Of a stretch of 64,000 nt of DNA, positions 1 to 64,000 are shown piece after piece. A program made the translations under genes and the position numbers. Source of the DNA: Sipunculus nudus (lineage: Eukaryota; Annelida; Sipuncula; Golfingiida; Sipunculidae); the NCBI GenBank assembly GCA_026874595.1, contig CM049308.1, forward strand, positions 16,986,001-17,050,000. The letters run 5' to 3'. The notes under the pieces are model-generated. The model worked only from the letters and a program-made list of their open reading frames with translations. It did no database searches and had not been told where the DNA came from. Numbering within the stretch: the first letter of the stretch is position 1; the number at the start of each line of letters is the position of its first letter.

Positions 1-3000
1 ATAGAAACACATCAAGCTGTCAAATTTTGCAATCGACACAGTTCCATAGAGACGCCATCTTGAAAATGAATTGACTGAATTTATACTAGAATTATTCCAC
101 TTCCTCTAAGGAACTGTTGACTGTAATATGAAGGCCAAAATTTTATTACTTTATGACTTATCTTGAAAGAAGTGGAAAGGAACATTATGTCCCACAGAAA
201 TTAGGTCAACACAGCTGGTGCCACCTGGAGGTCAAAATCATCTGGCAGTCACATGATCAATATTCCTGTGAAATTTGAAACTGAAGGCTGCAGCAGTTCC
301 GAAAATATTTGTTAACAGACAATACATCCTGTATGGAAACACATCAAGTTGCTAAATTTTGCAACCCACACAATTTGAAGTTCTGTAGAGACGCCATCTT
401 GAAAATGACTTGACTGAATTTATACTCAAATTATTCCCCTTCCTCCAAGGAACTGTTTGCTATGATATGAAGGCCAAAATTTCAATACTTTGTGACTTAT
501 CTTGGAAGAAGTGTAAAAAGACCATTTTTTTCCCCCAGAAAGTAGGTCAACACAGGTGACGCCACCTGGAGGTCAAATCATCTGGCAGTCACATGATCAA
601 TATTCCTGTGAAATTTGAAACTGAAGGCTGCAGCAGTTTCCAAGATATTTGGTAACAGACAATACATCATGTATAGAAACACATCAAGCTGTCATATTTT
701 GCGATCGACAGAATTTGAAGTTCCGTAGAGACGCCATCTTGAATATGACTTGACTGAATTTATACTCAAATTATTCCCCTTCCTCTAAGGAACTGTTGGC
801 TATGATATGAAGGCCAAAATTTCAATACTTTGTGACTTATCTTGGAAGAAGTGGAAAAGATCATTTTTTCCCACAGAAAGTAGGTCAACACAGGTGGCGC
901 CACGTGGAGGTCAAAATCATCTGGCAGTCACATGATCAATATTCTTGTGAAATTTGAAACTGAAGGCTGCAGCAGTTCCGAAAATATTTGGTAACAGACA
1001 ATACATCCTGTATGGAAACACATCAAGTTGCTAAATTTTGCAACCCACACAATTTGAAGTTCTGTAGAGACGCCATCTTAAAAAATGAATTGACTGAATT
1101 TATACTCAAATTATTCCCCTTCCTCTAAGGAACTGTTGGCTATGATATGAAGGCAAAAATTTCAATACTTTGTGACTTATCTTGAAAGATGTGGAAAGGA
1201 ACATTTTCTCCCACAGAAAGTAGGTCAACACAGCTGGCGCCACCTGGAGGTCAAAATCATCTGGCAGTCACATGATCAATATTCTTGTGAAATTTGAAAC
1301 TGAAGGCTGCAGCAGTTCCGAAAATTATTCCCCTTCCTCTAAGGAACTGTTGGCTATGATATGAAGGCAAAAATTTCAATACTTTGTGACTTATCTTGAA
1401 AGATGTGGAAAGGAACATTTTGTCCCACAGAAAGTAGGTCAACACAGCTGGCGCCACCTGGACGTCAAAATCATCTGGCAGTCACATGATCAATATTCTT
1501 GTGAAATTTGAAACTGAAGGCTGCAGCAGTTCCGAAAATATTTGGTAACAGACAATACATCCTGTATGGAAACACATCAAGTTGCTAAATTTTGCAACCC
1601 ACACAATTTGAAGTTCTGTAGAGACGCCATCTTGAAAATGACTTGACTGAATTTATACTCAAATTATTCCCCTTCCTCTAAGGAACTGTTGGCTATGATA
1701 TGAAGGCCAAAATTTCAATACTTTGTGACTTATCTTGGAAGAAGTGGAAAAGACCATTTTTTCCCGCAGAAAGTACGTCAACACAGGTGGCGCCATCTGG
1801 AGGTCAAAATCATCTGGCAGTCATATGATCAATATTCCTGTGAAATTTGAAACTGAAGGCTGCAGCAGTTTCTAAGATATTTGGTAACAGACAATACATC
1901 ATGTATAGAAACACATCAAGCTGTCATATTTTGCGATCGACAGAATTTGAAGTTCCGTAGAGACGCCATCTTGAATATGACTTGACTGAATTTATACTCA
2001 AATTATTCCCCTTCCTCTAAGGAACTGTTGGCTATGATATGAAGGCCAAAATTTCAATACTTTGTGACTTATCTTGGAAGAAGTGGAAAAGATCATTTTT
2101 TCCCACAGAAAGTAGGTCAACACAGGTGGCGCCACGTGGAGGTCAAAATCATCTGGCAGTCACATGATCAATATTCTTGTGAAATTTGAAACTGAAGGCT
2201 GCAGCAGTTCCGAAAATATTTGGTAACAGACAATACATCCTGTATGGAAACACATCAAGTTGCTAAATTTTGCAACCCACACAATTTGAAGTTCTGTAGA
2301 GACGCCATCTTGAAAATGACTTGACTGAATTTATACTCAAATTATTCACCTTCCTCTAAGGAACTGTTGGCTATGATATGAAGGCCAAAATTTCAATACT
2401 TTGTGACTTATCTTGGAAGAAGTGGAAAAGACCATTTTTTCCCGCAGAAAGTACGTCAACACAGGTGGCGCCATCTGGAGGTCAAAATCATCTGGCAGTC
2501 ATATGATCAATATTCCTGTGAAATTTGAAACTGAAGGCTGCAGCAGTTCCGAAAATATTTGGTAACAGACAATACATCCTGTATGGAAACACATCAAGTT
2601 GCTAAATTTTGCAACCCACACAATTTGAAGTTCTGTAGAGACGCCATCTTGAATATGACTTGACTGAATTTATACTCAAATTATTCCCCTTCCTCCAAGG
2701 AACTGTTTGCTATGATATGAAGGCCAAAATTTCAATACTTTGTGACTTATCTTGGAAGAAGTGTAAAAAGACCATTTTTTCCCCCAGAAAGTAGGTCAAC
2801 ACAGGTGACGCCACCTGGAGGTCAAATCATCTGGCAGTCACATGATCAATATTCCTGTGAAATTTGAAACTGAAGGCTGCAGCAGTTTCCAAGATATTTG
2901 GTAACAGACAATACATCATGTATAGAAACACATCAAGCTGTCATATTTTGCGATCGACAGAATTTGAAGTTCCGTAGAGACGCCATCTTGAATATGACTT

Positions 3001-4555
3001 GACTGAATTTATACTCAAATTATTCCCCTTCCTCTAAGGAACTGTTGGCTATGATATGAAGGCCAAAATTTCAATACTTTGTGACTTATCTTGGAAGAAG
3101 TGGAAAAGATCATTTTTTCCCACAGAAAGTAGGTCAACACAGGTGGCGCCACGTGGAGGTCAAAATCATCTGGCAGTCACATGATCAATATTCTTGTGAA
3201 ATTTGAAACTGAAGGCTGCAGCAGTTCCGAAAATATTTGGTAACAGACAATACATCCTGTATGGAAACACATCAAGTTGCTAAATTTTGCAACCCACACA
3301 ATTTGAAGTTCTGTAGAGACGCCATCTTAAAAAATGAATTGACTGAATTTATACTCAAATTATTCCCCTTCCTCTAAGGAACTGTTGGCTATGATATGAA
3401 GGCAAAAATTTCAATACTTTGTGACTTATCTTGAAAGATGTGGAAAGGAACATTTTCTCCCACAGAAAGTAGGTCAACACAGCTGGCGCCACCTGGAGGT
3501 CAAAATCATCTGGCAGTCACATGATCAATATTCGTGTGAAATTTGAAACTGAAGGCTGCAGCAGTTCCGAAAATTATTCCCCTTCCTCTAAGGAACTGTT
3601 GGCTATGATATGAAGGCAAAAATTTCAATACTTTGTGACTTATCTTGAAAGATGTGGAAAGGAACATTTTGTCCCACAGAAAGTAGGTCAACACAGCTGG
3701 CACCACCTGGACGTCAAAATCATCTGGCAGTCACATGATCAATATTCTTGTGAAATTTGAAACTGAAGGCTGCAGCAGTTCCGAAAATATTTGGTAACAG
3801 ACAATACATCCTGTATGGAAACACATCAAGTTGCTAAATTTTGCAACCCACACAATTTGAAGTTCTGTAGAGACGCCATCTTGAAAATGACTTGACTGAA
3901 TTTATACTCAAATTATTCCCCTTCCTCTAAGGAACTGTTGGCTATGATATGAAGGCCAAAATTTCAATACTTTGTGACTTATCTTGGAAGAAGTGGAAAA
4001 GACCATTTTTTCCCGCAGAAAGTACGTCAACACAGGTGGCGCCATCTGGAGGTCAAAATCATCTGGCAGTCATATGATCAATATTCCTGTGAAATTTGAA
4101 ACTGAAGGCTGCAGCAGTTTCTAAGATATTTGGTAACAGACAATACATCATGTATAGAAACACATCAAGCTGTCATATTTTGCGATTGACAGAATTTGAA
4201 GTTCCGTAGAGCCGCCATCTTCAATATGACTTGACTGAATTTATACTCAAATTATTCCCCTTCCTCTAAGGAACTGTTGACTATGATATGAAGGCCACAA
4301 TATTAATACTTTATGACTTATCTTGAAAGAAGTCGAAAAGACCATTTCTTCCCGCAGAAAGTAGGTCAACAAAGGTGGCGCCACCAAAAGCTTATTTTTG
4401 CATGTCCATCCCATGATCAGTAATTCTGCAAAGTTTCATGAAGGTAGCTGCTTTGGCTGTTGAGATATTTGGTAACAGACGGTGGACGGTGGACAGTTGA
4501 CAGTGGACAGTGGACGGCGGACGCTGCGCCATGGCATAAGTTCACAGAGTGAACT
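1..4555. repeat. Pearl/HINE-like element of ~339-bp tandem monomers in a 2249-bp higher-order repeat; 3' end at 4555
   Basis: A landmark (ggtcaacacag or a close variant) recurs near 204, 545, 883, 1223, 1437, 1776, 2115, 2454, 2794, 3132, 3472, 3686, 4025 and 4364. Monomers are 338-341 bp apart from two 214-bp truncated ones. Six landmarks are offset by exactly 2249 bp, so a seven-monomer block was duplicated recently. Each monomer carries a palindrome-like core close to GGTGGCGCCACC. After the last monomer come a purine-rich GGACGGTGGACAG-type tract (about 4478-4525) and a 7-bp-stem hairpin (AGTTCAC/GTGAACT, 4539-4555) followed by an A-run. The 5' end lies outside the window. Short ORFs inside are incidental. 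Classification as pearl/HINE-like is inference from architecture. Confidence 0.8.
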
Positions 4556-5220
4556 AAAAAAACAAGCGCCAAGTGACAAGAAAATATTCCATACTTCCAA
4601 CTATTTCCAAAACTGAAAGGGGCCTATTCTGATATCTGTTAATAATAGATAATCCCTTGAAGTGTTCAGAAAAACAGGCCAGAAAATGCTGGGCCAATTG
4701 TGCACCAACTTTTCATTTTGTTTAAATCCACTTGTTTATTATATGTGAGAGGCCGGCTAAAATAAGCCAAACACATTCAAGGAGGACATCTGGTGGCAAG
4801 TCAGATGAACCAGAGAGTTGAGATATCAAACCAACTTCTTATGTTACATGCATTTCTGTTTGTCAACATGGGCACATGAACTGAAATTACTAACATCTTC
4901 TGGATAAATAAGCATGTACATTCAACACAGAGGCATGATAAAAACCTCTCTAAGAAGGAATTACCTACAGTTTACTCATATGTATGTATGGTGAATCAGA
5001 AATCAAATAAAGTCTACAGATAAGGTATGGGAATAGATGATCAATCAACTTGTCTTTATATACTTCCATAGCTGCACATTTTTCAATGAAATACATTAGA
5101 AACTTTTTAATATTTCTTATATACATAGATAAACAAAAAAAAACAGGGATAATCATGTAACTTAGGCCAAACTTTGTATAGAGTGTTATTGAAAGAGTCC
5201 TGTGAAATATATGCACATAC
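4556..5220. other. Unique-looking AT-rich sequence, no gene seen
   Basis: No coding signature or repeat stands out. On the minus strand this is the intron immediately downstream of the MCM8 exon, entered through a gtatgt donor. Confidence 0.4.
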
Positions 5221-5416
5221 GCCACTAGAAGCCTGAAGAGATGGGGTTCACTGTGGATTTCCTGTACAGCATACAGTTCCTTCATGCTGAACTCCATGGC
5301 AACCCCAAGGTTGTCCCCACCTCCAGACTTGGCCCCGCCTCCCTTGTTGCTTGTCACTGAGTTGGCCTGAAGGTATAGCTGGAACATGCACTTATCTTTG
5401 TTGTTTCTTCCATGTC
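5221..5416 (-). CDS. MCM8: Internal exon of DNA helicase MCM8
   Basis: On the minus strand, a 196-nt open exon follows a strong acceptor (pyrimidine-rich tract ending tttttttag) and ends at a gtatgt donor. The translation contains KDKCMFQLYLQANSVTSNKG and MEFSMKELYAVQEIHSEPHL. These match the stretch of metazoan MCM8 between the N-terminal OB-fold domain and the start of the AAA+ core (from memory of the family). MCM8 acts with MCM9 in homologous recombination and meiotic crossover formation. The exon starts in phase 1 (GA completes a codon) and ends after two bases of a codon, apparently Ala. There are no stops or frameshifts. No other MCM8 exon was found: the flanks are a pearl-like repeat on one side and a THAP transposon on the other, so the neighbouring introns are long and TE-filled, or this is an isolated fragment. 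Confidence 0.82.
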
Positions 5417-5703
5417 CTAAAAAAATAAGAAACAACAAGAGGAAACGCCAGTTGTCTGAAAAAAAAATTCTACACCACATTTAGTCATTCTGTGTAAAAG
5501 CTGGTCCTTCATGCCCATTTGTTATATGTGGTAAATCTCCAGGCAGTCAGGGTGAGCCACAATGAGGGTCGGTGCATAAAACCGTCACTGACAATGCGGC
5601 GCCACATGAGCAAGGGTCCATGTACGTCCCCGGATGTGCACAGCGCTACGCCCTTTGATTACAATTGACTTGCAAAGTTTTCACACTACTTTTATCGTTT
5701 AAA

Positions 5704-5890
5704 ATGCCTCAAACACAGTGTTGTGTTCCTGATTGTTTTAAGCAGGGTGGCCATAGATGGCCCAAAGACCAGGAACTATTCAGGAAGTGGATGCACGCAG
5801 TCAGACGGGATTGTTGGACACCAACCCAGCACTCAGTTGTCTGTCACGCACATTTCTTGCCTGATGGCTACATCACTCGGAACAGCTTGG
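5704..5890 (+). pseudogene. THAP zinc-finger first exon of a decayed DDE transposon
   Basis: From ATG at 5704 the reading frame gives MPQTQCCVPDC, then HRWPKD, a W, and VCHAHF. This is the C2CH pattern of a THAP DNA-binding domain: Cys pair separated by four residues, central tryptophan, and CxxHF. The exon ends at 5890 before a good donor (gtaaga). In THAP-type transposases this domain binds the terminal repeats. The downstream DDE part at 7045-7680 is broken, so this is probably the intact first exon of a dead element. It occurs once, outside the 2271-bp duplication that begins near 5983. Confidence 0.75.
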
Positions 5891-6285
5891 GTAAGATAAC
5901 AATCTTTAAATGTACCGTTTATTTCTGTTTAAAAGTAGTATTATATATAAAATTAAAGAAAACTTTACATAGATTTACATGTGTTGTGTAATCATTTGCT
6001 GTGGCTCTGATAAACTGGTCCCGTTGCTGTGTCACTGTAACTTTTTTTATCAGCCATTTCACTCACGCATGTCGTCCAAAGTTATGAAATGTCTTCATCA
6101 GATTTGTTTATAAGCAATATTTCCATCAAAGATCAGCTTAAGAGAGGTTTAAGTATACTGAAAGAGATTATCTTTGTCCAGGCTATCGTTACTCATATGA
6201 ATAATATTATTTTAAAAACAGTAGGAAGAATGAAAAGTCAAAAAGTCATTAATCTGAATTGTATATTTTCAGCAATATTCATATA

Positions 6286-6452
6286 CAGTGAAACCTTGTT
6301 TTGTCGAACTCGCTCGAGTCGAATACCCCGCTTATGTCGAAGTTAAAGACTCAATATTCGGGCAAATCTAGTTAAATTATAACCAAATAAAACCCGTTGT
6401 GTCGAACCTCGGACCTTTCTGACGGTCCTTTTGACTTCGACAAAATGAGGTT

Positions 6453-6457
<5 letters not shown>
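6286..6457. mobile_element. Pogo/Tigger-type MITE (copy 1)
   Basis: The left end reads CAGTGAAACCTTGTTTTGTC and the right end is its inverted counterpart (...GACAAAATGAGGTTTCACT), flanked by TA. About 170 bp and non-coding, with internal repetition of the tgtcgaa motif. The right end runs directly into a (TA)n tract at 6456-6486. TA target and CAGT-type ends are typical of Tc1/mariner-pogo derivatives. Confidence 0.75.
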
Positions 6458-6492
<35 letters not shown>

Positions 6493-7044
6493 GTCATAGG
6501 ATATAAATGAATGTACAAAAAAAGTCACAAATTACTGTGGAAGTGTAAAATTTGAATTCATATCTGTACACTTCCAGAATATAATATCCACAATGTGGAA
6601 AGTGTCTGTCATTTAAAAACACATGAAGTTTCTTGTATAACTTATGTAAGGTTATCATGATATGATGTTGATTCCAAATTATTTAAGAATTAACTCTAAT
6701 GAATAAGTGACAGAGCATGAGGTGACAATTTATGCTGTACCTATGTGTTTTTTGTGCACCAAATCAGCAACTCAAGAAACTGAAAGAAGAGCTGAGCCAG
6801 CCAGCAAACGATTAAAATGTTTTGATGACAGGACTTAGAAGCCCCTGAAGTTGGCAGTGAAGTTGTGGTTACAACCCAGGATGATTCACAAAGAGAGACA
6901 GGGCCCAACAACTTCCCACATGAGACAGAGAAGATACCAGTTGCAACCAGCAAACAGACATGCCACAACCCACCATAAAACATATACAACTACACACACA
7001 ATAATGATGCAGTACAACACTTGACAGGACTTGAAACACATAAT

Positions 7045-7680
7045 AGATTTATGTTCAGGTTTAGCACACAAGGCCCTGCTGCTTATGACTTAAATAACAG
7101 GTGGCAGAACTGCCAGTTACTTTAGGCTGCCAAATCAGTTTTTATAACAATGATGAAACTCAGGCAGTACAACTCTAACAAGGATCTGTCCTTGATGTTT
7201 GACATCTCAGAATTCTCAGTGGCCAACATATACATTAAATGGGTGAATTTTATGCATGACCAGTGGCAAGAGATTGATATTTTGCCAACAAAGAGCCTGG
7301 TGCCATACTTTATGCCATCAGATTTTGCAAAAAAGATTTTCAACCACAAGGATTATTCTGGATGGTATAGAGTGCCCGATCAAAAACTGTAATGCACACT
7401 ATCGTAACAGACAATCTATTCAACATACAGGAAAAGAAACACTGCCAAAATTGTTGTTGGAATGAGCCCTGGTGGTATGTTCACTCATATCCAACATGCC
7501 TATGGTGGCTCAACCAGTGACTGCCAGTTTGTTAAGCAAAGTGACTTGGTGACATCATGTGACAAGGGGGTTAGTATCATGGTGAACAAAGGAATGAATG
7601 TGCGAGACTTTTTTGCACCATCAGATGTTTTGGTAAATATCCCTACTTTTTTGAAAACTGGGAAACCAAACCAATGCTAA
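7045..7680 (+). pseudogene. Broken THAP-type DDE_4 transposase, copy 1
   Basis: The frames read MMKLRQYNSNKDLSLMFDIS..., a helix-turn-helix-like region preceding the catalytic core of DDE_Tnp_4 (Harbinger/ISL2EU-like) transposases. A frameshifted stretch follows with TRIILDGIECPI (first catalytic Asp region). The next frame reads VVGMSPGGMFTHIQ, GGSTSDCQFV and VSIMVNKGMNVRDFFAP, then NIPTFL. In intact relatives the last region reads MADRGF: the second catalytic Asp is Asn here. At least one frameshift, near 7390, and loss of the C-terminal Glu region make it non-functional. The THAP exon at 5704 is its likely N-terminus. Confidence 0.75.
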
Positions 7681-8024
7681 AGCCTTGTCACATGACAGAA
7701 AGGTTGTCAGTTTGAGGAAGCTTTAGAAAGGCTCATTGGGCTGGCCAAAACACAAAAGATACTGACCAGGCCACCGACTCCACCAAAATAGACTTAGCCT
7801 GTGCCACCTACTCTGCCATTCTCCACTTTGCCTGTGCCAAAGGCTCCGCCAATCTGTAGAGCACTAAACAACAGGCACAAATTGTCATAGCAGCCAATGG
7901 GGATGATGACCTGCAAGAGCAGTCCAGCCTTTACGCACAGGATTTGGGAGGATTTGTTCACCTTGAACAGCTGGATGAATCTGATACGTAACCTTTAGAT
8001 GTCACACCGCGCGACATATAAGAT

Positions 8025-8244
8025 CAAGATGTAGGCATCTCCTATGAGATTGTCCAGGCCGGAACGAATTGCAGGAAACCATGTCTGATTGATTCACTAG
8101 GATATGCCTATACTAAGAAACCATCTCAGAGAAAGACAGCAACTTACTTGCAATGTGCCGTAAGAAATAAGCACACCTGTAAAGCAAATGTTGTAGAACA
8201 TCAGAATACTTATAAAAGGAGCCCTCATCTGCAGTGGCTGATCA
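8025..8244 (+). pseudogene. FLYWCH zinc-finger fragment, copy 1
   Basis: One frame reads CRKPCLIDSLGYAYTKKP, then TATYLQCAVRNKHTCKA and VVEHQNTYKR. This follows the FLYWCH pattern (Gly-Tyr-x-Tyr, aromatic-x-Cys, Cys, terminal His), though the conserved Trp is Leu and the end is cut by the duplication breakpoint. FLYWCH domains bind DNA or protein and are frequent in THAP/Harbinger-type transposons. Confidence 0.6.
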
Positions 8245-8549
8245 ATTCCTGTGTTGTGTAATCATTTGCTGTGGCTCTGATAAACTGGTCCCGTTGCTAT
8301 GTCACTGTAACTTTTTTTATATCAGCCATTTTACTCGCACATGTTGTCCAAAGTTATGAAATGTCTTCATCAGATTTGTTTATAAGCAATATTTCCATCA
8401 AAGATCAGCTTAAAAGAGGTTTAAGTATACTGAAAGAGAGTATCTTTGTCCAGGCTATCATTATTCATATGAATAATATTATTTTAAAAACAGTAGGACA
8501 GATGAAAAGTCAAAATCAAAGTCATTAATCTGAATTGTATATTTTTTAG

Positions 8550-8579
<30 letters not shown>

Positions 8580-8582
<3 letters not shown>

Positions 8583-8753
8583 GAAACCTTGTTGTGTCGA
8601 ACTCGCTTGAGTCGAATACCCCGCTCATGTCGAAGTTTAAGACTTGATATTTCAGACAACTATAGTTAAATTATAACCATATATAACCTGCTTGTGTGGA
8701 ACCTCGAATCTGTTGAAGTTTTCTGACGGTCCCTTCAACACAACGAGGTTTCA

Positions 8754-8756
<3 letters not shown>
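8580..8756. mobile_element. Pogo/Tigger-type MITE (copy 2)
   Basis: Duplicate of the 6286-6457 element inside the second 2271-bp copy, with the same inverted ends (AGTGAAACCTTGTTGTGTCG / CAACGAGGTTTCACTG). It is bracketed by (TA)n at about 8551-8578 on the left and a longer (TA)n at 8757-8812 on the right. Confidence 0.72.
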
Positions 8757-8811
<55 letters not shown>

Positions 8812-8812
8812 C
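8757..8812. repeat. (TA)n microsatellite
   Basis: About 56 bp of TA dinucleotides adjoining the MITE right end. Shorter runs lie at 6456-6486, 8551-8578 and 13842-13876. Confidence 0.95.
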
Positions 8813-9371
8813 ATGTCATAGGATATAAATGAATGTACAAAAAAAGTCACAAATTACTGTGGAAGTTTAAAATTTGAATTCATATCTGTACACTTCCAGA
8901 ATATAATATCCACATTGTGGTAAGTGTCTGTCATTTAAAAACACATGATTTTTTTTGTATAACTTATGTAAGGTTATCATGATATGATGTTGACTCCAAA
9001 TTATTTAAAAATTAACTCTAATGAATAAGTGACAGAGCATGAGATGACAAGTTATGCTGTACCAAGTGTGCTTTTTGTGGACCAAATCAGCAACTCCATA
9101 AACTGAAAGTAGAGCTGAGCCAGCCAGCAAACGGTTAAAGCGTTTTTGATGACAGGACTTAGAAGCCCCTGAAGTTGGCAGTGAAGTTGTGGTTACAACC
9201 CAGGATGATTCACAAAGAGAGACAGAGCCCAACAACTTCCCACATGAGACAGAGAAGATACCAGTTACAACCAGCAAACAGACATGCCACAACCCACCCT
9301 AAAACATAGACAACTACACACACAATGATGATGCAGTACAACACTTGACAGGACTTGAAACACATAATAGA

Positions 9372-10006
9372 TTTATGTTCAGGTTTAGCACACAAGGCCC
9401 TGCTGCTTATGAATTAAATAACAGGTGGCAGAACTGCCAGTTACTTTGGGCAGCCAAATCAGTTTTTTTTTAACAATGATAAAATTCAGGCAGTACAACT
9501 CTAACAAGGATCTGTCCTTGATGTTTGACATCTCAGAATTCTCAGTGGCCAACAGATACATGAAATGGGTGAATTTTATGCATGACCAGTGGCAAGAGAT
9601 TGATATTTCGCCAACAAAGAGCCTGGTGCCATACTTTATGTCATTAGATTTCGCAAAAAAGATTTTCAACCACAAGGATTATTCTGGATGGTATGGAGTG
9701 CCCGACCAAAAACTGTAATGCATACTATCGTAACAGACAATCTATTCAACATACAAGAAAAGAAACACTGCCAAAATTGTTGTTGAAATGAGCCCTGGTG
9801 GTATGTTCACTTATATCCAACATGCCTATGGTGGCTCAACCAGTGACTGCAAATTTGTTTAGCGAAGTGACTTGATGACATCATGAGACAAGGGGGTTAG
9901 TATCATGGTGAACAAAGGAATGAATGTGCGAGACTTTTTTGCACCATCAGATGTTTTGGTAAATATCCCTACTTTTTTGAAAACTGGGAAACCAAACCAA
10001 TGCTAA
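9372..10006 (+). pseudogene. Broken THAP-type DDE_4 transposase, copy 2
   Basis: Second copy of the 7045-7680 remnant in the tandem duplication, with the same HTH-like region, the same frameshift region and the same Asn in place of the second catalytic Asp (VSIMVNKGMN). An additional stop sits in the TSDC region (KFV followed by TAG). Inherited lesions show the transposase was dead before the duplication. Confidence 0.72.
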
Positions 10007-10344
10007 AGCCTTGTCACATGACAGAAAGGTTGTCAGTAAGAGGAAGCTTTAGAAAGGCTCATATGGCTGGCCAAAACACAAAAGATACTGACCAGGCCAC
10101 CGACTTCACCAAAATAGACTTAGCCTGTGCCACCTACTCTGCCATTCTCCACTTTGCCTGTGCCAAAGGCTCCGCCAATCTGTAGAGCACTAAAAGACAG
10201 GCACAAATTGTCATAGCAGCCAATGGGGATGATGACCTGCAAGAGCAGTCCAGCCTTTACGCACAGGATTTGGGTGGATTTGTTAACCTTGAACAGCTGG
10301 ATGAATCTGATACGTAACCTTTAGATGTCACACCGCGCGACATA

Positions 10345-10585
10345 TAAGATCAAGATGTAGGCATCTCCTATGAGATTGTCCAGGCCGGAACGAACTGCAG
10401 GAAACCACGTCTGATTGATTCACTAGGATATGCCTATACTAAGAAACCATCTCAGAGAAAGACAGCAACTTACTGGCAATGTGCCGTAGGAAATAAGCAC
10501 ACCTCCTGTAAAGCAACTGTTGTAGAACATCAGAATACTTATAAAAGGGGCCCTCATCTGCACAAATGTCAGGCAGTGGCTGATT
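10345..10585 (+). pseudogene. FLYWCH zinc-finger fragment, copy 2 (more complete)
   Basis: The frame gives LIDSLGYAYTKKP, ATYWQCAVGNKHTSCKAT and GPHLHKCQ, restoring the Trp and the His-x-His that copy 1 lacks. An in-frame TGA follows at QAVAD. Coding-like sequence continues to about 10830 in the same or neighbouring frames (HLEEGEVCSGLPKNSD, DPSDLLFELDLDYIQ), interrupted by stops. Confidence 0.65.
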
Positions 10586-10829
10586 GATCGGTTGCAAACA
10601 AGATTATTGTAGAGGGGTAAGAGGAAGCAAAACATTGTGTCTTCAACTCCGCTGCCCAAATAGAGGAGGATGCAATGTTGAAGCATTTAGAAGAAGGGGA
10701 AGTCTGCTCTGGGCTACCAAAGAACAGTGACCTGACCAAAAGAGGCAACCAGGCTAGATAGAAGCTAATGCCACAGGATCCATCTGACCTCCTTTTTGAA
10801 CTGGACTTAGATTATATCCAGGCTTCATT

Positions 10830-11912
10830 CTTTCTGAATTATATCTACATTGCAGGTGTACACATCAATGAGGTACAGTTTTCTCTCGTTGTAGGCAAAG
10901 AATATCTCACATTGAAAATAACAGTATGAAATAACATGAATGTATACTGTGGTTGGCTTCATATACGCAAGGGTTGAAATTTGAAATTTTAACCTTTTCA
11001 CAGTTTCGAGAGGGTTCAATTTTTGCGAACTCGCCATACAATATTCTACTATATCCATCATTTTATGAATAAATTATACAGAGTAATATATTCCCAAAAT
11101 AAAGAAAATTTGCACAGGGACCCAAGTGAATACTGAATGAGAAGAAATCACTGTTTATTGTTGGCAGATAATTGTAAGATGATTATTAATGATAACTATC
11201 TTAGGTTAATGGTATCATGTATAGGATGAATTATTATTTATAATATCAATCTTGAACTACCTTCCATGAAGGGGCCTCTTATTCACAAATGTTTTATTTT
11301 CCCCGATAAATTCCAGTTAGAAAACATCCTAAATTTGAAACCCTCACGAACCAAAAGGTGACAACAGTATACCTCATACTGTTGATGTTTGCATCAACTA
11401 ACTTTATTGTATTATCCCTGTGACAATATTACTGATATTGTCAGTCTTATGATATTGTCAATCACTGTCAGGATATGATATTGTCAATCACTGTCAGTCT
11501 TATGATATTGTCAATCACTGTCAGGATGAAATGTGACTCATCAATTCATGAGGGGTGAATAATCAATTCATTCAACAATAATGATTTTCGGGTTATTTAT
11601 TTTTGCAAGATGCACACATTCTCTCAATTTCAATGTGTACTCTGACAACTTTTTTTATATATTTCTTAAGAATGTTCACGGCTGATTCTGGACAAATTTT
11701 GTATGGATTATATTTATGAATATACATATGCCTGACCACACGTTTAAACTGACTTAAATAACTTGTTCTTTCAGATATGTCGCCAATTGATGGCCCTGTC
11801 TCTCTTACCAGCGGAACGCATCTTATTCTTATGTTGTTAAACTGGAGACAAGCATACTATGATATTATATATGAACCATGTATTTTTTCTTGGCCTAAAA
11901 GCATGTTAAGCA
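10830..11912. other. AT-rich sequence without a recognised gene; short tandem repeat at about 11405-11525
   Basis: No coding signature. A ~23-bp motif (gatattgtcaatcactgtca and variants) is repeated about four times at about 11405-11525. Confidence 0.6.
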
Positions 11913-12136
11913 TGTACTGGCATCTGGCTGTCAGTGTCAGGCTGGTTGACTGGGCCACGACCCCGTCAGACAGGCAGGCATGGCTGCGCCAGCCTCGGTC
12001 TCGTACACTGGGTGTCAAGTTAAGGCAGTCTTTAGTATACCAGGCTCCAGGCTGGACGTATGTGTATTTACTGAATAAAAGGTTTTAAATGTGAAGAACT
12101 GGTCTTATTCCTTACGTTGTAAACAGCAACATAACA
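11913..12136 (+). repeat. Long terminal repeat of a Gypsy-like element (first copy)
   Basis: About 224 bp starting TGTACTGGCATC and ending ...AACATAACA, with an AATAAA polyadenylation signal in GAATAAAAGGTTTT. It is directly followed by CTGGTGGAGAAGTGCCGGGT, placed like a primer-binding site. It is matched by the copy at 12972-13203 over nearly all its length. Exact ends are inferred from where similarity stops. Confidence 0.65.
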
Positions 12137-12187
12137 CTGGTGGAGAAGTGCCGGGTGTGAGCTACTGTTGGCTCAGAAGTAGTAAAG

Positions 12188-12950
12188 ATGCCAAACAACA
12201 GATCAGGAACATGGAGACGTCTTGACCAGATCCATTTTCTGGTGCACCTGAAATTGATGCTATAGCTTGGTTAGATAAGTTCAGGAACTGGGCTCAGTTC
12301 AGCGGGTTTCATGAGAACAATGAAAAAATAGCCAGCTGACTAAGTTTACTTCTCACCACGTCAGCATCTGATGAAATAAAAAAGAACAGGAAAGCACTCT
12401 ACGATGCTTTCCGGCAACATTACGCCCAACAACAGCTGACTTGGATGCTCGAACAGCAGTTGTGGGACACGCTAATGGAATTGGGACAGTCCCTTGAGGA
12501 CTTCATCGTTTAAGTGGAACTAAAGTGCAACAAATTGAATAAAACTGAAAGGGAAAAGATATGTGCCTTTGTGTTTGGACTTATACCACCCTACGAGGGC
12601 AGGTCATACAAAGTTACTTACAGTCCTGGCAGGATGCAATGCAGGCCGCACGTCTGGCACAGGAGGCCATGACAGTCTCAGGACCAGCAGCCACAGCGGT
12701 ATCAGTTACACCATCTGATGGAGGTACCGACACTCTGAGGCACTCAGCGTTGTGATCGTCAAATGATAACAGAGAAAGTCATGTTTCAGTTATAAGGTCT
12801 TCAAGGGACCGTTCAGATGATCGTCCAGTGTGTCAGTTGTGTTTAAGACGTGGACATACCGCCGCCACCTGCAGGAATTTACCGCATACAGCCTCGCGTG
12901 GATTCCAAGGGCCTGAGCAATCCGAATCACCCGAATGTTACAGGTGTTTA
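12188..12950 (+). pseudogene. Gypsy-like gag polyprotein remnant with CCHC zinc knuckle
   Basis: The frames read FSGAPEIDAIAWLDKFRNWA, YDAFRQHYAQQQLTWMLEQQ, LKCNKLNKTEREKICAFVFG and, nearer the end, AARLAQEAMTVSG. This is the order of motifs in retrotransposon Gag. At about 12825-12880 VCQLCLRRGHTAATC is a CCHC knuckle (Cx2Cx4Hx4C), and a second knuckle starts (PECYRC) but is cut by the second LTR. Several in-frame stops (for example after KIAS and in DFIV) and frameshifts break it. Protease, RT, RNase H and integrase are absent. Confidence 0.8.
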
Positions 12951-12971
12951 CTGCTGTGATCAATGGGGCAA

Positions 12972-13203
12972 TGTGTTGGGCATCTGGCTGTCAGTGTCAG
13001 GCTGGTTGACCGAGCCACGAGCCACGACCCCGTCAGACAGGCAGGCAGGGCTGAGCCAGCCTTGGTCTCGCACACTGAGTGTCAAGTTAAGGCAGTCTTT
13101 AGTATACCAGGCTCAAGGCTGGACGTATGTGTATTTACTGAATAAAAGGTTTTAAATGTGAAGAACTCGTCCTATTCCTTACATTGTAAACAGCAACGTC
13201 ACA
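12972..13203 (+). repeat. Second LTR of the Gypsy-like element, followed by another primer-binding-like site
   Basis: Starts TGTGTTGGGCATCTGG and follows the first LTR to ...GTCACA, including the AATAAA signal, with a small insertion around GAGCCACGAGCCACGA. It is followed by TTAGTGGAGAAGTGCCAGG. That is again primer-binding-site-like sequence rather than ordinary flank, suggesting a tandem LTR-internal-LTR-internal arrangement truncated soon after. Confidence 0.65.
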
Positions 13204-13838
13204 TTAGTGGAGAAGTGCCAGGTATGAGCTGAGTTGCTGGTGGCACCAAAGAATGAGGTCAAATCAAGTATAGGGGGAGAGTTATATTCCCCCTGACCCT
13301 GATCAGGAGTAACTGATATGCTACTACCCCATTGAGACCATAAGGAAAATCCCCTTTGGAAAATGACGAAATATAGCACCAGTTAAAATACAATAATAAA
13401 CAGTTGGGTCACACCACAAGGTATAGAGCTCGCATAAAGCCCTTTACCAAAGCGGCAAATCGAAATTAAGCATATACTCTAGCTCTATATGTTAATGATG
13501 AACTTTATGCGTCTTGGCCTAAAAGCCTCATTCTAGAAGTGCTCTTTGTTGGAGTGCTGTGCCATGACCAACAGGCGCATAACAATACATAGTGGTTAGG
13601 GTTTTTTTTGGTGAAGACCAAACTGGTTCTGTAGGGTAATTTTTGTTTCTGGAAACTTGGGTGTCAGATAAGCTGAACTATTTCCTGCTATATTTTCAGA
13701 TATAATAAACCATCTTGAGACCTATTGGGATTCTCTTTGATTGCTCCTTACACCTTTCACTTGACCTTGTCACATTATATTTGCAATAATAAATAATATT
13801 TTGCAATACAGAAATAAGTAAATACACATGCATTCAAA

Positions 13839-13881
<43 letters not shown>

Positions 13882-13967
13882 TTTTCATATTATAATATCA
13901 TACATAATACTTATACTAATGCTATTACTTCCACTAATTATAACAATAATGATAATCATCATAACAA
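13204..13967. other. No gene seen; (TA)n at 13842-13876
   Basis: AT-rich sequence with no coding signature. A 35-bp AT microsatellite lies near the right side. Confidence 0.5.
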
Positions 13968-15959
13968 GGGACCCATGGGTCACATCGCTCAGCTGAATTT
14001 TGGAAAATGTTAGTAACTGCAAAATATTTTTATTTCATTTGGTTTTTCATGTATATTATCATTAGAAAAGCTATGAGAAAATGGCCCTGCTAAAATGAAA
14101 CTCTGTAACTTATAGAATAATGGACATGAGCTAAACCATTTAGTGATGCACCAAGGGAACAAATAGGCCTATGGTAAGTGTTATATAAAAGTAACATTTC
14201 ATAAACAAATAATGTGTGAAGGTAATTAAGTTTTCAAAAGTTAAATATATAGCCATATGAGATAAAAATTAATCCCACAAAGTTTGACCAATATTCCTAA
14301 TTTTAATACTAAGTTAACAGTGTTATTCACACCTAGGCCCTGCTAACTTTAAGAGATATAAATCAAATGCTACAAAGTATTTATATCTTCTTAAATCTTG
14401 TCAGTTAGCACTTACATTAGATCCTAATAATTTATCACATTTGAATATTAGGATTAAATTTCTGAAATTTTTTTCTTGAAAAAAATCAAAATTGTCCGTC
14501 TCATCAAAAAGAATTTATTTAACATTAAAATTATAAGATTCATCTTGTTTATTAGTCCTGTATATTGAAGGGGTGGGTGGGGTTTCCGTTGTTACTGCTT
14601 GTTGCTGAAAAAAATGTTAATTTTAAGATTAATCTAGTTCATAGTACAGGTCTGTCAACAGAATGGGGGGGGGGGGGGTGGGGGGGAAGGCTCCCTGTGT
14701 TATGGTATTAACTGCAGACAGCCTGATCAAGCTCAACTTGGTGGAGAGAGGGCTTGCCCTAGTGATGGGATGGCATAATATTATGCCTGGGGAGCATAGA
14801 GAGCTGCACTGAATGACCTACAGTGACCAAAGTTGACTGCTTGACAAGGTAAGGGAATACAACAAGAGCCTCCAAAAAAAATTCAATAACTAGTTCTGTA
14901 GTTGAATAATTTTTGCAGCTTTTATTTTCAAATTTCAGATTTTAACAGATTAAATCCTTATGTGTACATGCTGTGAAAATTAAATCCACAGTTCTTACAG
15001 GAAAAAAACGTGCCGTGGCCAAAGTTTGGCAAAATTTTAGGTGCCAATTTTTTATTTTTGCTAATATTTTAAAAAATTTAAAAGATTTTGATCTAATTTT
15101 GGGTATACAATTTAATTTTGATTAATTAAAGTTATATTACTGGAAAAAAGTCCTTAGCTTTAACATGTTTTGTGTAAAGTGATCAAATTATCTTTCCTGA
15201 TTTTTTACAAAATGCATTATGTTTGAGCCCATAACTTTTTTAAATTATATAATACAGACCTTATTTCTGGTATGTACACAGGAACTATATAGAGGAATAT
15301 TTATGGTAAATATTAGGAAAAACAGATGAGTGGCTTTGATTTTAGGCAGTCCTGAAGTGTGAAAATAGGTTTTTAATAAAACAAGTGACCCATGGGTCAT
15401 GACGCTCAGCTGACTGGGAAGAGATTCACAAAAGGAAATTTTATCATCAGAATGGTAGATACCCATTCAACTGAAGCATCAAACAGATTAACCAACAGGC
15501 CAAGATTTAGTCTGTATTTATATATCTGAAAAATAGAGAAAAAATGTGTAAACTTTAAAAACTAGAATACGGGTAGCCGACAAGTGACTACGTGTATCTG
15601 CCAAAATTAGAGTGAAGTGAGGCATGGATTGAGTGGCAAGGGGAAACAGAGTGAGGTATGTTGCATATTAGCATGGATGTCTGCAGCCTAAATGTGTATG
15701 TAGGTTGTGCAACCTACCACAAATCCAGAAAGCTGTCCAAGTTGTATACATATGAAAATTTTAGGCAGAAAAGTCAAACCACTACATGGATATGAGTGAT
15801 TTTAGCCCACGGCAGACAAACAGACAGACGCTGTGCAAAAATGGTTGCAGTTTTGTGTATGATAAAGACCTATGTGAGATCTAAACACAAGCACAATTTT
15901 GGCCCAATCAGTCAAATGGTTCCTGAGATATTAGCTTGGATGTGTGCAGCGTTAACTAG

Positions 15960-17005
15960 AATGTAGGTGGCGCCACCTGTCATAAAATCAAAAAGCTATC
16001 CAGGATGTATAAACCTGCAAAATTTTAGGCAGTTATGTCAAACCACTACAGAGAAATGAGTGATTTTGGCCACGGCAGACCAACAGACAGACGCTGTGCA
16101 AAATGTGCAAAAATGGTTGCAGGTGGCCCCTCCAGTTTTGTGTATGATAAAGACCTATGTGAGATCTATACACATGCAAAATTTTGGCCCAATCGTTCAA
16201 ACGGTTCCCGAGATATGAGCTTGGATGTCTGCAGCATAAACTAGAATAAAGGTGGCGCCACCTGTCATAAAATCAAGAAAGCTATCCAGGATGTATAAAA
16301 CTGCAAAATTTTAGGCAGATATGTCAAACCACTGCCAAGATGTGAGTGACTTTATTGCACGGCAGACAAACAGACAGACGCTGTGCAAAAATGGTTGCAG
16401 GTGGTGCCACCAGTTTTGTGTATGATAAAGAGCTATGTTAGATCTATACACATGCAAAATTTTGGCCCGATCGATCAAACCGTTCCCGAGATATCAGCTT
16501 GGATGTCATCAGCGTGAATGTGAATGTAGGTGGTGCCACCTGTCATAAAATCAAGAAAGCTATCCAGGATGTATAAAACTGCAAAATTTTAGGCAGATAT
16601 GTCAAACCACTGCCGAGATATGAGTGACATTATTGCACGGCAGTCAAACAGACAGACGCTGTGCAAAAATGGTTGCAGGTGGCGCCGCTAGTTTAGCGTA
16701 TGATAAAGAGCTATGTTAGATCTATATACATGCAAAATTTTGGCCCGATCGGTCAAACGGTTCCCGAAATATGAGCTTGGATGTCATCAGCGTGAATGAG
16801 AATGTAGGTGGCGCCACCTGTCATAAAATCAAGAAAGCTATCCAGGATGTATACGCATGCCAAATTTCAGGTGAATTAGTCAATTCACTGCAGAGATATG
16901 AGTGATTTTAACCAAAGGCAGATGAACAGATGGACACTGTGCAAACATGGTTACAGGTGGCGCCACCATTTTTTGTGTATGTTATAGAGCTTTCCAAGGG
17001 CTACA
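15960..17005. repeat. Tandem monomers (~285 bp) with two palindromes each
   Basis: Palindromes matching or close to GGTGGCGCCACC occur near 15966, 16121, 16252, 16402, 16530, 16677, 16806 and 16957. Two versions alternate, one followed by tgtcataaaatcaagaaagc and the other by agttttgtgtatgataaaga, at about 130-155-bp spacing. Confidence 0.8.
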
Positions 17006-17516
17006 TTAGTATAAATTTTATTTCCTGATCAGTCAAACGGTTCCCGAGATATGAGCTTGGAAAGCTGATAAAATCAAGTCCCAGAGGAGCTCTCTGGAAA
17101 CGAACGCGGCAACGGCGGAGGAACCCGGTCAAAAACATAGTATCCACAAAACTTCGTTTTGGCGGGTACAAAAATACAGGTGGCTCCACCAGTCTGCAGA
17201 AACTAATAAAAACACTTACAAACATCAATATCCATGCAAAGAATCATGGTGATCTCCCCATTAGTTGTTCAGATACTTCAACTTTTGTATCAAATTGTCC
17301 ATTATTCTGAGGGATACTTTCGGAGTCCTATAGCTTGAAGGATATGGGTAACAGAGACCTAATTTTAAGTTTCCACAGGCACTTTTCATGGGCCTTCTTG
17401 CATGACAAGAATGAAGATTCTAGGTCCAGTTGTTGCGATTTGTACCCTGTTGACAGATAACCTCATCTTTAAAGGTATCAAAAAAAGAGAAAAAAAATCG
17501 TAAAAAATTGAAAAAA

Positions 17517-20500
17517 GGGACCTATGGGTCACGACGCTCAGCTGTTATATATGATAAAAAAATATTATTTAGAAATGAGGCACATGCTGGTTTTGTGTGG
17601 TAATAAATATAAGCTGTATTATGAGTTGTTGTTGTTTAGCTTATGTATGATTTTGATAGTACCTTTGGAGACAGGGAAGAGGATTGATTTCATTTTATTA
17701 ACAAATGGAGTACTACTGTCACACAGATTTTGACTTGGCCATATAACTTATAAGCAGAACATATAATATAAGAGTTTTACTATTTATTAAAAAAATTACA
17801 AATGTTGTCCCAAATATAATTTTTATTAAAAATAATAAGAGAATCATATGATTTTTTAAAATGAAATATAACTGATATGATTATAAAAATAATATTAAAG
17901 AATATATTCATGAATGCATTCATGAATACATTTTGAAAGTATTTGCACGAGTATTCATATACTTTCATTTTTACCTGAATTCCCATTCTTTATGCAAGAA
18001 ATTTTATAATGGAGTACATAATCATATTTGTATTTAAATACAATTACAAAGTATTCGCACCATGTCTGGTATCTATTCAGTTTTCACCAAACAAAGATGT
18101 TGAGAATCCAGAATATACAAAATTCACACATTTAAATAATGATAATAAGTACCTGGTTTTATGGCCTTTATTTATATTAAAAAATAACTTTAAAAAATTC
18201 ATTTTGGACTAATTTCACATCAATGTACACACTAGACACAGTAGGAATCTAGATTAATATTATCAACTGCATCTTTGTCTATCATTAATTTCCTTCATAT
18301 AATCCCTAATGATTAGTAATGAATAATATGATTTACTTCTTTATCATTAAAATTGAACTGAAAAATGCCATAGGTGACTGCATGGTGTTATTTGGAATAT
18401 GTGACATTCTACCCATCGATCCAAGATTCTTATATCATCAGTAACTGCAAGTTAATTTCCTGTTATTATAAACTAACAAATTCCTTTTCTATTTTTCTTT
18501 AATTTGTTATTAAAAACCAATAAAAATTTATTAATTTATTGTTTATTGTTATGTTGTTGGTTAAAACTACTAGATGAGTTGGGTTGGACACCTGGATCAA
18601 CTGTGGCTGGCCATAAGCTGCCTGGATTCTCGCCTCAAGCGTGCATAATTTGATGAAAGGTCAACAAGGTCAACAAAGTGGTGACTCAAGAGGGGCTGGA
18701 GAGAGCCAAAGTCTGACAGGGTCTCATAAAAAACATTAATAAAAGCTACAATATTTGGCCAATTTCTTTCAGCTTTCTAAACTAAAAAGCTGAAATCCTT
18801 ATATGTGCATGATATGAAAATTATATCAACAGTGCTCACGGGAAACAAACGTGCCATGGTCACAGTTGGGCAAAATTTAAGGTACTAATTTTATATTTAT
18901 GCTAATAACTTAAAAAATTTGAAAAATTCAGAACTAATTTTGGGTATTCAATTGAATCTTGATTAAATAATGTTACATCCCTGACAAAAAAATCTCTAGC
19001 TTCAGCAATGCCCTTGTTAAGGGAGTAAATATATTTCTTGATTTTTTACAAAGTGCATTATGTTTGGGCCCATAACTTAAAACAATTACGCAATACTGAC
19101 ATCATTCTGGCATGAGCATAGAGAATGAAAAATATGTATATTATTTATGATTAAAGTCAGATCAGTGGTTTTGATATTAGGCAGTCTTGAAGTGTAACAA
19201 TGGGTTTTTAATGGAAAAATGAAGTTTTTCATTAATATCTCGAAGGTATTAAGTCCTAGTGACCAAATTCTTGGCATGGTAGGGGATTTTGGAGACATCT
19301 AACTGTATGCCGAATTTAAGGAACTTAGAGCTGAAGCTGGGGAGCTGAGCTCTTGCAAACTGCATAACACTAGCTTGATGTTAACAATATGTTACATGGT
19401 GCTTGAAAACTTGATTAAAATTTACAGTTTTTGATCAACTGGTTTCAAATTTTTGGTTTTAACAGTTGAAATGCTAACAAAAACATGCTGTGAAAATTAA
19501 ATCCACAGTACTTACAGTAAAAAAAACGTGCCATGGTCAAAGTTGGGCAAAATTTAAGGTACCAATTTTTTATTTTTATTGATATTTTAAAAAATTTAAA
19601 AGATTTTAATCTAATTTTGGGTATACAATTTAATTTGGATTAATTAAAGTTATATTACTTGAAAAAAGGTCCATAGCTTTAACGTTTTTTGTGTTAAGTG
19701 ATCAAATATCCTTCCTGATTTTTTCAAAATGCATCATGTTTCTGGCCCATAACTTCTTAAAATTAAATAATACAGACATAATTTCTGGCATGTATATAGG
19801 AACTATATAGAGGAATATTTATGGTAAATAGTAGGAAAAACAGATAAGTGGTTTTGATATTAGGCAGTCCTGAAGTGTGAAAATAGGTTTTAAATAAAAA
19901 AATTGAGGTTTTTCCTTAATTTCTCAAAAGAACGAAGTTGCAAAGACCCAGTTTTCGGCTTGGTAGGAGATCTTGGGGACATCTAACATTATGCCGAATT
20001 TTGGATTCCTAGGTCTGGACTAATACCTTTATTTCACATTCAATTGAATAATACATTTAAGTTTATATATTATTTAAGCATATCCACTTTTCCCATTAAA
20101 ATAGTTTTTATCTGATTAATTTTTTTTATTTACAAGTTTTATAAATTTGTATTAAAAAAACACTGAAAATATAAGTTAAAATATTAGAATTCTTAGTTGC
20201 AATCATTATACATCCAGAGTGTAGCTCGTATTGGGTCATATTATGCATACACATATATTTTTATTATTTTTAAATCACAAATTTTTAAACTGAATTTAAA
20301 AGAAAATAATGCCACAACATGGCATCTGCAAGAGTATTCCTTGAATCACTATTAAAAAGTTTTGCACATTGGAGTTTTCAGTACATGCTTAATCTTATTC
20401 ACCAAAATAAAATAAGATTCTGTAAATTTGGTAAAATAAAAACATCTTTTCAAATAAAGTATACACACTGTTGGTTGAATGAGGGACAAACAATATCATT

Positions 20501-22118
20501 ATGCTAATTACAATCTAAGCTTTAATTTATTCCTGGAATTAATTGTCAATTTCACACCTTGTGAAGTTTTTACTCTTCTCAAGGAAGGAATTACTTATCT
20601 GATGAACATCCACAATTTCATAGCAATACACCTCTTTGTGGACACAATTAAATGTGCACTTTAATCATTGTAACCCTGGTGGTAAATACAAAATCTAAAA
20701 TGAAGCATAGCCAAGAATAAAATGAAATACAGAAAATTATAACATTCATCTAGTTAATGCATCATCTAGGGGGGGGGGAGGGTGTGCAGGGCAGAGAAGA
20801 GGCCTGCTAGTAGTGGCCCAGCTGAGCCAAGACAAGCTGCCTGGGGTGGGTTACATAATGCAAGTGAAGGCTTTACTACTAGGTGGGCTAGATGTAAACA
20901 ACACTTGACATGGTGTATGAAAACTTGAATAAAAGCTACTCTTTTCAATCAATTCCTTTGAAATTTCAGATTTTAAATGATTAAATCCTTATGTATATAT
21001 GCTGTGAAAATTAAATCAACAGTGCTTACAGAAAATAACATGCCATTGCCAAAGTTGGACAAAATTTAGGGTATTGATTTTTTATTTAAGCTAATAACTT
21101 GAAAAATTTGCAAAATTCAGATATAATTTTGGGTAAACAATCGAATCTTGATTAAATAAAGTTATATTCCTGACAAAAGTCTCCAGCTTCAGCAATTCTC
21201 ATCTAAGGAGAGTAAATATATTTCTTGATTTTTAAAAAAGTGCATTATGTTTGGGCCCATAACTTAAAAAAAATACACAATACTGACATCATTTCTGGCA
21301 TGTGCATAGCGAATGTATAGAAAAATATGTATATTATATATGATCAAAGTCAGATCTGAGCTCTAGCAAACTGCATAACACTAGCAATATGTGACACGGT
21401 GCTTGAAAACTTAAATAAAATCTACAGTTTTTGATCAACTGGTTTCAAATTTTTGGTGTTAACAGTTGAAATGCTAACAAAAACATGCCGTGAAAATTAA
21501 ATCCACAGCAGTTACAGCAAAAAAACGTGCCATGGTCAAAGTTGGGCAAAATTTAAGGTACCAATTTTTTATTTTTGCCAATATTTTAAAAAATTTAAAA
21601 AATTTAGATCTTATTTTGGGTATACAATTTAATTTTGATTAATAAAAGTAATATTACTGGAAAAAAAGGGCTTAGCTTTAACAAGTTTTGTGTTAAGTGA
21701 TAAAATTTCTTTCCTGATTATTTACAAAATGCATTATGTTTGGGCCCATAACTTTTTTAAATTATATAATACAGACCTAATTTCTGGCATGTACATAGGA
21801 ATTATTTAGAGGATTATTTATAGGAAATATGAGGAAAAACAGATGAGTGGTTTTGATATTAGGCAGTCCTGAAGTGTGAAAATAGGTTTTTAATAAAAAA
21901 TTGAGGTTTTTCCTTAATTTCTCAAAGGAATGAAGTGGCAAAGACCCAGTTTTCGGCTTGGTAGGAGATCTTGGGAACATCTAACATTATGCTGAATTTT
22001 GGATTCCTAGGTCTTACGGTTTCAAAACGTGCCACATCTACGGACAGACGGACGGACGGACAGACGGACGGACAATGGACCACGACTATAGCTCAGATGA
22101 CTTATAGTCAGCTGAGCT
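17517..22118 (+). mobile_element. Pearl-like element nested in the nested element (level 2)
   Basis: Starts GGGACCTATGGGTCACGACG then CTCAGCTG inside the poly-A of a level-1 monomer (aaaaaattgaaaaaa) and ends TAGTCAGCTGAGCTAAAAA. The level-1 monomer then resumes as tagaggtggcgcacccagtc. Inside are at least four monomers of the level-0 type (about 18730-19310, 19410-20020, 20925-21360, 21390-22060) and spacer sequence (about 17560-18560 and 20030-20900) in which no gene is recognisable. The GACGGACGGACGGAC tract is at about 22042-22075. Confidence 0.75.
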
Positions 22119-23463
22119 AAAAATAGAGGTGGCGCACCCAGTCTGCAGAAACTGATGGAACAGGTCATGATCAATATGTATGCCGAAAATCATGACCATC
22201 AGTGTTGTAGTTATTGAGGTACTGCGGTTTTTGTATCAAATTTTCCATTATTCTGGGGGGTAATTTGGAGCCATACAGCTTAAAGAATATGGGTAACAGA
22301 GACCTAATTTCAGGTTTCCATGGAGATTTTTCATGGGTCTCCCTGTGTGTCAAGAATGTAGATTCTAGGTCCAGTTTTAATGATTTGTGCCCTGTTAACA
22401 GATGTTCATAACTTTAAAGGTCTCAAAAATAGAGAAAAAATTCGTAAAAAAACCTGAAAAAATACAGGTGTCTGCAGGAACTGATGAAACACTCCATGAT
22501 CAATATCCATGAAAACAATTATGGTGATCTCTGCATTAGTTGTTAAGATACTTCAGCTTTTGTATCAAATTTTCCATTATTCTGAGCTGTACTTTGGAGT
22601 GCCATAGCTCAAAGGATATGGGTAACAGAGACCTAATTTCAGGTGTCCATGGAGACTTATCATGGGTCTCCCTGTGTGTTAACAATGAAGATTCTAGGTC
22701 CAGTCCTTACGATTTGTACTCTGTTGACAGATAACTACATCCTGAAAGGTCTCGAAAATAGAGAAAAAAAAATTGTGAAAATTTGAAAAAATACAGGTGG
22801 CACCACCAGTCTGCAGGTACCGATGAAACACCTCTTGATCAATATGTATGCCAAAAATCATGACCATCAGTGTTGTAGTTATTGAGATGTTGCAGTTTGT
22901 TTTTATCAAATTTTCCATTATTCTGGGGGGTTATTGGGAGCCCCCCATAGCTCAAAGGATATGGGTAACAGAGACCTTATTTCAGGTTTCCATGCAGACT
23001 TTTTATGGACCTCTCAGTGTATCAAGAATGAAGATTCTAGGTCCAGTCTTTATGATTTGTGCCCTGTTAACAGCTGTTCACATTTTTAAATTCGTAAAAA
23101 ATCGAAAAATTCAGGTGGCGCCACCAGTCTGCAGGAAGTGATGGAACATCTCATGATAAATACTTATGCCAAAAATCATGACCATCAGTCAAGTAGTTAA
23201 TGAGATATTGAAGTTTTTGTATGAAATTTTTGACTTTTCTGGGGGGCACTTTGGGGCCCCATAGCTCGAAGGATATGGGTAACAGAGATCTAATTTCTGG
23301 TTTCCAAGGAGATTTTTCATGGACCTCTCAGAATCCCAAGTTACAAGGTTCTAGGTTCAGCGGTTCCGATTTGTGCCTGGTTAACGGACGGACAGACGGA
23401 CAGACGGACGACGGACAAAGAGTGATCGCTATAGCTCAGATGACTTTCAGTCAGCTGAGCTAA
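22119..23463. repeat. Four ~330-bp tandem monomers (second half of the level-1 array)
   Basis: The phrase (a/t)caggtggcgccaccagtctg and variants recurs near 22127, 22466, 22794 and 23109. Each monomer contains ggatatgggtaacagagac. The first member of this family lies at 17162-17516, before the level-2 insertion. Confidence 0.8.
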
Positions 23464-24367
23464 AAATTGAGGTTTTTCCTAAATTTCTCAAAGGAACAAA
23501 GAAGCAAAGACCCAGTTTTCGGCTTGTTAGGAGATCTTGGGGACATCTAACATTATGCCAACAGCCTGGGAAGCATAGAGAACTGCACTGAATGACCTAC
23601 AGTGACCAAGTGGACTGCTTGACAATGTAAGGGAATACAACAAGAGCCTCCAAAAAAATTCAATATCTAGCCTAATTTTGCAGCTTTTATTTTCAAATTT
23701 CAGATTTTAACAGATTAAATCCTTATGTGTACATGCTGTGAAAATCAAATCCACTGTACTTACAGGAAAAAAACGTGCCGTGGCCAAAGTTTGGCAAAAT
23801 TTAAGGTACCAATTTTTTATTTTTGCTAATATTTTAAAAAATTTAAAGATTTTGATCAAATTTTGGGTTTACAATTTAATTTTTGACTAATTTAAGTTAT
23901 ATTACTGGAAAAAAAGTCCTTAGCTTTAACATGTTTTGTGTAAAGTGATCAAATATCTTTCCTGATTTTTTACACAATCCATCATGTTTGAGCCCATAAC
24001 TTTTTTAAATTATATAATATAGACCTTATTTCTGGCATGTACATAGGAAGTGTATAGAGGAATATTTATGGTAAATATGTGGAAAAACAGATGAGTGGTT
24101 TTGATATAAGGCAGTCCTGAAGTGTGAAAATATGTTTTTAATAAAAAAATTGAGGTTTTTCCTTAATTTCTCAAAAGAACGAAGTCGCAAAGACTCAGTT
24201 TTTGGCTTGGTAGGAGATCTTGGGGACATCTAACATTATGCCAAATTTTGGATTCCTAGGTCTTACGGTTTCAAAAGGTGCCACATCTACAGACGGAAGG
24301 ACGGACTGACAGACGACGGACAATGGACCACGACTATAGCTCAGATGACTTATAGTCAGCTGAGCTA

Positions 24368-25405
24368 AAAATAATTTTTCAATTGTTTTGTGTATCTTTT
24401 GTGGCTGATCTTCCCTTCCACATGTTGGAAGATCTTCTGTAGAAGGAGCCCAAACTTATCAAAATTTTGGTGTAGTTGGTGCTTAAGGAAAAACTGACAC
24501 ACCAACAGAGATGGGCCATCAGACGATGCAAAAAGGAACTGTACTGTCTGTGGACAGAGTATGAGGACAACAGAGAAGTGCTCGGTTGTTATTTGAGGCA
24601 GGGAGGCAACTGCTTTGCCCTAATGTGGATTGAGATAAAACCAACCATGATACTTACCTGTAGAATTGTACACTGATCACCTTCAATGGACTATATATAT
24701 GTATATATATTTATATATATGTGCGTAATGCAAGTATGGACTTAACTCGTGTACGCTTTAAGATCTTGCATGGTATTGATTTTTAAGACACGTTGCAATA
24801 AATGATTTGGATGCTTTATTTTTCATTATTGATACAGATAACCCCCCACCCCTTTCCCCACCATATAGTTTATAAAACCTCAAACTTGGTGACTGTACAT
24901 AAATGATATGATGATAAATCAAAGCCTTTGATAAAAAACATGAACTAGTCTAAGAATTGATTAATTCTCCAAGATATAATGTAATGACCTGGAGTAAAAG
25001 ATTTTCTGTCACAGCCAATTTTTGGCCTGATTAATTCTTCTGAGATGAATCATGTATAGCTTTGTTTGATATGTAACAAATTCTTCACAACAGCAAGAAG
25101 TGCTGCATAGCTTGTATTGTCATAATACAAATTCTTAAATTCAACTTGAAAGAATATATGGAAAAGTTCAGAAATTTGTATGAAACTATTTATTTATTTT
25201 ACACACATTATTATGCAGATGCATCATCTGCACAGCTGCAGGGAGCCAGGGTGACATCATATCTATTGATGGGGAAAGTGGTATGAAAAGAAGTCCAGAA
25301 AACCTTGAAAAAGCCCATTCAAGCTCTCCCAGCACAGCTAGAGCCTCAGGATGTCCACCATCCCCACCTGTATTGCCAGTAACAGGGTGGAACTATTTCC
25401 ATCCA
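24368..25405. other. No convincing gene
   Basis: A 66-codon open frame on the plus strand (about 24476-24676) has plausible composition and a possible acceptor upstream (ggtgtag) but matches nothing I recognise. The remainder is AT-rich. Confidence 0.35.
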
Positions 25406-27003
25406 CCAAGATTTCTGCTATGGCAGTATTTATGAGCATATCATCTCATCTGCAAAGTTGGTGAATGTGACTGAAGCCGATGATAGTGATGCGAAGTCAG
25501 ATGAATACAGCACTGAACAACCATTGAAGAAAGGGAGGCAGTACTTTGTCAGGGTAGATGTGACTGAACTTCAAGATACCAGCAGCACTGAACATTATTT
25601 CGTCAAAGCCCTGGTGTGTGCTTCATATGCTAGTACAAACTATCATAGCTGTGTAACTCTGCAAAAGGATGGAAAGACTGCAAATTCATCATGTGAGTGT
25701 AAAGCCTCAGTCATAGGGAGATGCAGTCATATTGCTCAATTATTGTTTGCACTGGAGAACTACACAATCTAGTTTGGACATGAGCAGTTTTCATGCACCA
25801 GCAAGCTATGTAAATGGAATGTTGGCTGGAAGAAAACAAAAAAACCCAAAGTCAGCTCATTCACTTACATACACAAAAAAATGTTTTAAACATTAATGGA
25901 GATGAACACCTGGATTATGCGCTCATTGATGTCTGACAAAAAGAGCTTGGTGAATTGTCAGAAACTTTTCTCAGGGCAAAGGAAAACAGACTCAGGTTCC
26001 AACATACATCAGTTGGCCGGAACAACATGCCAGGCTGATTCCATGGAATGGCACATGGCACAGTGGTTCTGGATAAATGCTTCTAATTGCAAGCAGTTTG
26101 CATCCACAAGATCAGAAAGAGGACTCTATAATTGTTAGTTGTAAACCGTGGGGTGCCACCTTATCCACTCCAGCAATTCAATATGGAAAACTAAATTAAG
26201 CAAAAGCTTTGAACACTTACAGGGACACCCTGCCATGTACTCTGTCAGTGAAGGAAAGTGGGTTTTGGATAAATCCAAGCTATCCTTATTTTGATTCAGT
26301 CCAGATGGCCTTGCGTATGATGAAGATGGCCTTGCTGGACTCATAGAAATGAAATGTTCAGTAATTCAGAAGCATCGCAATCCAATTGAAATAAATAAAT
26401 TAAGTAAGAAGCAGCCAGCTTAGTTTGCTGTAAATGTGTTGACAACAAAATATATTTATATATGCGTGACCATTGACATCGCTGTCATGTTTTTAGGTAA
26501 CTCCAGAAGACATAAAGAATATTGAAATGGCTACAAGGAACCAAGCATCCAGTGCACTGTGGTTCAAGGAACGGAAGTGGCGCCTTACTGCATCTCGGTT
26601 CTACGGACATCATCCATGTGACAGCAGGGAGGAACATGGACAAGTTGTACCATCCCATACTTGAGGCCCCAAAATTATGCACAAACAATTGTACATAGGA
26701 AACAGTACGAACAAGCTGCCATTGAGAAGTTTGAGGAAACTTTTAAACTAAAGGTCACACCCAGTAGTTTGCATATCAGCGCTGAACATCCATTTCTGTT
26801 GCATCTAGGAATGGGCTGATTGGTGATGATGCCATCCTTGAAGTGAAGTGTCCATAAAAAGGGAGACATGACTTGATCAACCCTGGGCCAAATTTCCCAT
26901 TCCTTGACCACTTGGATAAGGAGGTGGTACTTAAAGACTCATAAATACTTGGTGCAAGAGAAGTGTTTATATACTGGTAAATGAATGGTCTAACTTGAAT
27001 ACA
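25406..27003 (+). pseudogene. SWIM-YqaJ tandem array, unit 1
   Basis: An open frame from about 25406 reads YGSIYEHIISSAKLVNVTEA..., then a SWIM zinc finger with CECKASVIGRCSHIAQLL (CxC-x7-CxH). A TAG at 25770 ends it where the other units read IIQFGH. The linker is shortened by an internal deletion near 25880. The region to about 26424 holds the YqaJ-A nuclease-like core, including SYPYFD (GC lost) and LIEMKCSV. After a conserved acceptor (tttttag at about 26497) a second YqaJ-like half (YqaJ-B) runs to about 26960, with GLIGDDAILEVKCP then TAA. Unit 1 alone has unique 5' flank and CTC AGG where units 2-4 have CTC TGA, so it is the outgroup copy. Confidence 0.75.
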
Positions 27004-28690
27004 GTAGGCAGCTTGGTACCCCTGCTGTGAGGTCACAGGAACCAGCTGATGAAAGTGATGCAAATGCAGATGAATACAGCACTGCAAAACCATTGAAGAA
27101 GGGAGGCAACACATTGTCTGTGGTCATGTGACTGAACTTCAAGATACCAGCAGCACTGAACATTATTTTGTCAAAGCACTGGTGAGTACTTCATATGCTA
27201 GTACAAACTATCATACCAGTGTAACTCTGCAAAAGGATGAAAGATTGCAGCTTCATCATGTGAGTGTAAAGCCTCAGCCAATGGGAGCTGCAATCATATT
27301 GCTGGACTATTGTTTGCACTTGAGGACTACATAATCCAGTTTGGCCATGAGCCAGTGTCAGGCACCAGCAAGCTATGTTAATAGAATGTTGGCTGAGAGA
27401 AACAGAAACGCCCTAAGCCAGCTCAACCACTTACATAGACAAAAAAGCAGCACCAGACAGAATCAAAGTTAACCCACGTCAGCACCCAGCATCATCATCA
27501 GACACAACATTTGAACATCTCTTCTTAGCATCCCTCCCATCAACTGGCAACGAAACTATGTTTGAAACATTAATGGAGATCAAATATAAGGAATATGCAC
27601 TCACTGATGTCCGACAAAAAGAGTTTGATGTATTGTCAGAAACTTTCCTCTGAGCAATGGAAACAGACTCGGGGGGCCTACATACATGAGGTGGCCTAAA
27701 CGACAGGCCAAGCTGATTCCATGGAATGGCACCTGGCACGGTGGTGCCGGATAAATTTTTCCAGTTGTAAGCAGTTTGCATCCACAAGATCAGAAAGAAG
27801 ACTATAATTTGCAGAGGTTTAAACTTTGGGGTGCCAGCTTATTCACTCCAGCAATGCAATATGGAAAACTAAATGAAGCAAAAGCTTTGAACACTTACAG
27901 GGACACCCTGCCATGCACTCTGTCAGAGAGGGAAAGTGGGTTTTGGATAAATCCGAGCTATCCTTTTTTTGGATGCAGTCCAGATGGCCTTGTGTACACT
28001 GAAGATGGCCTTGCTGGACTCGTAGAAATGAAATGTCCAGTATTTCTGAAGGATCACAATCCAGTTGAAATAAATAAATTAAGTCAGAAGCAGCAGGCTT
28101 CATTTTGCTGTAAATGTGTTGACAACAAAATATATATGCATGACCATTGACATCCCTGTCATGTTTTTAGGTTACTCCAGAAGACATAAAGAATATTGAA
28201 ATGGCTACAAGGAACCAAGCATCCAGTGCACTGTGGTTCAAGGAATGGGAGTGGCGCCTTACTGCATCTCGGTTCAAGGGACATCATCCATGTGACTGCA
28301 GGGAGGAACATGGACAAGTTGTACCATTCCATACTTAAGCCCCCCCCCCCCCCCCCCAAATTATGCACAAAGCAATTGTGCATAGGAAACAGTACAAACA
28401 AGCTGCTATTGAGAAGTCTGAGGAAACTTTTAAACTTAAGGTAACACCCAGTAGTTTGCATATCAGCGCTGAATATCCATTTCTGCTGCACCTGGGAATG
28501 GGCTGATTGGTGATGATGCCATCCTTGAGGTGAAGTGTCCATAAAAAGGGAGACGTGACTTGATCAACCCTGGGTCAAATTTCCCATTCCTTGAACCCTT
28601 GGAAAAGGAGGTGGTACTTGGAGACTCATAAATACTTTGTGCAAGAGAAGTGTTTATATACTGGTAAATGAATGGTCTAACTTGATTACA
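27004..28690 (+). pseudogene. SWIM-YqaJ tandem array, unit 2
   Basis: Begins at the shared landmark GCTTGGTACCCCTGCTGTGA (27011). The SWIM region has lost a base near 27240, so CxC is out of frame with the remainder. The YqaJ-A part (27776-28150) is open and reads NPSYPFFGCSPDGLVYTEDG, LAGLVEMKCPVFL: the SPDG and E-x-K catalytic signature of YqaJ/lambda-exonuclease-type PD-(D/E)xK nucleases. YqaJ-B follows an AG acceptor at about 28171 and is broken by shared frameshifts and a poly-C run (28340-28357). TGA in FL*AM is shared with units 3 and 4. Confidence 0.75.
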
Positions 28691-30379
28691 GTAGGCAGCT
28701 TGGTACCCCTGCTGTGAGGTCACAGGAACCAGCTGATAAAAAGTGATGTGTATGCAGATGAACACAGCACTGTAAAACCATTGAAGAAAGGGAGGCAGTA
28801 CTTTGTCAGTGGTCATGTGACTGAACTTCAAGATACCAGCAGCACTGAACATTATTTTGTCAAAGCCCTGTTGAGTACCTCATATGCTAGTAAAAACTAT
28901 CATACCATTGTAACTCTGCAAAAGGATGGAAAGATTGCAGTTTCATCATGTGAGTGTAAAGCATCAGCCATGGGAAGCTGCAGTCATATTGCTGGACTAT
29001 TGTTTGCACTTAAGGACTATATAATCCAGTTTGGCCATAAGCCAGTGTCAGGCACCAGCAAGCTATGTAAATGGAATGTTGGCGGGGAGAAACAGAAAAA
29101 CCCACAGCCAGCTCAAACAGTTACATGGACAAAAAAAGCAGCACCAGACAGAATCATAAAGTTCAACCCACGTCCACACCCAGCATCATCATCAGACACA
29201 GCATTTGAACATTTCTTCATAGCATCCCTCCCATCAACTGGCAACAAAACTATGTTTGAAACATTAATGGTGATCAAATATCAGGATTATGCACTCACTG
29301 ATGTCTGACGAAAAGAGTTTGGTGAATTGTCAGAAACTTTCCTCTGAGCAATGGAAACTGACTCAGGCTCCTACATACATGAGGTGGCCAGAACAACAGG
29401 CCAAGCTGATTTCATGGAATGGCACATGACACGGTGTTGCCGCATGAATTTTTCCAGTTGTAAGCAGTTTGCATCCACAAGATCGGAAAGAGGACTCTAT
29501 CATTTGCTGTGGTGTAAACTTTGGGGTGCCAGCTTATCCACTCCAGCAATGCAAATATGGAAAAGTAAATTAAGCAAAAGCTTTGAACATTTACAGGGAC
29601 ACCCTGCCATGTACTATGTCAGTGAAGGAAAGTGGGTTTTGGATAAATCTGAGCTATCCTTATTTTGGATGCAGTCCAGATGGCCTTGTGTACAATGAAG
29701 ATGGCCTTGCTGGACTCGTAGAAATGAAATGTCCAGTAATTCTGAAGGAAAACAATCCAGTTGAAATAAATAAATAAAGTCAGAAACAGCAGGCTTCATT
29801 TTGCTGTAAATATGTTGACAACAAAATATATTTATATATACATGACCATTGACATCCCTTCATGTTTTTAAGTAACTCCAGAAGACAAAGAATATTGAAA
29901 TGGCTAGTAGGAATCAAGCATCCAGTGCACTGTGGTTCAAGGAATGGGAGTGGAGACTTACTGCATCTCGGTTCAAGGGTCATCATCCATGTGACAGCAG
30001 GGAGGAACATGGACAAGTTGTACCATTCCATACAGAAGCCCCCAAAATTATGCACAAAGCAATTGTGCATAGGAAACAGTACGAACAAGCTGCCATTGAG
30101 AAGTTTGAGGAAACTTTTAAACTAAAGGTCACACCCAGTAGTTTGCATATCAGCGCTGAACATCCATTTTTGTTGCATCTGGGAATGGGCTGATTGGTGA
30201 TGATGCCATCCTTGAGGTGAAGTGTCTATAAAAAGGGAGACATGACCTGATCAACCCTGGGCCAAATTTCCCATTCCTTGAACCCTTGGACAAGGAGGTG
30301 GTACTTAAAGAGACTCATAAATACTTGGTGCAAGAGAAGTGTTTTTATACTGGGAAATGAATGGTCTAACTTGATTACA
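28691..30379 (+). pseudogene. SWIM-YqaJ tandem array, unit 3
   Basis: Has the longest SWIM frame, 28748-29308: GRQYFVSGHVTELQD, SYASKNYHT, CECKASAMGSCSHIAGLL, then a Lys/Pro-rich linker (KQKNPQPAQTVTWTKKAA) and a stop at DV-TGA where a CGA Arg codon is expected. YqaJ-A is frameshifted around 29560 but retains YFGCSPDGLVYNEDG and LVEMKCPVIL (29583-29777). YqaJ-B follows at about 29875. SWIM-YqaJ proteins accompany ISL2EU-type transposases, as in the intact example at 39374-41596. Confidence 0.75.
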
Positions 30380-31919
30380 GTAGGCAGCTTGGTACCCCTG
30401 CTGTGAGGTCACAGGAACCAGCTGATGAAAGTGATATGAATGAAAGATGAACACAGCACTGTAAAACCATTGAAGAAAGGGAGGCAGTACTTTGTCAGTG
30501 GTCATGTGACTGAACTTCAAGATACCAGCAGCACTGAACATTATTTTGTCAAAGCCCTGTTGAGTACCTCATATGCTAGTAAAAACTATCATACCAGTGT
30601 AACTCTGCAAAAGGATTGAAAGATTGCAGTTTCATCATGTGAGTGTAAAGCATCAGCCATGGGAAGCTGCAGTCATATTGCTGGACTATTGTTTGCACTT
30701 AAGGACTATATAATCCAGTTTGGCCATGAGCCAGTGTCAGGCACCAGCAAGCTATGTAAATGGAATGTTGGCAGGGAGAAACAGAAAAACCCACAGCCAG
30801 CTCAATCAGTTACATGGACAAAAAAAAGAGGCACCAGACAGAATCATAAAGTTCAACCCACGTCCACACCCAGCATCATCGTTTCAGACAGCATTTGAAC
30901 ATCTCTTCATAGCATCCCTCCCATCAACTGGCAACAAAACTATGTTTGAAACATTAATGGAGAACAAATATCAGGATTATATGCTAACTGATGTCCGACG
31001 AAAAGAGTTTGATGAATTGTCAGAAACTTTCCTCTGAGCAATGGAAACAGAATCTGGTTCCTATATACATCAGGTGGCCAGAACAACAGGCCAAGCTGAT
31101 TCCATGGAATACCACATGACATGGTGGTGCCCGATAAATTTTTCCAGTTGTAAGCAGTTTGCATCCACAAGACCACAAAGAGGACTCTATAATTTGCTGA
31201 GATGTAAACTGTGGGGTGCCAGCTTATCCACTCCAGCAATGCAATATGGAAAACTAAATGAAGCAAAAGCTTTGAACACTTACAGGGACACCCTGCCATG
31301 CACTCTGTCAGTGAAGGAAAATGGGTTTTGGATAAATCCGAGCTATCCTTATTTTGGATGCAGTCCAGATGGCCTTGTGTACAATGAAGATGGCCTTGCC
31401 AGACTCGTAGAAATGAAATGTCCAGTAATTCTGAAGGATCACAATCCAGTTGAAATAAATAAATTATTTCAATAGCAGCAGGCTTCATTTTGCTGTAAAT
31501 ATGTTAACAACAAAATATAATTTCATATGCATGACCATTGACATCCATGTCATGTTTTTAGGTAACTCCAGAAGACATAAAGAATGTGGCTACAAGGAAT
31601 GAAGCATCCAGTGCACTGTGGTTCAAGGAACAGGAGTGGCGACTTACTGCATCTCGGTTCAAGGGTCATCATCCATGTGACAGCAGGGAGGAACATTGAC
31701 AAGTTGTACCATTCCATACAGAAGCCCCCAAAATTATGCACAAAGCAATTGTGCATAGGAAACAGTACAAACAAGCTGCCATTGAGAAGTTTGAGGAAAC
31801 TTTTAAACTAAAGGTCACACCCAGTAGTTTGCATATCAGCGCTGAACATCCATTTCTGCTGCATCTGGGGATGGGCTGATTGGTGATGACGCAATCCTTG
31901 AGGTGAAGTGTCCATAAAA
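30380..31919 (+). pseudogene. SWIM-YqaJ tandem array, unit 4 (3' truncated)
   Basis: The SWIM finger is intact locally (30659: GSCSHIAGLLFALKDY) but broken upstream by AAGGATTGAAAG. The YqaJ-A frame 31041-31475 is the longest of the array and carries NPSYPYFGCSPDGLVYNEDG and RLVEMKCPVIL. YqaJ-B begins after the usual acceptor at about 31561. At 31919 the unit jumps from GTCCATAAAAAGGG into the SWIM coding region of a partial fifth unit, so a deletion with short A/G-rich homology joined them. Confidence 0.75.
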
Positions 31920-32066
31920 AGGGGGAAAGATTGCAATTTCATCATGTGTGTGTAAAGCCTCAGCCATGGGGAGCTGCAGTCATATTGCTGGACTATTGTT
32001 TGCACTTGAGGACTACACAATCCAGTTTGGCCATGAGGTAGTGTTATGCATCATCAAGCTATGCAG
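31920..32066 (+). pseudogene. SWIM-YqaJ array, partial unit 5
   Basis: About 147 bp matching the SWIM region (gaaagattgcaatttcatca ... ggactattgtttgcacttga ... tttggccatgag) up to aagctatg, after which similarity ends and unrelated flank begins. Confidence 0.7.
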
Positions 32067-32396
32067 GAGAAGTGGTCAAAGGCTATGGAAACGGACATTG
32101 CAAGGCATGCCACTAACTGCCTGAAACAAGCTCCATGGATAAAAGGGGAGGCAAAATAAAGACATTTAAAATACAATCGAACAAATCCAGCATGCAAAAA
32201 AAAACATTTTTCTTAAAACTTTCTGTACTGTGTACTTGATTCATGCCTTAATTACCAAGCAGGGAGCAGGTCCATAAAGCCATACCATCATGCTGCTGTT
32301 AAGAGTTATACTAGACTGTGCTGAACTCAAGGTTCAGTCCCCTTCCAGCCTAGTATTAAATTCAAAATTGTATTTTTACAACAAGAGTACAACCAC
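32067..32396. other. No gene seen
   Basis: Flank to the right of the YqaJ array, AT-rich, no coding signature. Confidence 0.4.
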
Positions 32397-32589
32397 CTTC
32401 AAGAGTTTGGTATGCATTGCATCCTCTGCAGCATAACCATGGTGACAGGCATCTTGGACCTTCTTGATAGTGGGGATCAGGTGATGGCGGTTAAGGGGTT
32501 TGTGATCCAAGATATACTCAACAAACAGGGCAGCATGTTGGCTATTCAAAACGTTTAAGCACAAAAGGACCAATTCTCTGGACAGGAGA
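32397..32589 (-). CDS. Possible host exon, unknown protein
   Basis: On the minus strand a 193-nt open stretch lies between an acceptor (cttctcattatgctcag) and a donor (aag/gtggtt). It reads SRELVLLCLNVLNSQHAALF, VEYILDHKPLNRHHLIPTIK, KVQDACHHGYAAEDAMHTKL. Amino-acid composition and the flanking splice signals look like real coding sequence, and no stop interrupts it. I do not recognise the family. No adjoining exon was found nearby, so it may be one exon of a gene with large introns, or a captured fragment. Confidence 0.4.
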
Positions 32590-33604
32590 CTGAGCATAAT
32601 GAGAAGATAGCAAATTTGAGAGTACATGTAGAAAGTACATGTAGAAAGGGTGATTCAAGGAATTTCATATCTTTGATTCAATAATTCCCTTGAACTAAAC
32701 CGGAACCTTCATCACACCATGAGAATGTAAGGAAACGCATATATTGCTCTAGTGAGAGCACCTGCCTATACTTCTCCCCTGTATTGCATGCAAATACATG
32801 AAGCGCCCCATGGTCACATAATTTCAGGAAATCATATCAAGATATGCCTAAAACCAGTTTTTTGATGATATTTAGTCATTGGTGAATATGCAAAAGTGCT
32901 AACAAACTGAGCAAATATGGGTAAAGGTCAACCAACAGTTAATCAGTTCGAGAGTCATTATTTGATGCCTTCCACTAAATTAGAAAAAAAATCCAATAAA
33001 AAAAAACCCTCAGTGCTATCGTGCTAACTGACAAACAAAGCCCAAAGTCTACTGTAACTTGGCCTTGAGAGCATAAGTCAAGGTCACAGCACCAGGAAAT
33101 GATACAGAATTATGATGTAATATTGATAGATGCAAGTCTGTAGGAGATATGAGCATTTTAAAAGTGCAGCCACGGACATGGATGCCTACCGGTAAAACAA
33201 TAAGCTCTCTGATGGGGCACTTCAAAATATTTACTTTGCGATGCTGGGAAGGTGTTGCCCCTTCTAGAAAGAGGTGCAAAAATGGTGGCATCAGTTTAAG
33301 TGGCCATATCTGTTTATCAGTGCGATAAAGAGGGACATTTGTATGATGTAACATACAAATGACGTACAAATACCACTGTTATTTTCAACAGTACAAGTTG
33401 CCAAGTGGATGTAAATTTAGTCTGTCATCTAGGTTCGTCACTGATATGTTGCAAGACCACAGACCTCTTTCAGTCATTATTCTTTCTGAATTAATCATTT
33501 GGAATCCATACATAGGAGAATATTATTCTGCTGTAAGATAAAAGCCACATTTGTCTGATTTGCTTCTGGACAAAATAAATGTAATTTATAGTGCATTGTA
33601 AATA
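32590..33604. other. No gene seen
   Basis: AT-rich; open frames on the minus strand near 33049-33369 lack recognisable domains and splice context. Confidence 0.35.
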
Positions 33605-34290
33605 AATGATCATGAAAAAACCCAGGTGAACAGGGATACTGGAGGGAGTATAGGCAACAAAATATCAAGCATGTGGCCACCCATGTCACAAGGCAACAAA
33701 TTATGACCATGATGGGGATCCAAGTAACTAGGAAATAACAGATCAAGTATGTGGGGTGGTAATCCATGTTACAGGCAACAAATAATGCACATGAGTGGGT
33801 GGTGATTCAAGTTACTAGGCAACAATTAATGAGCATGAGAGAGTGGGGATCAATGTTACAAGACACCAAATAATGAGCATGAGAGGGTGGGGATCCATGT
33901 CACTAGGCAACAATTAATGAGAATGAGAGGTGATGATCCATGTTACTAGGCAACAATTAATGAGAATGAGAGGTGATGATCCATGTTACTAGGCAACAAT
34001 TACTGAGCATGAAAGAGATGGTGATCCATGTTACCAGGCAACAATAATGAGAATGAGGGTCAGTGATGCATGTTTCTAGGTAACAAGTGATTAGCTTGAA
34101 AGGGTGGTGCTACATGTTACTAGGCTACAATATTGAGAATTAGGGTGTGGTGATGCATGTTACTAGGCAACAAGTAATGAGCATGAGGGGGTGGTGAACA
34201 ATTATAACAATGATAACAACAATGCATGAACCATGTTATATGGTGATCCATGTTACCAGACAACAAGCATGAGCGGTAATGATTCATGTT
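33605..34290. repeat. Minisatellite of ~45-50-bp units with X-box-like motif
   Basis: About a dozen diverged copies of a unit like gatccatgttactaggcaac followed by aattaatgagcatgagaggg. Spacing between successive gttactaggcaac motifs is about 45-50 bp. GTTAC-TAG-GCAAC is an imperfect inverted repeat resembling the X-box bound by RFX factors. Confidence 0.75.
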
Positions 34291-35734
34291 ACTAAGCAAA
34301 AGAAATATACATGTATAGTAGATAATCCAATTTAATCAGCTACACAGTACTAAGCACAATGTTTGATAATCCAAGTAAACACTGCAAAGCAGACAGCACT
34401 GGTCCTGGTGTATTGAGAAGACCATCAGGATTGGATGTGTGGAAATATCAAGAACTCAAACAAAAAGGAGATTTCTCAGTGTACTTTAAAATCAAGATGA
34501 ACTGGTGGTCAAGGAATCCAACATGTTTAATCAAATGATGGTATGGGATATTAAAATACCTTTATACTTTAATGTACATTATAGGAACATAATCATTGAA
34601 CCACTATTAATCCATTTTGTTGTCAGAGGGTGTAACAACTCAAGATGGTCAACAGAGCCAAGTCAAACTGGGTTGTTCTGGTCATTTTCAGGACATAGAT
34701 GAACAGAACAATATTTTGGTTCAATAATTCATTTTCTTTTCAATTTTGCCCTTCATAACCCTTCTGTACAACTTTCAGTGACAGTGTATGATCCCATTTC
34801 ACGACTGCATGATCCTCTGAACTTTACAACCATCTTGATTCAAGGGCATCCTGAGTCTTGTTTAACCACTAGATTCCATGATTGTTCATGGCCTTTACCA
34901 AAATTATTCTAGGCTTCTGAAGATTTCTTTGATGAAAATTATTTCATGAATTTTCATGATCTTTACAATTATTATGATTCAATACTTTCAACAACCTTTT
35001 CAACCTTTATAGTTCAAAGACTTTAAATTACCTTTTTAAATAATATCTGCCTTTTAGGAACATACAGTACCTTAGTCTGAGATTGTTCATAATAGACAAA
35101 TGAATCAATGCCTTATCAAATACTCTCTTATTCTGGGGCGGTATGACCACTGAGTGTATCAAACATACATGCTTGTAGTGTGAAAATGGCTAAAGACAAT
35201 GTCTGACCATAGTGTAATTGCAAGAAAGCTTACGAGCTAAAAATGTTGTGTGATTTCTCAGGAATGTACAAGATATAAAGTCAGCATTAACAATCCTGTT
35301 GAAATAATAATCACCAAAGGAACCTCCTTTTTTATTTTAGAACATAACTTCTTAAAAGGAACAAAACAAACTGAATGTAATGAAGTGGAGACAATGTTAA
35401 TGAGAATGACTTGTGTTCCTATGTTCATAAAAAATATGTATAATGATGTAGGTGATAAGAAGACCTCTAATAAATTTCTGTAAACCCAAGATGAAAAGAC
35501 AGATCATGATGGTGTGCCACTTAACCTGGTAAATTCAGTGGTGAATGGTATGTAATAAAGTGAACAATAATGTTGGTAAAGTCCCTGTGTTCTTCAAGAT
35601 AAATGCAATCCTCAGCTTCAGAACCAGCTTGTGCATTGTTGAAAGGGAAGAAGAGGTAGACCACCATGCCCTTGACATGTATCAACACAATTAAAAGTCA
35701 AAGGGTACAGATTTCATGCATCACTTTCAAGCGG
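34291..35734. other. No convincing gene
   Basis: AT-rich sequence. An open frame at about 35250-35483 on the plus strand has no recognisable domain or splice context. Confidence 0.35.
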
Positions 35735-36233
35735 GAATTAAGGGCGTCACCATTTTGAATTTGCTCATATTATATTGTATCAGAGGCCTTAAGCTGCTTG
35801 CATTCCTAAGCGAGTTCACTGATGTGATTGACAGTGTCTGGCCTGAGTTTGTGTTTGTCCAAGAGGGTGGTAATGATTTACATTTAGCCTCAGTGTCTCC
35901 TGAGTTGATCCGACTGTCTTTTACTCTCAGATGTTCCTATGCTGTTAAATTTGTGTATATCAGCTTGATCCCATACCGCAATGTTCCAGTCTGTATGCGC
36001 AGATGGCCATGCTGATCTGATTACAACTGTGTCGTTGATGCAGTAAATCGTAGCATTAAGTAACAACTATGATGGCAATATTCGGATTTGGGAACATCTG
36101 GATCTGGCTAATGTTCGTTGGCCTGATTATCTCAGCAATGACGATGTACACTCAACTCTGTTGGTTTATCACAGTATTACAGAAGTGTCAGAGGGGCCAT
36201 TCTACAAGCTCTGCGTTTGCATACTGCTTCCCT
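35735..36233 (+). pseudogene. SGNH/GDSL-hydrolase-like domain fragment
   Basis: Across frames the sequence reads GLKLLAFLSEFTDVIDS, WPEFVFVQEGGNDLHL, LIRLSFTLRCSYAVKFVYI and, after a shift, NYDGNIRIWEHLDLANVRWP, SNDDVHST and GAILQALRL. This is the GND block and C-terminal D-x-V-H block of SGNH-hydrolase-like domains found in many mollusc mobile-element ORFs (family recollection). Frameshifts near 36010 and 36160 break it. A related fragment sits at 59770-60120. Confidence 0.6.
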
Positions 36234-36346
36234 GTAATCACCCCCAGATAAAATGTTTCTGTTTTCAGGCACATTTAATGATAATTTGTGCGTATCATCA
36301 GTCCTTAGGAGTCACATTTTGTTTGTGGAACGTCCCTGTGTTTTAA

Positions 36347-36650
36347 GTCAAGTTTAAGCACTTAATGCTTTAACCTGGCAGGTGTAGTTCATTCAGTTCA
36401 TATGATATCATATCATGTACATTATTATCTGTGTTTGTCAAGTTTAGGTAACTTGTGCTTGAACATGGAACATGGCAGGTGCAGTTACCTTTATTTGTAT
36501 AATACATTATTATTGCTGCTTTTTCTGTCAAGTTTGAGCTGTTTCAGTTTGAACTTGGCTGGTGCGATTCCCTTAAGTTATAAATGTATTTATACTTGGT
36601 GTTATTGTCAAGTTAAAGCGGTTTCAGCTTGAACATAGAAGGTACATACA
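36347..36650. repeat. Four diverged direct repeats (gtcaagtt...cagcttgaacat)
   Basis: gtcaagtt(t/a)ag or similar starts at 36347, 36437, 36537 and 36607, each followed within about 40 bp by a ttgaacat/ggcaggtgc-like phrase. Just upstream of the DIRS-like element; could be part of its non-coding end. Confidence 0.5.
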
Positions 36651-37016
36651 TTTATAATTTATCATTATAACAAAGTATGTCATACGGTTTGACCTGTCAT
36701 TTGTGATGCATCATCACCCTGATGGCAGGATATGATATAGGTCAAATAAGTGGCAGGTAAGAGTTGCCGTGGCTAGTTTTATGAGTTACATTATAAGGTG
36801 GCAGGTGTTTTGCTGGTACTTTTTGCCAGTATTTTGTTAATTTTTGAATTCCATCATTTATATTTTCTGTCTAATGGAGATTTATGTTTATGTTGATGAT
36901 AACTGTGGTAACCCCCTTTTGTTATTTTATATTTGGATAAAAGGGGCTGGCAGTTGCAATTTTAAATATTACCTTTCTTATAGAACAAAGATATTGCTTG
37001 TCTATTTCATTTACAG

Positions 37017-37850
37017 ATGCATAGAACAAGGCTTAGCAACAAGGACAAACACCCTGGCTTGGCTGTTAGTTTGAAGGATAGCGCATCTTCGTTGAGAAAT
37101 GATCAGCCCAAACACAGGAGTCGCAGACCTACAGCAACATCCACAGAGGAGCAACCTTGCTCATGGGCAGACGGTGAAGCAGACATGGCTTCTTGCATTA
37201 TCCAGATAGAAGTGCAGAATGTGCAGAGCAAGCTTTGCTCCTTGGTTGTGTAAACAGCTCCACACCATCACCAAGTCCATCTGCCGCTAACAATCTGCTG
37301 CCATCACAGAGCTCATCTGTGATGCCGACACCTCCAATAATGTTTCACCTTTCTCTGATTCTGATGATGACACTGATGAGGAATAGATGTCTCTTAGTCA
37401 TCCTTGACTATGCCTCTCGGTCAAGACAAAGAAACAGATCATTGGGAATAAATATGTCCCCTTTGCTTCCTTATGTAAACCTTTATCAGAGAAAGGATAT
37501 ACATTCAAGCTGTCAAATGCTAGTGTATCATTGGCTAAGGCCTCCATCCATGGCCCATCCATGGCTACAGACTGTCCAAGGATGAATGGAATTCAGTCTT
37601 CTTTACCTTTGCAGCAATTTATACCAAGGCTCATCCTTCTTCTGGTCTGGCATTATTCAAGTATGCCCACACCATCAACTCAATGACTGATAAAGGAGTA
37701 GAATAGGTGGTCTTAGACAAGACTTCCACAAGTCGTATCAAGGTCAGGTTGAGGTCCCATGTGGTGACCATCATACTGAACTCTAAAAGCTTTCCGCACA
37801 AAGAACCATCTTACCAACAAATGCCGTGGTAAAGCAAAAATAATCTCCCA
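37017..37850 (+). pseudogene. DIRS-like element, gag-like region
   Basis: Frame-shifting open stretches include a Ser/Pro-rich segment (NSSTPSPSPSAANNLLPS) and then NKYVPFASLCKPLSEKGYTF, KLSNASVSLAKASIHGPSMA. After a shift it reads DEWNSVFFTFAAIYTKAHPS and LALFKYAHTINSM. These match the order of motifs in the ORF preceding RT in DIRS/Ngaro-type elements (from memory). Stops and at least three frameshifts are present. Confidence 0.55.
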
Positions 37851-37989
37851 ACACCGCCAGATCCTGAAGCCATTAATGATTCATTAGTGGGATACAATGA
37901 GTCACATAGGGAATTTTTCATTCTGACTTCAAAATGGTTTTAAATAACCATATGAGGGCCACCATGAATTAAGCTACCATCCCAACCAC

Positions 37990-38290
37990 TTTACTGTCAT
38001 GAATAATATGTCTGGTATGGACAAAGCCATCACTAAGGAATTGGCAATGGGCAGAGCAGCTGGCCCATTTGAAGATCTGCCATTTCAATATTTGCAGATT
38101 TCGCCTTAAGGTTTAGTCCCTTAAAAAGACGCTGGTGAATTTCACATAATACACGATCTTTCATTTCCACTAAGCAGTTCAATCAATGCTCATATTCCAT
38201 GAGAACATTGCACTCTTCAGTATCAACCATTTGGTTATTATTTCTCACAGTTGGGGGATCTAATTGCGACATCCAGTTGTTTGTTGTATG
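37990..38290 (+). pseudogene. DIRS-like reverse transcriptase, N-terminal remnant
   Basis: The frames read MDKAITKELAMGRAAGPFED, LPFQYLQISPLGLVP and GEFHIIHDLSFPLSSSINAH. This is the start of the RT domain typical of DIRS elements, where a GRxxGPF motif precedes the first RT motif. Then QYQPFGYYFSQLGD appears and the sequence jumps into the region before the recombinase. RT motifs containing the catalytic Asp pair and the RNase H/methyltransferase parts are missing, so an internal deletion joined the two ends. Confidence 0.7.
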
Positions 38291-38294
38291 AAGT

Positions 38295-38735
38295 ATGAAC
38301 ATTCCAGGGAAGCACAATATACTTGCTGATTGTTATCTCGTTTTCAGGTTCCTCGGGCACACAGATAGCACCTTGGCTTCAAGACCAACCACTTTGTCTC
38401 CATGCATCCATCTGGCCATAGGGCCAGTATTTGTTTCATTGTTGAAAGCTGCTTTTTCAACAGCCACTCAAACCTTTACAATCAGGTTTACAATAGATTC
38501 AAGTCATTCGTTTTTTCCCCATTTCCAAGAACTGGAACATAAGTCTTTACCTACAGCTGTGCCAGTGATAGCTAGCTATGCTGCATTTTTACATGAGGCA
38601 GGGTATTCCTCTAAGACAATAAGTACTCATATTTCAGCACTAACTTATCAACATAAAATTCAAGGCCATATTGACCCTTCATCCTCCTTTCTCATGGGGA
38701 CAAGGCACCTTAGCCAATCAGTTCCCACTAAATAA
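38295..38735 (+). pseudogene. DIRS-like tyrosine recombinase, N-terminal part
   Basis: A 146-codon frame begins MNIPGKHNILADCYLVFRFL. INIPGKxNxxADxLSR is the link between RT/RNase H and recombinase in DIRS elements. It continues with VPVIASYAAFLHEAGYSSKT, STHISALTYQHKIQGHIDPS and FLMGTRHL: the core-binding (SAM-like) domain of a tyrosine recombinase. The following catalytic domain is decayed; only traces are readable to about 38900 and no R-H-x-x-R-Y set could be seen. The element would have used recombinase-mediated integration instead of an integrase. Confidence 0.7.
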
Positions 38736-38899
38736 CAAAGGATATACTTGCTAGACTTTGTGCTGTCTGTTGGAAGTTCTAGAGAGTTGTGCATGGCTAT
38801 GTTAGAGCTTAGAGTTATAGGGTGATTATTTTACATGTGGGTACCAAACAATGTTGAGATGAATAGTGTAGAAGAGATATGGACTGCTTTGAAGGGACT

Positions 38900-39282
38900 T
38901 GTTATTTTGCAGAATGGAAAGAATACTCAAGCTGTTACTGTGATTTCAAGAATCCTACCAAGCTGATAGGACTTGGGTGTGAATGATTTGAATATCAAAA
39001 TTACACAAGTGAATGCAATTTAAGCATGCCAGGTTAAAGTTTGGGATTGTGAATTCTGGAAACCGTACAGGGTATTTATGTGGACAATTAGTTTAATTGG
39101 ATGTTAATTTTGTAGGCAGGGCACCAGTCTGTGGCACGTGACGGGCGGTCACGTGTGACTGCCAGTCACGTGATTTAGTTGTGGTGGGTTGGGATATTTT
39201 CCTGGCTGGGTCATTCGGCAAATCTCAGCCCAGTTGGGCAGACAGAATTTACAACAACTGGCAACCCAGAAAACTGTTTAGG
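38900..39282. promoter_or_regulatory. Upstream region of the SAM ORF with three CACGTG E-boxes
   Basis: CACGTG occurs at 39135, 39150 and 39167, within 38 bp, two of them in the TCACGTG context (gtcacgtgtgac, gtcacgtgat). The cluster lies 110-150 bp upstream of the ATG at 39283, a position typical for a promoter. bHLH-ZIP factors (MITF/TFE/USF type) bind GTCACGTG. Function here is inference. Confidence 0.45.
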
Positions 39283-39290
39283 ATGGCAAT

Positions 39291-39327
39291 ACGCGACTCC
39301 GGAGATCCCCGATCTTCTGTAGTGGAG
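39291..39327 (+). repeat. Left terminal inverted repeat of the ISL2EU-type transposon
   Basis: Pairs with 43966-44002; mismatches at the sixth base (A/G) and at G/A after GATCCCC. Preceded by AT at 39289-39290. Confidence 0.88.
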
Positions 39328-39373
39328 GTGCGTAAGTGCTGCTGCACCAGCAGGCTTGCGGGCAAAAACAAAT

Positions 39374-41596
39374 ATGGCCGACAGCAACAGTACAGCAGAC
39401 CGATCGTCACCAAATTGTGCCACACATTTTAGCGCTAAGACCATTAAGCAACTGAAAGAATTTCTCACTGCTAGAGGAGTTCAGACTTCGGGATATAAAA
39501 AAGTCCAACTCGTTGAGCTTGCCCAGCAGTCAGAGTGTTTGGACCTGGAACAGATAGACACGGCTGATGACCATGAGGAAAGCCTGGACAAGCGTCAGCT
39601 TGTACAAGGCCCTGATGACCGGGAACACGTACTGCCCCTTATATCTTCTGTTCAGAACTGGGCCGACGATCTAGTAAATTTGCCTCCCATAAAAACTGCC
39701 GATGTCCTAGTTTACCTGCAGACCGTGTGTGGCTGGAGCTCTGAGAGACTTAAAGGTTACAAACAGGATCGGGGCTACGGAATGTGCAGTGACAACCATG
39801 TTGGTAATGTCAAGCTGGGGCTTCTTGCGCAAGAATACGCTTATGTCAAGGGGACATGCCTACCTGAAACCAGACAATCTGCCGAACCTTACTGCGTGTG
39901 GATTCTGGTTAGACTGGATGGCAGGATAGAGTCGGGAGGTTGCAACTGTGTCGCGGGGCAAGTTTATCAATAATTTTAATAAAAATTACTATTTCATAAC
40001 TATTAAGTCCAAACATGTATGCCTTAAGAAAAATGTTGTTTTTGTATTGATCATACTTTAATCACTGAGCACAAATTTTATTCAAATGACACGCTTCAAA
40101 TTCTAGATAGGAAAATACTCTGAAACAATACAAGTTAAAAGAATACTTTATTACATGGCCTACGTCAATTAAAATAAGTTTTTTATTGATTTTCAACACC
40201 CCTCTAAAACAAAACAAATATATTCTGAGGCTGCCTACATGTATATATTATTTAACTCTTTTATTGAAAAATTGAAGTAATATTGTATTGATTTTCAACC
40301 CATCAAATACAAAACTAAAAATATATACACACACACACAAACTCTATATATATACACATTGCAGATGTTTTCATACCTGAGGCTGCCTACATGCACATAT
40401 TATTTGACTTTATTATGGACAAACGAAACGATATTCACAGTATATTTTACTATTACAGCCAAAGCATCAACATATTAATGAACATACATTTATGGTTTAT
40501 TCTATTTCTCTTGTCTTGCAGGGATGGAGGAACATGTAAACACGTGGTAGCTCTACTCTATGCTGTTCAGCAGTTTTGTGAGAGGCACCAAGACCGGCAC
40601 ACAGAAGTTGGAACTGATGTCACATGTAAATGGGACAGGGCAAGAAAACCATCTCGCCCAATGCTGATAAGTGACATTCAAATGACATCTCGAGCTTGTC
40701 CACTACCTATTCCGTCAGTTTACAACCCATGTATAGCACTGACAAAGGATGAAGAGACAGCCATTCAGAATGCAGTGTTTTCTCTCTGCCTCAAGACTGC
40801 ACTGCTGAGAACCCTGACCCCACCACCTGGGGTCACATTTGAACTCCAGCCACCCGCTGTGTTTGATTTGGCAAAGGCATTCAAGCAAAACGAGACAGAT
40901 GAAGGATTCATAGACTATATGAAGAAACACATGACCACACAAAATGTGCAAGAGATATCCTCGTATGAACAAGGAACAGATGAGTGGCACGTTCATAGAA
41001 GTGGTCGTATAACAGCGTCTGTCATGCATACAGTATGTAAAATGCAAAAGCAGTGGAGATCAACACACAGTGCAATCAAAAAGATCTTAGAATGTGTCAG
41101 CACAGACATCAAGTCTCCTGCACTTACCTATGGCAGGGAGAAAGAGCCGATAGCATGTCAACTTTACCAAAATGACAATGAGAAACTACATCAGCAGTTC
41201 AAACTTAAAACATCTGGGCTTGTAGTGAATTTGGAGGAACCATACCTGGGAGCATCACCAGATGGAATTGTGTCATGTAAATGTTGTGGAATAGGAACCT
41301 TAGATATAATATGTTCCTACAAGTATAAAGATATCTCCCCCTCAGAAGTAGCTGCTAAAGAAGATTACCACATTAAAGTTACAGCTGATGGAGCTGTGAG
41401 TCTGGACACAAGTTCACCATGGTATTATCAGATTCAAGGTCAAATAGGAATCCTAAAACTTGACTGGTGTGACTTTGTACTGTACACTGAAAAGGGTCTC
41501 TACTGTCAGAGAATATCGTTTAACCAGACCCTGTGGAATGACATTAAAGAAAACTGCAAACAGGTATATGAAACCTGTATTGTACCTGAGCTGTAA
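39374..41596 (+). CDS. SAP-SWIM-YqaJ nuclease-like protein of the ISL2EU-type transposon (two exons)
   Basis: Exon 1 is 39374-39957 and exon 2 is 40522-41596, 552 residues, no stop or frameshift. The start is ATG at 39374 (MADSNSTADRSSPNCATHFS). Residues about 20-55 (KTIKQLKEFLTARGVQTSGY...) form a SAP DNA-binding motif. The intron splits a SWIM zinc finger: CNCVAG from exon 1 joins DGGTCKHVVALLY from exon 2 (CxC-x7-CxH). The donor is GC (GG/gcaagt), the acceptor cttgtcttgcag. The C-terminal 230 residues are YqaJ-like: GTDEWHVHRSGRITAS, YGREKEPIA, YLGASPDGIV, WYYQIQGQIGIL, WCDFVLYTE. Where active members have E-x-K (LEIKCP) this protein reads LDIICS, so catalytic Glu is Asp and Lys is Ile, and nuclease activity is doubtful. 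In this transposon group the second protein is thought to act with the transposase. AATAAA follows at about 41609. Confidence 0.85.
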
Positions 41597-41658
41597 AATT
41601 AAAGTGAAATAAAACAAATTATACACTGAAGTGATACATTTGCTGCATATTTAAGCGA

Positions 41659-42941
41659 CTATTTCTTAACCAGAGGGGGTAGGAAATTGCACAGAGCAGC
41701 AGCAACAGTTATTATTTGGTTTGCTACAGACTGTAAGCCCGAGGGCATAACCTGATTTAATAATCTGAAGTTCTTGAGCCTTTCAATAGCTCTTTCCACA
41801 TGGATTCTTAATTTTGCTATGGACCGCGTCTTGTAAATTTCTTGAACATTTAACCTTTTATTTTTACCCCATATACATTTCCTTGTAAAGGGAGGCATAT
41901 TCAGTGTGGCCTGATGTTTAAGGAGAAGATCTTTAATAGTAAAACCCCTGTCTGCCATTACATCACCTCCAGGTTGAAGTAAATCTAGAATCCCACTTTC
42001 TTTAGTGATGTATCTGTCAGATACATCCCCCCCCCACAAATCTGAAATAAAGCTGAAGGTTCCCTGTGGTGTTACACCAATCAATGCTTTGTATGCGTTG
42101 TGTGATTTGTATTGGCTGTATGTAGTGGCTTGTGCTGAAGGTGATCTTGGTCGTTGTATGTAAAATTCACTGCAATCAATGATTACTCTTGTGTTGGGGT
42201 ACTCACTCTTAAAGTTGGGTGGCATGTACTTGTTAATCATGTCCCTGGAAGGCCATACAATAAGTGGTTTCAACAGTGTGTGCATCAAATTAATCCAGGT
42301 AATAAATACACTGGAAGCTGTGGAATCTGACACACCAAACAAGTCCTCAATGACAAATCCCAACAACCCTAACCTGACCCTAACTAAGGTCATGAGGAAC
42401 TCCTCAAACCTTGTAAGCTCTCTCTGTGGACCAGGCTTTTCTTGCTGCAACGAGTTTGATACCCCTTTGGGTCTTTACTAGAACCTTGTGTCAAATATTT
42501 AATTTTTGGCTCAGAACTATCAATAACCTTGAAGAGTCCAATCAAAGTGTCCCTGTTAGGCAAACCGGTATACTGCCGCACTGATCGATCACTCTCTGTA
42601 ACCATTCCCACCACAAGTTCCCTCCGTAGTGCTGCCCTGTCTGACAATTTTGTCTGCAGGTATGCATTTTCATCTGCCAACTTCTTGTATGATGCCTCCA
42701 TTTCATTGAACTTTACCAGGTCAACATCTGTTTGCACTGCCATGTCCCTGGTCATTGGTTTGTCCGAAGACCCCTGCCCTGGTGAGTACTGGTGATCCGT
42801 AGATGGAGCCATGCTTGGGATGACCGCTAAAATGAAGAAAAATAATCATAGTACACATGTATATTCATCCTAATAACTGGTTTGTGTGTGTGAGCTGATA
42901 CTACAAAAGTATAAAATAAATAAATATTCACATGCATGTAT

Positions 42942-43001
<60 letters not shown>

Positions 43002-43831
43002 TCATATTTTTAAGCTAATGTATAATATAAGTGTACCAGCTTATATACAAATTATACTCAAAAGTTAACAAAAAAGTACTTATATATAAATTTGTATATA
43101 CACTATATATATAGTACATATATATATATATATATTTGAACATATATATATATTTGTAAATACAGATCATGACATGCTTTAATATACTAATCCTGACACA
43201 GATAAATAGCTGTGCAGCAGTATTCACGGCTCTGGACCTATACTATAGTCACTTTGTAATTTATATACATAAAATACATATTATATATACACTTGAGCAA
43301 AAATTAAATATACTATATTAACAAGCTTAAATATCAATTTGACTTACATGGTTCTGATCTGTTTGAGTTTTCAATCACAAATTCTCCCGCAACATATGGG
43401 TATCTTGCCTCAGCAGGTAAAATTGTTTCGCTGACAATGGTGACTCTGGGATGCACTGATGTCGAACTTGGTGACTGACAGCTGTGATGTTCATGGACTG
43501 ACGACTGATGCGACTCACATTTGTTTATCGAGGCTGGCGATCGTGTACTCACAGGCAACTTATAGTTGTTGTAACTGAACAGTTCTGGTATTGGATGACT
43601 TTCTGTCGGACCAGCGTTGTCCACAAAATGCATTGAGTAAATCCTTGTATGGCGATTTGGCACCCTTGTCGGCTCTCTATGGACCATCCGTATCCACTGA
43701 TTGAGAAGAACTCGATCTTTCAGCGGAAACTTGTGGAGGGTAACGTGTCTCATCCATGGATATTTCTGGAGATTATCCTTCTTCCTGCTATCTGCCGAAC
43801 AGTCCTACGAACAACAACGGTATCCTGGCAT
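41659..43831 (-). pseudogene. THAP-DDE_4 transposase of the ISL2EU-type transposon, two lesions
   Basis: Exon 1 (43831-43348) starts MPGYRCCS, then a TAG at 43807-43805 between the THAP cysteines, then DCS, LHKFPLKDRVLLNQWIRM and IYSMHF, completing a C2CH THAP domain. It ends at a gtaagt donor. Exon 2 begins at 42826 after ttcattttag, in matching phase. It holds a coiled-coil-like stretch (EMEASYKKLADENAYLQTKL) and an HTH-like part. The frame breaks at a run of four C (plus strand 42462-42465); the catalytic domain continues in the next frame from LQQEKPGPQRELTRF. The full DDE set is present: NTRVIIDCSEF, DVMADRGF and HVERAIERLKNFR, ending LPPLVKK. One nonsense codon and a 1-bp indel therefore stand between this gene and an open frame. 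Either could be a real mutation or a sequencing error. Confidence 0.85.
42942..42998. repeat. (TA)n microsatellite in the transposase intron
   Basis: About 57 bp of TA within intron 1 of the minus-strand transposase; shorter TA runs at about 43107-43155. Confidence 0.9.
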
Positions 43832-43965
43832 ATTCAAGCGATAACAAATGACAGAGCAATGGACAAGGCGAATCAAGCGACGGCCATCTTTGTTTTTGCT
43901 CGCAGTGACACTAGCTATAGGGGCGCACCTGCCGGCGAAAGGCAGCAAACGGGGTGACATTTTGT

Positions 43966-44002
43966 CTCCACTACAGAAGATTGGGGATCTCCGGAGCCGC
44001 GT
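43966..44002 (-). repeat. Right terminal inverted repeat of the ISL2EU-type transposon
   Basis: Reverse complement reads ACGCGGCTCCGGAGATCCCC and on to GTAGTGGAG; followed by AT at 44003-44004. Confidence 0.88.
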
Positions 44003-44233
44003 ATTCAAGAGAATGCGCCTCCATTATCGCCCGCAGAACAAATTAAAGCCTGGGCTGAGGAGCACATGATAGATGTGGCTTCAGTTGATCTACTTGCCAA
44101 ACATGGATTCACTTCTATCCAAGCCTTACAGCTACTGGAGGCAGAAGATCTTCCTCTGAAACTGCCAAGAGGGCAACAAAAGTTAATTCTGAAGGAAGTT
44201 GGCTTGCTCCCAACAGTAGTTATGGGGTGGTAG

Positions 44234-44718
44234 CTACTAAAGTGTTTGTACTTGATGACCTTAGGAGTGCACCCGTCCCCGTCCCCGGGTTTGTTTACAA
44301 ACAAAGGGTTGTTGACCTGGCGGGGCTGAGCGGTAACTGGGTCAAGTGGAACATCTGGCCAACTGGGTCAACAGGCATTTAGCCTCTCCTGTGTTTGTTT
44401 TGTTGGTATGTTGTGGTGATATCTGATTGCTGTAAATGTAAGGGTGACATTGTGATGATGACCAGACATCTGGTTTTATAAAATGATGACCTTTGGTTAT
44501 ACATCTGGAAAGTTCTGCAGGTCTGGTAAGGTTCCCGACGACCACAGGATGTCTGTTCAACTGGAGGTGTGTTGCTAAATGCAGTGCATGATAAGCCAGC
44601 CTGTCTCATCTGCCTGGCCTGGTTGTGGCCCACGAAACCGCAGTAATGCACAAGACCACGTGGTCGTTCTGGAATGTTCTGAATGGTGACGCTGATGTCA
44701 CCGAGCTAAAACATGAAT

Positions 44719-44757
<39 letters not shown>

Positions 44758-45156
44758 ATCCAGACAGGTGGGCTGTGTGCGTTTGTGTGTGATGTATATG
44801 CCCTGACTTAATGAGTAATTGGAAAACTCCATGGGGTCAGCTCCATGCACAGGCCCCCAGAAACCGAGCGCATAACCTTTCACCGGTCACCCTAACCGTT
44901 GTCCAGCAGATATATATATATAACTGTTGTCCAGCAGATATATATATATATATACCCAAAGTAGGTCTGGAAGTATGATTAGATTGATCTTTAGTATCTT
45001 CAAGTCTTTAGTATCCTGGCGATAATTGAGCGGATCCTGGTACACAATTGGGTCGGCTGAAAATGCTGTGATATGAGTGACACATACATACATACATACA
45101 TACATACATATTTATATATATATATTTATCCATATAACCTCTGTCATATGTATATA

Positions 45157-45200
<44 letters not shown>

Positions 45201-45483
45201 GTATTGGGTCTTGAGCTGTACTCCAAAGTGCAGACCACTTATAAGTAACAGCCCAAACAGAAATATCTTCCTGTCTTTAAACTAACTGACGACCCCAGCA
45301 CATCTCTTGTCTTTAGTGTCCTGGCGATAATTGAGCGGATCCTGGTCGACAATTGGGTCGGCTGAAAATGCTGTGATATGAGTGAAAGTCAACCAGTGGG
45401 GTGATTATTTCCCGTGCTTCAGTGCATGAAGGGGAATGGGGTTCCACCCGTTTTTAGATTATCTACAGTGACATCACAGTTCA
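44234..45483. other. Non-coding, TA/ATAC microsatellites, an ~80-bp duplicated segment, possible minus-strand exon
   Basis: TA runs at about 44720-44750, 44909-44920, 44938-44954 and 45160-45194, and CATA repeats at about 45085-45110. The segment cctggcgataattgagcgga through gctgtgatatgagtga occurs at about 45017-45083 and again at about 45320-45386. On the minus strand, from an acceptor at about 44700 (catgttttag) the sequence reads LGDISVTIQNIPERPRGLVH, YCGFVGHNQARQMRQAG; it may be an exon of an unknown gene, but no donor is convincing. Confidence 0.5.
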
Positions 45484-45568
45484 CTATATATACACTGTGT
45501 CCCCGCCCAACAGACCATACCAGCTTATTTCAGCCTGACCGGTCATTCCTGATTTGCGCTAACACAAA
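45484..45568 (+). promoter_or_regulatory. Likely TATA promoter and 5' leader of the exon-array gene
   Basis: TATATATA at about 45484-45492 (actatatatacactg) lies about 80 bp upstream of the ATG at 45569, leaving a leader of ordinary length if transcription starts about 30 bp downstream. Context cacaaaATGAAG. Confidence 0.45.
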
Positions 45569-45655
45569 ATGAAGTTTAATCTGAAGTGCGTCCTTTGCGA
45601 CACTTGGTTCCCCACAAAGGAGGCCTGCAAAGAACACACGCTGAAGATGCATAAA
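45569..45655 (+). CDS. Exon 1: C2H2 zinc finger
   Basis: 29 codons from ATG; MKFNLKCVLCDTWFPTKEAC with His residues at the expected spacing. Ends at a consensus gtaagt donor. Confidence 0.65.
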
Positions 45656-48600
45656 GTAAGTAGATCAGTATTTATATATACATATATATTTAATTATTCA
45701 ATTAAAAAAAAAATATGTAAGGCAAATAATAATAATAAAAGGCATGGTTCTCAGGCACCGCCCCCCAAAAATTTTTACCACCCCGCATCAAAAATTTGTT
45801 TTTCAATATTCATATTTTGAGGAGATAATACAATTTTGAAAAGATTTCCTTTGTTATGTAGTGCTTCTACCTGTTTAGCAAAAGATCCTGTTATTTTCTT
45901 GCTTTTCCTGATCATATGACATTTTTATCGAAACATACAAGAAATGGAAAAAAAATTAAATAAATAAATAAATAAAAATACCGCCCGCCTTCTCGCACTG
46001 ATTCCTGGATAAAAAGTGCCTAGGAACCATACCTTTTTTCTGTTCTTTTTTTTTCTTTACCTCTATATAATTTTATAATCCTGAAAAGTAAACAATTATA
46101 ACCCTTTTGAATCTGCATGTGAGGAAGGTTTAGGTCCCAGGCTTATCAATAAAAGTTTTTTTTTTTTTTGTCTAAGTAGAGAAGAAAAACGTACATCCGA
46201 GTCCTTGATGTTTGAGTCCAAGTCAACCTTCTTCGAGCTAGAGTCTTTTAAAAATTAAGTCTAAGTCTGGAGTTCGAGTCCACTTAATATAAGATTTCTT
46301 TATGAAATATCTTTAAAAACTTTATAAATACATTTGAGTAATTCGTTTTTGTCAAAGAAGTAAAATGTTATAACACCTTAATTCCCTGTTTCTAATTCAC
46401 ACTTGAAATAGTATAGATATCCAAATCTGCTTTATATAAATTCTGTAAAAGCATGTAAAGGCTGATCACATAGATGTGCTGACAGAGACCTTTATCAGAG
46501 AGTCCGAACAAATGCATTTCTTGAGGTAAGTCCAAGTTAAGGACTCCTGGGTGTAAGTCTTAGATGATAAAAAAGAGGATATAGTCCGGACTACATCACT
46601 GCTCAAGATCCCCTACTGCACTATTGACCTGGTATTATAGGAAATGTATATTTATGCTTGTAAAATCGTAAAAATTTGCATGTGAGAGAGGTGTAGGTCC
46701 CAGGCTTTTCATATTTTTTTTTTCTCCGTAGGGAAAAAAGAGCCCTTTGGGCAAGAGGCCCGCCACTGCTTATAAGGAGACGCCTAGGCCTACTGGCTTG
46801 CTTACCAGCAGGCCAGTTACTGTAGACGTCTCCTACGCCAGCGTCATAAAGTTTGTCCTGGCGCGCCCGCCCACCCCAGTAGGTGGGTGCAGTTTCTGGG
46901 ATGAGGGGCCATGCCTGACCAAAAGGGCACTGGTCGATGAGGAGGAGGAAGAGTCTTCAGCCAAAAAGGTCTGTGAGGACCCCATAGTCATCTCCTCGGA
47001 TGAGGAAGAAAAAATAGAAAAGTTTGAAAATAAGAAAAAGGTGTGGGCCAAGAGACCGCCGAATTGCAACCACCATCAGAATCAGATACATTGCATGGTC
47101 GAATGCAAATGGGGGGAAGGATACTTGTATGTTTCGGTGAGTGATAAACTTAATAAATAAATAAATAACACATCTATAATTAATTTTAAATATATATGAA
47201 AAAGCTAAACAAAGAGGTGGGGGCAAAAATGAATATATCAGGCAAACAATTAGGTTCGGTTATCATTCACATTTTTGGAAATAAATAGGAGCAGGAAATT
47301 TGTTTATTCTTGTTCTCTTTTAAATGTTTTGATATAAATGATATGATTAAGGGAAAAGCATGGAAAACATTAAAAACTAGTAGAAGTACTATATGACAAA
47401 GGGAATTTTAATAAAATCATATAATTTTTTCTTCATGTATTATTATTTATTTATCTATTTAATTTTTATCTTATTATATCTCCTCCTGTCTTTTTTGCAG
47501 GACAGTGAATCTGAGGAATTCCCCCCAAACGGACAAGGCTCTCTTCGGGGAAGCCCACCTCATACCCCAACGCCCTCTGACGATGAGGAGGTGAGTTAAA
47601 AATTTAACTGTTTGTTTTTTGTTTGTTTGTTTTGTTTTTTTGTTTTTTATGCATTGCCATCAACAAAACCACATAACCTCATGCAGTATGTGATTGACAA
47701 CATGACGTAAATGACGGGCGGGCGATTTTTTTTTTTCCATTGAAAATCAAAATACAAAAATTTTGGCGTGGGCGGTGCCTGAGAATCAGGCATTTTATTT
47801 ATTTATTTATTTTTGGGCTAATTATTTCTCCTGTCTTTCTTTTTTTAGCTGGACAATGGGCAAGGGTCTCCATGGGGAAGCCCCCAACAACCCTCAGCGC
47901 CTTCTGACGATGAGGAGGTGAGTTAAAAATTTAACCGTTTTGTTTTTTGTTTTTGTTTTTTGTTTTTTATGCATTGCCATCAACAAAACCACATAACCTC
48001 ATGCAGTATGCGATTGACAACATGACGGTAATGACGGGCGGGCAATTTTTTTTTTTTTTCATTTAAAATTAAAATACAAAAATTTTGCCGTGGGCGGTGC
48101 CTGAGAATCAGGCATTTTATTTACTGATTTATTTATTTATTTTTTGACTAATTATTTCTCCTGTCTTTCTTTTTTTAGCCGGACAATGGGCAAGGGTCTC
48201 CACTGGGAAGCCCCCACCAACCCTCAGCGCCTTCTGACGATGAGGTGTTTCAAAAATTTAACTGTTCTTTTTTTTTTGTTTTTTGTTTGTTTGTTTTGTT
48301 TGTTTGTTTTTCATGCATTGCCATCAACAAAACCACATAACCTCATGCAGTATTTGATTGACAACATGACGTAAATGACGGGTGGGCAATTTTTTTTTTT
48401 TTTCATTTAAAATTAAAATACAAAAATTTTGGCGTGGGCGGTGCCTGAGAATCAGGCATTTTATTTATTTATTTATTTTTGGACTAATTATTTCTCCTGT
48501 CTTTCTTTTTTTTAGCTGGACAATGAGCAAGGGTCTCCATGGGGAAGCCCCCAACAACCCTCAGCGCCATCTGATAATGAGGAGGTGAGTTAAAAATTTA

Positions 48601-51251
48601 ACCGTTTTTTTGTTTTTTTTGTTTTTTGTTTTTGTTTTTTGTTTTTTATGCATTGCCATCAACAAAACCACATAACATGACGGTAATGACGGGCGGGCGA
48701 TTTTTTTCTTTTTCTTTTTTCATTTAAAATTAAAATACAATAATTTTTAGCGTGGGCGGTGCCTGAGAATCAGGCATTTTATTTATTTATTTATTTATTT
48801 ATTTTTGGACTAATTATTTCTCCTGTCTTTCTTTTTGTAGCCGGACAATGGGCAAGGATCTCCACAGGGAAGCCCCCACCAACCCTCAGCGCCCTCTGAC
48901 GTGAAGCGTCGTGAAGCACAAAGTAGTCGAGCCCTCAACGCTTACTTCGCACCTCAAGCAAGGCGTGAGGTAAGAAACAGACAATCAGTCTTTGTTGATT
49001 TTGATACTTATGTGAACGGTAATAACCATACTGTAGCTGCCCATTGGATACTAGTGATGAAAATAATGATGATGAAGACTAGATGTGTCGGAACGACACG
49101 AATGCCCCCGCCTGGGGCAAATTAGAAACATTTGTTAAATTTTGTAAAATTTTTTAAGTTCAGGAAGTGTTGTATGGTTAAAAGTAGGTCAACAAGGGCA
49201 AAATGGAAACTTGATCTGTAAAGGGTCATTATCAAGCAACACACCAAAAATCAGGCCAGTATCTGCAGGCATTGTGAAAAAAAGTCCATATATGTGCATT
49301 TTTCATGAAAATTTCTGTCTTTCATGAAATTTTCTATGTTCAGGATCTGTCATATGGTGAAAAATAGGTTAACTGGGACGAAACGCGAACTCGATCTGTA
49401 AGTGGTCATTATGCGCCCACAGACCAAACATTAGGCCAGTATCTGTAAGCATTGCATTGCGAAACTAGAATATTAGCAAAAGTTGATAATCATTTTTAAA
49501 TTTAAATTGGAGAGGTATATACCATGTTTCGTAACAATCCACCAAATGCTTCCTGAGAAATAAGCTCCTAAGTTTTTTTTCTATACTAAGCTCTGTGAGC
49601 TTGAAAAGTAGGTCAAGATCACCCATCTTGAACTTGACCAAGATTTTGTAAATATAATGCAATAACACTGAAGAAATGAAGTTCCTGTGTTGAATACCTT
49701 TGGAGATATCCTGCACAAAAGGCCAAAATTGAAAAATCAGATAAAATTTCATTAAAAAATCAGAAATTGCAGGTGGCGCCACCAAAATTGTGCAGCACAT
49801 ACAGACCATCAGTCCCAATGATCATAGTAAGTTTTGTGAAAATCCACACAATGGTTCCTGAGATATAAGCTTCTGAGTGTTTTTCTATAATCAGCTCTAA
49901 AATGTAGAAAAATGGGTCAAGGTCACCCATCTTCGAACTTGACCGAGATTTTATCGATATACATCTTCACTGATGAAATAAAATTCCAACGGTGAATCCT
50001 TTTAGAGATATCCCACTCACAAGGTAAAAGTTAACAGACATGGAACGGACGGACGGACAGACATACACCGGACCAACAGATGGACAGACGGACACCTTGG
50101 GTGACGACAATAGCCCATCAGCCTATGAGCTGAGGGCTAAAAACAACTGTACATGTGTATTTGTCATAAAAATTTCTATTTTTCATGAATTTTTCTAAGT
50201 TTAGGAGCCGTAAAAAGGTCAAAAGTAGGTCAACCGGGACGAAATGCGAACTCGATCTGTAACTGGTCATTATCTGTCCACACACCAAAAATCAGGCCAA
50301 TATCTGCAGGCATTGCGAAAAAAAGTCCGTACATGTGTATTTGTCATGAAAATTTCTATTTTTCATGAATTTTTCTAAGTTTAGGAGCCGTAAAACGGTC
50401 AAAAATAGGTCAACCAGGACGAAACGCGAACTCGATCTGTAACTGGTCATTATTTGTCCACACACCAAAAATCAGGCCAATATCTGCAGGCATTGCGAAA
50501 AAAAGTTTGTACATGTGTATTTGTCATGAAAATTAATATTTTCATGAAATTTTCTAAGTTTTGGAGCCATAAAACGCCCAAAATAGGTCAATTGGGACGA
50601 AACGCAAACTTGATCTGTAACTGGTCATTATCTGCCCACACACCAAAAATCAGGCCAATATCTGCAGGCATTGCGAAAAAAAGTCCGTACGTGTATTTGT
50701 CATGAAAATTTATATTTTTCATGAAATTTTCTAAGTTTAGGAGCCGTAAAACGCTCAAAAGTAGGTCAACCGGGACGAAACGTGAACTCGGTCTGTAACT
50801 GGTCATTATCTGCCCGAACACCAAAAATCAGGCCAATATCTGCAGGCATTGCGAAAAATGTCCGTACAACTGTTTGATTTCGGAATGACGGAATGACGGA
50901 CATGGGTAAAACTATATGCCCCGGCCACTTTGTGGCAGGGGCATAAAAAACAGTTTCAAGTCAATTTTGCTTCATCCGTTAAAATCATGCAATAAGAAAT
51001 TGTGATGCTGCTGCTGCATGGGAGGATTAAGTGGGATTTTCCATTATTTTTAACAGTTCCCGCCTGAGACTCCTCTCACCCTAAAGAAGAGGATGCTATT
51101 TTCAGATCCCAGATGGTGCCGTATGGAGCACCTGGGCAGAAAAGGGGTGCATTTTTATTTAAAAAGGGACTTGGAAGATTTTTATGGACTTAAGTTTATT
51201 AGGGGTTTATATTTTTTTAATCGCAGAAAGGAAAATTCAAGACATCAATAG
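45569..51251 (+). CDS. Multi-exon gene: C2H2 finger, acidic linker, tandemly duplicated exon array (about 369 residues)
   Basis: Proposed coding exons are 45569-45655, 46732-47136, 47501-47590, 47849-47917, 48179-48244, 48516-48584, 48841-48969 and 51057-51251. Every exon length is a multiple of three and every junction is phase 0. Exon 1 encodes a C2H2 zinc finger (CVLCDTWFPTKEACKEHTLKMH by pattern Cx2Cx12Hx4H). Exon 2 has a basic start (GKKSPLGKRPAT), then an acidic/Ser tract (VDEEEEESSAKK, VISSDEEEK). Exons 3-7 encode repeats like NGQGSPWGSPQQPSAPSDDE. The last exon reads FPPETPLTLKKRMLFSDPRW and ends at TAG 51249. I do not recognise the family; a nuclear, acidic, low-complexity protein is inferred. 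Expression and the join to the last exon across a TE-filled intron are unproven. Confidence 0.6.
45741..46033. mobile_element. MITE in intron 1
   Basis: About 293 bp with inverted ends GGCATGGTTCTCAGGCAC and GTGCCTAGGAACCATACC, non-coding. The terminal motif recurs, inverted (GGCGGTGCCTGAGAATCAGG), in the introns of the exon array at about 47773, 48098, 48438 and 48757. Confidence 0.65.
46034..46731. other. Rest of intron 1; no gene seen
   Basis: T-rich sequence ending in a strong acceptor (tttttttttctccgtag) before exon 2. Confidence 0.5.
46732..47136 (+). CDS. Exon 2: basic start and acidic Ser/Glu tract
   Basis: 135 codons, phase 0 on both sides, acceptor ccgtag and donor gtgagt. The reading frame from exon 1 continues without interruption. 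Confidence 0.65.
47501..47590 (+). CDS. Exon 3: founder-like copy of the duplicated exon
   Basis: 30 codons, DSESEEFPPNGQGSLRGSPP then HTPTPSDDEE; acceptor ttttttgcag, donor gtgagt. The C-terminal two thirds align with the 23-residue exons downstream. Confidence 0.65.
47849..48969 (+). repeat. Tandem exon-plus-intron duplication, four copies at ~330 bp
   Basis: Exons start at 47849, 48179, 48516 and 48841 (spacings 330, 337, 325). Each follows a ctttttttag-type acceptor and encodes (L/P)DNGQGSPxGSPxQPSAPSD. Introns are near-identical, with gcattgccatcaacaaaacc, gacgggcgggc, and gcggtgcctgagaatcaggc. Exon 48179-48244 has lost one GAG and its donor reads gtgttt instead of gtgagt, so it may be skipped or spliced poorly. 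Exon 48841-48969 is extended with VKRREAQSSRALNAYFAPQA and ends at gtaaga. Confidence 0.8.
49078..50947 (+). mobile_element. Pearl-like element of ~180-bp monomers in the last intron
   Basis: The 5' end has GTGTCGGAACGACAC and TGCCCCCGCCTGGGGCA palindromes. The 3' end is a near-perfect hairpin (TATGCCCC-GCCAC/GTGGC-GGGGCATA, 50915-50945) plus A-run. Monomers repeat at about 180 bp (tttgtcatgaaaattt near 50160, 50340, 50520 and 50697; two earlier copies at about 49140-49460) with gggacgaaacgcgaactcga and aaaatcaggccaatatctgc. It is interrupted by another element at about 49460-50143. Confidence 0.75.
49460..50143 (+). mobile_element. Second pearl-like element nested in the first
   Basis: Two ~290-bp monomers (the first starting about 49463, the second at 49771 with CAGGTGGCGCCACC), a GGACGGACGGACAGAC tract at about 50045, and a terminal hairpin (TAGCCC/GGGCTA with inner TCAGC/GAGCTGA, about 50110-50138) plus A-run. 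The host monomer phrase attgcgaaa... resumes at 50144. The 5' end appears truncated. Confidence 0.65.
51057..51251 (+). CDS. Terminal exon of the exon-array gene
   Basis: After ttatttttaacag, an in-phase 64-codon frame reads FPPETPLTLKKRMLFSDP, RWCRMEHLGRKGVHFYLK and ends RHQ-TAG. Assignment to the same gene rests on phase and the acceptor; it lies 2.1 kb from the previous exon across a TE. Confidence 0.5.
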   Translation, partial: FPPETPLTLKKRMLFSDPRWCRMEHLGRKGVHFYLKRDLEDFYGLKFIRGLYFFNRRKENSRHQ

Positions 51252-51280
51252 AGATTTAGGTTATTATTTTCAATGGTGCA

Positions 51281-52123
51281 GGGGTAAACAGACAGGATGG
51301 GCAACAGGAGGCGCAGCATCTCACCTGCACCATCTGTGGGACCCGTTTCTCTGACTCTAAGCAGTTTTACATCCATTCATATATCGCACATAGAGATTTT
51401 GACAATGACAGGGAACTAGACTAGTTTACACGGATCATAACAAACAACGCAGACAACATGTTCAGGGAGTTCCGGCCCTTCTATTCAGAGAGGGCTCTGG
51501 CCAATAGCTCTCCGCACAGCCTTCCCAGGGAGCACGACCTTGACCAAAACAACGACGGACCTGTGGAGCCAACCCACACTTACAATTTCCCGTTGGCAGC
51601 TGGTCAGGTAATCACCCCGGACCTGATCCGCCAGCACTTAGACCAGATCGTTGACGACGCGCCGAGAAAGTCTAAGATCAGTATGGGGGTGGGCAGGGTC
51701 CTTCAACATAAAGAAGACAAAAAATTTCAAATGTGGAGACCGGACCATGACACTGTTCAGGCCAGCACTGACAAAAACAATAACATAAACAGGGTGCAAA
51801 ACCACATGAGTGAGTGTGACGCCCCTGTGTATGTACACCGTCGGACAGACGTGGAGGAGGTCTTTTTCAAGAATGATGTGCCTTCCATGCTCATCAGGGG
51901 ACGTGAAGATTCACAGTAGGAACTGGTGACACCGGTAAACGTGAGGTACTTTGTCTTTCAGACATCTTACCTCATGCGGGGTGCCCGGGATATCCATATC
52001 CCTCTGTGGTTGAAAAACAAGCACCAAAGCATGACGCACCTGCTCGTTCACCCGAAGGCACATTTTAAAACGCCCGCTGATAACCTCTGTTTTTTCCGTG
52101 CCTGGCGTACCACCGGTTATTGA
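51281..52123 (+). pseudogene. C2H2-finger ORF of mobile or viral-like origin, two in-frame stops
   Basis: After an acceptor-like ttcaatggtgcag, one frame runs to 52123 interrupted only by TAG at 51422 and TAG at 51917. It starts with a C2H2 finger (CTICGTRFSDSKQFYIH...H), passes through MFREFRPFYSERALANS, ISMGVGRVLQHKED and VRYFVFQTSYLMRGARDIHI, and ends near DNLCFFRAW. The layout vaguely recalls the long N-terminal regions of proteins linked to type-B DNA polymerases in Maverick-like elements, where a (D)NLC-F-R motif occurs. That resemblance is weak and from memory. Two isolated stops in 280 codons suggest young decay or a partly wrong gene model. Confidence 0.4.
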
Positions 52124-52210
52124 TGAAACACGGTAGGCAAGCTCACCCTCATTGTTTTCACCTTTAGACGATTTAATATTTTGTTCATCTGGGTCATCAT
52201 TATCTGACAT

Positions 52211-53239
52211 ATTTCATTTAAATGATGACACAGATGACAGCTGTTATCACTCAAATTAGCCTTTTTCATATGAAATTTATTTAAAGATAAAAAAAAAAAA
52301 AATTAATAAAAATAAACCAGCGTTTCCAGTCATAAGATAATTATATATATTATATATACCAACTCAACCTTTACTAAATTCTTTTTTTCCAACTCATCCT
52401 TCAAAAAGGACGTTAAATTTTTAATATATTTCACAGACTAGATGAAGTGTTTTAAAACCATCAACTCGTCCATTTTGTTTTGTTTATGGGTCAGCAACTG
52501 AGTCCTGAAATATGTATATTATATGTCATATCGTCTTCTGAACGTGCAAGTTTATTTCTGGGACGAGTTGGTAAACATGTCTTTAGAAAATGATAGGTTT
52601 TGAGATTAAGTACAGAGTCGTCTTTTAAACCACTTGTTGTAGAAATTAGAAATTATATGTAAATACAATGTGAAGTTTGCTTTAAAGAATATCTTAACTC
52701 TTCTCCCAAAAGGGAGATTTTGGTAACAGTTTTGTTGAAGACGACTTGAGAATGTGAATATTTGTAATATAATGTAGCACTTGAAATTATATGTAAATAT
52801 AATGTCAACTCGTCTTTTAAACAATCATTTTTAAATCACCAACTTGGTTTTGAAATAAAAAACATTTTTGCGTCACTCTGCAGGCTTGTGATACACAACT
52901 GTAAAAAAGGAGGAGGTTAAGTGTCAGAGACACCTGAGAACTTGGGATCTGTCAGGAAGAGAAGAAAAAATAAAGTAAAGAAAAGATACAGAATCAAACC
53001 ACAGGGACAACTGCCATCTGCAAAGTGGACCATTTCTACTTGCAGACCATGGTAGCTGGAGGACTTGGTTGACAGTGACAAAGAAGAACAAATGGCAGTG
53101 TCTGGGTAATAGTATTTTAATGTATGATGACAAATTAAAAATTTTACATGATTTCATGAGTCTGTTATAATTAATACACTTGTATGTACAATTTAGGAGC
53201 ACTTATTGGGTTTTACCCTCTTGTGTAGGTCGTCCCAGC
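52211..53239. other. AT-rich, no gene seen
   Basis: Contains internally similar phrases (aaattatatgtaaatacaat / gaaattatatgtaaatataa; tttaaaccac/tttaaacaat near 52627 and 52816) suggesting an old ~190-bp duplication. Confidence 0.4.
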
Positions 53240-53860
53240 ATATTTGGCATCCTCCTTCAGAAAGGATTCTCTGGTTGCTGACGAGGATATCATCAGTATG
53301 TCATTTGATGACATCCCAGACTGGGTGTGCCCAGCAGATAAAGTCATTAAGATGCCATCACTGTCATCACTCAGGTCAAAGAATATCTCATGCTCAGATA
53401 CCACGGCTGCCAAAAAACATGCATTACATTTAACTCGAGCCTGGTCAAGTTGGTTCAGCCAGCTATTCAGGAGACCCTCCAAAAATGTGGTGGTGATCTG
53501 GATTTCAAGAAAGCAATACGGGCCTCGTGTCTTGTGGTCATCTGGACATGCAAGGTGAACCAGAAGCATGTTCGCAGCTAGGCATCGCAGCCAAGATTAA
53601 GAAAAATGTTTGCAGCTTCTATGCAGGGAACCTACTAATTCAGCTTGCCTGGTACTGTCTGGGAATAATTATGCAAAGGTTGCTCTTGGCTTTGTTGATG
53701 AAGAAATTATTTACAGATGAGTTGGGCTCTATATATAACAATTTATGTGAGGAAAATAACTTATTTGCCTGCAGGGCAAAGGAGCTTTATGAGAGCATGG
53801 GGCCAGGCAGCCGTCTTTGTCACGCCCCCTCCTTTCTTGTTTACATGCTGGACCAAGCTT
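53240..53860 (+). pseudogene. Decayed transposase-like coding fragment
   Basis: Coding-like sequence in shifting frames: SLVADEDIISMSFDDIPDW, QPAIQETLQKCGGDL, IRASCLVVIWTCKVNQKHVR, then NSACLVLSGNNYAKVALGFV. The last phrase recalls a conserved motif in uncharacterised mobile-element proteins of fish and molluscs. At least three frameshifts; no complete domain can be assigned. Confidence 0.4.
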
Positions 53861-53979
53861 GTGCGTAGTCTACTAACCAGAGTTTAACCCCTCTAGACTT
53901 TCAAGCTTATTATACAGCCAATCAGTAGCGTGGACGCCTTCAGTGCTGTGAAGATGCTGACCTGTATTTAAGGCTTTAA
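53861..53979. other. No gene seen
   Basis: Short flank between the decayed fragment and the GC-rich island. Confidence 0.4.
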
Positions 53980-54060
53980 ACTCCAATAACGCCCGCCAGG
54001 GCGCGCGTTTGTCACGGGCCTGTAGTTCAAAGGCGCCCGCCCGGGCGCGCTAAAGCCCAT
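53980..54060. other. GC-rich palindromic island
   Basis: In an AT-rich setting, about 75 bp contain CGCCCGCCAGGGCGCGCG and GGCGCCCGCCCGGGCGCG with several CpG and GCGC steps, forming strong self-complementary arms. Confidence 0.6.
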
Positions 54061-57000
54061 TTTACATACCCGTAATTGGGGCAAGTTTTGGGGGTGAAAT
54101 GTCTATTGTCATCCATCATATTTGTAATTAAATGAAAGAGAAAAACGTCAAGTGTTGTTCTTACATGTGACCAAGATCCAAACTGGCGCGAACGCAGACT
54201 TGTTGGAAAAATATAAAAATGATTGACTTTCACTCACGTGGCCTTGTTACGTGGGCCCTGGTAACATGTCGGCTGCGAGAGTAAAATCAGACTCCTACGC
54301 TAAATTCATCAGAAATCGGTAAATTACCAAATGTTGGCAATCAATCCTGGTGACAAAATCAAGTGCAGTGTGTTAACAGATTTAACTTCCGTTAAACATT
54401 TCCAAGATCATATATTATCCCCTTTTTTATTGGTTTAACTTGTGACCAATGATCGCCGTCCGACTGACTGACGCGTCTGACAGACACCACGCACGTGATC
54501 TGCGTGACCTCCTTACTGTGTCATGTACTGGCACTGGAAAACCATTTTTAACCGATATCAAATAATAAAAAGAGTATTTATTTTATATATTAACATATTT
54601 TCTTAACTAAAAATCGAAGATACTGTCATATATCATGTCGTATATATATTTGATGTCTGATTGTTTACTAGTGATCATTTCTGTGCCAAACATTTTATGT
54701 ACAATCGTAATCGGGCACAAGAACTGTCAATTATTCTAAGAAGCTTTTTGGATTGAAAATAAAATTAATACCGTCTTAAATTAGAAACAGCCAGATATTA
54801 TAGAGATATAGTTAATTTTCCAGTGTAAAATATAAAGATAACTTTATACTCCATTAAATATTGAAGTAATTATTTTACGACGTACGTGGAACTGTACGCC
54901 TATACACCCAGATCCTTGAATATGTAAAACAAGACAGTAAGTGACTTATACGCTTGAACAAATATGTATTAATACGGTTTTAACACATACTGAACAGATT
55001 TTACAAATTTTTATATGTGTAGTACTTCCTTTATATGTATAGGCTACATGTGTACGTGCACGTGTGCGCGCTTTTGTGTGTGTGTGTGTGTATATATATA
55101 GGCCTATGTGCGTATTATAATTTTCATTAGTGATTGATAAAAGCACCAGTAGTTGTCACTGCCAGTGAAACAGATTTTGGGCGGAGCTGCAAAACATCTT
55201 TAAATATATATGGCACATAGCAAACTAAATTTTAAAAATATAACCTATTTTTATATGAATTGAAGTAAATAATTTTTTTTTTTTGTAATACGTTTGCCTA
55301 TAACAGGCTATTCATTGTTGTAAGGAATAGTACTGCGTTATAAATGTTTGTACCTTTTAAAAATAAAATCTGATCACTAATACCAGAACTTATAACTCCT
55401 TTTTATATTTCATCCATGAAAGTTTCTCAAATCGGGTTCATTCGCCGCCTATATTCATAAAAAATACATAACGTATACCGCAGACTGCATATATATCGCA
55501 TATACCGTACGTGCACCCGGTATAAACGCCGCTTTATATTGATATCGCTCTCAAAACCCAGTCAACGCTTGCATGCATGGCCCAGGGATTAAATATGGAA
55601 AATGTGTCGTGGTCATGATAATCCTTTAAAGTCATACGGCGGAGTCAGTCTCAGTCATGACACATGCAAGAAAATGAATAAAATGCATTCGCCAATCTTA
55701 AATTAGAAGCTATAGCGTATATATATAGTGACGGTGACACAGTGAAAGTAAAATATTAAGACCAAAGATGCGGACTTTCGATATGCATGCGCATGGTGTA
55801 TTCAAAATGACGATCGAGAAATCATGCAGGTGGACAAATTAGACTGAAATCTAATTGTACCTTTCCATTGCTGTAAAATAAGATTTAAAAGACGCAGGTA
55901 TACAAATATATCTATATTGCAAAATGTTTGATGGCTTTGTCTCAAACTTGCCCCTTTCGAAGACCTAAAATACCACAGGGTGTCGGCTTCTATTTTTACC
56001 CACCGACCTTGTCATTTTCACGTTTGATTGACAGTTTTATTAGCACAAGGAAATTTTCCTATCACACAGAAGATTTTAGCGGAAAGACAGCACACAACAT
56101 GTGGCCAACCAGACGGGGATTCGGAGTGAAAATTACCAATTTAAATTGGCATCAATTACATTAATCATCAAAGGATAATGACATCATTTACAATGTTCAG
56201 GAACCGAACGACATGTATAATTGCCAGGTGTAGGTCATGGTCCGCGTCTCTACAGCTGACGGGACTGGTGAATACAAAATAAATAAATAAACAAACACCC
56301 AAGAGATCATAACTTATTAGAAGTTTTTGGAACATTCCAGGTGCTTCTTAAGAATTATTGAATTGTTGCTGCATATTGTTTTATAATTAACTGGAACTCT
56401 GCCTCTCCGTGAAATCACCATGCACCTTGCAGCCTGGGGAGACCGCATGCTTTCCTGCTAAAGCTGAAGTTTTATCAGCAGTGCATGATTTCTGACTATA
56501 TGAGGGCCTAAATGTACAAAGTTGCATACGGAGGTTACCAGATTAGCTATATGATTTGAAGTTAGGTCTCGTGTATACATCTAGTTAACCAAGGAATTGT
56601 GCATCTCAAAATTATAAAATAAATTTCCTACTTTTCTTCAAGTGAAGTTGAATTAAATAAATGTAATTATATATTATATTTCCATTTTATATTAATTTCA
56701 TATGACGTAATTATGCTTCATTTAAATGTCACTGAAATAAAGTGCAAATTGAAGACCTGGATAAGTAAGTGCATGAAGATATGTAAGCCTACGTGCAATT
56801 TTCCTCTAAGATACCAGAATGTACTGCTATGAAATCATAGTAACTAGGCATGATTTTGATAAGCATTGTTGGACTTACGTAGGCCTATATATTTGAATAA
56901 CTTAACATACATTAAAATGTACTGTGAAAACATGTTTCTTTGGTGTTACTTCACAGTTTAGTATCGTTTTCTCACGTTTATAAACTTTGGTATTATGTGC

Positions 57001-58095
57001 ATTATCCCCAATAGCACATTTTAAAAACACCTTTTCAACAATAAAAAATATTGATTTTCCGTTATTTTATATTCTTGTTAATAACGATTTGTTTACATTA
57101 ATGTGCATAGGCCTATTTATTATATATATGTAATAAATTATTGTTCCACTAGTACTACCAGTGTTTTCATTGTTTCTGATACCTGCGGGAAAGAATCGAT
57201 TCTAATGCATACATATTGCATGACGTGAGAGGATGTTTCCAGGTAACTCCCCCCCCCCCCCCACCACCCCCACAAAAAAAAAAAGAATAATCAGACCGCC
57301 AGTCGGCACAGCATCTCATGATGCTTCTTATAATATACACGCCAGACTCAGTCACGTGAACCATGTCCATTTAAAAGACTTTACAAAATAAACACGCCAG
57401 ACCCAGTCACGTGAACCTTGCTGATGTAAAAGTAGATACGATTGGGTGAGAAAAGTTTGCAGCGTCAGTGCGTCACCGCTGGCTGAGGGATGACGCGGTA
57501 AAATTGGACCGTTCAGGAAAAAAACCCAAACAGACGTGTCGTCTTGCATCTTAATTGTCCAGTAAATGTTTTATTTATTTTTATTTTTTCGTTATATTGA
57601 CTAGATAGGATAATTATGTGACTAAAGTCTGCAAAACCGCCTCGTTAATGTACCTTGTGTGCTACATATTGCTAAATTCACTCATTATCGCTGAATCACC
57701 ATCAGCCGCGGAGGGGCGGTTTCTTCAAAAGAAATTGCATGGATACCCTCAATTAAGAAAATAAGAGTTTTCACAATTGCAAGACATATTTGTTTTGATT
57801 TTTTATTTCAAATTTTAGTACATTCGCACTGTTTCGAATGGGAAAGATTTGGATATATCAACGTTTATTTAGGCTAATCGTTGATCGAACCAAGTGCACA
57901 CCTGTTTACCTGTCGCACCTGGATTTTTACAAGTGCAGATAAATGTGACAGACCAACTAAACAGCAATTTTATTATTGCATGAAATGTTAACAAACAGGG
58001 TAGACACATTTTTCCAGATTTTATTTTAAAATCAGTCGGCGATTTGTTTTAGCCTGCACATGTAAAAATATATTAATTTGACATAAAAAGGTATA
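54061..58095. other. Long AT-rich region, no gene recognised
   Basis: Contains a GT/TA microsatellite (about 55073-55100), a poly-C/poly-A run (57248-57284), and a ~27-bp phrase duplicated 51-52 bp apart (acacgccagac(t/c)cagtcacg followed by tgaacc, about 57338 and 57390). No ORF with recognisable domains or splice context. Confidence 0.5.
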
Positions 58096-59330
58096 TTACA
58101 GGTAACCAGATAATTAGTGCATTTCACACCCATAAATTATATATTTTGCACATTGGACAAAAGTAAATAGTTTTTATTGCAATGTCCCTTATAACAAGTA
58201 TAATATATAATTTAAATTAAAAAAATGAGAATTTACCTTTATTTACCTGATCTTACCTGTGCAGGTGAGTAAACTTTTACAGGTAGAAATTGGCAAAATT
58301 GAAATCCACAAGTCTCGTGGCTGTGCAGTTAATTAAAAGATAGTTTCTGCATATTGTTTTAACTCCTTCAAAAATTTCCTCTCCACTTTTAAAATAAAAA
58401 GTTGTCTTTATATTCTGTACTTACAAAGGTAATTAAATCTGTTTAAGATCAAAGGTATCATTTCAGGTAACCCAATAAATAGTGCAGTTAGTACCTATAA
58501 TTCATAAATTTTACACATGGCACTCAAAATTAAGTTGTATGTTTTTTTTCTCCCTTATTACATGTATAAAATATATACTTCATTAAAAAAATAATTTACC
58601 TGTATTTACCTGAACTCACCTGTACAGGTGAGTATGTTTTTATGTGTAACCGTAACCAAAATTATCAATTTATGTTTTACATGTCTGAAAAATCAAAATA
58701 TAATGGTTTTACACAGTTGACACTTGTTTATCCATATTCTTCTCAGCCACTTTTCAGCATGATTTTGTCACTGCCACAGGTAATTAGATCAGTTGAAGAA
58801 CAAAGGTACTATTCACATAGGTAACTTAATTACTGTATTAAAAGCACCTGTTCTTATATCAAAATGAATTATACAGTCCATAAATAGAGAAGGTATTAAT
58901 TTATAGTAACTATATTGATGAACAAGGTGTTTGCTAACATATTCAGAAAAAAAAAAAATTTACCTTTACTTACCTGTACAGGTAAACATATGTGTTATAT
59001 GTTAATAATCATAGAATGTGCTCTTTGGGTCAGCAAGCTTTTCAGGTGAAAAATATTTGATTTCCACAGAAAAATCTAATTTACTTGCACATTCTGGTTC
59101 GTTGGTGGTTCCCTTTCCAGTATTTAACCAAATCATTTACCTTTTTCTTACCATTAATTAATAATTACCTTAGAGTGAAAAAAATCCTTACATTTCCCTT
59201 TTTTTATCAAAGGGTTAATGGGTTACCTGAACAGGATGAAAGGGGTCATTTTGGTGATATACCAGTGAGTGGAAATACAGTTAGTACAGATTTACCTGTT
59301 TTTACCTGTATATACCTTAGTTACATACAT
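58096..59330. repeat. Diverged ~355-bp tandem repeat rich in CAGGTA/ACCTG motifs
   Basis: Palindromic cores ACCTGTGCAGGT (58256), ACCTGTACAGGT (58617) and ACCTGTACAGGT (58973) and an ACCTGT pair near 59295 are about 355 bp apart. Each is preceded by tttacct(t/g)tatttacctg-like sequence, and each unit begins with a ggtaac(c/t) phrase. Confidence 0.7.
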
Positions 59331-59769
59331 ATCAAACCAGGTATATAGAAAATAAATAAAATAACATGATGGACATATACCTGACAGTAAAAGCTGAAAA
59401 TTTCACAAAGATACCTTTAACGGTTACTGAGTTAATGTCTCTTATATAGATTCATGTCAAAATGTGGAAAAAATGCAAAATAAATCTGAACAGTAGGAGT
59501 GTGACAATCCACAGGCTAATCTGAACAGTAAAGGGTTAAGTTTAGGTCAGCCCTGTTCCAGCCCCTTTTCTGCTGCTGCCTGCATCACAGTAATTCTGAT
59601 CGCGGTATTTCTGAAACAACTTCTGATTTATTCATTCCTTTTTATCCTCCGTTTGTAACAGCGTTGTTCTGATCGTACCACACAAGGTGAGTGGTTTGTC
59701 TCACTTTCCCGTAAAGTAACTGTTGAAGATTCATGTGTTATTCGGTGATTAAACTAAGTAACTTTTGTC

Positions 59770-60120
59770 GTTTGACGCAGGCAGCATTTTGTGACCTAGT
59801 AAAGCGTGTCTATGTCAGCGCCATACCGCGATTCGCAGTTCTTGTACAAGGACGCCATGGTTCTTGGCGCTTTCAAAGTGCATTACTTGAGGTAAGGAAT
59901 GGCCCATTACTGCGTGAAACTGAAGCCTAATTTTGGTCTTCCAACCTCTGCTTGAAACGTTCATTTAGCGGGGTCAAAGGCCACACTGTGCGGACATTGC
60001 TTTGTGACTTAATGACAATCGAGGCCGTCAGACCCGAATTCGTCCTGCTCCATATTGGCGGGAAAGATCTCTCCCCCGACAGTTTAGCCAGTCAACTTGA
60101 AGTTGTCAGTAACTCTATTT
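59770..60120 (+). pseudogene. SGNH-hydrolase-like fragment, second copy
   Basis: Reads NLCLKRSFSGVKGHTVRTLL, then IEAVRPEFVLLHIGGKDLSP and SLASQLEVVSNS, with the GND block altered to GKD. It is preceded by a coding-like stretch bounded by an acceptor (gacgcag, 59781) and a gtaagg donor (59892). Stops after LVVSNSI and frameshifts mark decay. Same domain family as 35735-36233. Confidence 0.55.
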
Positions 60121-60347
60121 AGGGGCTTGGCAATAAGTTGCATCTTGCTCGTTAAGGATATCACGGCAGTCCAGCCTCATGTCATGCTATCGACAACACG
60201 TCGAATCAGATCTTGTCTGCTTTGTTGCAGGTAGGTAAAAGTATATTCAAAATATTGTAGATAGATACCAAAATGTAAATTGAATGTCAATATAATATTC
60301 CCTAAGTAATAATATTAATATTTTTCTATCTGGGTGCTTAAATTATA

Positions 60348-61460
60348 CAGTCGGACCCTTCTAATCCGGCCTTCGATAGTCCGGCATTCGGCGTAAACCG
60401 GCACATTTCTTGAGAACGGATTTCCCACATTATATTTTTAGGTCGTAATCCGGCTTTTTGCGTAATCCGGCTCTGGCACAATTACCGAGAACCAACATCC
60501 CTATTTATGATAACCATCATCTACGTAATCCGGCACGCCTCAGTGACTTCCCCGCCGGTGAACATCAAACAGCTCACTGCCGGTCATGCATAAGTCGCAC
60601 CCCCAATCAGACATGAAAGAGTGTATTGGTCTCGCTTGTTGATTGCAAACATAAACAATGTGTCAATGTTGAGTAGATTTAATCATTGTGTTTATGTTTG
60701 TTACTTGTTTTGATTCTATGTAATTATGTTTAAAGTGACTTCAAAGAACAAACAAACTAAAAAGAGTGAAAAATTAAAGATTTTTATGCCTATAAATACT
60801 GCAGTGATTAAAGAGTATTTATTATCGTCATTGACATACGCCAGCTATACCGAAACGAAAGCGCTGTGAAATCAATGTTTCTCTGAAGAGAAACATCTGC
60901 CTCTACAAAGAAAAACACCCAAAGGTGACACAGAGAGACATCGTGGGATGGGTTGCTACTGAACACAAGATTGACATTGGTCGTCAGACTGTGTCAGACA
61001 TACTGTCAATCAAAGACAAGTGGCTGAAAATGGATGAAAGCACAGACACAGTGAAAAGGATGAAAATGGGCAAGCATCCACAGCTGGAAGAGGCATTGAC
61101 ACTATGGTTGAAAGACATTTTGGCACATGGAGCGATTGTTTCCACTGACATTCTCCCTGAAAAAGCAAAAGAGCTAGGACAGCAACTGGGGATCACTGAC
61201 TTCCAATACTCGAATGGATGGATAGATAGGATGAAAGCACGAGGTGGCATCAAACAGCACGTCATGCATGGTGAATCAGGGAGCGTAGACCAACAAGTCG
61301 AATCAAAGGGTCGAAGTGACATTCAAGCAGCACTTGTCGGATACAGTCTTTGCAACATTTTCAATTTTGCTGTGGGTGTCCCTGATACGTAATCCAGCAA
61401 ACTGCGTAATCCGGCATGATTCCTAATCCCCGATGGTGCCGGATTAACGGGGTCCGACTG
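60348..61460 (+). mobile_element. Pogo/Tigger-type DNA transposon, internally deleted (1113 bp)
   Basis: Inverted ends CAGTCGGACCCTTCTAATCC and ...GGATTAACGGGGTCCGACTG, flanked by TA on each side (60346 and 61461). Subterminal copies of GTAATCCGGC occur near both ends (60446, 60465, 60525, 61405). Only the DNA-binding part of the transposase remains. Confidence 0.9.
60835..61392 (+). pseudogene. Pogo-type transposase, CENP-B-like DNA-binding half only
   Basis: The open frame begins after a stop at 60832. PKRKRCEINVSLKRNIC follows an ATA at 60847 where homologues have the ATG. KVTQRDIVGWVATEHKIDIG is the psq/CENP-B N-terminal HTH, and PQLEEALTLWLKDILAHGA through SNGWIDRMKARGGI is the Tc5/CENP-B HTH. 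It stops being homologous at YSLCNIFNFA, just where the first catalytic Asp motif (NADET) would follow. The rest, including the whole DDE domain, is deleted and the frame ends with VPDT-TAA inside the terminal region. Confidence 0.8.
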
Positions 61461-61462
61461 TA

Positions 61463-63682
61463 TATCCTTATGACTACAGGACCCCCGAACCTTCGACCTC
61501 GGGTTCTTTGGTTGCACTGGAAAACCCCAGAATATATTCCTGTAAACCTTTAAAAAGGGGCCAACACCACCACCCAAAATGCCATATTATTGCTGACCTC
61601 CAAAAGAGCATTTCCATGTGTCCAGATAATTTCCACGTGTCTATATAATCTCCACTTGTCCAGATAGAATTCCATGTGGGACTGAAAGGAGTGCCAATAA
61701 ACGAATTATATCTGTACCGGTACCTCTAACCTCCATTATTTCTGTCTGTCCATCATTTATTTTCCTCCCCACTCCTAAGGCAGCAGCAATATTTAAAAAT
61801 TAACTTGGAAATGCATAGAATGAGTAAAGAGAGAATTAAAAAATATAACAGAACAAAATGTAACACTTGTATTGAATCATTCTGTAAAATCTTAATTTCT
61901 TTTATAAAATATAATGAGAAAATGATTCTACAGCATAAATATGAGTAAAGAGAAAATGGTTCTACAGCAACAGCCTTCTCTCAAACAAACGCAGACGTTA
62001 TGACTATAACCGTGCTGCCATCTAGCGTTGGATGCACGCACTAATTCCAGCTAACCCATAACACCCCCCCCCCCAATTCTCTCTCTCATTTATTTTTGAA
62101 AACTTGAATTACCACGAAATGTTAGCAAGATGAACCAGAAATTCCTATTAACGTTCATAAACCTCCCATAAATAACTCACTGTGGAAATATGCCAAGTTA
62201 CTTTCAACCTTTAAAATCTGATCCTTTGCATTAAAAGTATGATCCTGTTGGGATATAGAAAATCCGAGAATATTGGGTGCGGGGGTATTTCTTCTGTGAC
62301 ACCGGAAGTTGTAATAAGAATGTTCTATGCTGTTTGCAGGTTCCAGGAGCTAGATGGTGGCAACACAAAGTTATGTTACATGGTTGTATCCTGGAAGGTA
62401 GCAAGCCAGACTTATGGTAGGCAAGATCCTTTCATATCTTATATTATGGAGATGTAGTGGATTTTATGTGTCAACACTGATTCTCTCTGATAATTGTAAT
62501 TTAATTGTTGTCGGTTCAACTGTCAGTTGCGCCACCTTCTGGCCAACTTTGTAAATTGTGTAAACATTCAGCAGATGATATCATCTCCATAACTCCATTA
62601 ATATCAGAACTACTGTAACTAATCTAAGCGTAGTTATTGTTTGACTCAGATGTGCTGTGTGATTAAGTTTTGTTTATTCTAACTAGGCTTATGCCTGTAA
62701 TGGTGAGAAGACCTGGTCATGATGGAACCTCTTGATCCATGAAAACCCACGGACTTGTGGTATGCTTTATTTGTCTTTTACAGTTTTAGTAGTTGCTATA
62801 TTATTCTTCTGACTTATGTGAAACATTCGACTTTAATATTAGATTCGTTGTTAAAGTAGTACCAGGTATATTTGTCTTGTGACATTAATGATCTGTAGTG
62901 ACAGGTTATTGTTAGATCAAGATATTGTATACTCATTGGCTGTAGGTCTAATGAGATAGTTCAGTTAGATACTTTCATGTTTACACTGTATTATCACCCA
63001 ATGAAGAATTATGGTGATGACTAATGATATCTTGTGGGATGATATGATATGCATGTTAAATGTAAGCTGATAAAAAAGGATATATTACTTGTATTAAACA
63101 ATATAATGATCAGTTATGATGTTACAATATCTGACGTGAGGTATCATGGTTATGATATGAGATACCTGTTTGGGGGAGGTACCATCCTAATTTTATTTTT
63201 ATGGGATCTATAAGTCTTGTTTGCCTAAGATCTTGTTAATGTTTCATAGAGAGATATTTATTTCATGTTTGTTGTCAGTGGTCATGCCGGCTATCAAGGT
63301 TTATCTCTGCAATATCAACCAGTGAGATATTTTATTTAAGTCAGTGATAATGACATTTATCTGAAGACTTTGAGCAGTTAGGCTTTTAGGCTTATAAGTG
63401 CTGGTGTTAACCACTATCTGTGTGTCATTTCCTAATGATATGTTTTATTTGTTGCAGGGTTTTTGTCTTGTCTCTGTGATTGGTTTGTTTGGTGACATAA
63501 AGCCTCATAAATGTAACTTCATTGAGTTGTCTTGATTCCGCTACCCCTGTCCTTCCACTCAATAACCAAACTGAATCTCGCAACCTGACAATCCCATGCA
63601 TTAAAAGTAACAGTACCACTGATAATTTACCACTGACTGACTCCCAGTAACTTTCCACTTAATTATTGATTTTGAACCTCAC
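61463..63682. other. AT-rich, no gene recognised
   Basis: A CCACGTGT-like phrase is repeated three times (about 61611-61680, tccatgtgtccagataattt and variants) and a poly-C run lies at 62064-62075. No recognisable coding sequence. Confidence 0.45.
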
Positions 63683-63868
63683 CTGAGATAGTCCTGCTGC
63701 AAAATTCCCGTTACATTCATACACAACTTTCACTAAGCGTTCTGGGCCTGGCGATGTTGATGATTTGTCACTGGGAACCACCTGTTTACACGCGGTGGCC
63801 TCGTTGTTCCGACTCGCTGTTCCATTTATAAACCATTCCCCTTTTTTATAACACACATTAGTCCTTCT
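63683..63868 (-). CDS. Possible exon of an unknown gene
   Basis: The minus-strand frame reads RTNVCYKKGEWFINGTASRN, NEATACKQVVPSDKSSTSPG and LVKVVYECNGNFAAGLSQ, ending at a CAG/gtgagg donor. Composition resembles an extracellular domain (Cys, NGT glycosylation-like site), but the acceptor is weak and no family is recognised. Confidence 0.3.
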
Positions 63869-64000
63869 ATTTATTAAGTTACTAAATAATGTCAATATGT
63901 GTGATCAACCAAATATATCCCGTACCTACAAGTAAATAAATATATACCGAGGTAGATTTCTTGAATTTCCTAGGGAAGATAAACAACCATTATCCGTCCC

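Follow-up and report, generated by a model that had tools for sequence, protein, structure and literature searches.

A full-length ISL2EU-type DNA transposon of 4712 bp, read directly from the sequence, is found at positions 39291-44002 of the window, i.e. of the whole 64,000-nucleotide stretch of DNA analysed. In our judgement it is very probable (roughly 90%) that this element was inserted at an AATT site, where it split a short SAM-like open reading frame (ORF), and that the proteins encoded by this copy are now probably faulty. The element is a further copy of a known animal cut-and-paste type, and with its exact ends, duplication and target site it illustrates an ISL2EU insertion cleanly. 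The features of the region are as follows:

39283..39290, + strand: start of the interrupted ORF, first 8 bases (ATGGCAAT), ATG context AGGATGG (from the sequence)
39289..39290, no strand: left AT of the target site duplication, with A before it (from the sequence; A|AT|T is reported in passages of PMC4482050)
39291..44002, no strand: ISL2EU-type DNA transposon (ends, inverted repeats, domain content)
39291..39327, + strand: left terminal inverted repeat, 37 bp (35/37 identical to the right end)
39374..39957, + strand: predicted exon 1 of the YqaJ gene, with a SAP-like region (below cut-off) and the first half of a SWIM-like zinc finger
39958..40521, + strand: predicted intron of the YqaJ gene, GC donor GCAAGT, AG acceptor TTGCAG (donor/acceptor enumeration)
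40522..41596, + strand: predicted exon 2 of the YqaJ gene, with the second half of the SWIM-like motif and the YqaJ nuclease domain
41659..42826, - strand: predicted exon 2 of the transposase gene, with HTH_Tnp_4 and DDE_Tnp_4; stop codon at 41659-41661
42827..43347, - strand: intron predicted for the transposase gene (521 bp, GTAAGT...TTTTAG), which joins in phase and contains AT microsatellites
43348..43831, - strand: predicted exon 1 of the transposase gene, with the THAP domain (E 1.2e-7 for the ORF that follows the TAG)
43966..44002, - strand: right terminal inverted repeat, 37 bp (comparison with the left end)
44003..44004, no strand: right AT of the target site duplication, with T after it (from the sequence)
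44005..44233, + strand: remainder of the interrupted ORF, SAM-like, ending in TAG (Pfam SAM_2, 13 bits, below cut-off)

The terminal inverted repeats differ at 2 of 37 positions in an ungapped comparison, and further in the similarity falls to chance level. A self-match of the window recovers the same ends (95% over 40 bp, E 1.7e-10), and no third site resembling the left end at 25/37 positions or more is present within the 64-kb window. The element is flanked by AT on both sides, with A before the left copy and, after the right copy, the bases TCAAGAG, which gives the target context A|AT|T; AATT is present at 603 of the 64,000 window positions. The first-pass annotation had proposed these ends, together with a 2-bp AT duplication, and the sequence bears them out. 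Its assignment of the element to the ISL2EU type also holds, in view of the duplication within A|AT|T, the presence of a YqaJ gene beside a THAP-HTH-DDE gene, and the size. By the usual account for this group, an ISL2EU transposase would have inserted the full-length element at AATT, the staggered 2-bp cut would have been filled in to yield the AT duplication, and the SAM-like ORF would thereby have been split after its eighth base; the resulting copy would be the one that now has a broken-reading transposase gene and a YqaJ gene lacking the E-x-K motif.

In both element genes the main intron joins in phase, and both are presumably spliced as predicted. For the YqaJ gene, GT/GC donors at 39940-39973 were enumerated against AG acceptors at 40400-40544. 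Four pairs leave the frame open, all with the same GC donor (GCAAGT), and among these four only the acceptor TTGCAG preserves C-K-H, one half of the SWIM-like motif. The predicted spliced protein has 552 amino acids in total and reads open. The YqaJ domain (Pfam PF09588) scores 50.1 bits in the exon ORF against a cut-off of 22 (E 4.8e-13) and 49.5 bits in the spliced protein (E 7.1e-13), while the SAP and SWIM labels are both below the Pfam cut-off. In the alignment, the active-site E-x-K reads D-I-I, where lambda exonuclease has E-L-K and two other YqaJ ORFs in the window read E-M-K.

In the transposase gene, the pieces of which were searched separately, DDE_Tnp_4 (E 1e-43), HTH_Tnp_4 (E 9.7e-13) and THAP are all above the Pfam cut-offs, and the DDE triad shows the spacing D-74-D-51-E, with the residues assigned by eye. 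However, an in-frame TAG (43805-43807) falls within the cysteine motif at the N-terminus of THAP, and the frame changes between about 42474 and 42420, just before the HTH. Therefore, the earlier description of the element as near-intact is appropriate for its outline, which is full-length, but is weakened for its coding content, which looks damaged: the transposase reads with a stop and a frame change, unless unusual splicing avoids them, and the E-x-K of YqaJ is lost.

In passages of PMC4482050, ISL2EU elements are described as having an A|AT|T target, a two-ORF content, a mean length of about 4840 bp, and ends that usually begin with GG, this being a tendency and not a strict rule; for PIF/Harbinger elements, the same passages give a duplication of 3 bp (TWA) and, as the second protein, one of Myb/SANT type. 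The present element resembles the ISL2EU group of the PHIS (PIF/Harbinger-ISL2EU-Spy) superfamily in its AT duplication, its A|AT|T context and its short inverted ends (37 bp, within the 6-259 bp range of the group), as well as in its THAP-HTH-DDE transposase gene accompanied by a YqaJ gene and in its length, which is near the group mean. In contrast with the group, its ends begin with AC (ACGCG) instead of the usual GG, its transposase reads broken, its YqaJ is without E-x-K, and SAP-like and SWIM-like regions precede YqaJ. A related DDE_Tnp_4 transposase and the two-gene layout are shared with PIF/Harbinger, from which the element differs in having AT and no TWA as its duplication; a Pfam scan of five ORFs of the element, with matches up to E 1, gave no Myb/SANT domain. 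The DDE domain also matches bacterial IS5 transposases (NF033581, E 1.3e-7, 31 bits, below the cut-off of 140), but the predicted introns, the THAP domain and the accessory YqaJ gene set the element apart from them.

When the element and one AT are excised, an uninterrupted ORF of 78 codons, from ATG to TAG, is obtained, and the empty-site junction of the joined flanks is GGATGGCAATTCAAGAGAATG. Three joins were tried: with one AT kept the ORF has 78 codons, with both kept it has 24, and with both removed it has 15. The element plus one AT measures 4714 bp, which is 1 modulo 3, and therefore the frame of the ORF depends on the 2-bp duplication. The first-pass annotation took this frame as an independent confirmation of the ends and of the duplication. 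The restored ORF does agree with them, being obtained only with one AT, but the agreement amounts to about a one-in-three check of the duplication and is a weak argument, since 30.3% of shuffled upstream sequences suffice for an open in-frame start. The designation of the ORF as a SAM-domain ORF can be kept only in part: up to E 10 no Pfam family other than SAM_2 is listed, but with 13.0-13.1 bits (E 0.11-0.12, 24736 models compared) it stays below its cut-off of 20.5. A single-sequence fold model of the interrupted ORF, considered for the five-helix SAM fold, was of poor quality. The literature titles and abstract beginnings listed contained nothing on point about SAM domains linked with transposon or gag ORFs, and a 70-residue query retrieved no relatives of the ORF from viral contigs, a collection that is uninformative for the source genome. 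The interrupted ORF may have been a gene, and it carries little weight until proven to be one.

It is quite possible, if not the reading that we favour, that the ORF was itself part of another repeat, such as a decayed retroelement ORF, and that the insertion was nested and harmless. The window is rich in repeats, and a remnant resembling retroelement coding sequence, which we take to be of DIRS type, is located at 38292-38732, 550 bp upstream of the site; its only Pfam match is Phage_int_SAM_1 (E 0.058, below cut-off). On the other hand, no second copy of the ORF was found in the window (tblastn, E up to 10), and no repeat pair brackets the site except the element's own ends (direct repeats at E 1e-10; inverted repeats at E 0.01 and 16 bp).

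The suggestion that the insertion is recent and perhaps polymorphic, put forward earlier on account of the undamaged host ORF, is not supported, and we regard it as rather doubtful. The undamaged host stretch is 228 bp long, too short for such an inference: at the element's own lesion rate, 76-87% of stretches of this length would be expected to stay free of lesions, and the intact ORF is therefore uninformative on age. The near-identity of the inverted ends does speak for a recent event, and live families exist, as mutation-accumulation lines of Daphnia magna are reported to have gained one ISL2EU element and lost one (PMC8594854). Against it stand the stop, the frame change and the lost active-site motif of the element, although these faults do not prove great age either, because they could predate the insertion. 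Searches of prokaryote and virus contigs with the 21-base empty-site string and with the DDE piece, and of viral contigs with the inverted-end pattern, gave no matches; these collections may omit the source genome, and the results are uninformative.

It appears unlikely that the 78 codons read through by chance and that the true SAM-like coding sequence starts elsewhere, e.g. in a spliced upstream exon. Such a join would not be exceptional, considering that an in-frame open ATG arose in 30.3% of cases when the upstream 600 bp (38691-39290) were shuffled 5000 times by dinucleotides, and that in three regions close by 672 of 20763 plus-strand positions (3.2%) have 76 open codons ahead of them. 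However, the ATG has a good context (AGGATGG), an RnnATGG context being found in just 6.8% of the shuffles, and among the three joins only that with the exact 2-bp duplication is open.

The transposase faults are, in our reading of the sequence, probably real; it should be noted that they are seen in a single sequence, in which a base-call error is possible. An equally unlikely alternative is that they have been misread, owing to an extra intron at the frame change, another first exon spliced to the TAG, or an assembly error. The frame would be restored by 72 loosely defined GT/GC...AG pairs of 20-150 bp, including GTTATT...TTGCAG of 83 bp. A 34-bp intron, GTAAAG...TTGCAG, had been considered for the frame change and is not among the 72 pairs. 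If the TAG is read as an acceptor, nine in-phase GT/GC donors are available upstream, and one of them (GCTAGT, 111 bp) would leave a THAP-like C-x4-C motif, which THAP domains carry. Nevertheless, none of the nine resembles GTRAGT, the ATG at 43831, closely followed by CC, resembles, by eye, a THAP start, and the D-I-I of YqaJ is an independent change, untouched by splicing. With the faults taken as real, this copy is probably unable to move by its own proteins, because its transposase reads broken and its YqaJ is without E-x-K, and it would be movable only by the proteins of another copy.

That the loss of E-x-K is a family trait, YqaJ being a non-cutting, DNA-binding partner of the transposase and not a nuclease, seems very unlikely. 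The words "SWIM" and "SAP domain" are absent from the main text of PMC9179366. The SAP-like region and the SWIM-like motif divided by a GC-AG intron add to the description of the YqaJ gene.

Direct reading of the sequence placed the ends of the transposon and both AT copies at exactly the positions proposed in the first-pass annotation; the observation is confirmed. The features of the locus are as follows.

39289-39290, left AT copy (read directly)
39291-44002, element, 4712 bp (read directly)
44003-44004, right AT copy (read directly)
43831-43348, minus strand, predicted transposase exon 1, encoding a THAP domain
between exons 1 and 2, minus strand, predicted transposase intron, 521 bp, GTAAGT...TTTTAG
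42826 to 41659, minus strand, predicted transposase exon 2, in phase with exon 1, encoding HTH_Tnp_4 and DDE_Tnp_4
39374-39957 and 40522-41596, plus strand, predicted exons of the YqaJ gene, open, encoding a 552-aa protein

The inverted ends are identical at 35 of 37 positions, beyond which ungapped similarity disappears. Of the 11 inverted pairs listed for the window at E 0.01 or below and a length of at least 16 bp, they are the only one bracketing the insertion site, and scanning the window with the left end gave no third site at 25/37 or better.

The proposed assignment to ISL2EU is well supported. According to Han and others (PMC4482050), this group duplicates AT within A|AT|T, most autonomous candidates carry one transposase ORF (DDE, HTH and THAP) and one YqaJ ORF, inverted ends measure 6-259 bp, and mean length is about 4840 bp; the element agrees on every one of these points. 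The single mismatch with that description is that its ends start with AC, while those of the group usually start with GG. The element is an ordinary new copy of an already known kind. Searches of prokaryote and virus contig collections found no relatives.

The transposase retains D, D and E, spaced D-74-D-51-E (residues assigned by eye). In the predicted reading, the first cysteine motif of THAP contains a TAG in frame (43805-43807), and the frame changes between about 42474 and 42420, ahead of the HTH. Base-call error is a possible cause of these faults. On paper, splicing other than predicted could also make them only apparent: 72 loose GT/GC...AG pairs (20-150 bp) would restore the frame, and the TAG could serve as acceptor for nine in-phase GT/GC donors upstream, one of which, GCTAGT, would leave a THAP-like C-x4-C; yet none of the nine resembles GTRAGT.

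Besides a YqaJ domain (E 7.1e-13), the spliced 552-aa protein shows two matches below cut-off: a SAP-like region (16.4 bits, cut-off 23.9; E 0.0073) and an intron-split SWIM-like motif, CNC...CKH (15.5 bits, cut-off 19.6; E 0.012). When GT/GC donors and AG acceptors within two stretches were combined, four pairs kept the frame open; each has GCAAGT, a GC donor, and a single pair retained the SWIM-like motif. The predicted intron (39958-40521) requires this GC donor, which either belongs to a rare class or is altered in this copy. At what we take to be the catalytic positions, D-I-I aligns with E-L-K of lambda exonuclease (alignment E 6.2e-5); two other YqaJ ORFs of the window have E-M-K there. 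Because of the TAG, the frame change and D-I-I, "near-intact" holds for the outline of the element, which is whole, but probably overstates its coding capacity.

The interrupted ORF had been labelled a SAM domain. Pfam listed SAM_2 alone, scoring 13.0-13.1 bits where the cut-off is 20.5 (E 0.11-0.12 over all 24736 models), and NCBIfam listed no family. If SAM is treated as named beforehand, the match may be read as a one-model test (E divided by the number of models), with a value near 5e-6, so that a SAM-like domain is likely, although below the curated standard. Structure prediction gave four helices (pLDDT 61.7); neither this model nor its comparison with 25 chains decides for or against SAM.

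Joining the flanks with one AT gives 78 codons from ATG to TAG, whereas keeping both or neither stops the reading after 24 or 15 codons. This is consistent with a 2-bp duplication but, contrary to the earlier claim, weak as independent proof of it, because 30.3% of 5000 shuffles offer an in-frame open ATG upstream (6.8% in good context). In three nearby regions, 672 of 20763 plus-strand positions (3.2%) are open for 76 codons. The G+C of the ORF is 0.65, 0.34 and 0.41 at first, second and third codon positions (only 79 codons); G+C-rich first positions are usual in many coding sequences. The window holds no second copy of the ORF.

A recent, perhaps polymorphic insertion had been argued from the undamaged ORF; recency is unsupported. 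Provided that the faults are real, the 3307 bp of coding sequence in the element carry between two and four damaging changes, the number varying with the way those in YqaJ are counted. Such a rate would leave a 228-bp stretch undamaged 76-87% of the time, and more often if fewer faults are real, so absence of decay is nearly uninformative on age. If the copy was mobilised by proteins from another source, the faults could also be older than the insertion. Activity of ISL2EU elements is on record, with one gain and one loss described for Daphnia magna lines (PMC8594854), so the insertion may be polymorphic.

Other features were noted in the window. About four tandem copies at 25475-32063 (starts near 25475, 27044, 28742 and 30420; spacing 1.6-1.7 kb; matches 86-92% identical) gave YqaJ matches in two of four ORFs scanned; a third had a SWIM match no better than E 0.11. 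With the decayed DDE match that follows at 32302-32786, they probably form a second element of the PIF/Harbinger-ISL2EU-Spy superfamily with a tandemly amplified YqaJ gene. At 5659-10562, a THAP ORF (E 4.1e-10) precedes two tandem copies, 93% alike, with tblastn DDE matches at 7195-7656 and 9461-9982, perhaps a third, related transposon with an internal duplication. An open stretch 550 bp upstream of the insertion (38292-38732; Pfam Phage_int_SAM_1 at only E 0.058) is similar to the terminal part of proteins of DIRS-type retroelements. Units of about 339 bp make up a satellite-like array at positions 1-4385; in two places their spacing drops to 214 bp. Finally, the ORF at 60835-61389 has a Tc5-type transposase DNA-binding domain (HTH_Tnp_Tc5, E 4.1e-12) and probably encodes the beginning of a transposase of pogo/Tigger-like type.
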